A stretch of 60,431 nucleotides of DNA, from assembly GCA_017537745.1 (NCBI GenBank), contig JAFYKF010000001.1, positions 1-60,431 on the forward strand. The letters run 5' to 3'. Below, one piece after another: positions 1 through 60,431 of this stretch. How positions within the stretch are numbered: the stretch's first letter is position 1; each line of letters opens with the position of its first letter. The notes under the pieces are model-generated. The model was not told the origin of the DNA. It did no database searches and saw only the letters and a list, made by a program, of their open reading frames with translations. Both the position numbers and the translations under genes were made by a program. This DNA comes from Candidatus Saccharimonadota bacterium. GTDB lineage: Bacteria; Patescibacteriota; Saccharimonadia; Saccharimonadales; Saccharimonadaceae.

Positions 1-304
1 CCTGGTCACCAGCGCCACCAGTATCAACACCTTGGGCGATTTCTGGTGATTGTTTAACAATTTTCGTATGAACTTCGATGTTGTCACCAGCAATACGGTG
101 GACGATTTTTTCAATATCAACGTCCTTGGCCGTGCTAGTAATTTCACCTGTGACAAAAACTACTCCATGGCCACCACAAGTTTCGGCCGCAACACGAGCA
201 TTTGGATCTTCTGCCAAATAGGCATCCAAAATCGCGTCACTGATTTGGTCACATAATTTGTCTGGGTGTTTTGGTGAGACACTCTCTGCAGTTCGATAGA
301 ACAT
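1..304 (-). CDS. metK: S-adenosylmethionine synthetase, N-terminal part (runs off the window)
   Basis: The protein begins [20 protein letters not shown] and continues with the family's SDAILDAYL and ETCGGHGVV segments, reaching the GGAGDQ loop at the window edge. MetK makes SAM from methionine and ATP in the cytosol. About 101 residues of a roughly 390-residue family are present; the rest lies outside the window. The start is ATG at 302-304 with a GAAAGGA Shine-Dalgarno just upstream. A SAM-clan riboswitch fills the leader, so product feedback on translation is likely. Identity is certain; only the downstream part is unseen. Confidence 0.96.
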
Positions 305-391
305 ATCTTTCCTTTCTTGGCCGGATTTACCACCTTGGTTTGCTAGGTTGGTAGGAGGTCATCGGGCCGGTCCCTTACTCCTTCTTGATAT
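303..391 (-). promoter_or_regulatory. SAM-clan riboswitch in the metK leader
   Basis: On the minus strand the leader carries the SAM-I/SAM-IV core: AGGGACCGGCCCGATGA, then CTCCTACCAACC, then AAGGTGGTAAATCC, in the same order and spacing as the known aptamer (GGGACYGGCCCGAUGA, GGCAACC, GGUGCUAAUUCC). A closing helix P1 can form between ATATC (plus positions 387-391) and GATAT (303-307). The 3' strand contains the AT of the metK start codon and lies next to the SD, so SAM binding should block translation directly. No terminator follows. The sub-class (SAM-I, IV or I/IV variant) cannot be fixed by eye. Confidence 0.82.
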
Positions 392-406
392 TATATTAAT
401 ATTGTA

Positions 407-2623
407 TTACGAGTTGGCTAGTTGGTCAAATTCTTCCATCGAGGAGATAAGAAGGTCGCGAGGTTTATTACCATTTTGAGGACCAATAACACCAATCTCT
501 TCAAACCAAATGGCAAGACCGGAAACGAAGCCGTGGCCTTTACCGAGGTAGGTTTGGAGCATGGCGGTGCTAAATTTACCTTTGTTTAGGGAGATTTCGA
601 CGGCTTTTCGCACGATTGGGTCTTGAGGGTCGAAACGTCGACCAAGGCCTTCCATACCACCAATGTCGCCGCCTGTCATGCCCTTTATGGCAACCGGCTG
701 AGCAACCACTTCGTCATTGTATTGTGGAGCTCGTTGAGCTCTTAGAAAGTCAGTAACCTTAGCAATGTCTTCGTCGGAAGCCCAGACGCCCTGGAGACGG
801 CGGGGTTTGCCCATCATCTCGGTGGTAAGGAGGAGCATGTCGCCTTTACCAAGCAATTTCTCCGCACCACCTTGATCAATCATGATACGAGAGTCCATTT
901 GAGAGCCAACAGCAAAGGCGATGCGACCTGGGATGTTGGCCTTAATTAGGCCAGTAATAACCTTAACTTCTGGACGCTGAGTGGCAAGCACGAGATGGAT
1001 GCCAGCAGCACGACCTTTTTGAGCGATACGGACGATAAGCATTTCAAGGTCTTTTCCTGCCATCATCATGAGATCGGCCATCTCATCAATTACAATGACG
1101 ATGTATGGCATTTTACCCTCTTTTTCTGGGTTCTCCTCTTTGGCTACCTTAGCGTTATAGTCGGCAATGTTTTTGACTTTTTCTTCAGCCATAAGGGTGT
1201 AGCGGCGCTCCATTTCACCAACTGCCCATTTCATGGCGGAGAGAGCTTTTTCGGTTTGAGTGATGATAGGGGTCAGGAGATGCGGAATATCTTGATATTG
1301 GGCCATTTCGACCTGCTTGGGGTCGACAATGATAAATTTAACATCGGATGGGGCGTTGCGATAAAGTAACGAGGTAATGAGTGCGTTAGTCATGACGGAT
1401 TTACCTGAACCAGTGGTACCAGCAATGAGTAGGTGTGGCATTTTGGCAAGATTTGCAACAACAGAACGGCCAGAGATGTCTTTCCCTACTGCAAAGGTGA
1501 GCGGGTCGTCGGCTTTTTTCCATTCACTAGATTCAAGAACACCCCTTAGGCGTACGTCGGCAGAACGGGCATTCGGAATTTCAACACCTACGCTTCTAGT
1601 GCCCGGGATGGGCGCCTCAATACGAATTTTGTCAACGGCAAGGTTAAGGGCAAGCTCTTTATCGCGAGCAAGAATTTTACTCAAGTTGACGCCTGCAGGT
1701 GGTTTCATAGTGTATTGTGTTACGCGGGGGCCGACATTGGCACCTTCCATTTCAACGTCGATGCCGAATTCAGCAAGCGTAGATTTAATCACATAGGCAT
1801 TTTGTTGAATATTGCCAGCATCAGCAGGAGATTGTTTCTTTTCTAATAAGTCCGTGGTAGGCATTTGCCAATCTGGATCATCTTTGGCCACGAGAGCAGT
1901 AGGTTCTTTGGGCAAATCTGGTTCTTTGGCCATGTTTTTGGCTTCAATTTTGTGGAACTTGGACATTTTATTTGGGGCGGGTTGGTCGGCAGGGGCAAGA
2001 CCAGAATTAACTTTAATTTCGAGGCGGCCAAGCTTCTTATTGCCTTGGCCATCGGTGTTATCTTCAGCGGTGGCTTTCTTGCCAGGTCGCAAGAGGTTTT
2101 TAATATTTTTGAAGAGTGTGATGGGGGACAGCTGAAGAAGGAAAGCAAGGGTGATAAACATTAGTACTATGTATATAAATATCACGAAGCCTTGGTCGAG
2201 AGCCTTGGTCATGACGCCATTTAACCATGCGCCGACAAGACCGCCATTATTCCAAATAGCGCCGATACCAGAGATCCAAAGCAAAATAAGGATGCTGGCG
2301 AAATAAACTGGAAAAGCAACACGATTTCCTTCGGCGCGGAAAATTTTGACAGCTAAATAGACTAGGAGCGGAGGAATACAGTAGGCACCGATGCCAATCC
2401 CTTTCAGTATGGTAGCATGGACCTCATTTAGTACAGAACCGCCATGACCAAACCAAGTGATAACAAAGAAGAGTGCAAGAGCAATCATTACAACTGCTAT
2501 AACTTGGCGCCAAAAACCACCCGGGAGCTCGTGCTCGATGGGGGCTTCTTTGCGGCTAGCGGCACGCTTCTTAGAACGTGATTTGCTTCTTGTTCTTGTA
2601 GATTTTCGTCTTGATGCTGGCAT
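407..2623 (-). CDS. ftsK: FtsK/SpoIIIE DNA translocase
   Basis: This 738-residue protein has a very basic N-terminus, four membrane helices (about residues 37-59, 75-95, 101-126 and 146-165), a charged linker, and a RecA-like motor with Walker A AGTTGSGKS at 401-409 and Walker B VIVIDEMAD near 508-516. The C-terminal winged-helix gamma domain, which in the family reads KOPS-type polar sequences, covers about 670-738. It pumps chromosome DNA through the division septum. The start ATG has TATAAT seven bases upstream (plus 2631-2636) and no SD, so the mRNA is probably leaderless. It is short for FtsK because the linker is short. Confidence 0.97.
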   Translation of the reverse strand: MPASRRKSTRTRSKSRSKKRAASRKEAPIEHELPGGFWRQVIAVVMIALALFFVITWFGHGGSVLNEVHATILKGIGIGAYCIPPLLVYLAVKIFRAEGNRVAFPVYFASILILLWISGIGAIWNNGGLVGAWLNGVMTKALDQGFVIFIYIVLMFITLAFLLQLSPITLFKNIKNLLRPGKKATAEDNTDGQGNKKLGRLEIKVNSGLAPADQPAPNKMSKFHKIEAKNMAKEPDLPKEPTALVAKDDPDWQMPTTDLLEKKQSPADAGNIQQNAYVIKSTLAEFGIDVEMEGANVGPRVTQYTMKPPAGVNLSKILARDKELALNLAVDKIRIEAPIPGTRSVGVEIPNARSADVRLRGVLESSEWKKADDPLTFAVGKDISGRSVVANLAKMPHLLIAGTTGSGKSVMTNALITSLLYRNAPSDVKFIIVDPKQVEMAQYQDIPHLLTPIITQTEKALSAMKWAVGEMERRYTLMAEEKVKNIADYNAKVAKEENPEKEGKMPYIVIVIDEMADLMMMAGKDLEMLIVRIAQKGRAAGIHLVLATQRPEVKVITGLIKANIPGRIAFAVGSQMDSRIMIDQGGAEKLLGKGDMLLLTTEMMGKPRRLQGVWASDEDIAKVTDFLRAQRAPQYNDEVVAQPVAIKGMTGGDIGGMEGLGRRFDPQDPIVRKAVEISLNKGKFSTAMLQTYLGKGHGFVSGLAIWFEEIGVIGPQNGNKPRDLLISSMEEFDQLANS

Positions 2624-2672
2624 TATATATATTATATATCATATACTTGCGTAATTGGCAAGGTGTTAATGC

Positions 2673-3107
2673 TTAGTCGTGGTGGTAGGGCGAGCCTTTG
2701 GCAATTTCGGAGGCGCGATAGATTTGCTCAGTGACAATAAGACGAGCTAGAGCATGAGGAAAGACAAGATTAGAAAAACTCCAGAGAAAGTCGGATTTTG
2801 TTCTAACTTCTTCGGTAAAACCGTAGGCGCCACCAATAAGAACCGTGACGTTTTTGCCTTGCGAAAAAATATCTGTTAATTTGGCTGAATATTCACGTGA
2901 TGATATATTTTTGCCTCGTTCGTCGCAACAGATGACGTACTCTTTTGAACGGTCAAAAGGCCAGTTGGCGAGATATTTTGCGAGCTTGTCCTCGTCCATA
3001 AATTGCCAATTTATATCGTATGGCTTACGAAGACGTTTCTCATAATCATTTATTATTTCAGCATATTCTTTGGCGTGTTTTTTGCCGCCGGCTATAATTT
3101 TTATCAT
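2673..3107 (-). CDS. rlmH: 23S rRNA (pseudouridine1915-N3)-methyltransferase
   Basis: The 144-residue protein matches the small SPOUT methyltransferase RlmH throughout: N-terminal MIKIIAGGKKHAKEY, the SAM-binding knot loop VLIGGAYGF (GGAYGF at 92-97), and the diagnostic C-terminus EQIYRASEIAKGSPYHHD. The family methylates pseudouridine 1915 in helix 69 of 70S ribosomes. Length is slightly below the usual 155-160. TATAAT lies six bases before the ATG (plus 3114-3119) without an SD, which predicts a leaderless transcript independent of ftsK. Confidence 0.95.
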   Translation of the reverse strand: MIKIIAGGKKHAKEYAEIINDYEKRLRKPYDINWQFMDEDKLAKYLANWPFDRSKEYVICCDERGKNISSREYSAKLTDIFSQGKNVTVLIGGAYGFTEEVRTKSDFLWSFSNLVFPHALARLIVTEQIYRASEIAKGSPYHHD

Positions 3108-3187
3108 ATCTATATTATATCACAGAATGAATATTTGAACTAGATTTTATTTTTGTTTCGATATGTGGTATAATGTTTTGGTGGTAA

Positions 3188-3262
3188 TGGACCGTCGCCA
3201 AGCGGTAAGGCACTGGGTTTTGGTCCCAGCATTCGCAGGTTCGAATCCTGCCGGTCCAGCCA
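3188..3262 (+). tRNA. tRNA-Gln (anticodon TTG), CCA encoded
   Basis: The acceptor strands TGGACCG and CGGTCCA pair, followed by discriminator G and an encoded CCA. The anticodon arm CTGGG-TTTTGGT-CCCAG carries TTG in the loop, giving glutamine. The T arm GCAGG-TTCGAAT-CCTGC is complete. A TATAAT at 3169-3174 lies 14 bases upstream of the mature 5' end and is the likely promoter. The 3' end of this gene is copied twice more immediately downstream. Confidence 0.95.
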
Positions 3263-3428
3263 TTTTTTGTGGTGCAAAAACTTCAAAAAGCGAGGATATC
3301 GGTCTCGCCTAGGCTCGGGACGAATCCTGCCGGTCCAGCCATTTTTTGTGGTGCAAAAACTTCAAAAAGCGAGGATATCGGTCTCGCCTAGGCTCGGGAC
3401 GAATCCTGCCGGTCCAGCCATTTTTTGT
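3242..3428 (+). repeat. 79-bp tandem repeat containing copies of the tRNA-Gln 3' end
   Basis: Starting inside the tRNA T loop, a 79-bp unit is repeated exactly: unit boundaries fall at 3242, 3321 and 3400, with two full units and a third that ends after the T-run at 3428. Each unit begins with the last 20 bases of tRNA-Gln (GAATCCTGCCGGTCCAGCCA), then TTTTTTG, an A-rich stretch, and a GC-rich block beginning GCGAGGATATCGGTCTCGC that can form a 5-bp hairpin. The same kind of unit, diverged and 78 bp long, follows tRNA-Ser at 24421. No ORF is credible here. Confidence 0.93.
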
Positions 3429-3430
3429 TG

Positions 3431-3874
3431 CTATTCTTCTGGCTTGCAGAGTTTTTGGAATTCAGCTATTTTTTCATCCTCTGGAGTTTCATACACTAAA
3501 TCGTCAAGCGAGCTGCCAAAACGTTTCTTTTCGTCAGCGTTATAATGCATGAAGCAGGCTAAGGCCAGGACGTCTTCTGGTTTCATCTCGAAATTATCAA
3601 CAGCCACCTTTTCATGCGCTTTTGTCTCATCATATGTTACAACGTCAACTTTGCCGTCACTATATGGCGTAATCTTTAGCGCCCCCATACCGTCATTGTA
3701 AAACGACATAAAAGGACAGGAATGATTATTATAACTCCAGCTAAAAATTGTGTCATCTTTGTCGTTCATGTAGTAGATTTTACCGTCTTCCTCTAGCATG
3801 TCTGGCTTAACGTTTGGCAAATTCTTCGAAATGGCATCTTTCGCTATTTTGATGATTTGTTCTTTTGGGTTCAT
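3431..3874 (-). CDS. Hypothetical protein, 147 residues
   Basis: I do not recognise the family. The protein begins MNPKEQIIKIAKDAISKN and is acidic, soluble and without membrane helices or a signal peptide. A motif-like segment FSWSYNNHSCPFMSFYNDGMG lies in the middle. The ATG at 3872-3874 is chosen because AAAGGAGT precedes it at good spacing; an upstream in-frame start would add 21 residues without an SD. It is convergent with the tRNA-Gln tail repeat, whose last T-run ends a few bases from the stop codon and could help terminate both transcripts. Confidence 0.75.
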   Translation of the reverse strand: MNPKEQIIKIAKDAISKNLPNVKPDMLEEDGKIYYMNDKDDTIFSWSYNNHSCPFMSFYNDGMGALKITPYSDGKVDVVTYDETKAHEKVAVDNFEMKPEDVLALACFMHYNADEKKRFGSSLDDLVYETPEDEKIAEFQKLCKPEE

Positions 3875-3964
3875 ATGACTACTCCTTTTTGTGAGTATTA
3901 TATCATGGAGCCTGCTTGTCTTTCTAAATTGTGGCAATTTGGTTAATTTGTTATAATTAGGGAC

Positions 3965-4636
3965 GTGAAGACTTTATCGTTTCAAAGGATAAATGTGAGA
4001 AAAGATATACCATTAAAACCACTTACAGATAAGAATCTTGGAAATCTAAAATCTGAGAATATAATCGCCGTCACGATGGCTTCGGGCGGGGCGATGGGTG
4101 ATCCGGGTGCCATTGAGATAGCCGATAAAGAGCTAAACGTTTATCATACTTATCTAAGCGAAACGCCTGTTGAAAAACTAGAGAATATAATACCTTTTGT
4201 AAAGGAGATTGATAAAATATTCAATAGTCTATGGATGAATGGCAAGGTTGAAATAGATGATGATTGGACCGGTATTTATACTGGCTTTGGAAATTGCTTG
4301 TTTGTGCGACCAGAATTAAGGCAGCCTGTGCTTGACTATATTAAGACCAACTATAAAGAATGTTCCCCAACCGTTGAACTCTATACGCATTGGTTTGACG
4401 CACTAAAAAAGGTGGCTAAAACTAGTGAAAAAAGAGATAAAGAAACTGATGCCAAGATTAAGGAATTAAACCAAATTTGGGATGATTTTTTTGAGGATTT
4501 AACCGCGGAGATGCCTAAAGAATATAAAGATTTTGTTAAGACCAAAGAAGGTCGAAGTAAATTTATGCATTGGTATTTTAGGGGTGACCATGACGAATAC
4601 CCGTGGGCTTTCTTTACTGAGGAGAATATGAAATAA
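3965..4636 (+). CDS. Hypothetical protein, first gene of a three-gene cluster
   Basis: No family is recognised. The 223-residue product is soluble, with a conserved-looking segment AVTMASGGAMGDPGAIEIAD near residue 40 and an acidic C-terminal half rich in Lys and Asp. The start is GTG at 3965: TATAAT at 3952-3957 ends seven bases before it and there is no SD, so this is a leaderless-type start. The next in-frame ATG, near 4075, would remove 37 residues. One base separates its stop from the following pyrophosphatase-like gene, so the two are probably cotranscribed. Confidence 0.7.
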   Translation: MKTLSFQRINVRKDIPLKPLTDKNLGNLKSENIIAVTMASGGAMGDPGAIEIADKELNVYHTYLSETPVEKLENIIPFVKEIDKIFNSLWMNGKVEIDDDWTGIYTGFGNCLFVRPELRQPVLDYIKTNYKECSPTVELYTHWFDALKKVAKTSEKRDKETDAKIKELNQIWDDFFEDLTAEMPKEYKDFVKTKEGRSKFMHWYFRGDHDEYPWAFFTEENMK

Positions 4637-4637
4637 G

Positions 4638-5063
4638 ATGAAACCCGAAGAAAGCCTTGGTAAATTAATCAAGATTAAAATAGATCGTCCAATGGGGAGT
4701 AAACACCCCAAGCATGGTTTTATATATCCTATAAACTATGGCTATGTACCTGGGGTAATAGGTGGCGATGGCGAAGAGCTCGACGCATATCTGCTTGGAG
4801 TTTTTGAGCCTGTCGAGGAATATGAGGGTAGATTAATCGGTATCATCTATCGTGAAAATGATGTGGAAGAAAAATTAGTCGTAGCACCTAGGACTTATAC
4901 CGCCGAGCAAATCACTGCGCTAGTCGAATTCCAAGAACGTTGGTTCGTAAGTCGGCTGGCATATATTTATGATAAGCCATATTGGCCAGAAGATTTTACT
5001 ATCGATGCGCCAGAAGTTCAAAAAGCCATTAAGACGGTTGATAAATTAGGGGGAGAAAAATGA
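4638..5063 (+). CDS. Inorganic pyrophosphatase-family protein
   Basis: The segment IDRPMGSKHPKHGFIYPINYG followed by GYVPGVIGGDGEELDAYLLG matches the short family I inorganic pyrophosphatases of Firmicutes, including the metal-binding D-G-E-E-L-D-A-Y signature. The enzyme hydrolyses pyrophosphate to phosphate in the cytosol. At 141 residues it is shorter than E. coli Ppa (176) but normal for this subfamily. It starts one base after the upstream stop and its end overlaps the next gene by four bases, giving a tight operon. Confidence 0.85.
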   Translation: MKPEESLGKLIKIKIDRPMGSKHPKHGFIYPINYGYVPGVIGGDGEELDAYLLGVFEPVEEYEGRLIGIIYRENDVEEKLVVAPRTYTAEQITALVEFQERWFVSRLAYIYDKPYWPEDFTIDAPEVQKAIKTVDKLGGEK

Positions 5064-5467
5064 ATATTTATTTAGACATCGACGGTGTTTTAGTTGGTTC
5101 TAGGTCTCCGCGGGAAGATGTAATTAAGCTTATCAGATATATTTTAGAGCACTACCCCAATAATACATACTGGTTGACAACACACTGTAAGGGTGGAGTT
5201 AACCGTTGTATTGAATGGCTAAAACAGAACGATTTTCCGGTAGACCTCGTCGACGAAATGGCTAAGGCTATTAGACCGACTGATTGGGGAGTATTGAAGA
5301 CTGATGCGATTGATATGGATCAGGATTTTATCTGGTTTGACGATTCGTTGTTTGAAGCTGAGAAAAAGACTTTAGAAGCGTACTATGTTATGGATGGTTT
5401 TTATTGGATGGACCCCAAGGATCCTGAGGCAGCTAAAAAGGCTCTCGAATTTTTAAAATCTCATTAA
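5060..5467 (+). CDS. HAD-like phosphatase
   Basis: The N-terminus MNIYLDIDGVLVGS carries the HAD motif I, with D6 as nucleophile and D8 as general acid. TTHCKGG near residue 40 is a plausible motif II (Thr) and FIWFDDS near residue 93 supplies the acidic motif IV. At 135 residues it is a minimal HAD fold without a large cap. The substrate cannot be inferred. The ATG overlaps the stop of the upstream gene (ATGA-type), suggesting translational coupling. It converges with the ADP-ribosylglycohydrolase gene and overlaps it by four bases. Confidence 0.8.
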   Translation: MNIYLDIDGVLVGSRSPREDVIKLIRYILEHYPNNTYWLTTHCKGGVNRCIEWLKQNDFPVDLVDEMAKAIRPTDWGVLKTDAIDMDQDFIWFDDSLFEAEKKTLEAYYVMDGFYWMDPKDPEAAKKALEFLKSH

Positions 5468-6561
5468 ATTAAGTATTTTTTGAGCCAGTTTTTATCGGTG
5501 ATGTCGCCATCCTCATTAACCGGAACACCGCTTGCTAAATCGTCTGCAAGCTCCAGAATTACATCTTTAAGTTCAATATTATTTTTGTAGTAATCGGGGA
5601 TATTTTTATATCCTACTTTTGCTCCAACAATATTTCCGGTAATAGCACCAGTAGAATCAGAATCCCCGTCGTGGTTGACCGCCGCGATGATAGCATCTTT
5701 AAAGTTGTCTTTATATTTTAGCGAACAATAGATGGAAATAGCTAATGCCTCTTCTGCCACCCAGCCACCACCCAATTCACTTATGGCATATATATCTTCT
5801 AGCTCTTCTTCTGATAATGATATGGCTTTTTCTAGGAGCTCAGTTAATTCGCTTTTTTCTTCATCCCAATTTATTTTAACTGGCCTAGAATTTCTGTAGG
5901 CTTCTGGCTGCCATTCGTTCATTTTAGATATCGCTGTTTTGGCGGCTTTTTCAATTGCCCAATCATTTACAGTGTAGTAGATTATTAGCCCAAGCGTGTA
6001 TGCAGAAAGGATAGCCAGAGGATGCCCGTGAGTTAAAGCACAGGTTAAGCTCGAAAACTCTCCAACTTTGTCTTCTGGAGAGATAAATAATCCGATTGGG
6101 GCAATGCGCATAATTCCGCCACAGCCTTTGCTGTTATTGATAGGTTCACCGAGGTTGCCAGCCTTGCCAGAGGAAAGGGCGTTGATACAAGTCATTCCTG
6201 GGTCGCGTAGACAATTTAATTCGGGGATGCCACTAATCCATGAGACGGAATGGTGTTCTGGGGCTCTCTGCTGAGTGCCGAGCCAGTCAAGAAATCCAAG
6301 ATAGACCGCTTCTGGTGGGAGCATAGCGATACCACGGTTCGCCCATCTAGTTTCTCGCCAAAGAAGAGCGCAGGCCGTAAATAAGGTCATCTGGGTGTCA
6401 TCAGAAATGATACCTCTATCGTTTCTATATTTTGTGACCTGCTTAGGCTTGATGCCAGTTTCAAATTCAATTTGATAGCCGAGGGCATCCCCGACGGCCC
6501 CGCCAATAAGAGAGCCCCTGATTCTATCTGCTATTTTGCTAGGGCTTTTTAAAATGGCCAT
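5464..6561 (-). CDS. ADP-ribosylglycohydrolase (DraG family)
   Basis: The 365-residue protein has the full set of ADP-ribosylglycohydrolase motifs: GSLIGGAVGDALGYQIEF at 16-33, the metal-binding DDTQ at 54-57, and GDSDSTGAITGNIVGA near residue 300, whose aspartates ligate the second Mg ion. The family removes ADP-ribose from proteins (arginine), nucleic acids or small molecules. Its ATG follows directly on the stop codon of the gene upstream (TAA then ATG), so the two are translationally coupled. The target is unknown. Confidence 0.92.
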   Translation of the reverse strand: MAILKSPSKIADRIRGSLIGGAVGDALGYQIEFETGIKPKQVTKYRNDRGIISDDTQMTLFTACALLWRETRWANRGIAMLPPEAVYLGFLDWLGTQQRAPEHHSVSWISGIPELNCLRDPGMTCINALSSGKAGNLGEPINNSKGCGGIMRIAPIGLFISPEDKVGEFSSLTCALTHGHPLAILSAYTLGLIIYYTVNDWAIEKAAKTAISKMNEWQPEAYRNSRPVKINWDEEKSELTELLEKAISLSEEELEDIYAISELGGGWVAEEALAISIYCSLKYKDNFKDAIIAAVNHDGDSDSTGAITGNIVGAKVGYKNIPDYYKNNIELKDVILELADDLASGVPVNEDGDITDKNWLKKYLI

Positions 6562-7236
6562 TTATAATGAATCCTTTTGCCTCTGCCAAAGATGAAATTC
6601 ATAGTCTAGTGGTATTTCACTGCAGTTGTTGCGAAAGTCGTTCTGGAACTTTAGATATAAGTCGTAATTGTCAATCCGGCTCCAGGTCGCAATCTTTTTA
6701 GGATCTTGGCCAAAGCTGGCGTCAATCTGATTCATTTCCTTTGATACTAGGTTTGTTTTTAACCCTTTAATGATATAGCTATCGATTGGAATGTGACAAA
6801 AAGCGTAATAGTGTTTAACTATACTGCTATCGGCAAGCGCCAGATGTTTGAGGGCCATATTAATCCACTTTTGTGCTTGTCCGAAAGTAAAATCTTGATT
6901 GTATTTAGCAAAAATAGCTATAAGGTTTTCGGAGGTCTTTCTGTGCCATGCGTCAAACTCAGATTGGCTTTTAGCTGATAGACCCTTAAGGCGGTTTACG
7001 AGGTAAGCACTTGCTTCGTCCTTCATTAAATCATGGTTGGGATTTCTTTGAATCCCGCGGACAGTTCGAGCAAGCGTGGTGAAAGCTATCCTCGTGACGG
7101 CCTCATAAACGTCTTTATAGTTCGGTTTGCGATACCAATAATCAATAACTTTAGTATACGGAGCCGACGAGTCTAATCTCCCCTTTGAAATCGAGATAAG
7201 AAAATAGCGTTTTTCCTCATTATTTATGCAACCCAT
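6562..7236 (-). CDS. Unknown protein coupled to an ADP-ribosylglycohydrolase
   Basis: I do not recognise this 224-residue protein. It is soluble and mixed alpha-helical, with a Trp- and aromatic-rich middle (AWHRKTSENLIAIFAKYN, then FGQAQKWINMALKHLALAD). It starts MGCINNEEKRYFLIS. TATAAT lies ten bases before the ATG and there is no SD. Because its stop touches the start of the hydrolase gene, the pair is one transcription unit. A toxin-like or ADP-ribosylated partner role is only an inference from that linkage; no transferase motif is evident. Confidence 0.7.
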   Translation of the reverse strand: MGCINNEEKRYFLISISKGRLDSSAPYTKVIDYWYRKPNYKDVYEAVTRIAFTTLARTVRGIQRNPNHDLMKDEASAYLVNRLKGLSAKSQSEFDAWHRKTSENLIAIFAKYNQDFTFGQAQKWINMALKHLALADSSIVKHYYAFCHIPIDSYIIKGLKTNLVSKEMNQIDASFGQDPKKIATWSRIDNYDLYLKFQNDFRNNCSEIPLDYEFHLWQRQKDSL

Positions 7237-7291
7237 AATGAGTAGTATTATAATTTTTTTCCCTGTTTTGTCAACCTTAACCGCATATTTC

Positions 7292-8335
7292 TTACGTGGT
7301 GGCGTTTTCGATGGAAATACGCGGATAGATATTTAATGAATAGGGATCGGTGGGTTTGACGCCAGATTGCATTTCGTAATATGCGGCAGCGGCGACCATG
7401 GCACCGTTGTCACCAGAAAGAGACGGATTTGGAAAGTAGGCGTCCGGTAAAGCTTCGCGAAGTGCTTTGTTGGCGCTGACGCCACCGGCTAGAATAATGG
7501 ATTGCGCTTCTGGATGTTGCTTTTTGGCTAATTCTAACTTTTCACATAAAATATCTACGGCGGTTTTTTGGAAAGAAGCGGCAAAATCTGCAATTTGTTG
7601 TTTGTTTAGGTGGTTTTTAAGGTCATGAGATGGGTGGGAGATGGGGAGATTCAGTTCTTTTTGGACAGCCCTCAAAACGGCGGTCTTAAGGCCGGAGAAT
7701 GAAAAATCTAGGTTCTCGACTTTGGGGTGAGGTAATTTGTATTTATTAGGGTCGCCTTCTTGAGCGGTTTTTGCAATAGATGGGCCACCAGGATATGGAA
7801 GACCGAGGATTTTGGCAACTTTATCAAAACACTCGCCGACGGCGTCGTCGTGGGTGGTGCCGATAATTTCGAAGGTGTTGTGGGATGGCATGTACAAAAT
7901 CTGCGTGTGGCCACCGGAAATCACCAACGCTAATATAGGGAATCTAATAAAGCCATCTCGGGGCACGCCGTTTAGCCAGTTGGCATAGATGTGGGATTTA
8001 AGGTGGTGGACGGCGTAGAGAGGTTTGTTATGTATGATGGCGAGGGTGCGGGCGGTGAGGGTGCCGATTAAGAGTGAGCCGAGGAGGCCGGGGGCGTGAG
8101 TGACGGCGATGGCGTCGATATCATCCCAGGTACAATTGGCGTCTTTTAGAGCTTTTTTAACAACTGGCATCATGGCTTCGAGATGCGAACGAGCGGCAAC
8201 TTCCGGGATAACGCCACCATATTCTGCAAAAATATCAATTTGACTGACGACAACGTTCGACAAAATGTCAGTGCCGTTTTGCACTACAGCGGCGGCAGTT
8301 TCATCACAACTGGTTTCGATGCCTAAAATTTTCAC
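7292..8335 (-). CDS. tsaD: tRNA N6-threonylcarbamoyladenosine transferase, TsaD
   Basis: The 347-residue protein is a complete TsaD/Kae1: N-terminal LGIETSCDETAAAVV, the metal-binding HHLKSHIYAN (two His), ISGGHTQIL, the FSFSGLKTAV segment, GGVSANKALR, and C-terminal SGDNGAMVA. It transfers threonylcarbamoyl to A37 of ANN-decoding tRNAs, with TsaB and TsaE, which are not in this window. The start is GTG at 8333-8335; TATAAT lies six bases upstream (plus 8342-8347) and there is no SD, so it is probably leaderless. Confidence 0.97.
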   Translation of the reverse strand: MKILGIETSCDETAAAVVQNGTDILSNVVVSQIDIFAEYGGVIPEVAARSHLEAMMPVVKKALKDANCTWDDIDAIAVTHAPGLLGSLLIGTLTARTLAIIHNKPLYAVHHLKSHIYANWLNGVPRDGFIRFPILALVISGGHTQILYMPSHNTFEIIGTTHDDAVGECFDKVAKILGLPYPGGPSIAKTAQEGDPNKYKLPHPKVENLDFSFSGLKTAVLRAVQKELNLPISHPSHDLKNHLNKQQIADFAASFQKTAVDILCEKLELAKKQHPEAQSIILAGGVSANKALREALPDAYFPNPSLSGDNGAMVAAAAYYEMQSGVKPTDPYSLNIYPRISIENATT

Positions 8336-8379
8336 ATCATAATTATACCATAAAATCAGAGGTTAAAACAGCTTATGAC

Positions 8380-8408
8380 GTGACATTTTATTTAAATCAT
8401 GGTATAAT
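8380..8408 (+). promoter_or_regulatory. Sigma-70-type promoter of the 8449 gene
   Basis: GTGACA at 8380-8385 and TATAAT at 8403-8408 are separated by 17 bases. The predicted start site leaves a leader of about 33 bases with AAGGGGG as Shine-Dalgarno. This architecture is shared with the other GC-rich orphan genes of the window. Confidence 0.7.
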
Positions 8409-8448
8409 ATACAGATAATCTTGCAATTCTAATAAGGGGGTATGGCAA

Positions 8449-8925
8449 ATGAGGCAAGATTGGAAGGTAGAGGCCATCCGGAATCCGGAGCAGGTTTATG
8501 ACAAAATCAAAAGCCTGCCGACACCGACGTATGTGGTGATTCTCGGGCCGGATTGTCCCCTCAAGGATGTCGTTTACAGGGAGTTCGTCAAGCATATTCT
8601 TGGGGAGGAGGCTATTAAACGTTTGACAATTGGAGGCACCAATGCCTACATCTCTGAGCTGACGGCGTCTGGGAACACTGGAGTCATCATGCTCCAGGGG
8701 AAGGCAGCTTGCGAGTACAAAAGACGGGAAGAGTTTTATGGTTCCCTCCGGGAGGATGGGGCCACGAGTATCGTCGGCGTGTATGTGAAGACTATTCCCT
8801 TTGGACGGTTTGGGTCCGAGATCACGCCTAAGCAGCTGGTGGCCATTAATCAGTCTTCGATGCTCTCTGCAAACCCGCCCACAGCTGACGGGTTGGAATA
8901 TCTGGTGACCATTCGCGACGACTGA
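8449..8925 (+). CDS. GC-rich orphan gene, hypothetical protein
   Basis: The 158-residue product (MRQDWKVEAIRNPEQVYDKI) is not recognised. A beta-strand segment TYVVILGPDCPLKDVVYREF near residues 28-47 hints at a small alpha/beta fold, and GNTGVIMLQGK near residue 85 at another strand, but no catalytic motif is clear. The ATG has AAGGGGG eight bases upstream. Codon use favours G and C in third positions much more than in tsaD or the ATPase gene beside it. It is monocistronic, with its own promoter and terminator, which suggests an acquired or specially expressed gene. Confidence 0.72.
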   Translation: MRQDWKVEAIRNPEQVYDKIKSLPTPTYVVILGPDCPLKDVVYREFVKHILGEEAIKRLTIGGTNAYISELTASGNTGVIMLQGKAACEYKRREEFYGSLREDGATSIVGVYVKTIPFGRFGSEITPKQLVAINQSSMLSANPPTADGLEYLVTIRDD

Positions 8926-8951
8926 CCATTTTGACCTTCCTAGCACTTTAA

Positions 8952-8987
8952 ACTACGCCTGCGGCGGTCGCCGCGGGCTAGTTTTTT
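8952..8987 (+). terminator. Rho-independent terminator after the 8449 gene
   Basis: A long GC-rich hairpin (GCCTGCGGCG against CGCCGCGGGC, extended by ACTA and TAGT) is followed by TTTTTT. It lies between convergent genes, and the T-run reaches the stop codon of the ATPase gene. Confidence 0.88.
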
Positions 8988-11223
8988 AAATAAATTCAAA
9001 GATCGCACGAGTAAGAGGAAGAAGTAGGGCGCCTACCATAACAATAATAACGAAGGCGAGAATTGCGGCGCGGAAGAGATTGAGAGGCTTGGAGATTTGA
9101 TAGATAAGGACAGTATAGATGGCGAAGGTAATAATGGCGGAGAGTGTGGTGAGGAGAGGTTTGTCAAAATGGTTAACAGTCGCAATGGTAGAAAGTATTA
9201 TCATGGCGATAGCGATAATGATACCAGTAGGAACAGAGTAGTGTTTAATGTTGCTAACAAATTTGTTTTTGATACGCTCGGTGTTGTGTTCCAGAGCGAG
9301 GATAACGCCTGGGGCGCCGATACAGACAAAGTTTAGGAGCGTCATTTGAATTGGGATGTACGGGTAATTGAGTGGAAGGAATGTAAACAAGACGGCAAGG
9401 AGCGAAGCGTAAACAGTCTTGGCGAGAAAGAGAGAGGTGGAGCGCTCGAGATTGTTGATGGATTGGCGACCTTCGTCGATGATGCTTGGAACAGCCTCGA
9501 AGCCGGAGTCGAGAAGTACAAATTTGCTGGCGCGACGAGCAGCGTCGGAACCTTCGCCAATGGCTAGAGACACATCAGCTTCCTTCATGGCCAAGATATC
9601 GTTTACACCATCGCCAGTCATAGCAACGGTGCTTCCCTGCTTTTTGAGGGCTTTGATGAGTTCTTTCTTTTCTGATGGGGTAACGCGAGTAAAAATGGCG
9701 TAGTCTTGAACAAGTTTTGTATAATTTTTGTGGTTCAGAGACGAGAGATCAATGGCGCGGAGATCTTTTACGCCGACTTTCTCGGCGATTTCGGTAACTG
9801 CGGCTACGTCGTCGCCGGAAATGATTTTAACAGCGATATCGTTGTCATAGAAGTAATTGACAATCTTATGAGCGGTGGGGCGAATTTCGTCCTCGAGCCT
9901 AATATATCCTAACAGTGTAGCATGAGGACAAAAGTCGTTCTCGGAACGCTCCATCGCGCCCGCCGTCGCGGGGCTCAGTCGCTCCGTATTTGGCCCGTCG
10001 CCAAATATGCTCCTCGAACGACTTTTATCCTCACGCTTTACAACCGCTAGGGTGCGGTAGCCGCCGGAAGCGGATTTCACCTGCTTAATGAGGGATTTGT
10101 CGTCGGTGATGAATTCGATGGCGCCGAGGAGATATTCGGCGTTTTTGGTTTTTACGCCGGAGCACTTGCGCTCAGAGCTGAAGGAGATGACGTCGGTGAT
10201 TTTACCGATTTGTTCTGTGGCGTCATCTTTGGCCGTTTTAAGAAACTTTTGGCGCAAAGTGGTTACGGTTGCATTCTCACTCGTTTGATGGCTTAGAATG
10301 GCTTTTAGAGCGCTCTCAAACGATTTTTCAAGTGCGGTATAATCATGAACGGTCATTTTGCCAGTCGTGAGGGTGCCGGTCTTATCCAAACAAATAGTGT
10401 CGACGCGAGCGAGAGTTTCAATAGCATAGAGATCTTGGACGAGGATCTTTTTGCGGCTCAAGCGGATGGTGGCCAATGCTAGGATAGAGCTAGTAAGAAG
10501 AATGAGTCCCTCTGGGATCATATTAATGAGGGCAGCGACAGTGCTAGTAACTGCAGTGGTAGTATCGGCTTCGGTGCGGAAGCGAGCCCAGAGGAGAAGT
10601 GCGCCAATTGGAATGAGAGAATAAGAAATATACTTGACGATTTTATTCATGAGAGAAAAGAGTTTGGAATCGGCGGTTTTGATATAGCTAGCTTCAGTTT
10701 GGAGCTTGGTGACAAAATTGTCTTCACCAGTGGTTTCAACTTTAGCTTCAGCAGTACCGGCGACAATGAAAGAGCCGGAGATAAGTTTGTCGCCAGGATG
10801 TTTTTCAATACTTTCCTGCTCGCCAGTAATAAACGATTCGTTTACTTCAATCACGCCTGAGGTAAGGATGGAATCATAAAGAATTTGGTCACCTAAAGAT
10901 AATACAGTAACGTCGCCCGGTTTGACGCTGGCTGGGTCGACTTGAATTGCCTTGCCATCTTTGATGATAGTGGGTTTTTGCTCGGAAAGAAGTTTGAGCT
11001 TATCAACGATACGCTTGGCACGAAGCTCGTTGATGATACTAATTAAAGTGTTCTCGATGGCGATAAGAATAAAAAGCATATTTTTGTAACTGCCAACTAG
11101 AAAAACCATGACCGCAAGGATAATATTGACAATGTTAAATAGAGTAAAGGTATTTTTCGCGATAATCCGCCAAGTGGAGTTTTGAGATTTGTAGTGTTTG
11201 TGAGTTTTTTTTGACCTTGCCAT
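8986..11223 (-). CDS. P-type cation-transporting ATPase (CtpE-like)
   Basis: This 745-residue pump has an N-terminal membrane pair, an actuator domain with FITGEQE, the M4 motif MIPEGLILLTSS, the phosphorylation site DKTGTLTTGKM, the hinge TGDGVNDILAMKEADVSLAIG, and about six C-terminal helices. The PEGL motif is typical of P2-type pumps and of the actinobacterial calcium transporter CtpE; the ion is an inference. Near the middle of the P/N region an extra roughly 30-residue stretch (SRSIFGDGPNTERLSPATAG and flanks) comes from an in-frame palindromic insertion. TATAAT lies six bases before the ATG, giving a leaderless-type start. Confidence 0.93.
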   Translation of the reverse strand: MARSKKTHKHYKSQNSTWRIIAKNTFTLFNIVNIILAVMVFLVGSYKNMLFILIAIENTLISIINELRAKRIVDKLKLLSEQKPTIIKDGKAIQVDPASVKPGDVTVLSLGDQILYDSILTSGVIEVNESFITGEQESIEKHPGDKLISGSFIVAGTAEAKVETTGEDNFVTKLQTEASYIKTADSKLFSLMNKIVKYISYSLIPIGALLLWARFRTEADTTTAVTSTVAALINMIPEGLILLTSSILALATIRLSRKKILVQDLYAIETLARVDTICLDKTGTLTTGKMTVHDYTALEKSFESALKAILSHQTSENATVTTLRQKFLKTAKDDATEQIGKITDVISFSSERKCSGVKTKNAEYLLGAIEFITDDKSLIKQVKSASGGYRTLAVVKREDKSRSRSIFGDGPNTERLSPATAGAMERSENDFCPHATLLGYIRLEDEIRPTAHKIVNYFYDNDIAVKIISGDDVAAVTEIAEKVGVKDLRAIDLSSLNHKNYTKLVQDYAIFTRVTPSEKKELIKALKKQGSTVAMTGDGVNDILAMKEADVSLAIGEGSDAARRASKFVLLDSGFEAVPSIIDEGRQSINNLERSTSLFLAKTVYASLLAVLFTFLPLNYPYIPIQMTLLNFVCIGAPGVILALEHNTERIKNKFVSNIKHYSVPTGIIIAIAMIILSTIATVNHFDKPLLTTLSAIITFAIYTVLIYQISKPLNLFRAAILAFVIIVMVGALLLPLTRAIFEFI
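9923..10033. repeat. In-frame palindromic insertion inside the P-type ATPase gene
   Basis: Two 18-bp arms, TGAGGACAAAAGTCGTTC (9923-9940) and GAACGACTTTTATCCTCA (10016-10033), are inverted copies with one mismatch. They enclose 75 bp that are far richer in GC than the gene and contain further small hairpins (TTTGGC-GCCAAA and CCCGC-GCGGG). The whole is 111 bp, a multiple of three, and is translated without a stop. Homologous ATPases have only a short linker at this point, so it reads as an inserted element. The core CCCGTCGCCA also occurs in the element at 34883. Confidence 0.85.
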
Positions 11224-11242
11224 GAGGTAATTATAACACCGA

Positions 11243-11271
11243 TTGACTTACTATAGGAAAAATGTTAAAAT
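11243..11271 (+). promoter_or_regulatory. Sigma-70-type promoter of the HD-domain gene
   Basis: TTGACT at 11243-11248 and TAAAAT at 11266-11271 are separated by 17 bases. It drives the HD-domain gene through a leader of about 55 bases that begins with a hairpin. Confidence 0.75.
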
Positions 11272-11274
11272 AGT

Positions 11275-11301
11275 AGGACTGACCATTTGGTAGTCCTTTT
11301 A
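11275..11301 (+). promoter_or_regulatory. Attenuator-like hairpin in the HD gene leader
   Basis: Directly after the predicted transcription start, GGACT-G-ACC pairs with GGT-AGTCC across a four-base loop and is followed by TTTT. It resembles a weak intrinsic terminator placed before the coding region, so it may attenuate transcription or protect the 5' end. Confidence 0.5.
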
Positions 11302-11333
11302 CAGTTAAGAGTTTGGAATGAGGAGGGAGATTG

Positions 11334-12251
11334 TTGTTCAAGTATCAAAGTAACAACGTGTTGGTTCAAACCATCAATAACTGTGTTGATTGTCGCGACA
11401 GTTATGACTGCGACATCTACACAAGGGACATAACGGTGGATTGCCGACACAAAATTCCGGACCGGTGTCCGAAACTTTTGAAGCAACTAGACTACGTCGC
11501 AACGTGCCTCCGGCACCATCCTGAGGTGCAAAAAAGACTCCGCATTGTCGCTGAAGAGCCCTATCTTTACGACCATGGCCTCGCACACGCCGATGTGGTA
11601 ACCACGATCGGAAATCAGTTCCTCGACGCCTATAAGGGCGCGTCTTTTAGGAAGGACTTGTGTTTGGTCCGAATCGCTGCGCTACTCCATGAGCTTGGGA
11701 GGGTCGAGGCAGAAGGACATGACCCCACCTTTGCTTCAGCACAGGTGGCAGAGTGTCTGCTTTCGCAAGTAAGCGGACTCAGCTTGACGGACAAGTTAAC
11801 CATCATCGACGCAATTCTCTATCAAAATGAGTTGCTCCATGTGGTGGCAAGTGAATCTCCGGTAGTGGCCGCGCTTTACTTCGGTGACAAGTTGAGCTTC
11901 GGCCGGGCGTGTATGAAATCCAAGGTTTTGAAAAATATCCTGGAACTTTCGGATTTCGACAAGCAGGCCTACTCAGTCATGCGTGTTTCGTTCAGAGTAC
12001 GTAGGCCTGAAATGACTGGCGTTTTGACGATTACCTATGATCGGCACGAAGCATTCGCGATGGGCTTTGGTGAAGAATTCACCGCAGAGGCATTTACCGA
12101 ATGCCCCGAGCTGATTGTCGGGCCGTATGAAGTGGCGAAAAAGTATCTTGGACTGAAGGATTTTCGTATCCGCGTCCGGTCTGCTTCCCTACTCTATCCT
12201 GGCGAACAAGAGGAATACATTTTCTCGGTGGAGGATTTCAAATTCCTGTAA
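11334..12251 (+). CDS. HD-domain phosphohydrolase-like protein
   Basis: The product (about 305 residues) has an HD-type metal site: HGLAHADVV near residue 86 and ALLHELGR near residue 122 with the expected His and His-Glu in place of the strict HD, and a later D in FGDKLSFGR. HD proteins hydrolyse phosphoesters such as nucleotides. The N-terminus has several cysteines (CVDCRDSYDCD). The start is TTG: AGGAGG at 11321-11326 is seven bases from TTG 11334 and four from TTG 11331, so 11334 is preferred. Codon use is GC-rich as in the other orphan genes. A terminator follows. Confidence 0.75.
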   Translation: MFKYQSNNVLVQTINNCVDCRDSYDCDIYTRDITVDCRHKIPDRCPKLLKQLDYVATCLRHHPEVQKRLRIVAEEPYLYDHGLAHADVVTTIGNQFLDAYKGASFRKDLCLVRIAALLHELGRVEAEGHDPTFASAQVAECLLSQVSGLSLTDKLTIIDAILYQNELLHVVASESPVVAALYFGDKLSFGRACMKSKVLKNILELSDFDKQAYSVMRVSFRVRRPEMTGVLTITYDRHEAFAMGFGEEFTAEAFTECPELIVGPYEVAKKYLGLKDFRIRVRSASLLYPGEQEEYIFSVEDFKFL

Positions 12252-12259
12252 TCTCTTAA

Positions 12260-12291
12260 CTAAAAAGCGCCCCCGCCGGGGTGCTTTTTAG
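12260..12291. terminator. Bidirectional Rho-independent terminator
   Basis: CTAAAAAGC-G-CCCC pairs with GGGG-T-GCTTTTTAG. The flanking A-run and T-run make it usable from both strands, ending the HD gene on the plus strand and the convergent gene at 12351 on the minus strand. Confidence 0.88.
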
Positions 12292-12311
12292 ATGATTGTT
12301 CCAAATATGTG

Positions 12312-12342
12312 AAGGGCCCGCCTTTTACAGCGAGCCCTTTTT
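12312..12342 (+). terminator. Second hairpin with T-run between convergent genes
   Basis: AAGGGC-C-CGC and GCG-A-GCCCTT pair around TTTTACA and are followed by further T residues on the plus strand. It backs up the preceding terminator; on the minus strand it lacks a T-run. Confidence 0.65.
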
Positions 12343-12350
12343 AAAAATGG

Positions 12351-13625
12351 TTACCATTTGTTGTTTTCGGCTTCTTTTCTGGTCAGGCAGAAATGAAAGC
12401 CCGCGGCATGCGTTTCGGTGGAGTAATTAAAGTCGGGGACCGCAATTACGTCACCAATGCGATATTTGGTCTTCTTGTCATATGCGGAGATGCCGATATC
12501 ATCACCATAGAAATCACCAATAATATCGACGATTTTGGCTTTGTCGGAGCGGAATCTTCCTTCGTATTTTTTGCCACGGATTTCGGCATCTTTGGGTATT
12601 TCGGCCACTATAATAACACCGTTCAGACACTGCTTGAAGACTTCGCCCGTAGGTTCAATGGCCCGGTAAGGCGGAAAGCCGGAAGCGTGGGCCGCATAAC
12701 GTGCACCAATAGCAATGGCGCCGGGAGCGGTAAAGCTTTCTTCGATCCATCTGCGCGGCACATCTTCGCGACCGGCTGCGGCATACATGGCGGCCGTACG
12801 TAAGGTGAATTTATCGGAACAATGATATTTCGTGATCGTATTCAGGCTAAGCTTCTTGCCCGAAAGTGCCTTGGCGGCTTCCAGCTGAGTATTCCAGTCA
12901 TAGCTGCCTAAGCCTTTTTTGATAAGCGCGACATTGCCTCTTCTAGCACTAGCGATCCTCATCAGCAGAGGTCCAGCTTTTTTACATGTATCATGACTGT
13001 AGTCATACCATTCATCCAACATGTAATTGCCCCACCCGTAGGGATAGTTTTTAAACGATTTATAAACTGCTTCGGCTCCAACCGGATCGCTCATAATCCT
13101 AAATGGCCATTCGGAATCTGCAGGATGATCAGCCGGCAGCTCTTTGCCAATGGTGGTAAAGATTGCTGCGATTCTTGCTGCGAGACAGTCCAGATTACGC
13201 CATTCCTCAATTTTTTCTTCAGGGATATTCTTCCCCTCACACCACTTAGCGGCGGCAAGCGAGATTTTTGAGTCGCGATGCATCAGTAGCTCATCGATGA
13301 GGTTCAAGGGTAAGTCCTTGGCGTTTTCGATGATTAAGGGTGCATAAATTTTTGAATCAAACATTTCGCAGAATATTCCCGTCTCGAGTTCTTCGATACC
13401 GGCCTGCAGGACATATGCAATATTTTGCCAGATGTAATGGGAATTCTTCCACTTTGCCAAAGTTCTTTGGTTTATTTCATGCTGGGCGGAATCCTCTACT
13501 GCGATTTTGGCAACCTCATCACAAATTGCACCGGGACAATATTGCCCCACGGTTAAGATATCCTTGATCGTTTCTAGCCGTAGGTGGTTTTTAGTCAACA
13601 ATCTGTCCATCTCCTCCATTTTCAT
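12351..13625 (-). CDS. GC-rich orphan gene with a DUF5758-like C-terminus
   Basis: The 424-residue protein consists mostly of helical repeats resembling HEAT or armadillo units (for example LPLNLIDELLMHRDSKISLA and KISLAAAKWCEG), followed by a C-terminal beta-rich part. That end (IVAEIPKDAEI, DKAKIVDI, then AAGFHFCLTRKEAEN) resembles the DUF5758 domain found after pentapeptide repeats in phage and bacterial proteins. Function is unknown. The ATG at 13625 has no good SD; GGAGGAG lies inside codons 3-5, and TTG codons at 13601 or 13598 sit at normal distance from it, so the true start may be there. Confidence 0.72.
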   Translation of the reverse strand: MKMEEMDRLLTKNHLRLETIKDILTVGQYCPGAICDEVAKIAVEDSAQHEINQRTLAKWKNSHYIWQNIAYVLQAGIEELETGIFCEMFDSKIYAPLIIENAKDLPLNLIDELLMHRDSKISLAAAKWCEGKNIPEEKIEEWRNLDCLAARIAAIFTTIGKELPADHPADSEWPFRIMSDPVGAEAVYKSFKNYPYGWGNYMLDEWYDYSHDTCKKAGPLLMRIASARRGNVALIKKGLGSYDWNTQLEAAKALSGKKLSLNTITKYHCSDKFTLRTAAMYAAAGREDVPRRWIEESFTAPGAIAIGARYAAHASGFPPYRAIEPTGEVFKQCLNGVIIVAEIPKDAEIRGKKYEGRFRSDKAKIVDIIGDFYGDDIGISAYDKKTKYRIGDVIAVPDFNYSTETHAAGFHFCLTRKEAENNKW

Positions 13626-13646
13626 TTTAAGGTACTTCTAGGTGAG

Positions 13647-13675
13647 ATTTTACCATTATTTTATAGAGGTAGCAA
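13647..13675 (-). promoter_or_regulatory. Promoter of the 12351 gene
   Basis: On the minus strand TTGCTA (plus 13670-13675) and TAAAAT (plus 13647-13652) are 17 bases apart. The start site would fall near 13640. Confidence 0.6.
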
Positions 13676-13717
13676 GCATAAGCTTTTCTTTGTTTCTCTG
13701 TTTTTGGCATTGTTAGT

Positions 13718-13746
13718 TTGACGTTTTTTAAATATAATGTTAAAAT
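13718..13746 (+). promoter_or_regulatory. Promoter of the 13.8-kb gene
   Basis: TTGACG at 13718-13723 and TAAAAT at 13741-13746 are 17 bases apart. It is divergent from the promoter of the neighbouring gene; the two -35 boxes are about 40 bases apart. Confidence 0.65.
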
Positions 13747-13798
13747 ATTAGAGAGGTTTGGTGGGCGGCTGATCGTTCTTTAGGAGGAGGAGATAGAA

Positions 13799-14131
13799 AT
13801 CAAAGTCGTAAATGTTGGGGAAGTGGAGAGAATCTCCATTGATAACCTAAATAAACGTTATGCTCTGATTTATTACCAGCATGAGGCGCAGGACTACCAA
13901 AATTACACCATCCAGACTAACGGAAAGCTAATTTCCAGAGATACGCCTGTCGATGGGTCGCCGGTGGCGAGCCCATGCACAGGAGCTTTTCGGCATCGAT
14001 ATCGTGATGGCATGTTGATTATGGATGTCACCAATGCTACTTGGGTGAGAATTACTTACCACATCGCACGTCCCGGCATGCCGCTCAGGAAACGAGTTTT
14101 CATCATCGAACAAGAATCTGCTGCCCGCTAA
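13799..14131 (+). CDS. Small GC-rich orphan gene with an unusual start
   Basis: The product (102 residues from GTG 13823, 110 from ATC 13799) is not recognised. It is rich in beta-strand residues, for example LIYYQHEAQDYQNYTIQ and ATWVRITYHIARPG, and could be a small barrel or binding protein. A very strong AGGAGGAGGAG ends at 13792, but the codon at ideal spacing is ATC (13799), with ATA at 13793; the first ordinary start in frame, GTG 13823, lies about 30 bases away with a weak GGGGAA before it. I place the boundary at ATC but GTG remains possible. A terminator follows. Confidence 0.55.
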   Translation: MKVVNVGEVERISIDNLNKRYALIYYQHEAQDYQNYTIQTNGKLISRDTPVDGSPVASPCTGAFRHRYRDGMLIMDVTNATWVRITYHIARPGMPLRKRVFIIEQESAAR

Positions 14132-14147
14132 ACATTTCTTCTTTTTC

Positions 14148-14177
14148 GAAGGCACCCCTTGTGGGTGCCTTTCACTT
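14148..14177 (+). terminator. Terminator after the small orphan gene
   Basis: AAGGCACCC pairs with GGGTGCCTT around a five-base loop, followed by a T-rich stretch. It lies between convergent genes. Confidence 0.75.
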
Positions 14178-15044
14178 TTAATTGTTGTTTGATTGAGGAG
14201 TGGTTGAGGGTGGAGTAGCTGGTGGGGTTGGAGTCTGTGGCGTGGTTGGTGGGGTAGTTGGCGGGGTAGGTTTAGTTTTTATCTTGGCGATGGTTTTTAC
14301 AATTAGTACTATTACTGCGGAAATAATGGCGGCGCTGACAACTATTCCTAAAATGATATAAAAAACGCTTGTATTGGAGGACGGCTCCTCGCATCCAAGA
14401 TCATCTGTCACACAGGTTGTTGGCGAGTTTGTCTTTTTTCGAGGATAATCTTTGAAGAGTTCGGTATACTCCTCTGAGTCGTAGCGATATGTATATTCTT
14501 CTTTTTCGTCTTCGCTTATTTTATTGACGACCGTAATATAAGGATATGGATTATCGGCGGTTCCGCCACACTCGGAAGCATCGTTGTCTTCTATTTTTGC
14601 TTCGATTATTTCAATGGCGCGTCCTAGCGTGGCTGTATATTCGTCACTCGTTTCGTCTTGGGAATTGATGATCAGTGCCATCCATTGGTAGTCTGAGGCT
14701 GCGCATGATGGAACTGTTATATGATAATCAATTTTGGCGGATTCGCCAGGGCCTAATGTAGTAACATAATTATCAATCTTGGCCCAGCCAACAATATCAT
14801 TATAATGTTGCCATGAGCTATCGTAATTTGTATTTTCTTTATAGCCACCGCCCTTGACGTCATATGAATAGGGTGTAATTTCGTAGGTGAGATTATCTAG
14901 AGTTTCTTCGCTATTGTTGGTGATTATTGCCGATAGATTGACGACTTGAGCCGGGGATGTTTCAACTGTTTCCTTACGCGGATTAATACCTAATATCGGG
15001 ATAGGTACAATTGTTTCTGATACTGTTTCTTCTTTAAATTGCAT
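14178..15044 (-). CDS. Membrane-anchored surface protein with Pro/Thr-rich tail
   Basis: The 288-residue protein has a beta-rich domain (about 1-170) with VVNLSAIITNNSEETLDNLTY, reminiscent of surface Ig-like domains. A single hydrophobic helix follows near residues 228-252, then KTIAKIKTK, and a low-complexity Pro-Thr tail at the C-terminus. There is no N-terminal signal peptide, so topology is unclear. A four-Cys set in the middle may form disulfides. It lies 14 bases after the Fem-like gene with SD AAGGAAGG, so they form an operon. Family not recognised. Confidence 0.75.
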   Translation of the reverse strand: MQFKEETVSETIVPIPILGINPRKETVETSPAQVVNLSAIITNNSEETLDNLTYEITPYSYDVKGGGYKENTNYDSSWQHYNDIVGWAKIDNYVTTLGPGESAKIDYHITVPSCAASDYQWMALIINSQDETSDEYTATLGRAIEIIEAKIEDNDASECGGTADNPYPYITVVNKISEDEKEEYTYRYDSEEYTELFKDYPRKKTNSPTTCVTDDLGCEEPSSNTSVFYIILGIVVSAAIISAVIVLIVKTIAKIKTKPTPPTTPPTTPQTPTPPATPPSTTPQSNNN

Positions 15045-15058
15045 TGTGTTCCTTCCTT

Positions 15059-15991
15059 TTAATGGATAAGTTTCTTTAGTTTTTTAAGGGCAGTAATTAA
15101 TTTGTACTTTGTTGGGTTCAAAATTATATCGTAGGTGCCGGCGTATTTTTGCTCGCGGCCATTGAAGGTTTTCTTAAAGGCAGTGAAGCCGTACCATGGA
15201 TGGTTTTTATCGGCGCCCTCTGGAGCGATTCCCCAGAAGTCGAATGTTTTATATCCTTTATTCACCGCATCAAGTATTAGTTGGATTGTCAGGATACCGG
15301 TGGCATGAAGCGGTCTTCCCTCTTCGGATTGAGCACCCTGAAGGTTGTAGCGCGTTTTTGTTTCTTCATCATCAAAAACAAGCCCAGCAGCGAGAATATT
15401 GTGGTCTTTTTTCAGAAGATATAGCGTAGCAAAGGATTGTTCTAGCTCAGTTTTTAAGTAATTCTCGGTAAAGGTCGTGATACCCTTTTTAGTGGCAAGA
15501 GCTTTTTGGAGTTTTAAGAGATACTTGATATCTTCAGGGTTGTGGCTAGTTTCGACAGTGATTCCCTGTTTTTCGCGATTTTTATAATACCGATAAAGGC
15601 GTGAGGGGAGGAGGGATTTCAGCGCGGGAGAAACAGCTTGGCCGTTTTCCTGTTGTGGAAGATCAAGAATCCAGGTCTCTGCGGGCTCGATATCTTTGGT
15701 TTTCTTAGAATTTTTAGGAAGAATCTTAGCAAATTCTGGGAGCATTGGCTCAATTCTAATAAATATAGCATTTGATTCTTTAGCGATGCTTTCAAGTTTG
15801 CTTATTGCCTTTTTAAAGCCTTCTTTAGTCTCTGCGACTGGTCCGTACGGTAAAAATAGGTAATTCCCTGCTTTAGTGTGCTTCTCAATTGCTAAAAATT
15901 GGTAATCATCCGTGCTTTCAAAATGCGAAATTTCTCCAAGATTTTCCTGGAGTTTTTGCCATTTTTTGCTCTGCGTGATCGGTATATTCAT
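15059..15991 (-). CDS. FemAB/FemX-like peptidyl (aminoacyl) transferase
   Basis: The protein has the double GNAT fold sequence pattern of Fem proteins: PITQSKKWQKLQ at the N-terminus, LLPSRLYRYYKNREKQGITVE in the middle, and KGYKTFDFWGIAPEGADKNHPWYGFTAFKKTFNG near the C-terminus, the last being highly diagnostic. Fem enzymes add amino acids from aminoacyl-tRNA to lipid II side chains for peptidoglycan cross-bridges. I choose ATG at 15989-15991, giving MNIPITQSK; an in-frame GTG at 16018 would add nine residues. No SD is evident. A long leader and a consensus promoter precede it. Confidence 0.85.
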   Translation of the reverse strand: MNIPITQSKKWQKLQENLGEISHFESTDDYQFLAIEKHTKAGNYLFLPYGPVAETKEGFKKAISKLESIAKESNAIFIRIEPMLPEFAKILPKNSKKTKDIEPAETWILDLPQQENGQAVSPALKSLLPSRLYRYYKNREKQGITVETSHNPEDIKYLLKLQKALATKKGITTFTENYLKTELEQSFATLYLLKKDHNILAAGLVFDDEETKTRYNLQGAQSEEGRPLHATGILTIQLILDAVNKGYKTFDFWGIAPEGADKNHPWYGFTAFKKTFNGREQKYAGTYDIILNPTKYKLITALKKLKKLIH

Positions 15992-16183
15992 ATCTGTATT
16001 TACGCATTTTTCGCACACGAAAATTTTTGACTGCTTATGTTTTTTATTGCATAAACATTAACGCTTTTGGCGTTTCGCTTTTCGAATTTTGCGCTTCACC
16101 TAATTTATCGTTCCGTGTCCCGCAGATACCAAACTTGCAAAATCTGCGGCATCTCCCTTTGCTACCTGTTGGCGGCATTGGTT
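15992..16183 (-). other. Long, potentially structured leader of the Fem-like operon
   Basis: From the predicted start near 16183 to the ATG there are about 190 untranslated bases. They contain a strong hairpin (CCGCAGAT with ATCTGCGG) and a smaller one (AACGC with GCGTT). The conserved-looking GGTAGCAAAGGGAGA segment does not match a riboswitch, T-box or SRP RNA that I know. A short antisense ORF covering the region is not convincing. The stretch could be a cis-regulatory RNA or a separate small RNA. Confidence 0.45.
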
Positions 16184-16189
16184 ACTTTG

Positions 16190-16218
16190 ATTTTAGCGCA
16201 AGCGGATTTTCTTGTCAA
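16190..16218 (-). promoter_or_regulatory. Consensus promoter of the Fem-like operon
   Basis: On the minus strand TTGACA (plus 16213-16218) and TAAAAT (plus 16190-16195) are 17 bases apart, one mismatch from the perfect sigma-70 promoter. Confidence 0.8.
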
Positions 16219-16282
16219 GTGGGTTGCCAGCCGGATGGTGTGCTAGCCATAAGGGAATTGGCCTTATTTTGGTTGTGGTTTT

Positions 16283-16313
16283 TGTGGATAAGTTTGCGGT
16301 TTTATGTGGATAA
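16283..16313 (+). promoter_or_regulatory. Pair of consensus DnaA boxes away from the origin
   Basis: TGTGGATAA occurs at 16283-16291 and 16305-16313, both exact complements of TTATCCACA, the highest-affinity DnaA box, in the same direction and 22 bases apart (about two helix turns). They lie about 65-100 bases upstream of the Fem operon -35 box and 25 kb from dnaA. Confidence 0.6.
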
Positions 16314-16335
16314 ACAGGGAATTATTTTTACTGCT

Positions 16336-16359
16336 TAAAAAAGCCCCGGGATCGGGGCT
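16336..16359 (-). terminator. Rho-independent terminator of the 16366 gene
   Basis: GCCCCG-ATCC-CGGGGC on the minus strand is followed by TTTTTT, a strong terminator just after the stop codon of the membrane protein gene. Confidence 0.9.
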
Positions 16360-16365
16360 GGGGAA

Positions 16366-17226
16366 TTAAGGGGTAGAAGCGGTGGTGCCGGGTGCTGGTT
16401 CGCTTTTTGTTTGCACATTGGCGTTCGTTTCGGCCGCAAAGCCTGCCGCCTTGCTAAAGCGCATGGCATTTAGGATAGCGAGTGCTTCAATTTCTGCTTC
16501 AGTCATGACATTATCGTGAGTTCCGTCAATCTGATTAACTAGACGCACAATTTGCGTATTGAGCTCACTCAAGAGCGCCAACTTGGTACGATTGCTATTC
16601 AACTCCCATGCCAGGGCATTAAGGTCGATCGTTTTTAACGTGGCTTGGCCCTCGTTGGCGCCAGCTAGTAGCATCAGATTATAGATGTCGCTAAAATTTT
16701 GGCGAATTTGGCTCGCCGTGTTGTCAAACACCTTGCGGCTGTCTTTGCCTTTATAGCCAAATTCACTGTCTTCTACGACAGCTTCAAAAATATCGTGGTC
16801 AATTGCTAGCTGGTGCATTTGAGAGATGATCACTTGGATAGTTTCGGCCATATCTGGATTCTGCTTTGCCCATTTTTTAAATTTGCGTTGCATCACAGGG
16901 ATACTGCGGGCGTTGTTGGATTTTTGCCATTCTCGATGGCTGCTCCAGAGGTGGAGCTTGGCAAAAATCTTGCGAAGCAAACTACGGCGTTTGGGTACGG
17001 TAGCTTTTTTGAGCCGTTTGGCTTTTTTGTTTTTTCTGTGTTCTTCAATAGTTTTTTCATAAAAGTCACCGGATATGCCAACCAAGAAAACCACCGAAAG
17101 CGAAATGATGCAACTATACAGGGCTGAATCCAAGCCGGACAAGCCCTGTTTTAAGAAGTAAAAATTGCTGACAAGGTACGATAGGATATACGCAATAATC
17201 TCTATCAAACTTTTCTTGTTTTTCAC
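16366..17226 (-). CDS. Membrane protein of unknown function
   Basis: The 286-residue protein has two N-terminal helices (IIAYILSYLVSNFYFL and SALYSCIISLSVVFLVGI), a strongly basic segment (HRKNKKAKRLKKATVPKRR) that should be cytosolic, and a helical soluble domain ending in a Pro/Thr/Ala tail. The family is not recognised. The start is GTG at 17224-17226 with GGGGAG at eight bases. It is monocistronic with its own terminator. Confidence 0.75.
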   Translation of the reverse strand: MKNKKSLIEIIAYILSYLVSNFYFLKQGLSGLDSALYSCIISLSVVFLVGISGDFYEKTIEEHRKNKKAKRLKKATVPKRRSLLRKIFAKLHLWSSHREWQKSNNARSIPVMQRKFKKWAKQNPDMAETIQVIISQMHQLAIDHDIFEAVVEDSEFGYKGKDSRKVFDNTASQIRQNFSDIYNLMLLAGANEGQATLKTIDLNALAWELNSNRTKLALLSELNTQIVRLVNQIDGTHDNVMTEAEIEALAILNAMRFSKAAGFAAETNANVQTKSEPAPGTTASTP

Positions 17227-17343
17227 TCTTCACACTCCCCTTCAATATTAAAGTACTCCCCCTTAATTCGTATCTTAAATAATATAACATACTGGGGTGA
17301 AAGTCAATAACGAGGGGTTGGATGGAGGTGTTATAATGGGAAT

Positions 17344-17556
17344 ATGGCTTATATACGAAAATTCAAGACCACTTCTGGAGCAACTGGGGTGCAAGTATGC
17401 TATAAGGAGAATGGTCAGGTAGTGAAGACTGTGCATGTTGGCTCGGCTTCGTCGGAGGTAGCTTTGGTGCGACTTTTAAAGAAAGCGCAGGGGATAATCG
17501 ATGCCGAGAAGGGAACACCGATGTTTAACCTGAATAGATTTGACGCTAAAAAATAA
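17344..17556 (+). pseudogene. Stand-alone N-terminal fragment of an IS1634-type transposase
   Basis: The 70 residues (MAYIRKFKTTSGATGVQVCY, then HVGSASSEVALVRLL and KKAQGIID) match the N-terminal domain of IS1634-like DDE transposases, which normally run to more than 500 residues. The DDE catalytic part is absent, the frame ends in a proper stop, and no inverted repeats are visible. TATAAT lies six bases before the ATG with no SD, so it could still be expressed as a small leaderless gene. It may be a remnant or a domesticated DNA-binding fragment. Confidence 0.6.
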
Positions 17557-17568
17557 TTTTGGTGGGGT

Positions 17569-18501
17569 TTATTGAAAGAGTTTGTGGTCGAGGGAGAGTT
17601 GGTCGACGAAGTCCATGACGACCTGAATGTCAGCTTGAATTTTGGCGAATTCGGCTTTTTCATCTATTGGTTTGGTGAATTTAGGCGGCTCAAAAGAATC
17701 TTTGCCGTCATTTAGAGCGACGAGCAGTTTGTTGTCATAAAACCCAAGAAGAAGGCGATTATTGTAACGTCCAGCGATGTTCATGATTTTGACCATAAAA
17801 GCTGGATCTAAGATATAGAATGATTCAAAATCATCTTGGCCATAGATGCGAAATGCTCCGTTGAATTCACCCGATTCAGTGGATTTTTTAGTCATTTTGC
17901 GACCAGTTTTTGAGTCTTTACCTGGAATACTGGCAGCAGAGAAACGATTACCGATGAGTTCCAGTTTGAAATTAAATTTTTTTGGGAATTCGAAAACCAT
18001 GAAGCGTCCCCTAAAAATTGTAACGTAATGGGTATCGCCGTCAGAGTCGGTTTCCCGTACTTGAATATGGGCATCAGATTGAAGAAATTTGACATTTTTG
18101 TAATGGGCAATCGTGAGGTCGTTAGAGCTATAGCTGTCGCCAGTATTAATCATTTCGGTTGCCCTGATATACTCCCTACTAACACCTTTATCGTGGCTAT
18201 ATTCTAGGTCAGTAAAAGTTTCTTTCAATATTTTTTCAACGAAGTAGGCTTTGTAGGCTTTTTGATAGGCTTTAGCCTGATTCCGACTAACGATGGTGGA
18301 AATAATGATGCCTAAAACAAGTGAAAAAAGGATAAAGAAGAAGATTGAAAGAAGACCGACGATACCTTTTGCGAGGTGAATTTGCATAATAACACCAGGG
18401 ATAGACGTAACGGCCATCGCGATGACTGTAGAGATAATGAAAGTTTTTTGGTATTTTTTTCTGTATTCTTCACGAGCTTTTTCAACATCTTTGAAATTCA
18501 T
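17569..18501 (-). CDS. DUF3137 family membrane protein
   Basis: The 310-residue protein has two hydrophobic helices near residues 23-45 and 49-70 and a C-terminal soluble domain with FRGRFMVFEFPKKFNFKLELI and FESFYILDPAFMVKIMNI, as in DUF3137 proteins, which often sit near LemA genes. Function is unknown. The ATG has TATAAT six bases upstream and no SD, so it is probably leaderless. It converges with the transposase fragment. Confidence 0.82.
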   Translation of the reverse strand: MNFKDVEKAREEYRKKYQKTFIISTVIAMAVTSIPGVIMQIHLAKGIVGLLSIFFFILFSLVLGIIISTIVSRNQAKAYQKAYKAYFVEKILKETFTDLEYSHDKGVSREYIRATEMINTGDSYSSNDLTIAHYKNVKFLQSDAHIQVRETDSDGDTHYVTIFRGRFMVFEFPKKFNFKLELIGNRFSAASIPGKDSKTGRKMTKKSTESGEFNGAFRIYGQDDFESFYILDPAFMVKIMNIAGRYNNRLLLGFYDNKLLVALNDGKDSFEPPKFTKPIDEKAEFAKIQADIQVVMDFVDQLSLDHKLFQ

Positions 18502-18518
18502 AATTTTATTATAGCATG

Positions 18519-18548
18519 AAAACCGCCCGAACCGAAGTTCGGGCGGTG
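18519..18548 (-). terminator. Terminator of the 18571 gene
   Basis: ACCGCCCGAAC pairs perfectly with GTTCGGGCGGT around a four-base loop and is followed on the minus strand by TTTT. It lies immediately upstream of the DUF3137 promoter, insulating the two genes. Confidence 0.85.
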
Positions 18549-18570
18549 CGCGGAATGTACAATGGGGAGT

Positions 18571-18924
18571 TTACTCCCGGAATCTGATCGTCCCTTTGCG
18601 GGTATTGGCGTTGTAGTACGCATCGAAGTTATAGACCTTTTCGCGTCCGCCGAAGGTGATGGTCGCGTAGCAGTATCCTTTCAGATTGAACGAATGGCCG
18701 GAGCCATCTTCGTGACTGATGGTCTGCACCACCATCTTTTTGATCTTCGCCAGAAGATTGTCGGTCACCTCCCCCTGGGGCGAAGTGACGTTACCGATGG
18801 ACACGTCGAAACCCAGGTTGATGTTTTCTTCATCGTACGCATACTTGAATGCGTCGATGAGGCGATCGCGGTTGGGACCCTTGACGATCTCGTAGTTCTT
18901 CCCGTAGGAATTGTTGATGCTCAT
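18571..18924 (-). CDS. GC-rich orphan gene, hypothetical protein
   Basis: The 117-residue protein begins MSINNSYGKNYEIVKGPNRD and is not recognised. It is soluble, with a beta-rich second half (YCYATITFGGREKVYNFDAY). AAGGAGGT lies seven bases before the ATG, a near-perfect SD. A consensus promoter, about 75 bases of leader and its own terminator frame the gene. Codon use is GC-rich compared with the DUF3137 and DUF6512 genes on either side. Confidence 0.75.
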   Translation of the reverse strand: MSINNSYGKNYEIVKGPNRDRLIDAFKYAYDEENINLGFDVSIGNVTSPQGEVTDNLLAKIKKMVVQTISHEDGSGHSFNLKGYCYATITFGGREKVYNFDAYYNANTRKGTIRFRE

Positions 18925-19004
18925 ACGAGCACCTCCTTAAATAAATTTCCACTGCATGCGCAGTCGGATGCGTGCCGATTCTTCATTTGTCCGGCATTGT
19001 TATT

Positions 19005-19032
19005 ATTATAATATTTTTCTCTTTTTTGTCAA
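19005..19032 (-). promoter_or_regulatory. Consensus promoter of the 18571 gene
   Basis: TTGACA (plus 19027-19032) and TATAAT (plus 19005-19010) on the minus strand match the sigma-70 consensus exactly, with a 16-base spacer. The leader contains a GC-rich part with GCATGCGCAGTCGGATGCG-like inverted segments. Confidence 0.85.
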
Positions 19033-19118
19033 TAGTATTTGGACCTGAAGCGACCGATTTACGAAGAAACTGCCCGGTATGGACACTATGGGCATGAATT
19101 TGCTTGGGATAAATAGAG

Positions 19119-19685
19119 TTACTTTTTTGATTTTTTCTTAAGTGATTTAAAGAAATTTCGATGGGCACGAAAACCGTATTGACCAGTGATTGGGTCTTTG
19201 AACGGGAATTGTTTTAGCGGCATGAGGGTAAGAGTCATATAGCAACCAAAATAGATAAAGCAAGCGATGGTAGACAGATAAGTGGCCCAATATGGAATGG
19301 CCGGTTGGTTGACGATGACAAGAAAAACAAACTGGGCAAGAATGATGGCCACTAAGAAAGTTGCAATATCGATGGGAAGAATTGGTTTTTTGGTGGTTCT
19401 GGTATAGGAATAAAAGACGAGTGGGATGAAAAAAGTAAGAATAAGCAAGCTTGCGAGTTTAGCGGCGAAATAATTAGGATTAACGCCATAGATATATCCA
19501 TCAATGAGGCTCCAAATTATTGTTGGAGTGATAGCTATTTTCACATGCTCCCAGGTAGATTCGTTAACAGCGGTAAAAAGGCCGAGAATTTTATTTTCGT
19601 GACTTAGGTCATAGAGAAAGTGAGAGAGGCTGCCGAGGAGAAAGATAACAATAATGCTAATCCAAATGAATAATGCTTGGTCCAT
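19119..19685 (-). CDS. DUF6512-like multi-pass membrane protein
   Basis: The 188-residue protein starts MDQALFIWISIIVIFLLGSL and has about six hydrophobic helices. The motif LFTAVNESTWEHVKIAITPT between the first two helices is typical of DUF6512. Function unknown. The ATG at 19683-19685 is chosen because TATAAT (plus 19692-19697) lies six bases upstream, as in other leaderless genes here; an upstream in-frame start would overlap the promoter. It is divergent from valS. Confidence 0.75.
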   Translation of the reverse strand: MDQALFIWISIIVIFLLGSLSHFLYDLSHENKILGLFTAVNESTWEHVKIAITPTIIWSLIDGYIYGVNPNYFAAKLASLLILTFFIPLVFYSYTRTTKKPILPIDIATFLVAIILAQFVFLVIVNQPAIPYWATYLSTIACFIYFGCYMTLTLMPLKQFPFKDPITGQYGFRAHRNFFKSLKKKSKK

Positions 19686-19755
19686 GAGGTTATTATACAA
19701 CATGAGTGGTATTTTTGTGATATAATGGTTGATAAGTAATATTGAGGTCAAGGGA

Positions 19756-22389
19756 ATGAAATTTTCGAGTAGTTATGAACCGGGGGAATTTGAGGCAGAC
19801 ATTTATGCAGCGTGGGAATCAAGTGGAGTGTTTGCTCCGTCGGTTTTGACTGTACCCGTAGACAACGATGGGGATGGAACAGATGATAGGTTTGAAAACC
19901 CTGAAGACCGTGATGTTTATTCCATTGTGATGCCGCCACCAAACGCAAATGGCAATTTGCATATTGGCCACGGCTTAACGATTGCACTAGAAGATTCATT
20001 GACCAGATACTATCGTTTGCATGGGAAATCTACTTGGTATATACCAGGGGCGGACCATGCTGGATTTGAAACATGGGTAGTATACGAAAAGACGCTTGAA
20101 AAAGAGGGGCACACAAGATTTGAATACGATCGCGATGAATTATATGCCCGAGTTTGGGATTTTGTGGCAATGCAGCGGGGGAATATGGAACTGCAACTTC
20201 GGGCACTAGGCGCCTCTTGTTCGTGGAAAGATTTGACTTTTACTTTGGATGAAAACGTAATCGACCGCGTGTACACAACTTTCGAAAAGATGTGGAACGA
20301 CGGGATGGTTTATAGAGGCGAGAAGCTCGTAAATTATTGTCCTAAACACCAGACGGCGTTTGCAGATATTGAGGTGGAGCATATCGACGAAAAGGGTACG
20401 CTTTGGGACATTGCATATCCATACGATGGCGGCGAGATAGTCGTGTCTACAACTAGGCCAGAGACGTTATTTGGGGATGTGGCAGTAGCAGTAAATCCAG
20501 AAGATAAACGATACAAGAATATGATTGGCAAGATGGTAAACTTGCCATTAACAGATAAAGAAATCCCTGTCATCGCAGATGAGCATGCGGATCCAGAGTA
20601 TGGTACTGGTGCTGTAAAGATTACGCCGGCACACGATTTTGATGATTTTGAGGTGGGAGAGAGACATAATTTGCCAAGAGTCCAGGTAATTTCAGAAGAT
20701 GGACACATGGTAAATGTACCGGAAGAATACTTTGGGTTGACCCCTGCCGAATGCCGAAAGAAGGTCTTGAAAGATTTGGAAGCAGCTGGGTTACTCCGGG
20801 GTGAAAAAGAAATTGAACACGCAGTAGCACACTGTTATAAGTGCGGGACAGTGATTGAGCCAATGCTAAAAGAGCAGTGGTTTGTCGATGTAAGAAAACT
20901 TGCAGATAAGGCAATTGAGCACTTGAATGCGGGGGAAATAACATTCTATCCTGAGAACAAACAAAAAATTCTTATCAATTATTTGAAAGGTTTGAAGGAC
21001 TGGAATATCTCACGACAAATCCCGTGGGGCATCGCAATACCGATGTTTAGAAAGACTGATCCAGAGGCGACAGATGAACCTGATTGGATTTTTGACCGAA
21101 GAACAAATCTTAAAGAGATTGAGAAGTCTGGTGTAAAATACGTAAGGGATGAAGACACTTTTGATACTTGGTTCTCGTCTTCACATTGGCCAGTTGTATG
21201 TACGGATTGGTCCGAAGATAATCCTACACCGTATTATCCGTTAAACGTGATGGAAACTGGGGCAGATTTATTGTTTGCTTGGGTGGCGCGGATGATCATG
21301 ATGGGGATTTATCTGACTGGTGGCGTACCATTTAAAGAGGTATATCTACACGGGATGGTATTAGATGCTCATGGCAAGAAGATGAGTAAGTCCAAAGGTA
21401 ACGTGATCAACCCGATGGATTTAGTAGCGAAGTACGGGTCTGATGCATTTCGGTTGGGAATTATACGTGGCCGTTCGGCCGGTATGAATCAAGCGTTTTC
21501 GGAAAACTCCGTAGTAGCGGGACGCAATTTGTGCAATAAACTCTGGAATATTTCTAGACTAGTCCAGAATATTGTAGATGAGGAAGGAGAAGATTCAACG
21601 ACACCATCTGAGTATTCCAATGATAATATGGGGGAGGATTGGATTTGCAGAGAAATAAGCAGGTGCATTAAACAAGTTGAGAGTTGTATGGAGGGATATC
21701 GATTTGCTGAAGCTGTAGATATTCTTTATTCTACAATTTGGGATAAATATGCGGATTGGTTTATTGAGAGCCAAAAGATATATCGCAACGTGCCACTTTT
21801 GAAAAAGACACTTGAAACGCTACTAATAGTACTACACCCGTTTGCTCCATTTGTAACTGAAACAATTTGGCAAAATCTATCCTGGACTGAAGGAATGATT
21901 ATTAATACCGAATGGCCGGCTAAGCTTGAATATGACCCGATTACGGCCGAGCAATTTGAAAACCTTATGGTTGTAGTGTCGGAAGTGAGAGGCACCTTAG
22001 CGGGCCTGCCAGGCGCCAATAAAGGCAAAAAATATGCACTCTTGTATGACAATGACGGTTTGGTGGAAGATAATTTATTGTTAATTAAGAATCTGACTAA
22101 AGTTCCAGCCGTAACTGCATTGAATGGTGCGCCGAGAGGACTACGACTTGCGCTGACAAATCACGAACTATATCTTGACGTCCCAGAAAATGTAGTAACC
22201 GAATATCGTGATGCATTGACTGAGAAGATTTTGGCCGTGGGGAAGGAGCTCGACGCTCTCAATGCTAGACTAATGAACCCGAGCTATGTGGAAAGGGCTC
22301 CGGCATATTTGGTAAAAGAAACCCGTGACGGGGTGGAAGAAAAAACTGCTTTGATTGAGAAATTAAAACAACAATTAGAGTTGATATAG
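19756..22389 (+). CDS. valS: Valyl-tRNA synthetase
   Basis: The protein (877 residues) shows the class I motifs of ValS: PPPNANGNLHIGHGLT (HIGH) near residue 63, the CP1 editing domain (STTRPETLFGDVAVAV, GTGAVKITPAHD), DTWFSSSHWPV, and KKMSKSKGNVINP (KMSKS). A short C-terminal coiled coil typical of ValS follows. It charges tRNA-Val and edits threonine. The ATG at 19756 has GAGG eight bases upstream; TATAAT at 19721-19726 predicts a leader of about 22 bases. A TTG at 19729 is less likely. Confidence 0.96.
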   Translation: MKFSSSYEPGEFEADIYAAWESSGVFAPSVLTVPVDNDGDGTDDRFENPEDRDVYSIVMPPPNANGNLHIGHGLTIALEDSLTRYYRLHGKSTWYIPGADHAGFETWVVYEKTLEKEGHTRFEYDRDELYARVWDFVAMQRGNMELQLRALGASCSWKDLTFTLDENVIDRVYTTFEKMWNDGMVYRGEKLVNYCPKHQTAFADIEVEHIDEKGTLWDIAYPYDGGEIVVSTTRPETLFGDVAVAVNPEDKRYKNMIGKMVNLPLTDKEIPVIADEHADPEYGTGAVKITPAHDFDDFEVGERHNLPRVQVISEDGHMVNVPEEYFGLTPAECRKKVLKDLEAAGLLRGEKEIEHAVAHCYKCGTVIEPMLKEQWFVDVRKLADKAIEHLNAGEITFYPENKQKILINYLKGLKDWNISRQIPWGIAIPMFRKTDPEATDEPDWIFDRRTNLKEIEKSGVKYVRDEDTFDTWFSSSHWPVVCTDWSEDNPTPYYPLNVMETGADLLFAWVARMIMMGIYLTGGVPFKEVYLHGMVLDAHGKKMSKSKGNVINPMDLVAKYGSDAFRLGIIRGRSAGMNQAFSENSVVAGRNLCNKLWNISRLVQNIVDEEGEDSTTPSEYSNDNMGEDWICREISRCIKQVESCMEGYRFAEAVDILYSTIWDKYADWFIESQKIYRNVPLLKKTLETLLIVLHPFAPFVTETIWQNLSWTEGMIINTEWPAKLEYDPITAEQFENLMVVVSEVRGTLAGLPGANKGKKYALLYDNDGLVEDNLLLIKNLTKVPAVTALNGAPRGLRLALTNHELYLDVPENVVTEYRDALTEKILAVGKELDALNARLMNPSYVERAPAYLVKETRDGVEEKTALIEKLKQQLELI

Positions 22390-22399
22390 TCATACATAA

Positions 22400-22428
22400 T
22401 TGACTGAGGTAAAAAAGTACGATATAAT
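22400..22428 (+). promoter_or_regulatory. Promoter of the HAD-like orphan gene
   Basis: TTGACT at 22400-22405 and TATAAT at 22423-22428 are 17 bases apart, directly after valS. The leader is about 53 bases. Confidence 0.8.
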
Positions 22429-22439
22429 TAAAGAGGCAC

Positions 22440-22460
22440 TGGAGGCAGTATTTGCCTCCA
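22440..22460 (+). promoter_or_regulatory. Leader hairpin of the HAD-like orphan gene
   Basis: TGGAGGCA and TGCCTCCA form a perfect eight-base stem with a GTATT loop near the 5' end of the transcript. CCTC of its 3' arm could alternatively pair with the GAGG of the downstream Shine-Dalgarno, so a regulatory switch is possible. Confidence 0.5.
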
Positions 22461-22488
22461 ATGTACTTTTAAACGAGGGGGATTGTTT

Positions 22489-23169
22489 ATGCAGATTCTG
22501 ACCGATTTTGCAGGCGTGCTTGTTGGGGGGCTGGCCGATTTCTCCAGGACTGTGAGCGCCAAAGTGGGTTTGCCCGTTGGTTTGTTTCATGGCTACCTCG
22601 AGCTAAGTGCTCCGCAGCGCTGGCAGTTGCATCGTGGGAGAGTTTCTGAAGGCGAGTTTTGGGACGCCATCGCAAGTGGATTTAAGCAGGCGACGAAACA
22701 GGACGAAGACTCTCTGAACGGCGAGGCACTGAAGAACATCTTTTATGAAAACATGCGGCGGCCGGTACCCGGAACGCTGGATGTTTTCAGGCGTATCATG
22801 TATTACCCGTTGAGGGTTGGATGCGGCGGGCAAGTCGGCAAAGGCATGCCTAAAATCGGAATCGTTTCCGACAGCATCGCCGAGATGGTGCCTTTATTTC
22901 ACGAGTGGCATCCTGAGATTTTCAGCATGGTCGAGAAAGAGTATTGGAGTTGCTTCCAAGATAATATCAAGGCTGATCCAAGCTTTTTCAAATTCTTACT
23001 GAATACTCTCGGCGGCGAGCCGTCTGAATATCTGCTGATTGATGGTGAACAGAGAAACGTAGACCAGGCGTCGCTCCTGGGAATTCCGGCAATCCGTTTT
23101 GAAAACGCGGAGAAGTTGGAGCGCCAGATGGCTGACCTCGGTTTCGTGTTCTATCCTAAGGCAGCATAA
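22489..23169 (+). CDS. HAD-superfamily hydrolase-like protein (GC-rich orphan)
   Basis: The 226-residue protein begins MQILTDFAGVLVGG, a HAD motif I in which the second Asp is replaced (as in the GGVL-type HAD proteins). IGIVSDSIAEM near residue 125 fits motif II, and YLLIDGEQRNVDQASLLGIPAI near residues 180-200 is the classical motif III/IV of YihX-like HAD hydrolases. Activity without the second Asp is uncertain. ATG 22489 has GAGGGGG seven bases upstream. It is GC-rich, monocistronic and followed by a terminator. Confidence 0.8.
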   Translation: MQILTDFAGVLVGGLADFSRTVSAKVGLPVGLFHGYLELSAPQRWQLHRGRVSEGEFWDAIASGFKQATKQDEDSLNGEALKNIFYENMRRPVPGTLDVFRRIMYYPLRVGCGGQVGKGMPKIGIVSDSIAEMVPLFHEWHPEIFSMVEKEYWSCFQDNIKADPSFFKFLLNTLGGEPSEYLLIDGEQRNVDQASLLGIPAIRFENAEKLERQMADLGFVFYPKAA

Positions 23170-23173
23170 ACAA

Positions 23174-23205
23174 AAAGCGGCCCCTGCCTTGTGCGGGGGC
23201 TTTCC
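23174..23205 (+). terminator. Terminator of the HAD-like orphan gene
   Basis: AAAGC-G-GCCCC-T-GC pairs with GC-G-GGGGC-TTT and is followed by a T-rich stretch, between convergent genes. Confidence 0.75.
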
Positions 23206-23212
23206 CTTGGTA

Positions 23213-23593
23213 TTAATCTTTGTAAGCGAGCTTTGATTGAACTTCTTTAAAATCTGCTTCGGTCATAGGAATTTCGCGACCTTGGTACCAATCGTCGTCA
23301 AATGGGTAGAGATGAATATGGGCGTGCGGAACATCGGAACCAACAACTTTCCAAACAGTACGAACTCCATAAACATTTTCCATATGTTTGGCGAGTTTTT
23401 TTGCGGTGGCCATAACAGCATAGTAATCTTCATCTGGTAAGTCATAAAGTTTGTCGACTTCTAATTTGGGGATGACGAGGGTGTGACCTTTGGTCTCTGG
23501 ATGAATATCAAGAAAGGCAAGGGTTTTATCGTCTTCGTATATTTTATAGCATGGGATTTCGCCGTTCACTATCTTGGTAAAAATGCTACTCAT
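23213..23593 (-). CDS. HIT-family nucleotide hydrolase
   Basis: The 126-residue protein matches the histidine triad family from end to end: FTKIVNGEIPCYKIYEDD at the N-terminus, HPETKGHTLVIPK, and the catalytic VPHAHIHLYP near residue 90. HIT enzymes hydrolyse nucleoside phosphoramidates or dinucleoside polyphosphates. Its ATG overlaps the end of the upstream PAP2 gene by eight bases, so the two are cotranscribed. Confidence 0.92.
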   Translation of the reverse strand: MSSIFTKIVNGEIPCYKIYEDDKTLAFLDIHPETKGHTLVIPKLEVDKLYDLPDEDYYAVMATAKKLAKHMENVYGVRTVWKVVGSDVPHAHIHLYPFDDDWYQGREIPMTEADFKEVQSKLAYKD

Positions 23594-24095
23594 CTGGTTG
23601 CTCCTTTTTGTGGTTCTTAGATTTTTTACTAGGTTTTGCTATTACGTAATAAATGGTGGCAAGAATCATAGAAAAGATAATTCCGCCCAAGACATCTGTT
23701 GGCCAATGTTTGTTGGCGAGAACGCGACCGACGGCGGTAAGTGGAATAAGGATCAACATGACAATATCGAGAATAATACGAAGTGGCTTTTGGCGGACGT
23801 ATTTTTTGAGGTTTAACATCGTGATAAAGAAAACTGTAGCGACGATCATGGTGTGAGTCGAAGGGAAGCTCGGCTCACCAGAGCCGTCTGGGCGCACATT
23901 AATAACCAAAAATTTCTCGAAAACAATATAAATGATAGCCATAATTAGAAAGGTTGGAATAAACGCTAGAAGATTTCGATCAACTTTTTTGAACGACTTG
24001 CGCGTGATTAGCTGATATAGCCCAAGCGCAGCGAAAACACCGAGCACAAGAAGCGCAGTTATCAATATAATATCTGTAGCTTTTTCCCATTGCAT
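23586..24095 (-). CDS. PAP2-family membrane phosphatase
   Basis: The 169-residue protein has about five hydrophobic helices and the PAP2 signature: VRPDGSGEPSFPSTHTM (motif SxxxTH) and RVLANKHWPTDVLGG (motif R...HxxxD). The first KxxxxxxRP motif is partly present. In bacteria the family dephosphorylates undecaprenyl pyrophosphate or phosphatidic acids at the outer face of the membrane. The ATG at 24093-24095 has TATAAT six bases upstream and no SD, a leaderless-type start. Confidence 0.88.
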   Translation of the reverse strand: MQWEKATDIILITALLVLGVFAALGLYQLITRKSFKKVDRNLLAFIPTFLIMAIIYIVFEKFLVINVRPDGSGEPSFPSTHTMIVATVFFITMLNLKKYVRQKPLRIILDIVMLILIPLTAVGRVLANKHWPTDVLGGIIFSMILATIYYVIAKPSKKSKNHKKEQPDE

Positions 24096-24111
24096 GATTA
24101 AATTATAGCAC

Positions 24112-24134
24112 AAAAAAAGACCCTACGGTCTTTT
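24112..24134 (-). terminator. Terminator after tRNA-Arg
   Basis: AAAAGACC-GTAG-GGTCTTTTTTT on the minus strand follows the tRNA-Arg gene by a few bases and precedes the PAP2 promoter. Confidence 0.85.
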
Positions 24135-24140
24135 CGATTT

Positions 24141-24217
24141 TGGTACACCCGACACGATTTGAACGTGCGACCTTTTGCTCCGCAAGCAAACGCTCTATCC
24201 AGCTGAGCTACGGGTGC
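24141..24217 (-). tRNA. tRNA-Arg (anticodon GCG), CCA encoded
   Basis: The acceptor GCACCCG pairs with CGGGTGT (one G-U at the end), followed by A and CCA. The anticodon arm TTTGC-TTGCGGA-GCAAA gives anticodon GCG for CGC and CGU arginine codons. Most bacteria use ACG, deaminated to ICG by TadA, for this box, so G34 is unusual. D arm (GCTC...GAGC) and T arm (GCACG-TTCAAAT-CGTGT) are complete. Confidence 0.92.
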
Positions 24218-24349
24218 ATGTGTGGATGTCTTGGTATTAACATCCACCTAGAAATTAAATGAGCGATCACCTTTGTGGTGTCGGGTATTATTATACCATA
24301 TTTTTGGATTTTGTGGTATTTTTTACAATTCTATGCTAGAATAAATGGT

Positions 24350-24440
24350 GGAAGAGTGGCCGAGTGGTTGAAGGCGCACGACTCGAAATCGTGTGACGGG
24401 GTTGACCCGTTCGGAGGTTCGAATCCTCTCTCTTCCGCCA
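24350..24440 (+). tRNA. tRNA-Ser (anticodon CGA), CCA encoded
   Basis: GGAAGAG and CTCTTCC form the acceptor, followed by G and CCA. The anticodon arm CACGA-CTCGAAA-TCGTG carries CGA for UCG. A long variable arm (GACGGGGTTGACCCGTTC) marks a serine tRNA. The T arm GGAGG-TTCGAAT-CCTCT is present. A diverged copy of its 3' part follows 78 bp downstream. Confidence 0.95.
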
Positions 24441-24526
24441 TTTTTTTTACAAAAAAACAACAAAAAGCAGGATGTCGGATCTCGCTAAAGCTCGATGCGA
24501 ATCCTCCTACCCGCCATTTTTTTTGA
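24421..24526 (+). repeat. 78-bp tail repeat after tRNA-Ser
   Basis: The 3' tRNA segment starting GAATCCT at 24421 recurs at 24499 as GAATCCTCCTACCCGCCA with TTTTTTTT after it. The spacer (CAACAAAAAGCAGGATGTCGG, then ATCTCGCT and GCTCGATGC) aligns with that of the 79-bp unit at tRNA-Gln. The copied tail is not identical to tRNA-Ser but has the form of another tRNA's acceptor end, with CTACCCGCCA. Confidence 0.8.
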
Positions 24527-24567
24527 CAAAAAAAGAAGTGCCCCCGGCCACGAAGTGGCGGGGGGCG
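24526..24567 (-). terminator. Terminator of the 24582 gene
   Basis: GCCCCCCGCCAC pairs with GTGGCCGGGGGC around TTC on the minus strand, followed after a short gap by TTTTTTT, a run shared with the tRNA-Ser tail element. Confidence 0.85.
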
Positions 24568-24581
24568 AAGAATGCGAAAGG

Positions 24582-25358
24582 CTAGAAGTCGAACACGATT
24601 TCGCCGAATCTGTCTCCGGCTCTGGCGAGATCTCTCGCCTGCAGGGCCTTGTAGACCCCGACATTGACGTTTCTCTGGTTGTCACCATAGGGGGCAGCTG
24701 TGTCTGAACAGTTGATCCCTCCATGATACATGAAAAGATATTTGCCGTCCAGGTGATATTCCCGGCAATCGGGCTCCAGGAAATACGCCCAGTTGTGCCA
24801 GATATCCTGGCTGATAGGCAAAGTCTTATCGGTCGGGATTTTTTCTTTGGCGGCGATGGCGTGGAACGTAGCGGAGTATCCCTCCGCAAATCCGGCGACC
24901 AGCCACCGGGTTTCACCGGGGTAAAATTGGGCGAATCGCTCTTCGCTGAACCGCATGCTGTAGCCGTAGCCACAGACCACCTCACTGAGGCGACGATACT
25001 TGGCGTGTCCGGTCGCCTGGGTGAACTCTGCGGCACCGAGACGCTCACGGGCCTCGCGGATCAGATGATCAACTTGCAGCTTGATACCCAGATCAAGCGG
25101 CAAATCGTCCATGGAGATGCAGGCCGCTTCGCGCTGCGGAAGGGTGTCCACCAGGGCTTTGAGTTGCCCCAGAATAAACCCTTTCTGCCAGGCGAGCTTT
25201 TCCTCGTGCTCTTTGGTCATAGCCGCGACAGCCTTATTGTCGTCATGGCCGCATTCGCGGAGAGACCGAAGAATGTCTCTAAGCTCACTGAGGACGTCGA
25301 GGCTCTCTTCGAGCCCACTCTCAGCATAACTGGAGCGCAACATGTTTTTTAAGTTCAT
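24582..25358 (-). CDS. GC-rich orphan gene, hypothetical protein
   Basis: The 258-residue protein begins MNLKNMLRSSYAESGLEESL and is not recognised. The N-terminal half is helical (a likely coiled coil through LDVLSELRDILRSLRE and beyond); the C-terminal half is aromatic and Gly-rich (VVCGYGYSMRFSEERFAQFY, EYHLDGKYLFMYHGG). No signal peptide or membrane helix. GGGAGGAGG lies six bases before the ATG at 25356-25358. It has a perfect promoter, a 140-base leader and its own terminator. GC-rich codons contrast with the following DUF1704 gene. Confidence 0.75.
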   Translation of the reverse strand: MNLKNMLRSSYAESGLEESLDVLSELRDILRSLRECGHDDNKAVAAMTKEHEEKLAWQKGFILGQLKALVDTLPQREAACISMDDLPLDLGIKLQVDHLIREARERLGAAEFTQATGHAKYRRLSEVVCGYGYSMRFSEERFAQFYPGETRWLVAGFAEGYSATFHAIAAKEKIPTDKTLPISQDIWHNWAYFLEPDCREYHLDGKYLFMYHGGINCSDTAAPYGDNQRNVNVGVYKALQARDLARAGDRFGEIVFDF

Positions 25359-25500
25359 TTTTTGCCTCCTCCCTTTCTGGGCTTGTAGCCCGCTCTGCTC
25401 GTTATTTTTTATAATAAACAGGGCGGGCCACAAGGTAAAGGGTCGCATTCTTTTAAAAGTACAAGTGGCAGATTTTACTCTAATCACACTAATTGTTTTA

Positions 25501-25529
25501 ATTATATCATACTTACGCTTTTTTGTCAA
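25501..25529 (-). promoter_or_regulatory. Perfect sigma-70 promoter of the 24582 gene
   Basis: TTGACA (plus 25524-25529), a 17-base spacer and TATAAT (plus 25501-25506) on the minus strand. The leader (about 25359-25494) contains a GCCCGCC/GAGCGGGC stem and the word TTGTACTTTTAAAA, which shares TGTACTTTTAAA with the 22489 gene leader. Confidence 0.88.
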
Positions 25530-25588
25530 TCTTGATTGGCAAAGCACTATTTTCATATGATATAATACAGATAAAGAGGAATACATAT

Positions 25589-26914
25589 ATGGAAAACACC
25601 CCAGAAACAAATGCCGAAGTTAAATCGGATTTTGGTGAAATTATTGATTTAGTTGGATCTACAAATATAACCGTTTATGAACGGTTGAATGCTTCTAACG
25701 ACAGCGCGGCAAAGGCCGAATTTGTAGCCAATCCCGAGATGGAACATCCGAAAAATGAATACGGCAATTTGGATGAAGAAGAAGTGCGACGAAATTTAGC
25801 TACTCTGGAGCAAGTGGAAGAAAAATTAGAAGATTCGGATTTAAGCGAAAAACGGAGGCGGCTAGTAAGACTGCTTGCCGATGATTGTAAAACGAAAAAT
25901 GAATTTTTGGCGGCAAACATTGCGTATAATGCGGCGGAAACGCCAGAAGAAAAAGCGCAGGCAGCGGAATGGCATCGACAGACAAATGAGGAGTTATACG
26001 GTAAACCAGACGAGGATACATTTTATACTCTTTTAAGAGAGAAAATCGACAGCATAGACGTGGCTAATTTGTCCGAAGAAGACCGTAAAATATATGATTG
26101 GCTGATGGCGGAGATTGGACCGCTACCAGAGAAAACCGGTGGTAGATTTAAACCAAAACCGGAAACGGTCCAGAGATTTGGAGAGATGGTAAGGGAATTC
26201 TTTGGTGCTTTTTTGAAGCACATTCCAGAGGACAGAAAAAGTTTTACCTCTGAAGAGGTGGTCGATATTATTAATGAAATTGCGGATACGGAGTTCGGCG
26301 GTCTAAATATCAAGTACCGGGCAGTGATTGACCCGAAAGCCGCGAATGCTTCTACTAATCATGAGGAACGAACATTGAAATTCCCGGCAGGGGTTGAGTA
26401 TAGTAGGAAACGGGCACAAGGATTGATTGTACATGAATTTGGTACACATATGTTGCGTGCGGTGCCGTATCTCGGACAGGAGATACAGGCTTTTGCTTCA
26501 GAATTGCCCGGCAACGAAACGTTTGATGAGGGAATTGCAAAGTGCACGGAACAGGCAATTGATGGCAAATATGCCGACTCCGGAATAGACCATTACATTA
26601 ATATTGGCCTAGCAACTTTTAAGGGGAAGAACTTCCGCGAAATATACCAAATCCAGATGGCTTTAAAACATTTAACTGGAGAGAGTGACAAGACGGTATT
26701 GAACGCTGTACAGAGATGCTTTAGGGGAACCGGCGAATTGGTTAATAATAAGGATTTAGCATATTACAATGGCGCAAACCAAGTGTGGCAATATATTGAA
26801 GAACACATAGATGATCCAGAATTATTTGATAGTTTATTCCTAACTGGGAAAGCAAATATGGCAAACCCGGCGCAGGAAGCTCTATCATATGAAATGAGAA
26901 CGAGTGGCATATGA
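25589..26914 (+). CDS. DUF1704 (MATCAP-like) metallopeptidase
   Basis: The 441-residue protein contains IVHEFGTHMLR, with H282-E283 and H287 forming the HExxxH zinc site of DUF1704, and a downstream DEGIA (D313-E314-G315) corresponding to the family's QEGLA motif and third ligand. Eukaryotic members remove the C-terminal tyrosine of tubulin; bacterial roles are unknown. The N-terminal 200 residues are acidic and helical. TATAAT at 25561-25566 and AGAGGA before the ATG give a short-leader start. The last codons overlap queH by four bases. Confidence 0.85.
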   Translation: MENTPETNAEVKSDFGEIIDLVGSTNITVYERLNASNDSAAKAEFVANPEMEHPKNEYGNLDEEEVRRNLATLEQVEEKLEDSDLSEKRRRLVRLLADDCKTKNEFLAANIAYNAAETPEEKAQAAEWHRQTNEELYGKPDEDTFYTLLREKIDSIDVANLSEEDRKIYDWLMAEIGPLPEKTGGRFKPKPETVQRFGEMVREFFGAFLKHIPEDRKSFTSEEVVDIINEIADTEFGGLNIKYRAVIDPKAANASTNHEERTLKFPAGVEYSRKRAQGLIVHEFGTHMLRAVPYLGQEIQAFASELPGNETFDEGIAKCTEQAIDGKYADSGIDHYINIGLATFKGKNFREIYQIQMALKHLTGESDKTVLNAVQRCFRGTGELVNNKDLAYYNGANQVWQYIEEHIDDPELFDSLFLTGKANMANPAQEALSYEMRTSGI

Positions 26915-27468
26915 AATTATTGATGCATACATGCTGTGCACCCTGTTCGGTATATTGTATTGATTCTTTGCGAGCAGAGGAGATCGAACCGACGGTTTTT
27001 TGGTATAATCCAAATATTCATCCCTATATAGAATACAAGGCAAGGAGAGATTGTCTAAAAGAATATTGTGCAAAGGTAGGGGTAGAGTCGATATTTATTG
27101 AAGAATATGGGCTGGATGAATTTTGTAAAAACGTAGTCGCCGACATCCCTAATCGGTGCGTTAACTATTGTTACAAAAAGCGTCTAACCGAATGTGTACG
27201 TTACGCGGCAAAGAACGGGTACGATGCTTTTACGACGACACTGCTGGTTTCACCCTACCAAAAACATGAAGAACTGATAAAAGTGTGCGAGGAATTGGCA
27301 GCCTTATCTGGGGTAAAGTTTTTGTACCGAGATTTTAGGGTGGGATTTCGCGAGGGGCAAGCAAAAGCACGTGAGCTCGGTTTGTATATGCAAAAATACT
27401 GTGGTTGTATTTTTTCAGAGGAAGATAGATACCGAAAACAGATTGAGCGAGATAAGAACATGATATAA
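26911..27468 (+). CDS. queH: Epoxyqueuosine reductase QueH
   Basis: The 185-residue protein begins MKLLMHTCCAPCSVYCI, with the CC and CxxC iron-sulfur ligands, contains FWYNPNIHPYIEYKARRDCL, TTTLLVSPYQKHEEL and GFREGQAKARELGLYMQKYCGC, all diagnostic of QueH (formerly DUF208). It reduces epoxyqueuosine to queuosine in the anticodon of tRNAs. The ATG overlaps the stop of the DUF1704 gene (ATGA). Confidence 0.95.
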   Translation: MKLLMHTCCAPCSVYCIDSLRAEEIEPTVFWYNPNIHPYIEYKARRDCLKEYCAKVGVESIFIEEYGLDEFCKNVVADIPNRCVNYCYKKRLTECVRYAAKNGYDAFTTTLLVSPYQKHEELIKVCEELAALSGVKFLYRDFRVGFREGQAKARELGLYMQKYCGCIFSEEDRYRKQIERDKNMI

Positions 27469-27487
27469 TTACGGTGAGAACCCAAAT

Positions 27488-28486
27488 ATGACAGAGGAAA
27501 AGCGAGTTGAGATTTATAAGGGATTGTCTGGGGAAGTAGTTTTTGATGTAGATGAAGAGGGGGAGACAATTTGGGCAACACAAGCGCAAATTACGGAAAT
27601 TTTCGGCGTAGACAGAACGGTAATTGGTCGCCATTTAAGAAATATTTTCAGAGAAGGTGAATTGGATGAAAAACAAGTATGTGCAAAAAATGCACATACT
27701 GGTCCGGATGGAAAAACCTACCAAGTCAACATGTATAATTTGGATGCAATCATTTCGGTGGGGTATCGCGTAAATTCTAAAAAAGCGACACGTTTTAGAA
27801 TTTGGGCGACGAGGGTATTAAAACAATATGTAACTGGGGGGATAGCGATCAACGAAAGACGGTTGGCACAACTAGCTGAGAAAAAGGAAATTAAAAAGCT
27901 ACATGATGTAGAAGATATGATGGCGCTAGTGCGTCGTCTTACCACACGAAATGAATTAGACGCTGGGGAAGCAAATGGAGTGTTAGAGGTAATCTCGCGA
28001 TATGCTGGCAGTTTTAAAACCTTAGAAGAATATGATGATGGGCACATCGATTTGTCTTTTATGGGAACGGGGAAGAGGCGACAAAAAGAGCTAACTATAG
28101 CGATGTGCGAAGAGGCGGTTGAAAATCTACGGGATAACGTGGGTGGTTCTGATTTATTTGGTAAAAAACGCAATAATTCTTTCGAAGGGAGTTTAAATTC
28201 AATTTTCCAAAGTTTTGACGGCAAGGAGTTATACCCGAGCGTACCAGAGAAAGCGGCAAATTTGCTGTATTTCGTGATTAAAGATCACCCATTTTATGAT
28301 GGAAATAAGCGGATCGGGGCGTTGCTTTTTATTCTATTTTTAACCTTGAACGATTGTCATTTGACAGAGAATGGTGAAACAAAGATTTCTGATCGGGCAT
28401 TAACGGCGATTGCGCTCTTAATTGCTGAGAGTGAGCCGAAAGAAAAGGGGTTAATCGTATCGCTTGTCTGCAAATTGCTAGAGTAG
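27488..28486 (+). CDS. RhuM-Fic fusion protein
   Basis: Residues 1-130 match the RhuM/phage-antirepressor-like N-terminus (WATQAQITEIFGVDRTVIGRHLRNIF, then RVNSKKATRFRIWATRVLKQYV). Residues 190-332 are a Fic domain with HPFYDGNKR at 267-275, the complete HxFxDGNKR catalytic motif, and a flap region FEGSLNSIFQSFDGKELYPS. Fic enzymes AMPylate or otherwise modify proteins. This two-domain arrangement is known from bacteria as a RhuM-family protein. A strict (S/T)xxxE(G/N) inhibitory motif is not seen. TATAAT at about 27463 precedes it and no SD is evident. Confidence 0.9.
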   Translation: MTEEKRVEIYKGLSGEVVFDVDEEGETIWATQAQITEIFGVDRTVIGRHLRNIFREGELDEKQVCAKNAHTGPDGKTYQVNMYNLDAIISVGYRVNSKKATRFRIWATRVLKQYVTGGIAINERRLAQLAEKKEIKKLHDVEDMMALVRRLTTRNELDAGEANGVLEVISRYAGSFKTLEEYDDGHIDLSFMGTGKRRQKELTIAMCEEAVENLRDNVGGSDLFGKKRNNSFEGSLNSIFQSFDGKELYPSVPEKAANLLYFVIKDHPFYDGNKRIGALLFILFLTLNDCHLTENGETKISDRALTAIALLIAESEPKEKGLIVSLVCKLLE

Positions 28487-28544
28487 CACAGTGGACAATA
28501 AGGCTATGTTTTTATTTTTGGTGGAAAAGTGATACAATTGAGGT

Positions 28545-29294
28545 ATGAAACAGAGCGAGAAGACCAGAGGGAAAAACAAAAAAGGCGGGCTAAAGACAAA
28601 AGCTCAAAAGATACGCGCGCGAATGCTCAATGCTTATTATGGTAACCCTACCAAAGACATGAAGTTGATTGCGATTACTGGTTCGACTGGCAAAACTACG
28701 GTGGCGCATTATGTACATGAAATTTTACGGGTTTCTGGCGAACAGGTGGCTGTGCTAGCAAGCGACCAGCCATTTAAGGTGGGAATGTTACATAAGTTTC
28801 TTTCGGACGCTTGGAAGGCGGGCGCCAACGTAGTAATTGTGACGGTGCCAGCTGCAGTGTTAAGGGATAACGTTTTCCATGGTTTACCAGTAATGGTGGC
28901 GGCAATGACAAATTTCGTGACCTCTTCGCTAAAAGACATGTCACCAGAGGAATTTTTGGAGTCTGAAAAAACATTATTTGATATGAACCCAGAGATTGTC
29001 GTAATGAATCATGATGATTTGCATTATGATACGTTTTCAGATTATCACGGAAGTTTGATGACACTAAGCTATGGACAAACAGGAAAAGACATCAAAATTT
29101 TGAATTCCAAACTATATCCAAAGGGAACTGAAGCCACTATATCTATAAAATCTGACATTATTAATGTAGCAACGTTTGTACCTGGTGAGACTGCAGTGTC
29201 ATATATGGCTTGCGCCGTGGCAATTGCCGAGGCGTTGAGGATTAAAACAGACGATATGATAGACGGCATTGCCGAATGGCAACCAGAGGGATAG
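28545..29294 (+). CDS. Truncated Mur ligase-like ATPase
   Basis: The 249-residue protein has a basic N-terminus, then IAITGSTGKTTVAHYVHEILR (P-loop near 44-52) and a central Mur-ligase-like domain (ANVVIVTVPAAVLRDNVFHG, AAMTNFVTSSLKDMSPEEFL, IVVMNHDD). The C-terminal domain that binds the amino acid in MurC-F is missing, and the protein ends at a proper stop. It may be a paralogue of the murE-like gene at 30472. TACAAT lies six bases before the ATG, a leaderless-type start. A TetR regulator follows closely. Confidence 0.8.
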   Translation: MKQSEKTRGKNKKGGLKTKAQKIRARMLNAYYGNPTKDMKLIAITGSTGKTTVAHYVHEILRVSGEQVAVLASDQPFKVGMLHKFLSDAWKAGANVVIVTVPAAVLRDNVFHGLPVMVAAMTNFVTSSLKDMSPEEFLESEKTLFDMNPEIVVMNHDDLHYDTFSDYHGSLMTLSYGQTGKDIKILNSKLYPKGTEATISIKSDIINVATFVPGETAVSYMACAVAIAEALRIKTDDMIDGIAEWQPEG

Positions 29295-29297
29295 ATT

Positions 29298-29867
29298 TTG
29301 AAACGCTATTATCCAGGCATAACGGATAAGAGGTTAAATAACCGGCGATTTTACAGAACAGAAGAGGCCATTTTAAAGGCCTTTTTTGGTAATACATATC
29401 TGAGTGTTAGAGAGGTAACGAGACAGGTGGGGATAGCGAGGTCGACTTTTTATCATCACCACCAGTCCACGGCAAAGATAGTGGCAGATTACCAAAGATA
29501 TATTATTGACAAGTACAAAAGATTAACCAAGAAAATGCTTGGTGCACAAAAGGTGCCGGCACGGATGATGTATGAGCGAACATTGCTTTTTATTGTGCAA
29601 CATAAGAAAGTATTTAAAATATTACTGGCAGGTAAGGAACGTAGTATTTTAAAGTATATGATTGCCAAAATGCAGCCGCGACTGGTGGATATAATGCATT
29701 TACCGAAAAACTCGAAAAAGATCTTTTTGGTTTATGAAGGAGAAGTGACGTCACTCATGGACGCGTGGTGTAGAAACGGAATGAGGGAGGATGAAATAAA
29801 TCGATTACTCGATGAAATAATATTTTTAACAGAAACAGCTAGAGTGAGGTTAAAAATATTGCTATAG
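29298..29867 (+). CDS. TetR-family regulator
   Basis: The 189-residue protein has an N-terminal helix-turn-helix LSVREVTRQVGIARSTFYHHHQS, the TetR recognition-helix pattern, and a helical ligand-binding C-terminal part. The start is TTG at 29298 with AGAGGG about seven bases upstream, three bases after the Mur-like gene, so they are cotranscribed. Targets are unknown; the palindrome at 33756 is one candidate. Confidence 0.82.
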   Translation: MKRYYPGITDKRLNNRRFYRTEEAILKAFFGNTYLSVREVTRQVGIARSTFYHHHQSTAKIVADYQRYIIDKYKRLTKKMLGAQKVPARMMYERTLLFIVQHKKVFKILLAGKERSILKYMIAKMQPRLVDIMHLPKNSKKIFLVYEGEVTSLMDAWCRNGMREDEINRLLDEIIFLTETARVRLKILL

Positions 29868-29868
29868 A

Positions 29869-30441
29869 TTAATTGTCTTCTTCTGAGTTGGAGTCACCCG
29901 ATTCGGAGTCGGTGGGAACTTCTTCGATTTGGTTGATTTCTTCACCACGATTTTTTGCTTGATAGGCTTCAATGGCGGCGGCTTGTTGACGGATATCTGA
30001 AGCGGTAAGGCCCTCAAATTGACTAGTATCAGCGGTAACAATTATATATTTATCGGTTAGTTCGGCATTTTTAAATTCGATTTGATTCTTTAATGTTTCG
30101 TAGGCGATTTCGGCAGACCTGGCATCCTCATATTCAAAATATGTTTTCATGCTAACCACTAGGTCGTCTTCGTATTCATAGACAACATAGGTCTGACGAT
30201 GAGACGGGCCGGAGGTGGAGTCGGTGGGGGTTAGGTTAATGGTAGTCTTGGTGGAGTTGGAGACAAAATAGTCGTCACTGATTGGTGGTTTATTCAAATA
30301 TGATATGACAACCCAACTAACAATGGCTATTGATATCATCGAGATGACTATACAGGTAATGTAGATTGGGGCTTTGCTCTTTTTTGCAGATTTTGGTTTT
30401 TCTTTAGGTACTTTTCTAATAACATTATTATTTAGATACAT
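29869..30441 (-). CDS. Single-pass membrane protein of unknown function
   Basis: The 190-residue protein has a basic N-terminus (KVPKEKPKSAKKSKA), one membrane helix (ITCIVISMISIAIVSWVVISYL), and an extracytoplasmic domain with YVVYEYEDDLVVSMKTYFEYED, ending in an acidic Ser/Glu tail. Family not recognised. GGAGGTAAG directly precedes the ATG. It is probably the last gene of the murE operon, 30 bases after murE. Confidence 0.75.
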   Translation of the reverse strand: MYLNNNVIRKVPKEKPKSAKKSKAPIYITCIVISMISIAIVSWVVISYLNKPPISDDYFVSNSTKTTINLTPTDSTSGPSHRQTYVVYEYEDDLVVSMKTYFEYEDARSAEIAYETLKNQIEFKNAELTDKYIIVTADTSQFEGLTASDIRQQAAAIEAYQAKNRGEEINQIEEVPTDSESGDSNSEEDN

Positions 30442-30471
30442 CTTACCTCCGTAAGCAACATTATAAATTTA

Positions 30472-31725
30472 TTATACATAATATCCAAGAGAGTGGAGAA
30501 CTTTCTTGGCTACTTTAATATCTTCAAAATCGTGGGGACCATCAGCGCGAAGAATGGATTTTTCATGGCCTTTGCCAAGTATCAAAACAAGGTCGCCTTT
30601 TTTAGCGGTCTTGAGAGCGTATTGAATAGCTTTTTCTCGGTCTAGCTCTTTGATTAAATCTTTGCCTAGGACTTTGCCTTCTTTAGTTGCACCCTCTATG
30701 AAGCCTTGTGCGATTTTTTCTGGGTCTTCATCACGCGAGTCGTCCTCGGTAATAATAACGAGGTCAGAATATTTGGCAAGGATGCGGCCACGGATTGGAC
30801 GCGTAGACGGATCACGACGACCGGCACCACCATGAACGGATATTATTTTTCCTTTATGGCTCGAAACACTATCAAACACTTTTTCTAAGGCATCGGGGGC
30901 ATGGGCATAATCAACAATCACCGTGAAAGGCTGGCCTTCATCAATGATGTTCATGCGGCCTTCAACACTGTCTAGCGATTTGATGCCGTCTTCGATTTGT
31001 TTATTAGTGAGACCAAGCTTTTTGCCAACTAGGCACGCAGCGAGGGAATTATAGACATTAAATTCGCCCGGAATATTAGTTTCAATTTTTATATCATTGC
31101 ATGAATATTTTACACCAGAGACAGACAATTTAATATTTTCAGCGCGGTTTTCGCCATTATTTATACCATATGTGATATATTTTTTAGCAATAGTCTTGTA
31201 GTAGTCCGTTGATTTGTCGTCTGCATTGAGGATACTAAATTTGGCTTTTTTAAATAGCTTTCCTTTGGCGGCACGATAGCGGGCGATGGTCTTGTGGTAG
31301 TCTAGGTGTTCATGAGTAAGATTAGTAAATACTGCAATCTCAAAAGGGACACCCAGTGGACGAAATTCAGTAAGAGCATGAGAAGTTACTTCGAGAACCA
31401 GAAATTCCGCACCAGCATCTGCAATGTCTTTGATGCGTTGATTTAGAGTAAACGTGTCGACCATAGTCATGTGGCCAAGTTCCGGTTTCAGCTTGTCTAC
31501 ACCATATGCAACTGTAGTCATGATGCCGGTTTTATACCCAGCTTGTTTAAGCATGTTCCAGATCATAAAGCAGGTGGTGGTTTTGCCATTGGTGCCAGTG
31601 ACACCAATGACGCGTAGTTTTTTGGCTGGATGATGATACTTGTTACTGGCAACTACAGCTTGAAGAAAGTGATAGGGCCTTACCAGGTCGTTGTAAAAGG
31701 GGAGTTTTTCTAGCTGCTTTTTCAT
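30472..31725 (-). CDS. murE: UDP-N-acetylmuramyl-tripeptide synthetase, MurE
   Basis: The 417-residue protein has the Mur P-loop VTGTNGKTTT near 42-51, VLEVTSHAL, the central FTNLTHEHLDYHKT and C-terminal VDYAHAPDALEKV and ILGKGHEKS. It adds the third amino acid to UDP-MurNAc-dipeptide. Two oddities: the usual N-terminal UDP-binding domain of about 80 residues is nearly absent, and the selectivity motif DNPR reads DDSR (TEDDSRDEDP). The Arg suggests a diaminopimelate-type enzyme, but this is inference. It follows the ABC permease gene by one base. Confidence 0.9.
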   Translation of the reverse strand: MKKQLEKLPFYNDLVRPYHFLQAVVASNKYHHPAKKLRVIGVTGTNGKTTTCFMIWNMLKQAGYKTGIMTTVAYGVDKLKPELGHMTMVDTFTLNQRIKDIADAGAEFLVLEVTSHALTEFRPLGVPFEIAVFTNLTHEHLDYHKTIARYRAAKGKLFKKAKFSILNADDKSTDYYKTIAKKYITYGINNGENRAENIKLSVSGVKYSCNDIKIETNIPGEFNVYNSLAACLVGKKLGLTNKQIEDGIKSLDSVEGRMNIIDEGQPFTVIVDYAHAPDALEKVFDSVSSHKGKIISVHGGAGRRDPSTRPIRGRILAKYSDLVIITEDDSRDEDPEKIAQGFIEGATKEGKVLGKDLIKELDREKAIQYALKTAKKGDLVLILGKGHEKSILRADGPHDFEDIKVAKKVLHSLGYYV

Positions 31726-31726
31726 A

Positions 31727-32956
31727 TTATCTATAATGTTTTAGTGAGTCGATAGGATTCTTGGTAGCGGCCTTAATGGCTGGATAGGTACCAAAGAGGA
31801 TACCGACAACTACCGACGTCGACAAGGTTATCGCGATGATTTCGAGGCTAATATACGGCGTAAATGGAGTAATAATTGACACAAAGAAGGCCATTATGTA
31901 TCCAAGCACTATGCCCAAGAGCCCACCAAGTATAGATAAGATGAGGGATTCTAACATAAATTGCATTAAGATGTTTTGAGATGAAGCCCCGACGGCTTTT
32001 CTGATGCCAATTTCATGAGTGCGCTCCGCGACAGAAACAAGCATAATATTCATTACGCCGATACCACCAACTACAAGTGAGACGCCTGCTACGATAGCAA
32101 GCATACCAGAGATAATATTAAGCAGACTACTTGCCGGATGGGTAATAGCATCACCATACGCCACACTAAAGTTGGTGTCACCGGAGTGGTTAGCGGTAAG
32201 AGTCTCGCGAATGCTACCGGAAACGGTTTCTAGCGCAGAGGTTGCAGAGACTTTAACATTAATTTGTTGAATTTGGATTGAGCTCATTAAAGTTGCGAGC
32301 ACATCTATATCAATGATGAGCGCATTATTAAAATCTACGTTATTAAAATTAATAGTGTCTTCAACCTCTTCTAACACACCTACCACGATAAAACGTTGGC
32401 CGTGGAATGTGAGGGTGCGGCCGACTGGGTTAGAAGTGTTAAAGAGTAAAAGTGATAGCAGGTGACCAACCACAATAGAATTTTCTTTGTTTTTTTCCGT
32501 AATAAACGCTCCATAACGTAGGGTAAGCGGATTGATATTTATGAAGTCGGCGGTGGTGCCAAGTACAGTGGCAGAAGCCACAACGTTGTCGTCATCTGTG
32601 ACTGTATTGGATGAAATAGCAATTGGAGCAACCGCATCTACATCCTCGATTTTAGCAATAGATGCAACGTCTGTGACGTCGAGATTGCTTTTTGAATAAT
32701 CGGCAGAGGAGGTAAGCTCTTCGACAAGATTCGTCACTGTATCCTTATTGGTGCTGGGGCGAACCACAATTAAATCGGCACCAACATCGGAGATCTCTTC
32801 GGAGATTAGACGAGAGATGCTGCCAGTAAGACTTAGTATAAGAATAATACTAGCAATGCCAATTGCAATGCCTAAGCAGGTTAGGAAAGAACGGGTGCGG
32901 TTTTCCTTAATCGATGTTTTGGCAAGTCGCAAATGGGTACGAAACAATAGGGCCAT
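31727..32956 (-). CDS. MacB-type ABC exporter permease
   Basis: The 409-residue protein has the MacB/FtsX-like topology: an N-terminal membrane helix (FLTCLGIAIGIASIILILSL), a large extracytoplasmic domain of about 220 residues, and three C-terminal helices, with GIGVMNIMLVSVAERTHEIGIRKAVGAS marking the family. In Gram-positive cells such transporters export peptides or lipoproteins. It overlaps the ATPase gene by one base. Confidence 0.92.
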   Translation of the reverse strand: MALLFRTHLRLAKTSIKENRTRSFLTCLGIAIGIASIILILSLTGSISRLISEEISDVGADLIVVRPSTNKDTVTNLVEELTSSADYSKSNLDVTDVASIAKIEDVDAVAPIAISSNTVTDDDNVVASATVLGTTADFININPLTLRYGAFITEKNKENSIVVGHLLSLLLFNTSNPVGRTLTFHGQRFIVVGVLEEVEDTINFNNVDFNNALIIDIDVLATLMSSIQIQQINVKVSATSALETVSGSIRETLTANHSGDTNFSVAYGDAITHPASSLLNIISGMLAIVAGVSLVVGGIGVMNIMLVSVAERTHEIGIRKAVGASSQNILMQFMLESLILSILGGLLGIVLGYIMAFFVSIITPFTPYISLEIIAITLSTSVVVGILFGTYPAIKAATKNPIDSLKHYR

Positions 32957-33747
32957 TAGCGTTTCCTCCTTTTATTACTCTTGTTACTTTTGTTACTCTT
33001 ACTACGTTTGCTACGCTTTTTAATTTTGACATCAATTGGCTGCGGAAGGTTTTGATCGGCAACTGTTTTGACATCAGTGTCAATTTGACCGTCTAGCATA
33101 TTAATTACACGGGTGGCATATACCGTAAGAGCTGGGTTGTGGGTCACCATAATAATGGTGTTGCCTTCTTCATGGATGGCCTTCAATTCTTCCATTACGA
33201 TGTTTGATGCATGGGAATCAAGGTTACCAGTAGGTTCATCAGCGAGTATTATTTCTGGATCACTAACGATAGCACGTGCAATAGCGACACGCTGTTGTTG
33301 GCCACCAGAAAGTTGGCCCGGTAAGTAATATTCACGTTCTTGCAAGTGGAATCTCTCGAGGGCCTGAGAAGCGTTTTTAAGACGCACGGTGCGTGGGCGA
33401 TTAACATAAACTAGCGGCAGGGCAACGTTTTCTAAAATAGATAAATCTTCAATAAGGTTGAAATTCTGAAAGATGAAACCAATTTTTTTAGCACGGAGGC
33501 GAGCTTGGCGGGCAGAACTGATACTGGCAACATTTTTACCGTTTAGAGTATATTCACCAGAGGTGGCTCTATCTAAAAGTCCAATAATATTAAGGAGTGT
33601 AGTCTTACCGCAGCCCGATGGGCCCATTATCATAATAAATTCACCACGTTTGATGGTGAGGTCGAAATCTTTGAGCGCGAATGACTCGGTATCGCCATAT
33701 CCGTAACGCTTGGTTAATCCTTTTAACTCTATTATTGTATCGTTCAT
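32956..33747 (-). CDS. MacB/LolD-type ABC exporter ATPase
   Basis: The protein has Walker A GPSGCGKTTLLN, signature LSGGQQQRVAIARA and Walker B IILADEPTGNLDS, with the subfamily's KKIGFIFQNFNLI. A very basic Ser/Lys/Asn tail follows at the C-terminus. I place the start at ATG 33745-33747 (MNDTIIELKGLTKRYG). GTG at 33771 is in frame but overlaps the AGGAGG, so it is unlikely. A palindrome lies between that AGGAGG and the ATG. Confidence 0.9.
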   Translation of the reverse strand: MNDTIIELKGLTKRYGYGDTESFALKDFDLTIKRGEFIMIMGPSGCGKTTLLNIIGLLDRATSGEYTLNGKNVASISSARQARLRAKKIGFIFQNFNLIEDLSILENVALPLVYVNRPRTVRLKNASQALERFHLQEREYYLPGQLSGGQQQRVAIARAIVSDPEIILADEPTGNLDSHASNIVMEELKAIHEEGNTIIMVTHNPALTVYATRVINMLDGQIDTDVKTVADQNLPQPIDVKIKKRSKRSKSNKSNKSNKRRKR

Positions 33748-33755
33748 ATTATGAC

Positions 33756-33770
33756 TGTACGATGCGTACA
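33756..33770. promoter_or_regulatory. Palindrome before the ABC exporter operon (putative operator)
   Basis: TGTACG-ATG-CGTACA is a perfect 15-bp palindrome between the SD-like AAGGAGG and the ATPase start. This is the size and symmetry of a dimeric regulator site such as a TetR-family operator. No second copy was noticed in the window. Confidence 0.5.
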
Positions 33771-33787
33771 CCTCCTTTTGTTGTTTC

Positions 33788-33877
33788 TGGCGGAAAGGAC
33801 AGGATTTGAACCTGCGAAAGAGTTGCCCCTTTACACGCTTTCCAAGCGTGCGCCTTAAACCACTCGGCCACCTTTCC
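33788..33877 (-). tRNA. tRNA-Ser (anticodon GGA), CCA encoded
   Basis: GGAAAGG pairs with CCTTTCC, followed by G and CCA. The anticodon arm CACGC-TTGGAAA-GCGTG carries GGA for UCC and UCU. A long variable arm and T arm CAGG-TTCAAAT-CCTG are present. It sits just upstream of the ABC exporter operon in the same direction. Confidence 0.95.
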
Positions 33878-33886
33878 GTATTAAAA

Positions 33887-34603
33887 TTATGATATCACAC
33901 TTAATTTGTTTTGTAAAACGTTTCTAAGCTTGACTAATACAGAGGAAATTACAAGCGAGACAACAATAAAGACAACGAGGACTATTGGGGTGATATATAG
34001 ACGCCCACCAAAGGTGAGGCCATAGAAATCTGGCCAGGTCTTAAGCACCATTACGCAGGTAAAATAGGGAATTGCGTAAGCTATTATAGGAAGAGTCGTT
34101 AAAAAGCGTGTCTTGAAACTGATTGTTGAATTCTTGGTAGTAAAGATAAAGGTAACAGCAGCGAGAAGGGGATTAAAGAAATGGAGGAAGAACAAGGTTT
34201 CAAGGAATGGGTCAAGATAATTTCCGCCCCTTGACACGCGGGCGGGAGCAAGGAAGAAAACAACCGTAACGCAGGTTATCATTGCGGCAGTTGTGGCGGT
34301 TAAGTACCAAAGTTCAATGGCTCTTTGGTGGGGAATAGCTATTTTTTTAAGCTTTGAATAAATTACAGTAAAAGCACAGATGCCAGCGACTAGCCCTAGA
34401 AAAATATTACTTAAAATTGTAAAGGTGGCGATGTGTTGCCAGTAGGGAAATGGGCTATTATCTACATGTGCGGTATGTGAACCAATAATAAGTGTCACCG
34501 TCACAGCAATGGCGGCAGTGACAAAAATGAACAAATTATTGATTACGAAAAATAATTCTTTTATTTGGTTATTTTTCTGGTTGGGCTTTAGTGATTTGAC
34601 CAT
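33887..34603 (-). CDS. Pr6Pr-family six-helix membrane protein
   Basis: The 238-residue protein has six hydrophobic helices. WQHIATFTILSNIFLGLVAG, ELWYLTATTAAMITCVTVVFF and LETLFFLHFFNPLLAAVTFI match the Pr6Pr (FAR-17a/AIG1-like) family. Eukaryotic relatives hydrolyse fatty acid esters of hydroxy fatty acids; bacterial function is unknown. It follows the RNA methyltransferase gene after eight bases, so the two may be cotranscribed. Confidence 0.8.
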   Translation of the reverse strand: MVKSLKPNQKNNQIKELFFVINNLFIFVTAAIAVTVTLIIGSHTAHVDNSPFPYWQHIATFTILSNIFLGLVAGICAFTVIYSKLKKIAIPHQRAIELWYLTATTAAMITCVTVVFFLAPARVSRGGNYLDPFLETLFFLHFFNPLLAAVTFIFTTKNSTISFKTRFLTTLPIIAYAIPYFTCVMVLKTWPDFYGLTFGGRLYITPIVLVVFIVVSLVISSVLVKLRNVLQNKLSVIS

Positions 34604-34611
34604 AGTCTCCT

Positions 34612-35844
34612 TTACTTTAGTGATAATATTATGAGATTTTCAATATGTGGGGTGCGAGGGAAGAAGTTAAAAGTTTTAACAGTATCAATCTGATACTTCT
34701 GTAGAAGAGCTGATACGTCGCGGGCTTGGGTGGCTGGATTACAAGATAAATAAATAATCTTGGGCGGAGTAACTTCTAGGAGTCTGTTGATCAACTTTGT
34801 GTCACAACCGGCGCGGGGAGGGTCAAGAATAGTGGTAGCCGAGGGTGAAATATAGCTTAATACATCTTCGGCTTTTGCAAGTAAGCCAAGAATATTACCA
34901 CTTTGGACACGCGTCCGGTCATCCCGTCGCCACGGGTGACCGGCGCTATACCTCGCGCTGCCGCGCTCCGGAATGTCCTCAGCGGTAATATTCTTGGCTT
35001 GTTCACGAAATGCTAATTTATCACTTTCTACAAGGGTGAGTTTGTGGGGGCGGGCGACGGAGAGGCCGATGGTACCAACACCAGCATAAAGATCAAGAAC
35101 TTCATCGGTTGTGATGTGCTTCTGGATTTCTTTAAGTGCAAGTTCGTAGACTGGGAGATTAATTTGAAAGAAGCCATTTGGGGAATATGAGTATTGGTAG
35201 CCTAAAATTGTGTCAGTCAGATTTTTGAAAGTTGGGTGGGGCTTGCCGTTTTCGAATAATCCACCAGACACTTCGCCGGTTTGGTTACAGCGAAGGAGGA
35301 GAGATTGATACTTGCGAGCTTCCTCGTGACGAGCATTCAAGCCATTAATTATCTCGGTAGCCTTGGCGAAAAGTTCTGGGCGTTCAATCGATGAATTAGC
35401 GATAGGAATTTTGCGGTGTGAGCCGCGAGTGTGGAAGGCAGGGAAGATTGTGGCTTTTTCATTGTCATAATAGAGGGAGTATTCCATTTTATTACGATAG
35501 AAGTAATCTCTGTCATCCGTAAAAATAGGTGGGGTGGAGATATTGATATTATGTTCGCGAAATATTTCTACCACTAGCTCTCGTTTGGTTTGAAGTTCAT
35601 ATTTATAGTCCATATTTTGCCAAGGGGAAGTAGAAAGAAAACATTCATCCTTTGGCACAACACGATGAGCGGATGAATTGTTGATCTGATTTGCAATAGC
35701 TTCAATGTAATGAGATTTGTTTTTCGTAATAATATAATCAGTAACTGTTTCACCGGGCAGAGCGTTCCAGAAAAAAATTTTTTTACCATCTTCTAGGGTA
35801 GCAATAGATTGCCCACCAGGGATGATTTTGTCGACCTTAATCAT
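34612..35844 (-). CDS. RNA (uracil-5-)-methyltransferase, TrmA/RlmD family
   Basis: The 410-residue protein has the m5U methyltransferase fold: N-terminal TRAM-like part (GGQSIATLEDGKKIFFWNALPGE), GFFQINLPVYELAL, the SAM motif LDLYAGVGTIGLSVA, TTILDPPRAGCDTKL and catalytic YLSCNPATQARDVSALLQKY with its nucleophilic Cys. Substrate (23S or tRNA) cannot be fixed. A roughly 20-residue insertion after the SAM domain comes from a palindromic element at 34883-35000. ATG 35842-35844 has TATAAT seven bases upstream, a leaderless-type start. Confidence 0.92.
   Translation of the reverse strand: MIKVDKIIPGGQSIATLEDGKKIFFWNALPGETVTDYIITKNKSHYIEAIANQINNSSAHRVVPKDECFLSTSPWQNMDYKYELQTKRELVVEIFREHNINISTPPIFTDDRDYFYRNKMEYSLYYDNEKATIFPAFHTRGSHRKIPIANSSIERPELFAKATEIINGLNARHEEARKYQSLLLRCNQTGEVSGGLFENGKPHPTFKNLTDTILGYQYSYSPNGFFQINLPVYELALKEIQKHITTDEVLDLYAGVGTIGLSVARPHKLTLVESDKLAFREQAKNITAEDIPERGSARYSAGHPWRRDDRTRVQSGNILGLLAKAEDVLSYISPSATTILDPPRAGCDTKLINRLLEVTPPKIIYLSCNPATQARDVSALLQKYQIDTVKTFNFFPRTPHIENLIILSLK
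34883..35000. repeat. In-frame palindromic insertion inside the RNA methyltransferase gene
   Basis: AAGCCAAGAATATTACC (34883-34899) and GGTAATATTCTTGGCTT (34984-35000) are perfect 17-bp inverted arms. They enclose 84 GC-rich bases with an inner perfect hairpin (CCGGTCA, CCCGT, then ACGGG, TGACCGG). In the protein this segment reads through without a stop and exceeds what family members carry here. The core CCCGTCGCCA is shared with the element at 9923, though the arms differ. Confidence 0.87.
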
Positions 35845-35916
35845 AAAATATATTATAGCACAGGGGTGAGATTTTTTAGTAAAAAATGGAGTTTTGTTAT
35901 ATAATATATAATATAC

Positions 35917-38691
35917 ATGTCTGCACAAGAAGAACTAAAAAAAGCCGATGAATCGGCGGTTGATAATACGCAAGCGGAAAGTCCTAGTGGCTATAGCACT
36001 AGTGTTGTTGGAAAGAATAATGCTACAAAAAGCACTTCTGGCGCTAAAAAAACCTTGAAACGCACCGCTCCATTATGGATAATAATCGCCGGTGTTGTGA
36101 TGATAGGAGTTTTCTTGAATGGAAATCTCCAAATTGACTGGTTTTCGACGAGACTTGAGGAAGCAACTAACACAATGTATTACGATCAGAGACAGAGTCA
36201 AGAGCTGGTTTTTCAAAACGCATTGGAAAATGGCAAAATTCCAACCAATACCTTCCAAAGACTACAGGACGCCGGTGTGACTGTTGGTTATCTGGATGGA
36301 GAAACTTTTATAGCTAGTAATGTTGGCAAGGCTTTGGTTGCAGATAGTAGTGATAGTATATATGTTTATGGTAAAGATTATGGTAAAGATCACGAGCTTT
36401 CGCCATTGTCCCTCAAGATGGGAGATAAAATTATTCCAGCAAATGAGTTTTATTATGAAGTAAACCACAATATTGAACTTTATGATAAATTCACTAGTGT
36501 CACATATGGTAGATCTGGTTACTATTACGATCCGAAGGCACGACAGATTTTTGAAAAGCTGGGAATATCACTCAATGTTTATACTGAGGAAGAAAGCCTT
36601 GAAGACTCTATGGACAATAAAGTACTTGGAACAAAAAACATAGTTGGTTTTAATGATTACACATGGCATTATATGCCGACTTATCATGCATCGGCAGAAT
36701 GTGCACCTGTTCTAAATCCCGCTTCTATGTGGGATAAGGTCACAGATACTTTTAATTGTACCGGAACAAACACTACGCAAATTGCAACTTGGCGCGTTGA
36801 AAAATTCCATGAGGAGTGTGAACCTACTGGTTTTGTAGATGAAAATGGTATACCAATATGTGTGCCGGTTTGCGTTTCTGATGGTTATACTTATTTTTAT
36901 AGCGATTATGGGTGTAATGGCACCGATACAAAATCCTACATGAAGGCGATGGCACAAGCCAATATGTCAAAGGGCGATGATATCCAAACCATCAAGAATA
37001 CTACTGATGCACTAAAGGCCGCTGATACTTTATCAACGTCACAAAAATCAATGTCACTTTACGCTGGATATATGCAGAGTATAGGCAGAACAAAGGCTGG
37101 TTACGGTAGCACCTATACAGATGCCGATGGCATAGTTGCTGCTTTTGCAACATTGGCGACAACTGTTGGTGGGTCGCATATTAATGATGTAATGAATGAC
37201 TTGTTTGAAGTCAAGGAGTCTGAGGTTGTTGATGTAAAAACTGGTAAAGTTAAGATTCTAAAGGGCAGCATGCTGGAGGCACCAAGTTTGTACTCACTTT
37301 TAACCGGAGAGAGGGTCGACTTGGAACAAGTAGCAGACTTTTCATCTGATCGGATTCTTTTCACGGTTGGTAATGCTAATCCTGATTATGTGGTAGATGA
37401 TGCAACAATTCTGCGAACTGCTGCCTCAAAAGAAAGCAGTAAAGAATCGACCGTCGGTAGATATACACCCAACCCAGATGAACTGGATGAAAATAAACAA
37501 CGAAAAGAGCAGCGAGATTATACACCTTATGGACCCAAGATTGTCGGTGAGCAAGAAAAAAATTATAATCACGGTACTTATAGTGATAGTGATATTGGAT
37601 TAACAGAAACTACCCTTAAAAATTCGCTTTATGGAACTTATGAAGATTTTGGTGGTATTATTGGTGGCCAAATGTTGGCATATGGTGCAGTTGATTTAGC
37701 TACAGAACTTTCAAAAGGTAGTGGCGCGGCATCTGGAGATGAGGAAGCTGTGGTTTCTTATCTTAAGCTGACTGAAGATTTAATAGCAATGGATGCAGAG
37801 GTAGATAGAAGGCATCGAAGTCCACTTGATATCACTTCAAAAAATACATTTCTTGGTTCTTTAGTATATAAGTTTGCGGTAAGTTCCTTAAAGTCTGGGA
37901 GTTTATTAAATAAAGTCGCTTCGTTTTCTAGGATGACCAATAAGGCCGTGGCTTCAATTTTACCTGCCGCATTTGCCGATGAAGAATCTGATTCATACTT
38001 AGCTACTTTCGGTGATTGCCCCACATTAAATACTATCGGTGCGGCTGGCTCACCAACCTGCTCAGCAATTGCAACATTTGATACTTCCACATATACAGCG
38101 AGTCGTGATGTCGCATCTTCTTATATCGTGACAAACGATGTTCAAAAAAATACACCAACTATTTATAATAGCGTTGAATTCCAGGAATTTATTAAAAAGA
38201 ATACCGATTGCAACAAGGAAAATATTTGTACTATAGATGATGCTGAGATTCTCGCAAAGTATATAGGTGAAAACGAAAACCGCAGTACTCCGTACGGTTT
38301 AACAGACGCCACCATTACAGAATTTGAAAAAGAGTGGGCAGAAAAAAATGAAAAGAAAAATTCTAATTGGTTTAAAAGGATTATCAGCTTCTTTAAGTCT
38401 TTGTTTGGTATAATCGAAACAATCGACAATGGTGAAGCACCAGATGAGGCAACTGGTAAGGAATTTGTTTATAAGGCGAGTAACAGTGTGGCATCAAATA
38501 GTGATGAGGAAAATACTTGGGAAAAGTATAAATACGCACAAAGATATATATCCCTCGCGCGTGCAGCTGAAGCAATGAGGCAATTCGATGGTGATGAAAC
38601 AGCTTATGTGTTTGATGGCTTTGGTCTGGGTGATCCAGTGGCTAGATATATAGATGAATTAAACCAAACTGATTTTGCTACAAAGTACTAA
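35917..38691 (+). CDS. Large single-pass surface protein of unknown function
   Basis: The 924-residue protein has about 50 cytosolic residues, one membrane helix (APLWIIIAGVVMIGVFLNG near 51-70) and a long extracytoplasmic region. It includes a Cys-rich part (CAPVLNP, FNCTGTN, EECEPTGF, CVPVC) near 260-340 that probably forms disulfides, and a later Cys pair. No known domain is recognised. Its position between the RNA methyltransferase and recF, near the origin, suggests high dosage. TATAAT repeats directly precede the ATG. It converges with recF, overlapping it by 14 bases. Confidence 0.8.
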   Translation: MSAQEELKKADESAVDNTQAESPSGYSTSVVGKNNATKSTSGAKKTLKRTAPLWIIIAGVVMIGVFLNGNLQIDWFSTRLEEATNTMYYDQRQSQELVFQNALENGKIPTNTFQRLQDAGVTVGYLDGETFIASNVGKALVADSSDSIYVYGKDYGKDHELSPLSLKMGDKIIPANEFYYEVNHNIELYDKFTSVTYGRSGYYYDPKARQIFEKLGISLNVYTEEESLEDSMDNKVLGTKNIVGFNDYTWHYMPTYHASAECAPVLNPASMWDKVTDTFNCTGTNTTQIATWRVEKFHEECEPTGFVDENGIPICVPVCVSDGYTYFYSDYGCNGTDTKSYMKAMAQANMSKGDDIQTIKNTTDALKAADTLSTSQKSMSLYAGYMQSIGRTKAGYGSTYTDADGIVAAFATLATTVGGSHINDVMNDLFEVKESEVVDVKTGKVKILKGSMLEAPSLYSLLTGERVDLEQVADFSSDRILFTVGNANPDYVVDDATILRTAASKESSKESTVGRYTPNPDELDENKQRKEQRDYTPYGPKIVGEQEKNYNHGTYSDSDIGLTETTLKNSLYGTYEDFGGIIGGQMLAYGAVDLATELSKGSGAASGDEEAVVSYLKLTEDLIAMDAEVDRRHRSPLDITSKNTFLGSLVYKFAVSSLKSGSLLNKVASFSRMTNKAVASILPAAFADEESDSYLATFGDCPTLNTIGAAGSPTCSAIATFDTSTYTASRDVASSYIVTNDVQKNTPTIYNSVEFQEFIKKNTDCNKENICTIDDAEILAKYIGENENRSTPYGLTDATITEFEKEWAEKNEKKNSNWFKRIISFFKSLFGIIETIDNGEAPDEATGKEFVYKASNSVASNSDEENTWEKYKYAQRYISLARAAEAMRQFDGDETAYVFDGFGLGDPVARYIDELNQTDFATKY

Positions 38692-39682
38692 TATCTTCTA
38701 CACTTGTAATAATAACTTGATGGTTTTTAAAATTATCAACTAGGCATCTACGCCTAGTATCATCTAGTTCCGAAAAAACATCATCTAATAAAATAATTGG
38801 CTTTTTACCTAGCTTGTTAATAATTATGTTAGCTTCTACAAATTTGAGGGCCAAAATAATCGAGCGAGTTTCACCACGCGACGCAGAACCGTCGGCTGGT
38901 TTTTGATTAAAAATAAAGTCTATTGTGTCGCGTTGGACACCAAAAGTAGTATAACCCAACAAATGATCTTTTTCATAGTTTTGGTCTAGATGTTTTATGA
39001 AGGTATCTTTATTAATGTTGGGAATCGAAGTGATATATGATAGATTGATTTGATCATTGTTTTCAGCAATGGAGTGATAGGTTGGGTTTAGGGTTTGGTT
39101 GATTTCTAGAATATAATCAGTGCGATATTTCACTAGTTCACTACCATAATCTGCAAGTAGTAAATCCCAGGGGAAAAGTGTGGATTTATTTAGATTGTCT
39201 GATTTTAGTAACTCGTTACGCTGACGAAGGGCTTTGTTGTATTTATTTAGTATACTTGCATAATCACTATTAAAATCACTAAAGATACGATCAAAATAAT
39301 CACGGCGGCGAGACGGTGGTCCACTAACTAAATTAAGGTCTGATGGCAGGAATAAAATAATTGGGTATTTATTTTTTACAGATAGGCGACTAGATGTTTT
39401 ATCAGGTGTTTTGAAGTTCTTTTTGACACCATCGTAAGTGGCGATGATTTTTTCACCATTATCGTATTCTAGTTCAATACGATAAAAATCACTGCCACGT
39501 TTTAAAATATCTTGATCTGTAGCGCGGAAGCTTTTGCCACGAGTTAAAATATAAATCGCTTCAAGCACAGATGTTTTACCACAACCGTTTTCACCTAAAA
39601 TCAGTGTGGTATCCGGTTTACACTCTAAGTGGTAAGAGTTGTGATTACGAAAGTTGGTAAGTGATATAGATTTAATTAACAT
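38678..39682 (-). CDS. recF: DNA repair and replication protein RecF
   Basis: The 334-residue protein has SLTNFRNHNSYHLECKPDTTLILGENGCGKTSVLEAIY (Walker A), SRGETRSIILALKF (signature) and PIILLDDVFSELD (Walker B), the SMC-like ATPase of RecF. It loads RecA at gaps. It starts one base after dnaN, the classic dnaA-dnaN-recF order. Confidence 0.96.
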   Translation of the reverse strand: MLIKSISLTNFRNHNSYHLECKPDTTLILGENGCGKTSVLEAIYILTRGKSFRATDQDILKRGSDFYRIELEYDNGEKIIATYDGVKKNFKTPDKTSSRLSVKNKYPIILFLPSDLNLVSGPPSRRRDYFDRIFSDFNSDYASILNKYNKALRQRNELLKSDNLNKSTLFPWDLLLADYGSELVKYRTDYILEINQTLNPTYHSIAENNDQINLSYITSIPNINKDTFIKHLDQNYEKDHLLGYTTFGVQRDTIDFIFNQKPADGSASRGETRSIILALKFVEANIIINKLGKKPIILLDDVFSELDDTRRRCLVDNFKNHQVIITSVEDISTL

Positions 39683-39683
39683 A

Positions 39684-40784
39684 TCAATTGTTTAGCGGCA
39701 TAACTATATGTGTATAATCTTGGTTCTTTTTATTATGGAGAACAACTGGGGTGATTTTGCTTGAAAATTCTACAATGATAGTTTTTTCATCAAGGGAGTT
39801 TAGAGCATCAAGAAGGAACCGGGAATTAAGATTCACTTTACCTTCTTCTGTCACCTCGGTTTCTATAGATGAGTTGTTTTTGCCCAACTCGGTAGCGATA
39901 GATTTAACAGAGAAAGTGTTTGGCTTTTTAGTTTCACACATAATTGAGCCGGAAACACTGCGAGCAAAGAGGGCAGCGAGCTTAGTAACTCGAACTAGTT
40001 CGTCACGATCTAAAGTAACTACAATATTATTATCTTTAGGGATAAGGCGACGATAATCTGGGAAACTGGCATCAATGAGCTTTGAGATGATTTCTATTTC
40101 ACCTAGACGGAAGCGGACTAAATCTTCGTTAAAAGATATCTCTATTTCCTCCATATCATCACTAATAGAACGGAGAACTTCTTGGAGGGAGGTGGTTGGC
40201 ACAATCACACTTATTTCACTTTGTACGTTTTTAACCAATTTCTTTTCGGCAAGGCGGTAGCCATCCGTAGCAGCAACAGCAAGGGTTTTGTCGTAAGTAT
40301 CAAAATAGATGCCAGTGAGAGCTGGGCGAGTTAAATCATTACTACTCGCTATAACCACACTCGAAATGCCGTTTTTAAACTCATCTACACCCATTCTGAA
40401 AACGACAGCTTTTTTCTCATCAATTTCCGGTAGTTCAGGGAAGTCGTCGGCAGGAGAACCATTGATGGTGGAACTATATTTACCAGCAGTGATGGTGGTT
40501 TTGTTATCTTTGGATGTGATTTTAACTTTTTCGCCACGGGGGAGATTAGATACAAATTCAGCAAGAAGCTTAGCTGGTGCTGTAATGACACCATCTTTAG
40601 AGCTTGATACTGGTAGATAATCGATGATGGCCATATCTAGGTTGGTAGTAATGAGTGATACTTTGCTTTTATCTACACGAATGAGTACATTATTTAATAT
40701 AGGTAGAGTAACCTTACCGACTGCAATACGACTAACATTGTTTAAGGCTTTACTGAGTTTTTCTTGTGTAACTTCTATTTCCAT
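39684..40784 (-). CDS. dnaN: DNA polymerase III sliding clamp, beta subunit
   Basis: The 366-residue protein has three clamp repeats, with LSKALNNVSRIAVGKVTLPILNNVLI at the N-terminus, RPALTGIYFDTYDKTLAVAATDGYRLAEKKL in the middle, and the C-terminal THIVMPLNN. It forms the ring that tethers polymerase. AAAGG precedes the ATG. It follows dnaA after 250 bases containing DnaA boxes. Confidence 0.97.
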   Translation of the reverse strand: MEIEVTQEKLSKALNNVSRIAVGKVTLPILNNVLIRVDKSKVSLITTNLDMAIIDYLPVSSSKDGVITAPAKLLAEFVSNLPRGEKVKITSKDNKTTITAGKYSSTINGSPADDFPELPEIDEKKAVVFRMGVDEFKNGISSVVIASSNDLTRPALTGIYFDTYDKTLAVAATDGYRLAEKKLVKNVQSEISVIVPTTSLQEVLRSISDDMEEIEISFNEDLVRFRLGEIEIISKLIDASFPDYRRLIPKDNNIVVTLDRDELVRVTKLAALFARSVSGSIMCETKKPNTFSVKSIATELGKNNSSIETEVTEEGKVNLNSRFLLDALNSLDEKTIIVEFSSKITPVVLHNKKNQDYTHIVMPLNN

Positions 40785-41034
40785 TTTTGAACCTTTCTTT
40801 TATTTAATTTTATTAATATTTTTAGTAGTCGTAGTAGTAGGTGCTGTGAAAAAGTGGAAAACCATTGGTGTGAACAGGGGATATTTAATGGTGGGAAACG
40901 CGGTGGAAAAATGTGTAATTCGTAGTGGAAAACACAAGTTGTTCGCAAGTTTGAAATTGAACCAATTTTTTATACAAAGTTTTGCGCTTAGAATTCGCAG
41001 GGATTTACACTGGGTTTTGCACAACATTTCCACA
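40785..41034. other. dnaA-dnaN spacer with DnaA boxes (part of the origin region)
   Basis: TTTTGCACA at 41015-41023 fits the TTWTNCACA consensus; ATTTCCACA at 41026-41034 is one mismatch away; several GTGGAAAA half-matches lie at 40850-40935. No ORF is credible. It also carries the dnaN ribosome site. Confidence 0.65.
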
Positions 41035-42387
41035 TTAACCATAGATTTGTCCTTTTATTTCTTCAATTTGATCACGGAGGGTGAAGTTAAGTTTGAGATC
41101 ATTTTTGATTTTATCAATACCGTGCATAACCGTGGTGTGGTCTTTGACGCCAACTTCGGTAGCGATTTTGGTGGTACTCATGGATAATTCGGTGGATAAT
41201 AGGAACATGGTGATTTGGCGAGCAGTTTTGATGTTGGTGACGCGGGATTTGCTACGCATCTCTTTTAGTGTGAGATTATAATATTTGGCGACTTTTTCGG
41301 CGATTTGTTTACTAGTGGTGGGGCGAAGTTTACTATTGTTGTGGATACTGGCGGAGCCGTTTTGAATGAGCTCCAATGGTGTGAGTCCTCGTACTTCGGA
41401 CATTAATAATATGGTGGATAGTTCACCTTCGAGGTCACGAACGTTGGTGTTGGTGTTTTCAGCGATATACTCAATAGCTTCTTGTTCGATTTCGGCACCC
41501 ATAAGGTCTGCTTTGGCGCGAAGGATGGCGCATTTATCTTCAAATTTTGGAAGCTGAAGGTCGAAGGCGCCAGCCCAGGTGAGACGATTGGCGAGGCGGT
41601 CATCTAAGGTTTTTATTTGAGATGGGAGGCGATCGGAAGTAACGATAATTTGTTTGTTGAGCTGATGAAGATTATTAAAGATATTAAAGAATTCTTCTTG
41701 GGATTTGTCTTTTCCAATAATGAGTTGAAAATCATCAATAATAAGACAGTCTAGTTTACGGAATTTATTATTAAAATCTTTACCCTTACCATTTAAAACA
41801 TGATTGACGAAGTCGGCATAGAAATCGGAAATAGGGGTATAGAGAATTTTGAAGTCTGGGTTTCGTTTTAATAGTTCGTTACCAATAGCTTGAACAAGGT
41901 GGGTTTTACCAAGACCAGAACCACCATAGAGGAAAAATGGGTTGTAGCGGGTGCCCGGTGCATCGATGATACTTTTAGCGGCAGCGACGGCTAAATCGTT
42001 GTTACTACCTACAATGAAATTATCTAGAGTGTATTTACTGTTGAGGCCACTGTTGTTGGTTGGGAGTGATTTTTTAAGTGGGCTAACATGGGTTTTGAGG
42101 GATTCTGGTGTGGCTACAACTTCGCGGGCGCGTACTTTTGGTTTGTTGGTAAGTTGAACTTCGAAACTGATATTTTTAGTGGGTAGGTGATTGTTGTTGA
42201 GGGCTTCCTTGATAATATCAATGAATTTGGTTTGGAGTTGTTTGATATGGAAGGAATTTTTGACTCCAATAATAATATTGTCGTCGGTGCTACTTAAAAG
42301 TGAAGTGTCTTGGAACCAAGTGGAATAATTGGCAGGTGAAACTTTCTGCTCAATTTCTGCTAGAACATTCTCCCAGACGTTATACAC
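41035..42387 (-). CDS. dnaA: Chromosomal replication initiator DnaA
   Basis: The 450-residue protein has domain I (VWENVLAEIEQKVSPANYSTWF), AAA+ domain III with Walker A YGGSGLGKTHLVQAIG and Walker B LDCLIIDDFQLI, and domain IV ending in VKDHTTVMHGIDKI, the box-recognition signature. The start is GTG at 42385-42387 with AAGGAGGT before it, so unlike many core genes it has a strong SD. It binds the boxes in the flanking spacers. Confidence 0.98.
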   Translation of the reverse strand: MYNVWENVLAEIEQKVSPANYSTWFQDTSLLSSTDDNIIIGVKNSFHIKQLQTKFIDIIKEALNNNHLPTKNISFEVQLTNKPKVRAREVVATPESLKTHVSPLKKSLPTNNSGLNSKYTLDNFIVGSNNDLAVAAAKSIIDAPGTRYNPFFLYGGSGLGKTHLVQAIGNELLKRNPDFKILYTPISDFYADFVNHVLNGKGKDFNNKFRKLDCLIIDDFQLIIGKDKSQEEFFNIFNNLHQLNKQIIVTSDRLPSQIKTLDDRLANRLTWAGAFDLQLPKFEDKCAILRAKADLMGAEIEQEAIEYIAENTNTNVRDLEGELSTILLMSEVRGLTPLELIQNGSASIHNNSKLRPTTSKQIAEKVAKYYNLTLKEMRSKSRVTNIKTARQITMFLLSTELSMSTTKIATEVGVKDHTTVMHGIDKIKNDLKLNFTLRDQIEEIKGQIYG

Positions 42388-42612
42388 TGTGACCTCCTTA
42401 TGTGTATATTAGTATAACATAGAAGAGTGGGGTTTTCCACAGGTTTTTGGGTGGAAATAATGTTTTGTAATATGTGTTTATAATAACTGGGGTGAAAATT
42501 TCCACATTTTCAATATTTCCGGTATAAACTTGTGGAAAACATCTTGAAAAATGTGGAAAAGTGCGGTATACTATAACAAGTATTTGAAAAATTATAAAGA
42601 ATAAGGAATAAT
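42388..42612. other. Replication origin (oriC), dnaA-rpmH intergenic region
   Basis: DnaA boxes TTTTCCACA at 42433-42441, TGTGGAAAA (its complement) at 42531-42539 and 42552-42560, and a near match ATTTCCACA at 42498-42506 lie in 225 bases, next to AT-rich DNA (42570-42612) that could unwind. Genes diverge on the two sides, and the direction of most genes changes here. The dnaA promoter is also inside. Confidence 0.85.
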
Positions 42613-42750
42613 ATGCCAAAAAGGACTTATCAGCCACATAAGCGCCAACGCAAGGTTGAGCATGGCTTTATGAAGCGTAATGCTACGGCGAATGGGCGCA
42701 AGGTTTTGGCGAGGCGCCGTCTAAAGGGTCGCGCTAGATTGACTGCATAA
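42613..42750 (+). CDS. rpmH: Ribosomal protein bL34
   Basis: The 45-residue protein ([20 protein letters not shown], then [20 protein letters not shown]) is a typical L34 with its run of basic residues. AAGGA lies six bases before the ATG. It heads the rpmH-rnpA-yidC-khpB chain, next to the origin, but a terminator separates it from rnpA. Confidence 0.97.
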
Positions 42751-42776
42751 ATAATCCCCGTAAGGGGATTATTTTG
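42750..42776 (+). terminator. Terminator between rpmH and rnpA
   Basis: AATAATCCCC pairs with GGGGATTATT around GTAA, followed by TT. rnpA has its own promoter immediately downstream, so transcription can be set separately for the abundant L34. Confidence 0.8.
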
Positions 42777-42789
42777 ATATAATATATGT

Positions 42790-43143
42790 ATGCTTAGTAA
42801 GAAGTACCGATTTCATTCGCGGGGTGGGGTGAGATATGTTTATCAGAAAGGGAAGACAGTTAGGAAGCCTGAGATGTCTTTGGTTTTTTGTGAGAACTCA
42901 CGTGGTTTTACGAGGATGGCTGTGGTGGTGTCAAAAAAAGTAAATAAGACGGCGGTGGGGAGAAACCGGATTCGACGTAGGGTTTATGAAGTACTTCGTA
43001 AAAATTTAGATTCAATTCCTAAGAAAACAGACTATGTTTTTGTAGTTTTCTCACCGGATTTACTTAAAATGCCGGTTTCCAAGTTGGAGAACTTGTTAGG
43101 TGAACTAGTCGCTGAGGCTAAAGTGTGTTATAATAAGAAGTAA
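42790..43143 (+). CDS. rnpA: Ribonuclease P protein component
   Basis: The 117-residue basic protein has the RNR-type signature NKTAVGRNRIRRRVYEVLR and N-terminal KKYRFHSRGGVRYVYQKGK. It assists the RNase P RNA in maturing tRNA 5' ends. TATAAT at 42778-42783 lies six bases before the ATG and there is no SD, so it is leaderless. Its stop overlaps the yidC start by one base. Confidence 0.95.
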   Translation: MLSKKYRFHSRGGVRYVYQKGKTVRKPEMSLVFCENSRGFTRMAVVVSKKVNKTAVGRNRIRRRVYEVLRKNLDSIPKKTDYVFVVFSPDLLKMPVSKLENLLGELVAEAKVCYNKK

Positions 43144-44285
43144 TGAGAAATTTGAGTGTGAGAAAGATTGTTATTTGGACCTTAGTGGGGTTATTTATTT
43201 TGGGTTCAATTTTGGCGGGTGGGCCATTTAATTTTATAGATATTATTATTGTACGTCCGATTGTAAATATTCAGTTTATGATTTTTAATTTGGTGCACGA
43301 TTTTGGTATTGCGATTATTATCTTTGCGGTGCTCGTAAAGCTTTGTATGTGGCCGTTAACCAAGAGGCAATTGAAGCAGACAAGGTTGATGCGTAAGATC
43401 CAGCCGGAGCTAACACAAATTCGGAAAAATTGTAATGGCAACAAACAACTTGAATCGTTGCAAACGATGGATTTGTATAAAAGGTATAATGTTAAGCCAT
43501 TTGCATCGATTGCAACACTATTAATACAGCTTCCAATTTTTATTGCTATCTTTTCGGCGATTAGGGTGATTGCGACGCCATTGCCACAGGATAATCTGAC
43601 AAACCGTGCATATGAAATTGTGGCATACGAAGGCTCTGAGATTCGCGCTTTGGAGGAGAAGCAAGCTACTTATTTAGCTGATTTAACTAATGAAGATATT
43701 CCTGCTGAGGAAAAAGCTGAATATGATTTTCATCCAGAGCTTTTTGGTGTGATTGATTTAACTGCACGAGCCAGTGATGTGATTTCGCCATCTAGGTTCT
43801 CTTGGAGTGCGGTATTTATGCTGGTGATTGCGATTTGTGCGGCTTTGGCGCAATACTTTGCAACCAAAATGCAGATGCCATCCGGTAAGTCTGAGAAGAA
43901 GAAGAGTTTTCGCGAGCTTTTGAAGGCTGCCAAAGAGGGTAAAGAAATAGATGAGTCAGATATTTCTGGTATGTCTACAGCACAGATGGGTAAGATGATG
44001 CCAATTATGATGTTTGTAATCATGATCAATCTTCATGGTGCTTTGGCATTCTATTATTTCTTGTCTAATATATTGACGATTCTACAACAAAAATTGATTT
44101 TGAATAGAGTGAGAGATGATATGGATGATAATACTGATAAGGCGATTTTGAAAGAGTTAAAGAATACCGAAAGTGGTAAAAAAATGAGGGGGAATATTAA
44201 GGAAGCTGAAGTGGTGGAAAACAAAAAATCAGGAACAAAAATAACTAGAATCTCCGCGAAAGATATTAAAAAGAAAAGGAGATAA
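43143..44285 (+). CDS. yidC: Membrane protein insertase YidC
   Basis: The 380-residue protein has an N-terminal helix, the conserved FAVLVKLCMWPLTKRQLKQTRLMRKIQPEL loop region, IATLLIQLPIFIAIFSAIRVIA, and two later helices, with a basic C-terminus. It inserts membrane proteins, alone or with SecYEG. It overlaps rnpA by one base and is followed by khpB after four bases. A second YidC-like domain occurs in a fusion at 58316. Confidence 0.95.
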   Translation: MRNLSVRKIVIWTLVGLFILGSILAGGPFNFIDIIIVRPIVNIQFMIFNLVHDFGIAIIIFAVLVKLCMWPLTKRQLKQTRLMRKIQPELTQIRKNCNGNKQLESLQTMDLYKRYNVKPFASIATLLIQLPIFIAIFSAIRVIATPLPQDNLTNRAYEIVAYEGSEIRALEEKQATYLADLTNEDIPAEEKAEYDFHPELFGVIDLTARASDVISPSRFSWSAVFMLVIAICAALAQYFATKMQMPSGKSEKKKSFRELLKAAKEGKEIDESDISGMSTAQMGKMMPIMMFVIMINLHGALAFYYFLSNILTILQQKLILNRVRDDMDDNTDKAILKELKNTESGKKMRGNIKEAEVVENKKSGTKITRISAKDIKKKRR

Positions 44286-44289
44286 TAAA

Positions 44290-44745
44290 ATGAATAAAGA
44301 CGAATCAATTAGGTTTGCGGCAAAATACTTGGAAGACTTGCTGAGTTTTTTTGGTATTAATGTGGCGGTGTATTCTACGATTGACGATGAAGTAATACAA
44401 CTATCTGTACCATCTACATCGCTTAACTCGCTTCTTATTGGGCGTAATGCAGATAATTTAAGGGCTTTGCAACATATTGTATCAATGGCTTTGGTGTCTA
44501 AGGATGCTGAGGTGACACGAGTGAATGTTGATGTGGCGAGTTACAAGAAACAGCGCGCTGATAGAATTGCAGAAAAGGCTGAGGGATGGATTCGCAAGGT
44601 GCGTGAGACTGGTGAATCGATGACTGTAAATTTGAATGCAGCAGATAGAAGAGTAGTGCATAAATTAGCACAGGATTATTCAGATATTGATACACACTCG
44701 GAGGGTGAGGGAAGAGACCGAGTATTGATAATTAGTAAAATATAA
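44290..44745 (+). CDS. khpB: RNA-binding protein KhpB (Jag)
   Basis: The 151-residue protein has a KH-like part (LNSLLIGRNADNLRALQHIVSMAL) and a C-terminal R3H domain (LNAADRRVVHKLAQDYSDIDTHSEGEGRDRVLIISK). The N-terminal Jag domain is missing. In Firmicutes it pairs with KhpA and affects cell elongation. AAGGAGA precedes the ATG; the gene is in the usual yidC operon. Confidence 0.94.
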   Translation: MNKDESIRFAAKYLEDLLSFFGINVAVYSTIDDEVIQLSVPSTSLNSLLIGRNADNLRALQHIVSMALVSKDAEVTRVNVDVASYKKQRADRIAEKAEGWIRKVRETGESMTVNLNAADRRVVHKLAQDYSDIDTHSEGEGRDRVLIISKI

Positions 44746-44798
44746 AAACCCGGAGTGTTAAACTGATTAGATAATCGATTTGGCACTCCGGTTTTTTT
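44744..44798. terminator. Terminator at the end of the rnpA-yidC-khpB operon
   Basis: CCGGAGTG at 44750-44757 pairs with CACTCCGG at 44784-44791, followed by TTTTTTT, which abuts the end of the convergent LCP gene. The long loop holds a further weak stem. Confidence 0.85.
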
Positions 44799-46491
44799 AT
44801 TCTTCTGTTTCCGCTTCGGTTTCTTCTTCTATTTCTGGGTTAATGATAATGATAAAATCGTAATCTTGAGGTAGAGTTTCTGGTGTGGTGGTTTTGATTT
44901 CTAGGTTATATAGTTTTTCTAGTAGATTTGCAGTGCCTGGTTTGGAATTAACCATATAAATAGAATAGTCGGTTGGATACTCTCCTTCTGGTGCGTTGTC
45001 TGTGTATACGTAGTTGTAGCCTTCCTCAACAAGCTTGTTTTTCTCTTTGCTGGCTAGTCCAGCAACATCACTTGCGTTTAATACGAGGATTGATGGTTCT
45101 TCATAGACACGTGGGTCATTAGATAATTGTGTGGCGACATATTCTTGGATGGAGCCGTAATTACCAACGCCAGCACGTGGAAAGACATAAGAAATGCCAT
45201 TATCGAGTGTGCCAGTGGTCATGTAATCTGGGTAAAGGCTTAGCGTGCGCATACTATCGAAGTCAAATTCCCAAGTAAGATGGGCGAGGGATTTTAGTTC
45301 AGAGACACTAAAGTTAGTGCGAAGGTTGTCGCCGAGGCTAGAGGCGAGTCCGATTAAATCGGTGAGGGGAAGATCTTTTTCGAGAAGTTTATCCTTGATG
45401 CCAATAAGGATTTTTTGTTGAGAGGCACCGCGCGAGAAATCTCCACCATAGGTGCCATGACGAGCACGGGCAAGGCCAAGGGCTTCTTCGCCGTTAATTG
45501 TATAGGTGACGCCTGCTTCATAAACAGCATCGGTCCAGCCATAGTCAAAGATGTCTTCGTCAAGAGTGACTTCAATGCCATCAAGTATGTCAACTATATA
45601 GACTAATGAGCCCCAGTTAAGGTGGGCGTAGTATTGGAAATCTACACCAAGGACAGAACCAACTTCGGCCATAAGGGCAGAAGCTCCAGCCGCTTCATCG
45701 TCGTCGTTGATATTGTTGCACCAATAAACTTCGTTGATTTTGCCGGTAGCGGTACAAGTAGGGGAGGCTTTGAGATCACGAGGAAGAGAAAGCATAGCTA
45801 TGTCACCTGTTTCTTGGTTTAAGCTAATCATCATGATAGAGTCAGTAAGTGCAGCGCCAGCATGAACACCTTCGCCTTCATCGCCTTGCATATTATAGCC
45901 ACTGGTGCCAAAGGCAAGAATATTGGTGCGTCCATTGGCGTCGGTTTTAAGTGGTTCATAGGTGTCGTCAACAAAAGTTAGTAAGTCAAAGACGTTGCCT
46001 TGGCCACCGGTGATTTTGGCGATGATATCATTACCCCAAATAATTACCCAAATGACTATCCCGATTATTATTAGAACAATAATTAGAATGATGGTTGTGA
46101 TAATTTTGCGAGCTTTACTTGGTTTCTTTTTTTCTTTTTTATCCTCTTTGTCTTTTTTGGATTTTTTGTTAGATTTTTTATCTTTGGCTTCATTTGTGAA
46201 ATTGGCAGTGTCATCAAATGCCTGTACGGGTGAGAGAAAATCGTCGGATGGTTGGATGGGCGGTGTCACTATGCTAGTAGTAGCATCATCTGTAATTTTT
46301 ATTTCAAGTGATTCATCTGGAACAATCTCTTCTTTTGGAGGTTCAGTCGCTACCACCTTGATTGGTTTGGCTGTTTTTGTAGGCTCATTTTTTTTAAGGG
46401 TTTTATTAGTAGTTTTAGTTGGCGCAGAAATTTTTCGTGACGATTTGGAGTCACGGGTAATTAGCCCATCGATTGATTTATTTGGTTTCAT
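44797..46491 (-). CDS. LytR-CpsA-Psr (LCP) family cell-wall ligase
   Basis: The 564-residue protein has a long acidic and basic cytosolic N-terminus, one helix (KIITTIILIIVLIIIGIVIWVIIWG near 130-155), the LCP domain (GAALTDSIMMISLNQETGDIAMLSLPRDL, then YTINGEEALGLARARHGTYGGDFSRGASQQKIL with catalytic Arg), and a LytR_C domain (SILVLNASDVAGLASKEKNKLVEEG). LCP enzymes attach teichoic acids or capsule to peptidoglycan. TATAAT lies eight bases before the ATG with no SD. It fits the surface-polymer locus downstream. Confidence 0.93.
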   Translation of the reverse strand: MKPNKSIDGLITRDSKSSRKISAPTKTTNKTLKKNEPTKTAKPIKVVATEPPKEEIVPDESLEIKITDDATTSIVTPPIQPSDDFLSPVQAFDDTANFTNEAKDKKSNKKSKKDKEDKKEKKKPSKARKIITTIILIIVLIIIGIVIWVIIWGNDIIAKITGGQGNVFDLLTFVDDTYEPLKTDANGRTNILAFGTSGYNMQGDEGEGVHAGAALTDSIMMISLNQETGDIAMLSLPRDLKASPTCTATGKINEVYWCNNINDDDEAAGASALMAEVGSVLGVDFQYYAHLNWGSLVYIVDILDGIEVTLDEDIFDYGWTDAVYEAGVTYTINGEEALGLARARHGTYGGDFSRGASQQKILIGIKDKLLEKDLPLTDLIGLASSLGDNLRTNFSVSELKSLAHLTWEFDFDSMRTLSLYPDYMTTGTLDNGISYVFPRAGVGNYGSIQEYVATQLSNDPRVYEEPSILVLNASDVAGLASKEKNKLVEEGYNYVYTDNAPEGEYPTDYSIYMVNSKPGTANLLEKLYNLEIKTTTPETLPQDYDFIIIINPEIEEETEAETEE

Positions 46492-46509
46492 TATATATAA
46501 TTATAACAT
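46492..46509. promoter_or_regulatory. 18-bp divergent double promoter for two leaderless genes
   Basis: The whole space between two opposite ATG codons is 18 bases. It holds TATAAT on the plus strand (46496-46501) and TATAAT on the minus strand (plus 46500-46505), overlapping by two bases, each exactly eight bases from its own start codon. The -35 regions must lie inside the opposite coding sequences. Confidence 0.75.
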
Positions 46510-46836
46510 ATGGCGGTTAAAATCACGAAAAAACAACAAGCGGTTTTGGACTTCTTAAGAGATTATATGGAGGAAAATGGGGTATCCCCATCGTATCGTG
46601 AAATTATGACCGGACTTGGTTTGTCGTCAGTATCTGCAGTAGCGGAACATGTTGATAATTTGGTTGCAAAAGGTATTTTAAAAAAGAATCCTGGTGAGGC
46701 GCGAACGTTGGAGATTTTGGATTATAAGCATGAGGAAACTGTGGATCTATTTAAGACTCATATGATGAGTGCCTCGGATGAGGAAAAGAAAGTTTTGACA
46801 GCGGCGGCGGTGATTTTGGGGATAGATGTTGAATGA
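46510..46836 (+). CDS. LexA-like DNA-binding protein without protease domain
   Basis: The 108-residue protein begins VKITKKQQAVLDFLRDYMEENGVSPSYREIM, followed by GLSSVSAVAEHVDNLVAKGIL, the LexA winged-helix domain. The S24 autoprotease domain is absent; instead a short acidic tail follows. It cannot be cleaved as LexA is, so it may be a constitutive or differently controlled repressor. The ATG is leaderless, and the stop overlaps the CotH gene by four bases. Confidence 0.85.
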   Translation: MAVKITKKQQAVLDFLRDYMEENGVSPSYREIMTGLGLSSVSAVAEHVDNLVAKGILKKNPGEARTLEILDYKHEETVDLFKTHMMSASDEEKKVLTAAAVILGIDVE

Positions 46837-48194
46837 AAAAATTTTTTTTAGATAATGTCGTTCTAATGTTGATTTTTATAGTTATGATATTAATAGTGTT
46901 TTTTGCGTGGGGCTCAAAAGAAGAGAAGCGATTAATCAGTTTACCGAAGATAGAGATTTCTTTGAACGAAACGACGCTTGATGAGATTATTAGTAATTCG
47001 AAAGATATAAAATATGATGATAATTTGGTAATAGTTTTTGATGGCGGAAAGTATGATGAATATAGCAGGGTTGAGCTAAAAGGGCGTGGAAACTCAACTT
47101 GGGGTCAGTCAAAAAGTCCTTTTCAGATTAAATTTAAGGAAAAAGTAGATTTGTTTGGGATGGGTAAGGCGAAAAAATGGATACTACTCGCTAATTATTT
47201 TGATGCGACCAGCTTAAGAAATGACATTGCGTTTTATTTGGAAAAAGTACTTGGGGAAGCTTATGCATTAGAAGGCAGATTTGTGGAGTTATATGTTGAT
47301 GGTAAGTGTTTGGGTATCTATTATCTAACAGAGAAGATCGAAATTGGGAAAGAACGAGTAAATTTAAAAGATGATTATGGGGTGATTGTGGAGGTTGAAA
47401 ATATGCGTTCGGAGGACGTGAATTGCTACCTGACGGTTGATTCAACATGTTTGACAATGCGTGATGTAGTGGTGGATAGTAATGCAAAAGTGGCGATGGA
47501 GCGTTTTCGTGATGAATTTGAACAGCTGGAGAATGCGGCAAGAGAAGGGGATTATGAAAGAGTTCAACAGTTGGTTGATGTTGACTCTTTGGCGGTATAT
47601 TATTTGTTATCTGAATTTACGGTGAACCCAGATGCTTACGCATCAAGCTTCTATTTCTATAAAGATGGGGATGGGGATTTGATACATGCGGGTCCAGGGT
47701 GGGATTTTGATTTTGCAATGGGGAATAAGGAGTGGGTCTGGGGTTATAGTGAGGATTTTTATTTGCCAGAAACGGTCGACGCTTTAAAAACGCAGTCTTT
47801 GGGTGGTGAGATTCGCGATAATAAGACCGGTAAAAGTAGCAAGGCAAAAAAGAAATCTGCGGTGTCTGACTTGTTGTTTAATTTGATAGAAATTCCAGAG
47901 TTCCAAAGAAAAGTGATCCAAATATATCGGGAAAGGATGATGGGCAAGAAAGAAGACGTGCTGGCTTATATTAGGAAGCAAGCAGCCATTATTGCAACAG
48001 CTACGGCTAATGACAATAATATATGGAGAAAGGATGAGGCGGATAAAGTGAAGAGTGTCTTGTATGATAATTTGTCTCCGAGTTTGGTGTTTTGGAGGGA
48101 GGTTACATATTTGACTGATTGGGTTGACAGAAGATTTGAATATATGGACAAGATGTATAGTGGAAGAATACAAACAGAGAGTCGCGAGATATAA
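46833..48194 (+). CDS. CotH-family surface protein kinase-like
   Basis: The 453-residue protein has an N-terminal membrane helix (VVLMLIFIVMILIVFFAWG) and the CotH domain: RVELKGRGNSTWGQSKSPFQIKF, LFGMGKAKKWILLANYFDATSLRNDIAFYL, YLTEKIEIGKERVNL and HAGPGWDFDFAMGN (metal-binding DFD). CotH enzymes phosphorylate spore-coat proteins in Bacillus; others act on surface proteins. It is translationally coupled to the LexA-like gene. Confidence 0.88.
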   Translation: MKKFFLDNVVLMLIFIVMILIVFFAWGSKEEKRLISLPKIEISLNETTLDEIISNSKDIKYDDNLVIVFDGGKYDEYSRVELKGRGNSTWGQSKSPFQIKFKEKVDLFGMGKAKKWILLANYFDATSLRNDIAFYLEKVLGEAYALEGRFVELYVDGKCLGIYYLTEKIEIGKERVNLKDDYGVIVEVENMRSEDVNCYLTVDSTCLTMRDVVVDSNAKVAMERFRDEFEQLENAAREGDYERVQQLVDVDSLAVYYLLSEFTVNPDAYASSFYFYKDGDGDLIHAGPGWDFDFAMGNKEWVWGYSEDFYLPETVDALKTQSLGGEIRDNKTGKSSKAKKKSAVSDLLFNLIEIPEFQRKVIQIYRERMMGKKEDVLAYIRKQAAIIATATANDNNIWRKDEADKVKSVLYDNLSPSLVFWREVTYLTDWVDRRFEYMDKMYSGRIQTESREI

Positions 48195-48211
48195 AAGATT
48201 AATTTGAAAAA

Positions 48212-48238
48212 AATAACATAAGCATATATAATGTTATT
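48212..48238. promoter_or_regulatory. Inverted repeat over a -10 box before the 48250 gene
   Basis: AATAACAT and ATGTTATT flank 11 bases that include the start of TATAAT (48227-48232). It could be an operator or a small hairpin. AGGAG follows before the ATG at 48250. Confidence 0.4.
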
Positions 48239-48249
48239 AGGAGTATTGT

Positions 48250-48810
48250 ATGTCGCGACGCAGAAGAAATCGAAGATGGGTTTTTAAGGTAATAGTACCA
48301 ATGTTTGTTGTGGTAGTGGCCTGTATTGTTTGGGCCAGTTTTTTGAATGGTGGTGACAAGGGGGATGATGGTATTGGTGTTGGTGATGAAGAAGTTTACA
48401 CACTGATTGCCGATGATGAAGAATTAGAGAATGATTCAGAAAAAGAAGAATCAAGCGGAAATATTGATGATTATGTTAATAAGAGGCCTATTCAATATGA
48501 TGGTGGCAGCCCAAATGAACTTGAATATTTGACTGGTGTAGTTAATTATGTAAAAACAAATGGTGGTAAATTGTTGATTAGGGTGAGCATTGATCAATAT
48601 TTGGAGGAGGGGACATGTGAGTTAGTCCTATTGCAGGAAGGAAATATAGTCTATCAAGAAACGACAGATATAGTCGGCGATGCAACAACTTCAACTTGTA
48701 AGGGTTTTGATGTGCCGATGGCTAGTTTGATTAGTGGTGAAGTTCAGTTTACGATATATCTTTCTTCTGATGATAGAGTTGGTGAAGTAAACGGTGGGGC
48801 GGAAATATGA
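48250..48810 (+). CDS. Single-pass surface protein of unknown function
   Basis: The 186-residue protein has an Arg-rich N-terminus (MSRRRRNRRWVFK), a membrane helix (VIVPMFVVVVACIVWASFL), an acidic linker, and a beta-rich C-terminal domain (VNYVKTNGGKLLIRVSIDQYL) with two Cys that may pair. Family not recognised. AGGAG precedes the ATG. Its end overlaps the lysozyme-like gene by four bases, so the two probably act together at the surface. Confidence 0.75.
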   Translation: MSRRRRNRRWVFKVIVPMFVVVVACIVWASFLNGGDKGDDGIGVGDEEVYTLIADDEELENDSEKEESSGNIDDYVNKRPIQYDGGSPNELEYLTGVVNYVKTNGGKLLIRVSIDQYLEEGTCELVLLQEGNIVYQETTDIVGDATTSTCKGFDVPMASLISGEVQFTIYLSSDDRVGEVNGGAEI

Positions 48811-50741
48811 GGCGAGTTAGTTATAGACGTAGGGTGCTAGTGGGGTTATTAGCTTTTGTCGTCGTTTTTTCTTTTGTATTCTTAAAACGATTGGTCAATA
48901 ATGATAATGTGGTTGAGGCGGCAAATTTGTCAAATTTTGACCCTGGGTATATCATGTCTGATTATCAGATGAGTAATTATAACTCAATGACAGAAGCAGA
49001 AATTCAGGCATGGCTGACAGCAAAAAATCCATGTGCAAATACGGATTACGATTTGTATGTATGGTTGTCGTCTAGTACATCTTTGGCAACTTGGCATTGG
49101 GCGGACGGGCACTTTGTTTGTATTTCTGAAGAATTATTTGGTGATGGGGAAGTGATTGGAGCCGGTGAAACGGCAGCGCATATTATTTGGCAAGCGGCAC
49201 AAGATTTCCAGATTAACCCACAAGTTTTGTTAGTGTTACTTCAAAAAGAAAATTCTTTGATCACGGATGATGTGCCAAATAGTTGGAATTATCGAACGGC
49301 GACTGGGTATGGCTGTCCGGATACGGCGGCGTGTTCATCGAAATACTATGGGTTTAAGAATCAAATTCGTAATGCAGCGGCATTGTTCCGTGATGTGCTA
49401 AGTGGCGGTTGGACGAATTATCCATTAGGAGAAAACTATATAAGGTTTAGCCCGCATTGTGATTCTGGAACAGTAGTAAATATTCGCTCGCTTGCGACTT
49501 CGGCATTATATAGATATACGCCATATCAGCCAAACGCGGCAGTGCTTGCTGCTGGATACGGGACGGTGCCAGGTGATGCTTGTGCGGCGTATGGAAACCG
49601 GAATTTTTATTCTTTCTTTGAAGATTGGTTTGGCGGGATAACTAAGACCACACCATTATCTGATAAATATGATGATATGGTAGTCCCGAGAATACTATAC
49701 GTGAAAAAAGGTTCACGATATATTAATCCTGAAACGAGCGAAGTGGGAATTAGGAGTTTTTCGAGTTTTGAGTTCTTTAATAGTTTGAATTATGACGGCG
49801 ATAAACTATGTCTTGCGATTGGTAAAAACAAGAATTGTTATTTGTATTCTGATTTGGAGGAGTTAGAAACATCTAATGCTAGGGAAATGGCTGTGTCTAG
49901 AATGCTAATTGTGAAGAAAAATACAAAGTTTATTAATTATGAGGAGAATATATTTGCTGATGAGATTAAAGCTGATACAAAAATTGTGTTTGACAGAAGA
50001 ATTAATATTAATGGTGAACTTTGTTTAATAGCTCAAGGTGAGACAGAAAACAAATGCGTGCTATATTCTGACTTGAATGAACTACCAGAAATAAAGTATT
50101 CAAATATGGCTGTGCCGAGGTACTTCTATATTCCAGAGAATACAAATGTTATAAATACTAAAACTGGAATAACAACCGTGATAGATGGTGGCGAGAAGAG
50201 CTATTTTGAAGGATTAACTTATTGGTTTGGTGAATTATGCTTAAAACATTCTAGTGACGAATGTATTTTATATAATGATTTGAGGGAATTAAATAAAGTT
50301 GAGTTTAGAAGTATGGCTGTACCACGTTATTTGATGGTAAGTGCTGATACTACATATTTAGACGCGGAAATTGGAATCCATACGGAAGAATCAATTGCTA
50401 GCGGAAGTGTTTTGTTCTTTGATAAGCTAATGTATGTTGATGGCCAGTTATGTTTGAAAGACATTTCTCAAAATGGCACGGAGAATGGCTGTATATTATA
50501 TACAGATTTAGTGGAGATAAATAATTTTACAGCAATGAGTATTCCAAGATACATTACTGTTGTGAGTGGTGCTAAATATTATGATTTAGAGAGCGGTTTG
50601 TTGTCGGATGAGGACGCACCTGCTGGCACTGCCTACTTCGTAGATAAGATTACGGCAGATGGGAATCTGTGTTTGCGCACTAGGAGCGATAGTGATAGCA
50701 GGAATTATCGCTGTATATTATATACTGATTTAAGTGAATAG
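48807..50741 (+). CDS. Lysozyme-like surface protein with five C-terminal repeats
   Basis: The 644-residue protein has a signal anchor (VLVGLLAFVVVFSFVFL), then a domain of about 240 residues with INPQVLLVLLQKENSLI (candidate catalytic Glu148), GYGCPDTAACSSKYYGFKNQ, YRYTPYQPNAAVLAAGYG and YGNRNFYSFFEDWFG, known from actinobacterial and saccharibacterial wall-lytic proteins. Five tandem repeats of about 70 residues follow from 291, each with (V/I)(P/S)R at the start and LCL...C.LY.DL.E at the end, probably SH3-like wall-binding units. It may act on its own or the host wall. Confidence 0.85.
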   Translation: MRRVSYRRRVLVGLLAFVVVFSFVFLKRLVNNDNVVEAANLSNFDPGYIMSDYQMSNYNSMTEAEIQAWLTAKNPCANTDYDLYVWLSSSTSLATWHWADGHFVCISEELFGDGEVIGAGETAAHIIWQAAQDFQINPQVLLVLLQKENSLITDDVPNSWNYRTATGYGCPDTAACSSKYYGFKNQIRNAAALFRDVLSGGWTNYPLGENYIRFSPHCDSGTVVNIRSLATSALYRYTPYQPNAAVLAAGYGTVPGDACAAYGNRNFYSFFEDWFGGITKTTPLSDKYDDMVVPRILYVKKGSRYINPETSEVGIRSFSSFEFFNSLNYDGDKLCLAIGKNKNCYLYSDLEELETSNAREMAVSRMLIVKKNTKFINYEENIFADEIKADTKIVFDRRININGELCLIAQGETENKCVLYSDLNELPEIKYSNMAVPRYFYIPENTNVINTKTGITTVIDGGEKSYFEGLTYWFGELCLKHSSDECILYNDLRELNKVEFRSMAVPRYLMVSADTTYLDAEIGIHTEESIASGSVLFFDKLMYVDGQLCLKDISQNGTENGCILYTDLVEINNFTAMSIPRYITVVSGAKYYDLESGLLSDEDAPAGTAYFVDKITADGNLCLRTRSDSDSRNYRCILYTDLSE

Positions 50742-52073
50742 TTATTTGGTTTTTCTAGACTTGATAATTTTGTGATAGATTTTTTTGGGTATGCTGGTGC
50801 TAAGTTCAGCTACTTGTTGCTTTAGCTCGCAGATTTCATCGAATTGTTTTTGGAATAATGCGTAGAAAAGACGTGGGCTGATTGGGTTGCTGCCATCTGA
50901 CAAAAGGCGGACACAACTTAAGAGTAACTCTTCGTCTGTTAGAATATTAATATCTGGGTGGCCTTCTAGATAGTGAGCAATGGTTTGACTGGGAACCTTT
51001 TCAGTGTGGTTGATGGATATAATGGTTTCGTAATAGAGTTTCCAAATGTTTTCAGATTCGAAATCTGATAAATCTTGCTTGTTGAATAGATAATAGTCTG
51101 GCATTTTGAAAAGTTGGTTAAACTCCTTTTCAAGGCTATCTTTGGCCTTATTCCAGCTAGTGAGGTTGGTTTTCGAAAAACCGATGAGATTGTTGTGGTC
51201 GACAAAACCTGCAAATCCGCCATAGCCAAGAACTCCAGCAGGAACACCGGCTTCAATGGTTTCTACGATAACTCTTCCCATGCCGAACACGGCCATGTAA
51301 TCGCTTTTATAGATTTTATCCGAAACATCTTTTTCCCATCCGAGTAGGGAAATTTTGTCTTCGTAGTGGTTCTGGTTAATAAAGTCTGCGAGTTGATTAT
51401 AGTATTCTCCGTTCCCGTAGATATCAATCTTTTTAACAACTTTTTGCTCGTAGAGTGATGGCAAAAAATCAATAATTAACTGGGTTTTGACTTCATCTAA
51501 CCTTGAGACAACGGCTACATTGCCAGTCGGTTGAAATTTTTTATTCTTAATATTGCTGGCTGAAAAACCGTTATGAAGGATGGTTTTAATTGGCAAGTAT
51601 GGATATAAATCTGAAAGATATTCGGCGACAGCGAATAGGCGATCGAAACCGTAGCTGAAGACTAATTGATATAAAGTTTTAGCAGTGGTGTATTTATTAT
51701 CGATGAAATCGGCAGAAATTACGCCGTGCAAAGTGAAGGAAATGGGTATTTTGAGTTTTTCAGCGGCTAGGGCGGCGGGGAGAGTGCACCAGAATGGATG
51801 ACAATCAATATATTTAATATCATGTTCTTTGCAAAAAGCGCAAATGGCATTAACGTCGTTTAAGATATTCTTGGCTGTTATAGATGTAGTAGAAGTGTGG
51901 GTTTGCAAAGCATCTGAAACTGCGTCGAAGGTGCCGTCATAAGAGTGACTATACTCTCGGCAGATTAAATAGACGGGAATCTTCTTCTTTTTTAAAAAAT
52001 TAACCTGACCAATGATGCGCGTTTCTAGCCCTCCACCCATGAAGCTATCAGCGATGAATAAGATGTTTTTCAT
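50742..52073 (-). CDS. Glycosyltransferase, GT4-like
   Basis: The 443-residue protein begins MKNILFIADSFMGGGLETRI, a GT-B N-terminal domain, and has NGFSASNIKNKKFQ, VAVVSRLDEVKTQLIIDFLPSL, GWEKDVSDKIYKSDYMAVFGM and RVIVETIEAGVPAGVLGY in the C-terminal nucleotide-sugar-binding domain (family motif EaxxxGxP). It is convergent with the lysozyme-like gene with no gap. The sugar and acceptor are unknown. Confidence 0.85.
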   Translation of the reverse strand: MKNILFIADSFMGGGLETRIIGQVNFLKKKKIPVYLICREYSHSYDGTFDAVSDALQTHTSTTSITAKNILNDVNAICAFCKEHDIKYIDCHPFWCTLPAALAAEKLKIPISFTLHGVISADFIDNKYTTAKTLYQLVFSYGFDRLFAVAEYLSDLYPYLPIKTILHNGFSASNIKNKKFQPTGNVAVVSRLDEVKTQLIIDFLPSLYEQKVVKKIDIYGNGEYYNQLADFINQNHYEDKISLLGWEKDVSDKIYKSDYMAVFGMGRVIVETIEAGVPAGVLGYGGFAGFVDHNNLIGFSKTNLTSWNKAKDSLEKEFNQLFKMPDYYLFNKQDLSDFESENIWKLYYETIISINHTEKVPSQTIAHYLEGHPDINILTDEELLLSCVRLLSDGSNPISPRLFYALFQKQFDEICELKQQVAELSTSIPKKIYHKIIKSRKTK

Positions 52074-52129
52074 ACTATAATGATATCATAAAAAGATAAA
52101 TTATGAACAGGTATGATATAATAATTGAT

Positions 52130-53230
52130 ATGAGAAAAGTATTGTCGATTTTTGGGACTCGCCCAGAGGCCATCAAGATGGCACCAGTGGTAAAGGAATT
52201 GGAGTCTCGTGACGAGATAGAATCTGTAGTTTGTGTAACGGCACAGCACCGGAACATGCTAGACCAGGTACTCGAGGTATTTAAAATAACACCAGATTAT
52301 GATTTAAACATCATGAAGCCAGGTCAAACTTTGACGCAGATTACAGCTGAGGTGCTAAAGGGAATTGAAGAAGTTATTATTAAGGAAAAGCCAGATTTAG
52401 TTTTGGTACATGGTGATACGACTACTGCGATGGCAGCGGCGCTGGCGGCGTTTTATCAACAGGTTGAGGTGGGACACGTGGAGGCGGGCCTTAGGACTTA
52501 TAATAAATATTCGCCGTTCCCAGAAGAGATGAACCGACAGATTATTGATAGAGTTGCGGATTATTTGTTCGCACCGACTGAGGTAAGTAAGCAAAACTTG
52601 GAAGGGAAGCTGAATAAAGATCAAAAGATTTTTGTAACTGGTAATACTGCGATAGATGCTCTTAAGACAACGGTTAGCTCAAGCTATGAGCACCCAGATT
52701 TGAAATGGGCTGAAGGTTCAAGATTAATTCTCGTGACTGCCCATAGGCGTGAGAACTTAGGTGAACCGATGCGCCAAATTTTTAGCGCGATTAGAAGAAT
52801 TGTTGATGAATTCCCGGACGTAAAAGTGATTTATCCAGTACATTTAAATCCAAAGGTACAAGAGGTTGCGAGGAAAGTTTTGGGTGATAACGAGAAGATT
52901 CGTTTAATTGAGCCACTTGATGTGCTTGATTTTCATAATTTTATGGAGCGAGCATATTTTATAATGTCTGATAGCGGTGGGGTACAAGAGGAAGCGCCTT
53001 CGCTTGGTAAGCCGGTACTTGTGCTTAGAGATACGACGGAGCGTCCAGAAGGGATTGAGGCTGGTACGCTAAAACTCGTAGGAACTGAAGCCGATAATGT
53101 CTATAATGAAGCTAAAAAATTGTTAGTTGATAAGGACGAATATAATAAAATGTCTGAGGCGAAGAATCCATATGGTGACGGGTTTGCGAGTAAGTATATT
53201 GTAGACGAAATTGTAAAGGTGGAGAAATAA
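52130..53230 (+). CDS. wecB: UDP-N-acetylglucosamine 2-epimerase (non-hydrolysing)
   Basis: The 366-residue protein has SIFGTRPEAIKMAPVVKEL, LVLVHGDTTTAMAAALAAFY, VEAGLRTYNKYSPFPEEMNRQIID, VTAHRRENLGEPM and IMSDSGGVQEEAPSLGKPVLVLRDTTERPE, the full WecB/MnaA signature. It makes UDP-ManNAc, used in the linkage unit of teichoic acids. TATAAT at 52117-52122 lies seven bases before the ATG at 52130, with no SD, a leaderless-type start. Confidence 0.96.
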   Translation: MRKVLSIFGTRPEAIKMAPVVKELESRDEIESVVCVTAQHRNMLDQVLEVFKITPDYDLNIMKPGQTLTQITAEVLKGIEEVIIKEKPDLVLVHGDTTTAMAAALAAFYQQVEVGHVEAGLRTYNKYSPFPEEMNRQIIDRVADYLFAPTEVSKQNLEGKLNKDQKIFVTGNTAIDALKTTVSSSYEHPDLKWAEGSRLILVTAHRRENLGEPMRQIFSAIRRIVDEFPDVKVIYPVHLNPKVQEVARKVLGDNEKIRLIEPLDVLDFHNFMERAYFIMSDSGGVQEEAPSLGKPVLVLRDTTERPEGIEAGTLKLVGTEADNVYNEAKKLLVDKDEYNKMSEAKNPYGDGFASKYIVDEIVKVEK

Positions 53231-53231
53231 T

Positions 53232-54566
53232 ATGCCCAAAAAAGATTATTCAAAACAAGAAATTGATAAATTGATACAAGAGAATGAATTTTTGCGAAAA
53301 GAGAACTACGGTTATAAAAAAATAGTATCTTCTCGTAGGCACCAATATGCTGAAAAAATCGCAACTGCATACAATAGAGTTTTTCCAAAGTGGACAAAAC
53401 GGCGCACTGTGTTTGAAGGGACGTGTAAGGTCTGTATAAAGCCGTTTACAAAGTATAGAGCATGGCGGGGCGATAGATTTAATAGAAAGATTAACAAACT
53501 TGTTAAGAATTATGATAAGGTGATGGTGATTGATAGCATTCCTTGGGATGACAAACTTAGGCAGCGTCCACACCACTTGGCAGCGGAATTTCGTAAGCTG
53601 GGATTTTTTGTAGTTTATTTTGAAGGTTCAAATTCAACATACAAGATGCGCGAAGTTGAAAATGGTATTGTGACAATTAATTCCCATCTCATGCTGGCGG
53701 ATTTGCCAAAAGAGTGTCCGAATTGTTTCTTCTTGTTACCAAATACAATGGCTACGTCACTTGATGTGGTTAATCAAGTGAAAGAGTATGGCTATAAATT
53801 AATCTATGAATATATTGATGAATTCCATGGTGATATTTCTGGCGATCTTGGTGTGCAGCTTTCGATTTGGAATGAGCTTGATAATTTGAAACCAGTGCTT
53901 TTAGTTGCATCTGCTTTGAAATTAAAAGAAGATCTTGAGGAGCATTTGGGCAAGAAATACAAAATTGTCTTAGCGCCAAATGCAGTTTTTACAGAACACT
54001 TTAATTATAAAGAGAATAAAACGGAAATGCCACCAAGCGATATGAAAGATATTGTGAAGAAGGGGCGTCCGATTATTGGTTTTTATGGCGCGTTGGCTCC
54101 ATGGATTGATTTTAATTTAATTAACTCCACTGCTAAGAATCATCCGGAGTGGGAGTTTGTGTTTTTGGGAATTGATTATAATAATGCAGCGAAAGATTTG
54201 GCAAAAGGCAAGAATATTCATAATCTTGGTGCAAAACAATACGAAGAATTACCAAGATATTCGAAGTATTTCAACTGTGCGATAATTCCATTTAAACATG
54301 GTGAAATTGCTAAGGCTACTTCGCCGATTAAACTGTTTGAATACATGGCGGCGGGTTTGCCAACAGTTTGTACGCGTGATTTAAGAGAATGTCGTGGCTA
54401 TGATTATGTATATATGGCAAAGGATGCCAAAGAATTTGAAAAGTACATGGGCGAGGCAATTAAAGAATATAATAATGATGCTGCGAGAAATAGGCTGCTA
54501 GAGCAGGCTGAGAAAAATACTTGGAGCCAACGAGCTGCTGATATTGTAGCTGGTTTAGGATTGTAG
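53232..54566 (+). CDS. Glycosyltransferase, GT-B fold
   Basis: The 444-residue protein has a coiled-coil-like N-terminus, then IDSIPWDDKLRQRPHHLAAEFRKLG, the start of a GT-B fold, PIIGFYGALAPWIDFNLIN, YSKYFNCAIIPFK and SPIKLFEYMAAGLPTVCT, the C-terminal UDP-sugar-binding motif. It starts one base after wecB, so they form an operon and it may use UDP-ManNAc or the next sugar. It converges with tagH, overlapping by 12 bases. Confidence 0.85.
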   Translation: MPKKDYSKQEIDKLIQENEFLRKENYGYKKIVSSRRHQYAEKIATAYNRVFPKWTKRRTVFEGTCKVCIKPFTKYRAWRGDRFNRKINKLVKNYDKVMVIDSIPWDDKLRQRPHHLAAEFRKLGFFVVYFEGSNSTYKMREVENGIVTINSHLMLADLPKECPNCFFLLPNTMATSLDVVNQVKEYGYKLIYEYIDEFHGDISGDLGVQLSIWNELDNLKPVLLVASALKLKEDLEEHLGKKYKIVLAPNAVFTEHFNYKENKTEMPPSDMKDIVKKGRPIIGFYGALAPWIDFNLINSTAKNHPEWEFVFLGIDYNNAAKDLAKGKNIHNLGAKQYEELPRYSKYFNCAIIPFKHGEIAKATSPIKLFEYMAAGLPTVCTRDLRECRGYDYVYMAKDAKEFEKYMGEAIKEYNNDAARNRLLEQAEKNTWSQRAADIVAGLGL

Positions 54567-55760
54567 TTCGTATTCTTCTGGTATTTGCCAGTGAGTAGTA
54601 CTCTGGTATGGATTGGTGGAGATTATTTCGAAGTTTGTAATATTGAAGAAATCTCCGAAATCGATGCTACGATCTAGGGATTTAATGAGTAAGACTACAT
54701 TATATTTGTCGTGTGGGAAATAATTTGCTAGCTTAAGATTTAGTTTATAGGATTGATTAGCTTCGAAAACGATTGGGGTTTTGATTTTTTCATCTGATGC
54801 CCAACGGTAGATTTGTTGACCGTCGTTTTTATTAATGCCGACAGCAATAACAAAATCTTCTAGTTTTTGCTTTGGTTTAATTGTAAATGAAAGTTGAACG
54901 CTCTCACTTGTGACGGTGCTTTTAGCGGATGCTTGAATATAGTTAGTGGTTTTATCTTCACCGACGTTGTCTTGTTTAATATTTCTATTGTTGCTTTCGA
55001 GATATTTTTTAGAGACTTTGAGCGGAGAACCGTCGACGATGATTTTACCATCTTCAATCATGATGGCTCGGTCACAGAAGGTCTGGACGGATTCCATCGA
55101 GTGGGTAACAAGAATAACAGTGCGTTTTTCCTTTTTAAGTTCGGCAAAGTAGCCAAAGCATTTGCGTTGGAATGCAGCGTCGCCAACGGCGAGAACTTCA
55201 TCAAGCAGGAGAATATCACCGCGGGCACGAATAGCAATAGAGAAAGCCAAACGAACTTGCATACCGGAGCTGTAGTTTTTGAGTTTCTGGTCCTGGAATT
55301 CTTTGAGCTCAGCAAAGTCCCAAATATCATCATACATGGCGTCCATTTCTTTGTTAGAAAAGCCGAGCAGGGCGCCATTCATATATACGTTTTCACGACC
55401 AGTGAGCTCTGGGTTGAAGCCGACGCCGAGTTCGATGAAGGGGACTAAGTCGCCATTTACTACGACGTTGCCTTTTTCTGGATAATAAGTACCAGCGAGA
55501 ATTTTGAGGAGAGTTGATTTACCCGAACCATTACGGCCAACGATACCGACGAATTCGCCTTGTTTGATTTCGAAATTGAGACCTTTTAAGACTTTTTGCT
55601 CTTTGTAGCCTTTAATGCCACGAAGGCGGTTGAAGATAGCTTGTTTCAAACCAAAAGATTGTTCAGTAGGCAAACGAAAACTTTTGTGGAGATTTTTTAC
55701 TACGATCGCTGGCTGATTTGGATCGTTGATTTCGGTGCGGGTGCCAAAAGAACGTTTCAT
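54555..55760 (-). CDS. tagH: Teichoic-acid/polysaccharide ABC exporter ATPase
   Basis: The 401-residue protein has Walker A GRNGSGKSTLLKIL, signature NYSSGMQVRLAFSIAI and Walker B LLLDEVLAVGD, with an extra C-terminal domain of about 150 residues (VQLSFTIKPKQKLEDFVIAVG). This is the TagH/Wzt/RfbE type, in which the C-terminal part may recognise the polymer end. It overlaps the permease gene at one base. Exact polymer is unknown; WecB nearby favours a ManNAc-containing linkage. Confidence 0.88.
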   Translation of the reverse strand: MKRSFGTRTEINDPNQPAIVVKNLHKSFRLPTEQSFGLKQAIFNRLRGIKGYKEQKVLKGLNFEIKQGEFVGIVGRNGSGKSTLLKILAGTYYPEKGNVVVNGDLVPFIELGVGFNPELTGRENVYMNGALLGFSNKEMDAMYDDIWDFAELKEFQDQKLKNYSSGMQVRLAFSIAIRARGDILLLDEVLAVGDAAFQRKCFGYFAELKKEKRTVILVTHSMESVQTFCDRAIMIEDGKIIVDGSPLKVSKKYLESNNRNIKQDNVGEDKTTNYIQASAKSTVTSESVQLSFTIKPKQKLEDFVIAVGINKNDGQQIYRWASDEKIKTPIVFEANQSYKLNLKLANYFPHDKYNVVLLIKSLDRSIDFGDFFNITNFEIISTNPYQSTTHWQIPEEYELQS

Positions 55761-56569
55761 TAGATTTCCTCCGCAAAGTATTTAGATTTTTTACGAAATA
55801 CAAGTGCACCGGTAATAAGAACGACGATAACGATGAGTGGCGGAATAATTACAGCGGGATTTGCGACATAATTCCAGGTAGTTAAAGTTTCTGTAGTAAT
55901 AAGATTAAAACGAATGTCTTGAATGGTTTGGGCGATAGGATTTAAGAGAATCACTTTTGCAGCAAGGTCACTAACTCCAGCAATCATCGATACTGGATAA
56001 ATAATAGGAACGGCGTAGAATAATGCCTGGACGATAACGTCCCAAATTGAAGTGATATCACGGAATTTTACGTTGATTGAACCAAGGAGAAAGGCCAAAC
56101 CGAGAGAAAGAAGATATAATTCGATGAGGACAGGGAAAACCAATAACCAGTTCCAGCTTGGCTCGACGCCGTTGATGAGGGCAAAGATAGCGACGACGAC
56201 TAGATTGATGAGCATATTAATGACGGCGGTAAGGGTGGAAGAAACGACGACGATATATTTAGGAAAGTTTATTTTACGCAACAAATCACCACGGCTAACA
56301 ATGGATTGGATACCTTGTGAGGTACATTCTGTAAAGAAGCTCCACATGGTGGTACCGCATAACAAATAGACTGGATAATGAGGTATGTCGCCGCCGAACC
56401 GGAGTAGTTTTGCGAAGACTACGTATAAAATCGCGAACATCATAAGAGGACGAAGTAGCGCCCATAAATAACCTAGAACTGAATTTTGATAGCGTAGCTT
56501 AAAATCAGTTTTAGTAAGTTCAGAGAGTAAAATTCTGTTTTTTCGGTTCAAAACATGGGGAATTTTCAT
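55760..56569 (-). CDS. tagG: Teichoic-acid/polysaccharide ABC exporter permease
   Basis: The 269-residue protein has six membrane helices and the ABC-2 signature (LLSELTKTDFKLRYQNSVLGYLWALLRPL, then YVVFAKLLRFGG and LRKINFPKYIVVVSS). It forms the export pore with the ATPase at 54555. A TATAAT-like box (AATATAG) lies a few bases before the ATG. The genes next to it belong to the same surface-polymer theme. Confidence 0.9.
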   Translation of the reverse strand: MKIPHVLNRKNRILLSELTKTDFKLRYQNSVLGYLWALLRPLMMFAILYVVFAKLLRFGGDIPHYPVYLLCGTTMWSFFTECTSQGIQSIVSRGDLLRKINFPKYIVVVSSTLTAVINMLINLVVVAIFALINGVEPSWNWLLVFPVLIELYLLSLGLAFLLGSINVKFRDITSIWDVIVQALFYAVPIIYPVSMIAGVSDLAAKVILLNPIAQTIQDIRFNLITTETLTTWNYVANPAVIIPPLIVIVVLITGALVFRKKSKYFAEEI

Positions 56570-56684
56570 ACTATATTATTTTAACACATAAAGAGGCTTT
56601 TTAAAACATACACCGCAATAATTGGGGCGGTTTCCATTGACCTCAGAGCTATAAAGTGGTATTATTAAAACATTGGAGCTATAC

Positions 56685-58313
56685 GTGAAAAAGGTAATTA
56701 CTAAACTAAAAGAAAGTTTGGGCGGTATATTAATTGCTTTATTATTAAGCTTGATGTTGGCATTTTATGAGCCTATCAATATGTACGTTGGTAACATGGA
56801 GGAATTCTGGTTTGATTTTCAATCTTTCTTGCCAATAATTTTTCTTCAATTCTTGATTGTATTTTTTGTGATTACAGCTTTTTTCATTATTGTTAACTTG
56901 ATAAATAGAAAAGCTTATAAGATTGTTCTCTTAGTGGCTTTCGTTTGTATGCTAGTAACATATATACAAGGAAATTTCTTGGTTTATAATTTGCCAGGTC
57001 TTGATGGAAACCCAATTAATTGGGATGAATATATGGTTGATAAAGTAATTTCGATTTTGCTATGGGTAGTGATAATTGTAGTTTCGTTTATTCTACTTCG
57101 CAAGTTGAAATTTGAAAAGTTTGAGAAGATTATTAAAGGTTCCTCGATTGTTATTATTATAATGTTACTTGCCGCGACGGTATCATTATTAGTTAAACCG
57201 AATGTGTTTGATAGTAAAGAAGCTCTAATAGCGACTTTTGATAACTTTGATAATGTTAGCAATGATAAAAATTTCTTTATCTTTTTAGTAGATCAGGTTG
57301 ATTCGGTGGCGTTTAACGAGGAACTATCTAAAAACTGGGATAAAAGGGAAATTTTTGAAGACTTTACTTATTACCCAGATACTTCAAGTACATATATGTG
57401 GACGCTATACTCTGTGCCTTATATTCTAAGTGGTGATTATTATGAAAATGAAGAGGATAAATTTAGTGATTATTTCACAAATGCGTTTGATAATTCGCCA
57501 CTATTTGAATCACTCGAGAAGGAAGGATATGATTTAAGTATTTATGAAGATGAGGAAATTTTGAATTATAAAGGTAATAATTTGACTCGGTTTAATAATA
57601 TAAAATCTGGAGTTCTGATTCGTAAAAAAGAGTTAGTGAAGCAGGAAGTGAAATATGTACTATTCAAGTACTTACCATATCCTTTGAAGTGGATGGCAAA
57701 AATTAATAATCTCGATATTAATAGTACAAAAGCAAGCAATGATGCAAATATTTATGCATCCTATAATGATGTGGTATACAGCCATATGAAGAATAATGAC
57801 TTGAATAAAGTTGGTAACAAATGTTTTTCGTTTATTCATGTCGTAGGTGCACATCCACCATTTATCTATGATAAAGATGTGAATCGCCAGCCAGAAGGGA
57901 CTTATGTGGATGGCGTGAACGCTGGTATTGCAATGGTAAAGGAATATTTGGAGAGGTTGCGAGAGGGTGGAGTATATGATAACTCTGTGATTATTATTAT
58001 GTCTGATCATGGGCATGGTGAAGAAACGATCCAAAGAAGTAATCCAATACTATATATTAAAGGTATTAACGAGAAACATGATTATGTGAAGTCTGATAAA
58101 AAAGTTTCGTTTGAATATTTAAGCGATGCTTACGCGCAACTACTCAAGGGGGATAAATCAGAACAATTATTTACTAACGTTGATGGCTCAAAGAGGAGAG
58201 TACTTTATAGTGAGCTTTATAATCCAAATCTGACGGAATATATGCAAACTGGTCATGCGTGGGATACGAAGACTTTAGTTAAAACTGGCAATCAATATTT
58301 GAGGGAAAAGTAA
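56685..58313 (+). CDS. Sulfatase-fold membrane transferase (LtaS/OpgB-like)
   Basis: The protein (542 residues) has five N-terminal membrane helices and an extracytoplasmic alkaline-phosphatase-superfamily domain: FFIFLVDQVDSVAFNE (first metal Asp), a Thr-rich YYPDTSSTYMWTLYSVPYILSG (nucleophile region), FSFIHVVGAHPPFIYD, and IIIMSDHGHGEE (second metal site). Relatives transfer glycerol phosphate (LtaS) or phosphoethanolamine. GTG 56685 has GGAG six bases upstream; TTG 56673 fits a leaderless start after TATTAT at 56659-56664. The YidC-TagF fusion follows after two bases. Confidence 0.82.
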   Translation: MKKVITKLKESLGGILIALLLSLMLAFYEPINMYVGNMEEFWFDFQSFLPIIFLQFLIVFFVITAFFIIVNLINRKAYKIVLLVAFVCMLVTYIQGNFLVYNLPGLDGNPINWDEYMVDKVISILLWVVIIVVSFILLRKLKFEKFEKIIKGSSIVIIIMLLAATVSLLVKPNVFDSKEALIATFDNFDNVSNDKNFFIFLVDQVDSVAFNEELSKNWDKREIFEDFTYYPDTSSTYMWTLYSVPYILSGDYYENEEDKFSDYFTNAFDNSPLFESLEKEGYDLSIYEDEEILNYKGNNLTRFNNIKSGVLIRKKELVKQEVKYVLFKYLPYPLKWMAKINNLDINSTKASNDANIYASYNDVVYSHMKNNDLNKVGNKCFSFIHVVGAHPPFIYDKDVNRQPEGTYVDGVNAGIAMVKEYLERLREGGVYDNSVIIIMSDHGHGEETIQRSNPILYIKGINEKHDYVKSDKKVSFEYLSDAYAQLLKGDKSEQLFTNVDGSKRRVLYSELYNPNLTEYMQTGHAWDTKTLVKTGNQYLREK

Positions 58314-58315
58314 AA

Positions 58316-60214
58316 ATGTTTTTTGTAGATTTCATGGGTTGGATAATGAAAATTTGTTACGACATCGTAGGGAATTACGGTGCAGCAATTATTTTGTTTA
58401 CATTGGTGTCTAAAATAATTTTGTTACCGATTTCAATCTGGGTTCAGAAGAACTCGATTAAAATGGTGAAAATGCAGCCGGAAATTAACCGAACTAAGAC
58501 TAAATATTTTGGCGATAAAGATACGATTGCTGAGGAAGAATCTAAGATTTACAAGAAATATAAATATAATCCACTTGCTTCTTTGGTACCATTAGTAATT
58601 CAAATTGTACTTTTGCTTGGTGTGGTGGAGATTGTAAAAAACCCAGAGCATTACATTGGGGTTGAGAATTTAATTTTTGATTTTCTAGGATTTGACCTTC
58701 GCTGGATTGCAGCCGAGAATGGTGGTACGGCGATTTGGATTCCAGTGATTGCAGGCCTATCTGCATTGGTCCTTTGTGTCGGTCAAAATATCATGAACGT
58801 ACTTCAGGCCGAACAATCAAAATGGAATAAATGGGGTATGTTGGTCCTGTCAGTAGGACTATCACTTTATTTGGGTACATTTGTAACGGCTGGTGTAGCA
58901 CTTTATTGGACTGCTAGCAATTTAATGGCAATTTTGCAGCAGTGGTTACTTAATCTTGCAATTAACCCAAAGAAATACGTTGACTATAAGGCGCTCGAAG
59001 CATCACGTGCAGAATTAAAGGAGTTACAGAATATTTCTAAATCTCATAAACGTACAGCTGAACAAATTAAAGAAGAAAAAGCTGACTATAAAAGGTTTTT
59101 CAGTATCGCAAACAAACACCTAGTATTCTATTCTGAAAGTAGCGGTTTTTACAAGTATTATAAAGGTATCATTGAATATATTCTAGAAAACACCAATATC
59201 ACGATTCATTATATAACAAGTGATTACGATGATCAGATTTTTGAGATTGCAAAAACCGAAAAACACATAAAGCCTTATTATATTGAGGAAAAGAAATTAA
59301 TAACTCTTATGATGAAAATGGATGCTGATGTGGTAGTGATGACGATGCCAGATATTGATAACTACCACATTAAGCGTAGCTACGTGAATAAAGATACAGT
59401 ATATGTGTTTATTCCACATTGTATTGATAGTCAAAATATGACGATGCGCAAGGGCTCAATGGACAACTATGATGTGGTATTTTGTTGTGGAGAGCATCAG
59501 CGTGCCGAAGTTGAAGCTAATAATAAGCGCGTAAAGACTAAAAATAAAGAGATTGTAAGTTGGGGCTACTCATTACTTGATGATATGATCGCCGATTACA
59601 AGAAAACTAAAAAATCAAAATCTAAAACAAAAACTATAATGATTGCGCCAAGCTGGCAAAAAGACAACATCATAGATTTATGTTTGGATAAAATACTCAA
59701 AACCCTCGAAGGCAAAAATTATAATGTGATCGTACGTCCGCACCCACAACAAGTTCGCCATATGAAAGATGCATTTGAAAAAATGAAAGAAAAATATGCT
59801 GGAACAAATATCGAAATTCAAACTGATTTTTCTAAGACTAGTTCTGTATTTGAAGCAGATATTCTTATTGGCGATTGGTCTAGCATTGGTTTTGAATACG
59901 CCTTTACGACTGAAAAGCCAGTTATCTCGATTGACACACCGATGAAAATTATGAATCCGGAATATAAGAAGATAGACGTTCCGCCGATTAATATTTGGGG
60001 ACGCGAAGAAATCGGTGAAGTTGTAAAACTTAAAGATATCAAAAATCTTGATAAAATTATCGAGAAATTGTTGAAAAATCCAGTAAAGTATCGTAATAAA
60101 ATTGTTGCACTTCGTAAAAAATCGATTTATAATTTAGGTAATAGCGCTGAGGTTGGTGCACTTGAAATTATTGCGCTTGTTCAAGAAAAAGTAAAAGAAA
60201 GGAAGAAAAAATGA
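58316..60214 (+). CDS. YidC-like insertase domain fused to TagF-like glycerophosphotransferase
   Basis: Residues 1-225 form a YidC/Oxa1 domain: five helices, KIILLPISIWVQKNSIKMVKMQPEI (as in the true YidC here), YNPLASLVPLVIQIVLLLGVV, and ALYWTASNLMAILQQWLLN. A helical linker follows, then about 255-632 a CDP-glycerol glycerophosphotransferase-like domain with FIPHCIDSQNMTMRKGSMD, VIVRPHPQQ and ADILIGDWSSIGFEYAFTTEKPVIS. The TagF part should polymerise a glycerol phosphate chain at the inner membrane face; the YidC part may anchor or insert. There is no stop or frame break between the halves. Confidence 0.9.
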   Translation: MFFVDFMGWIMKICYDIVGNYGAAIILFTLVSKIILLPISIWVQKNSIKMVKMQPEINRTKTKYFGDKDTIAEEESKIYKKYKYNPLASLVPLVIQIVLLLGVVEIVKNPEHYIGVENLIFDFLGFDLRWIAAENGGTAIWIPVIAGLSALVLCVGQNIMNVLQAEQSKWNKWGMLVLSVGLSLYLGTFVTAGVALYWTASNLMAILQQWLLNLAINPKKYVDYKALEASRAELKELQNISKSHKRTAEQIKEEKADYKRFFSIANKHLVFYSESSGFYKYYKGIIEYILENTNITIHYITSDYDDQIFEIAKTEKHIKPYYIEEKKLITLMMKMDADVVVMTMPDIDNYHIKRSYVNKDTVYVFIPHCIDSQNMTMRKGSMDNYDVVFCCGEHQRAEVEANNKRVKTKNKEIVSWGYSLLDDMIADYKKTKKSKSKTKTIMIAPSWQKDNIIDLCLDKILKTLEGKNYNVIVRPHPQQVRHMKDAFEKMKEKYAGTNIEIQTDFSKTSSVFEADILIGDWSSIGFEYAFTTEKPVISIDTPMKIMNPEYKKIDVPPINIWGREEIGEVVKLKDIKNLDKIIEKLLKNPVKYRNKIVALRKKSIYNLGNSAEVGALEIIALVQEKVKERKKK

Positions 60215-60431
60215 GTCTATTAAATATATTTGGCTATGTAGATCCGTCAGTAATGACCTATGCAATTCAGGCAGGAGCAGGTATTCTGATTGCGGTTGGC
60301 GCTTTCATTGGTTTATATTTTAGAAAAGCCAAGAAAAAGGTTAATCAAAAGCTTGGTGTTGATGAAAATAAGAATAAAGAAGTTGAGTCTGACGATATTG
60401 TAGTCAAGAAGACTGAGAACAAAACAACAAA
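60211..60431 (+). CDS. Small membrane protein, partial (runs off the window)
   Basis: The visible 73 residues begin MSLLNIFGYVDPSVMTYAIQ, followed by one helix (AGAGILIAVGAFIGLYF) and a basic then acidic tail (RKAKKKVNQKLG). Short proteins of this type occur next to sulfatase and TagF-like genes in other bacteria, but function is unknown. The ATG overlaps the stop of the fusion gene by four bases, with AAAGGAAG before it. Confidence 0.8.
   Translation, partial: MSLLNIFGYVDPSVMTYAIQAGAGILIAVGAFIGLYFRKAKKKVNQKLGVDENKNKEVESDDIVVKKTENKTT

Follow-up and report, generated by a model that had tools for sequence, protein, structure and literature searches.

A YidC-like domain fused to a TagF-like transferase in gut and rumen bacteria, with a candidate role in headgroup transfer to surface glycans

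Analysis of a 60,431-nucleotide stretch of DNA from a Candidatus Saccharimonadota bacterium, here called the window, revealed a gene in which a YidC/Oxa1-like domain is joined to a TagF-like enzyme, and the product is a genuine protein that is widely conserved. It combines familiar kinds of domain in a new and apparently undescribed arrangement, and no published description of a YidC-TagF protein, a YidC-teichoic-sulfatase protein or a similar system was found in the open-access literature; automatic annotation would likely label YidC-TagF proteins plain YidC insertases. The fusion may constitute the inner half of a four-module machine by which small aminoalkyl phosphate or phosphonate groups are attached to surface glycans, a reading whose chances we consider evenly balanced. 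Its general role, headgroup transfer jointly with a sulfatase-fold enzyme, appears moderately probable, and a function of the YidC half as a membrane conduit is proposed tentatively.

The fusion gene (58316..60214, +) was defined from its open reading frame, Pfam and NCBIfam matches, homologous loci and an AlphaFold2 model (pLDDT 88, pTM 0.72). It encodes 632 aa from an ATG start with zero internal stops, and the matches to 60KD_IMP and Glyphos_transf both exceed the Pfam curated cut-offs, in agreement with the initial annotation, which had placed the two domains in one frame. Scanning 84,980 species genomes yielded 164 relatives, the best 80 of which were analysed, and the same domain order recurs in at least 80 independent loci. 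A chance ORF or a chimeric assembly join, the latter a reservation raised in the initial annotation, is excluded by these loci; an artefact joining yidC and tagF, with which the contig end directly past the operon would be consistent, is in view of them exceedingly improbable.

The window is the whole of one contig (C3) of a source genome of 838 kb, 11 contigs and 98% completeness. On the same strand as the fusion lies the gene for a sulfatase-fold (alkaline phosphatase superfamily) membrane enzyme with an LtaS/YejM-like domain (56673..58313, +; profile, alignment and structure), the more likely start of which is GTG 56685 with GGAG upstream. The fusion starts 2 bp past the end of this gene (58313), and its stop codon is overlapped by 4 bp (ATGA) by the gene of a small single-TM protein with the motif YVDPSVMTYAIQ ("YIDPS..TY" type; 60211..60431, +; ORF and homologues), inside which the contig ends (60431). 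The 2-bp gap and the ATGA overlap support the operon of these three genes that had been suggested at the outset. The divergent neighbours, recognised by profile matches, are an ABC-2 polysaccharide exporter permease (Wzm-like; 55760..56569, -) and an ABC ATPase (Wzt-like, the Wzt_C match being weak; 54555..55760, -), and most Saccharibacteria copies of the module likewise have Wzm/Wzt-type exporter genes close by. The additional, ordinary yidC reported earlier was also found (43143..44285, +; profile match and tree); it is a separate gene, the only other 60KD_IMP gene in the genome, and clusters in the tree with Saccharibacteria YidCs, apart from the fusion. There is one other TagF in the window genome (G000), on contig C6 (L118:2731-5921); this second TagF is of the ordinary type and adjoins a TagD-like gene.

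In the sulfatase-fold enzyme, five TM helices are predicted, followed by the LtaS/YejM-like domain, which is nearest to LtaS by sequence and to YejM and sulfatases by fold (Z about 21). Asp207, Thr244, His389, His394, Asp445 and His446 are invariant in this enzyme, Asp207, Thr244, Asp445 and His446 across 50 sequences; by motif, Thr244 is expected to be the nucleophile, and Asp207, Asp445 and His446 metal ligands. Enzymes of the LtaS and EptA type take a phospho-headgroup off a lipid and pass it to an acceptor on the outer side of the membrane; by family topology, the sulfatase-fold half would likewise face the outside. A larger PF00884 protein (about 600-680 aa) occurs in many same-genus genomes and is absent from the window genome.

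The YidC/Oxa1 (60KD_IMP) domain spans residues 21-213 (58376..58954, +; Pfam and structure match). Its 60KD_IMP match reaches 110.9 bits against a cut-off of 35 (E 8e-32) and its TIGR03592 match 106.7 bits against 84.3, which upholds the original assignment of the N-terminal part to the YidC family. The AlphaFold2 model has the five-TM fold with a cytosolic hairpin by which this family is recognised, and matches Bacillus halodurans YidC 3wo7 with Z 18.6 (199 aligned, rmsd 2.7, 25% identity). Lys33 (58412..58414, +; alignments) aligns with the arginine in the groove of YidC (R366 in E. coli); this residue is K in 73 of the 74 fusions and R in the remaining one, hence positively charged in all 74. 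Residues Q96, N161, Q164, Q167, S183, Y197, W198 and N202 are invariant or nearly so across the 74 fusions, and N161, Q164, Q167 and S183 are atypical for the ordinary YidCs compared. In a tree, the YidC domains of the fusions group as one clade (99), next to Bacillota YidCs and away from those of Saccharibacteria. A separate ordinary YidC is present in 22 of 24 fusion-bearing genomes, with none seen in G074 and G083, for which completeness is not given; replacement of the ordinary YidC by the fusion is ruled out by those 22. The C-terminus of YidC proteins is cytosolic, and the TagF half would thus lie in the cytosol, where CDP donors are.

The TagF-like (Glyphos_transf, PF04464) domain, residues 264-538 (59105..59929, +; Pfam, structure and profile match), scores 41.6 bits against a cut-off of 22.1 (E 1e-10). 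Staphylococcus epidermidis TagF is the best structural match of this half of the AlphaFold2 model (3l7m; Z 21.8, 350 aligned, rmsd 5.2), which identifies a GT-B fold, and profile-profile comparison with ordinary TagFs gave a probability of 98 at 21% identity; phmmer with the TagF half alone against the PDB gave no useful match, whereas the profile and structure comparisons did. In the alignment, His368 (59417..59419, +) corresponds to TagF His444, mutated in 3l7j, His476 of the RPHP motif (59741..59743, +) to the second mutated TagF histidine (3l7m), and Asp520-Trp521-Ser522 (59873..59881, +) to the TagF 'ITDYS' motif; these positions are invariant, with His368, His476 and Asp520/Ser522 unchanged across the 74 fusions. 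Both halves of the fusion look functional, their key residues being kept.

The fusion is found in rumen and gut Saccharibacteria and in many gut Bacillota, including Roseburia inulinivorans; most of the genomes compared are metagenome-assembled, and the gene calls in relatives are mechanical. Among the best 80 of the 164 relatives there are 13 full-length Saccharibacteria copies at 68-84% identity (L035-L047) and a fourteenth that is a fragment (L091), the remainder being mostly from gut Bacillota at 44-63% identity (Lachnospiraceae, Erysipelotrichaceae/Solobacterium and Oscillospiraceae). One locus, L111, carries a Chloroflexota label, probably through a naming or binning error. A tree of 74 fusions places all the Saccharibacteria copies in a single clade (support 100) within sets that also hold Bacillota. 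Since they are nested inside Bacillota, the gene would have been acquired, most simply by horizontal transfer from Bacillota; against vertical inheritance stand this nesting and the presence of the fusion in 1 of 35 same-genus relatives searched (G010). No plasmid record covers most of the fusion. Three short, unannotated faecal records named 'Bacteriophage sp.' (MT838376, MT836777 and MT836947) contain it at 46-53% identity and may be mislabelled bacterial contigs.

The YidC-like, TagF-like and sulfatase-fold modules and the small YIDPS protein are joined in several ARRANGEMENTS, and their gene neighbourhoods and fusions indicate that the four belong together. Among the best 80 of the 164 relatives, the small gene is at position +1 of the fusion in 54 of 78 loci and the sulfatase-fold gene at position -1 in 34 of 73, with two or three sulfatase-fold genes per fusion in some loci. 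Within 1.45 kb of the fusion, the sulfatase-fold gene is present at 41 and the small gene at 55 of 63 loci; in the same genomes neither gene was found within that distance at 16 ordinary tagF and 17 ordinary yidC loci. YidC, TagF and sulfatase-fold domains form single proteins at L103 (1241 aa) and L113 (1359 aa), and the small protein is fused to the sulfatase-fold enzyme at more than 10 loci. Signal peptidase I genes were often observed near the module (L111:9997-10506 and 18 other loci).

A further type, YidC-sulfatase fusions of about 900-935 aa with extra TM helices, was observed at L153-L157, with five copies in G074. The genes are L153:4089-6803, 10263-13052 and 14830-17517, L154:4823-7630, L155:5920-8685 and, on the minus strand, L156:2685-5393 and L157:3105-5825. 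The further membrane helices sit between the YidC and sulfatase domains; because these proteins keep membrane helices of their own, the YidC domain would be more than a substitute anchor. Their YidC domains form a separate clade (100), so that YidC either came to this set of partners on two or more occasions or diverged at a very early stage. TagF-like proteins (L154:2327-3610 and L155:8698-9948) adjoin YidC-sulfatase genes and carry an N-terminal 'YIDPGTGSM' segment that resembles the small protein of the window operon, significantly so for L155 (E 1.5e-4).

The genes around the fusion appear to serve the synthesis or uptake of choline, ethanolamine-like groups or 2-aminoethylphosphonate (AEP) in CDP/CMP-activated form, and the headgroup putatively assigned to each enzyme is the one that its neighbours suggest. 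In R. inulinivorans, the fusion and the small gene are followed by a 2-AEP transaminase (TIGR03301, E 2e-140), a fusion of PEP mutase and cytidylyltransferase (TIGR02320, E 3e-125) and a phosphonopyruvate decarboxylase (TIGR03297, E 1e-139), which would amount to a complete CMP-AEP route provided that AEP is the substrate of the cytidylyltransferase. At L066, a 2-AEP importer, PhnS2/PhnU2 (matches under the NCBIfam cut-offs, these being the sole families found at the limit used), is encoded together with a nucleotidyltransferase; the LicC-like nucleotidyltransferase at L066:5061-5972, and similar ones, have an N-terminal winged-helix DNA-binding domain. L107 encodes a choline kinase fused to a nucleotidyltransferase, and a BCCT transporter. 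The commonest neighbour is a fusion, about 605 aa in length, of a nucleotidyltransferase and a CobD/HisC-like PLP enzyme (L114:3580-5394, L116:10162-11994 and about 25 other loci), of which the CobD-like part matches TIGR01140 with E about 1e-50, under its cut-off. This protein may make CDP-ethanolamine or a similar amine and is perhaps a one-protein path from serine phosphate to CDP-ethanolamine. A fusion of a TagD-like cytidylyltransferase with a GFO/IDH/MocA oxidoreductase, located beside an aminotransferase (as at L051:9628-10941 and L041:9206-10534), is present in several Saccharibacteria copies and might yield CDP-serinol or CDP-glycerol.

Donor-type genes were recognised in 50 of 79 fusion loci among the best 80 of the 164 relatives, and none within 6 genes in the other 29, some of which are on short contigs. 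They fill 66 of 413 positions at most 3 genes from the fusion and 11 of 192 positions at 5 or more genes. Within 1.45 kb, a donor gene is found at 34 of 63 fusion loci versus 0 of 17 ordinary yidC loci; ordinary tagF loci have one in 6 of 16 cases, mostly of TagD type, and the enrichment over these is modest. In the window genome, searches gave weak matches to donor genes, namely a 170-aa TagD-like gene on contig C6 with 42% identity to the cytidylyltransferase part and one further weak nucleotidyltransferase match; a donor gene of the window operon would be out of sight, the contig stopping at the point where donors are found in many sister loci. LicD was found in 9 of 14 genomes and not in the other 5, for which completeness is not given, and CDP-alcohol phosphatidyltransferases (PF01066) are uninformative, being present in every one of the 14.

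The initial annotation had named the enzyme half a teichoic-acid polymerase. This label is probably wrong, because choline-, ethanolamine- and AEP-type groups cannot be polymerised: the neighbours point to donors of the CDP-choline, CDP-ethanolamine-like and CMP-AEP kinds, in which the headgroup lacks a free hydroxyl for chain growth, and the fusion is the sole TagF-family protein in 9 of 24 genomes. That the fusion is nevertheless a genuine polymerase of the poly(glycerol phosphate) type, equipped with a membrane domain and giving a teichoic-acid-like product, is improbable: TagF is its closest solved structure, TagF His444, the second histidine and the DxS motif are conserved, and some loci have the TagD-like cytidylyltransferase fusion, but most of the classified donors (choline, AEP and the CobD-like product) are unable to extend a chain and the fusion resembles TagF weakly in sequence (21% by profile alignment). 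Choline phosphate and AEP lack a hydroxyl for extension, so the TagF half would perform one transfer per acceptor in those genomes.

In the relay that we propose, the TagF half would load phosphocholine, phosphoethanolamine or 2-aminoethylphosphonate from a CDP or CMP donor onto a lipid of the cytosolic leaflet; passage of the lipid-linked group through the membrane would take place in the YidC-like groove, aided by the small protein; and outside, the EptA- or LtaS-like sulfatase-fold enzyme would hand the group to a surface glycan. The coupling of a cytosolic CDP/CMP enzyme with an outer transferase that uses lipids suggests a lipid-linked intermediate, which would have to get across the membrane. 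Lipid scrambling has been observed for Oxa1-family insertases in reconstituted liposomes, E. coli YidC among them (PMC10491306), which makes the YidC half a credible conduit. The lipid acceptor, the scrambling and the final glycan are the inferred parts of this scheme. Against it weigh the 29 loci with no recognised donor gene and the modest donor enrichment over ordinary tagF loci; LicD, present in 9 of the 14 genomes, could perform the headgroup transfer, and the product of the TagD-like-GFO/IDH fusion at some loci could be CDP-glycerol-like and polymerisable. The idea in the initial annotation that the insertase fold handles something lipid-linked is plausible, and a role as a mere anchor is disfavoured by the invariant polar residues and by the YidC-sulfatase lineage.

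The most serious competitor, itself unlikely, has the TagF half load the headgroup directly onto a lipid-linked glycan in the cytosol, in the manner of LicD, with export of the glycan by the ABC exporter or a flippase, the YidC half as a membrane holder, and the sulfatase-fold enzyme adding a different, phospholipid-derived group. TagF-family enzymes are established as acting in the cytosol on lipid-linked acceptors, the Wzm/Wzt-type exporter adjoins the module, and YidC supplies five membrane helices, all of which suit this reading; however, the varied fusions among TagF, YidC and sulfatase-fold modules argue for one chain of steps, and a passive anchor agrees poorly with invariant intramembrane polar residues and with a second recruitment of YidC to a protein that has helices of its own. 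It is very doubtful that the YidC half is instead a dedicated working insertase for the small protein or the sulfatase-fold enzyme, coupling assembly to synthesis. General YidC core features are retained, and the small single-TM protein, whose gene overlaps the end of the fusion, is of a size typical for YidC substrates, yet most of the genomes (22 of 24) have an ordinary YidC as well, the fusion YidCs form their own clade (99) with residues that set them apart from ordinary YidC, and the conserved TagF fusion and the YidC-sulfatase fusions would be left unexplained.

The proposed relay would, if it exists, be a new class, with an insertase fold as a dedicated lipid scramblase linking a cytosolic TagF-type to an outer sulfatase-fold transferase; this is a possibility that we put forward with reserve. 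If true, lipid scrambling by insertases (PMC10491306) gains a testable case with a guessable natural cargo, the YidC fold being permanently attached to the enzyme that would make the cargo lipid. The transferase step of bacterial phosphonate tailoring was called enigmatic by Rice et al. 2019 (PMC6697681), and the fusion is a candidate for the missing transferase in gut and rumen bacteria, including the cultured R. inulinivorans.

Compared with known systems, the fusion resembles TagF/TarL (glycerol- and ribitol-phosphate transferases) in its GT-B fold, both mutagenised histidines, RxHP and DxS, and cytosolic use of a CDP donor would be expected for it too; unlike these enzymes it has a YidC domain, about 21% identity, and neighbours for aminoalkyl donors rather than CDP-glycerol alone. 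It matches the YidC/Oxa1 insertases (PF02096) in the five-TM fold, the groove Lys/Arg and conserved core positions, but differs in its own clade and invariant membrane polar residues, the attached enzyme and the ordinary YidC alongside. The partner enzyme is like LtaS, EptA and YejM in having five TM helices before a sulfatase-fold domain with the Thr and metal-ligand positions, but its sequence similarity to them is weak and it occurs together with YidC-TagF and the small protein. As in LicA/B/C/D phosphocholine and PntC phosphonate tailoring (PMC6697681), neighbouring genes would activate choline phosphate or AEP as the cytidylyl form. In contrast to both, YidC-TagF and the sulfatase-fold enzyme are here found instead of, or beside, LicD. 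GtrA/GtrB/GtrC form a three-part glucosylation relay, the proteins of which are unrelated to those described here and which transfers glucose, not a phosphate or phosphonate headgroup; however, the division of labour would be similar, with an inner maker of the donor lipid, a small membrane protein and an outer acceptor-specific transferase, and some fusion loci similarly have several outer enzymes per inner one.
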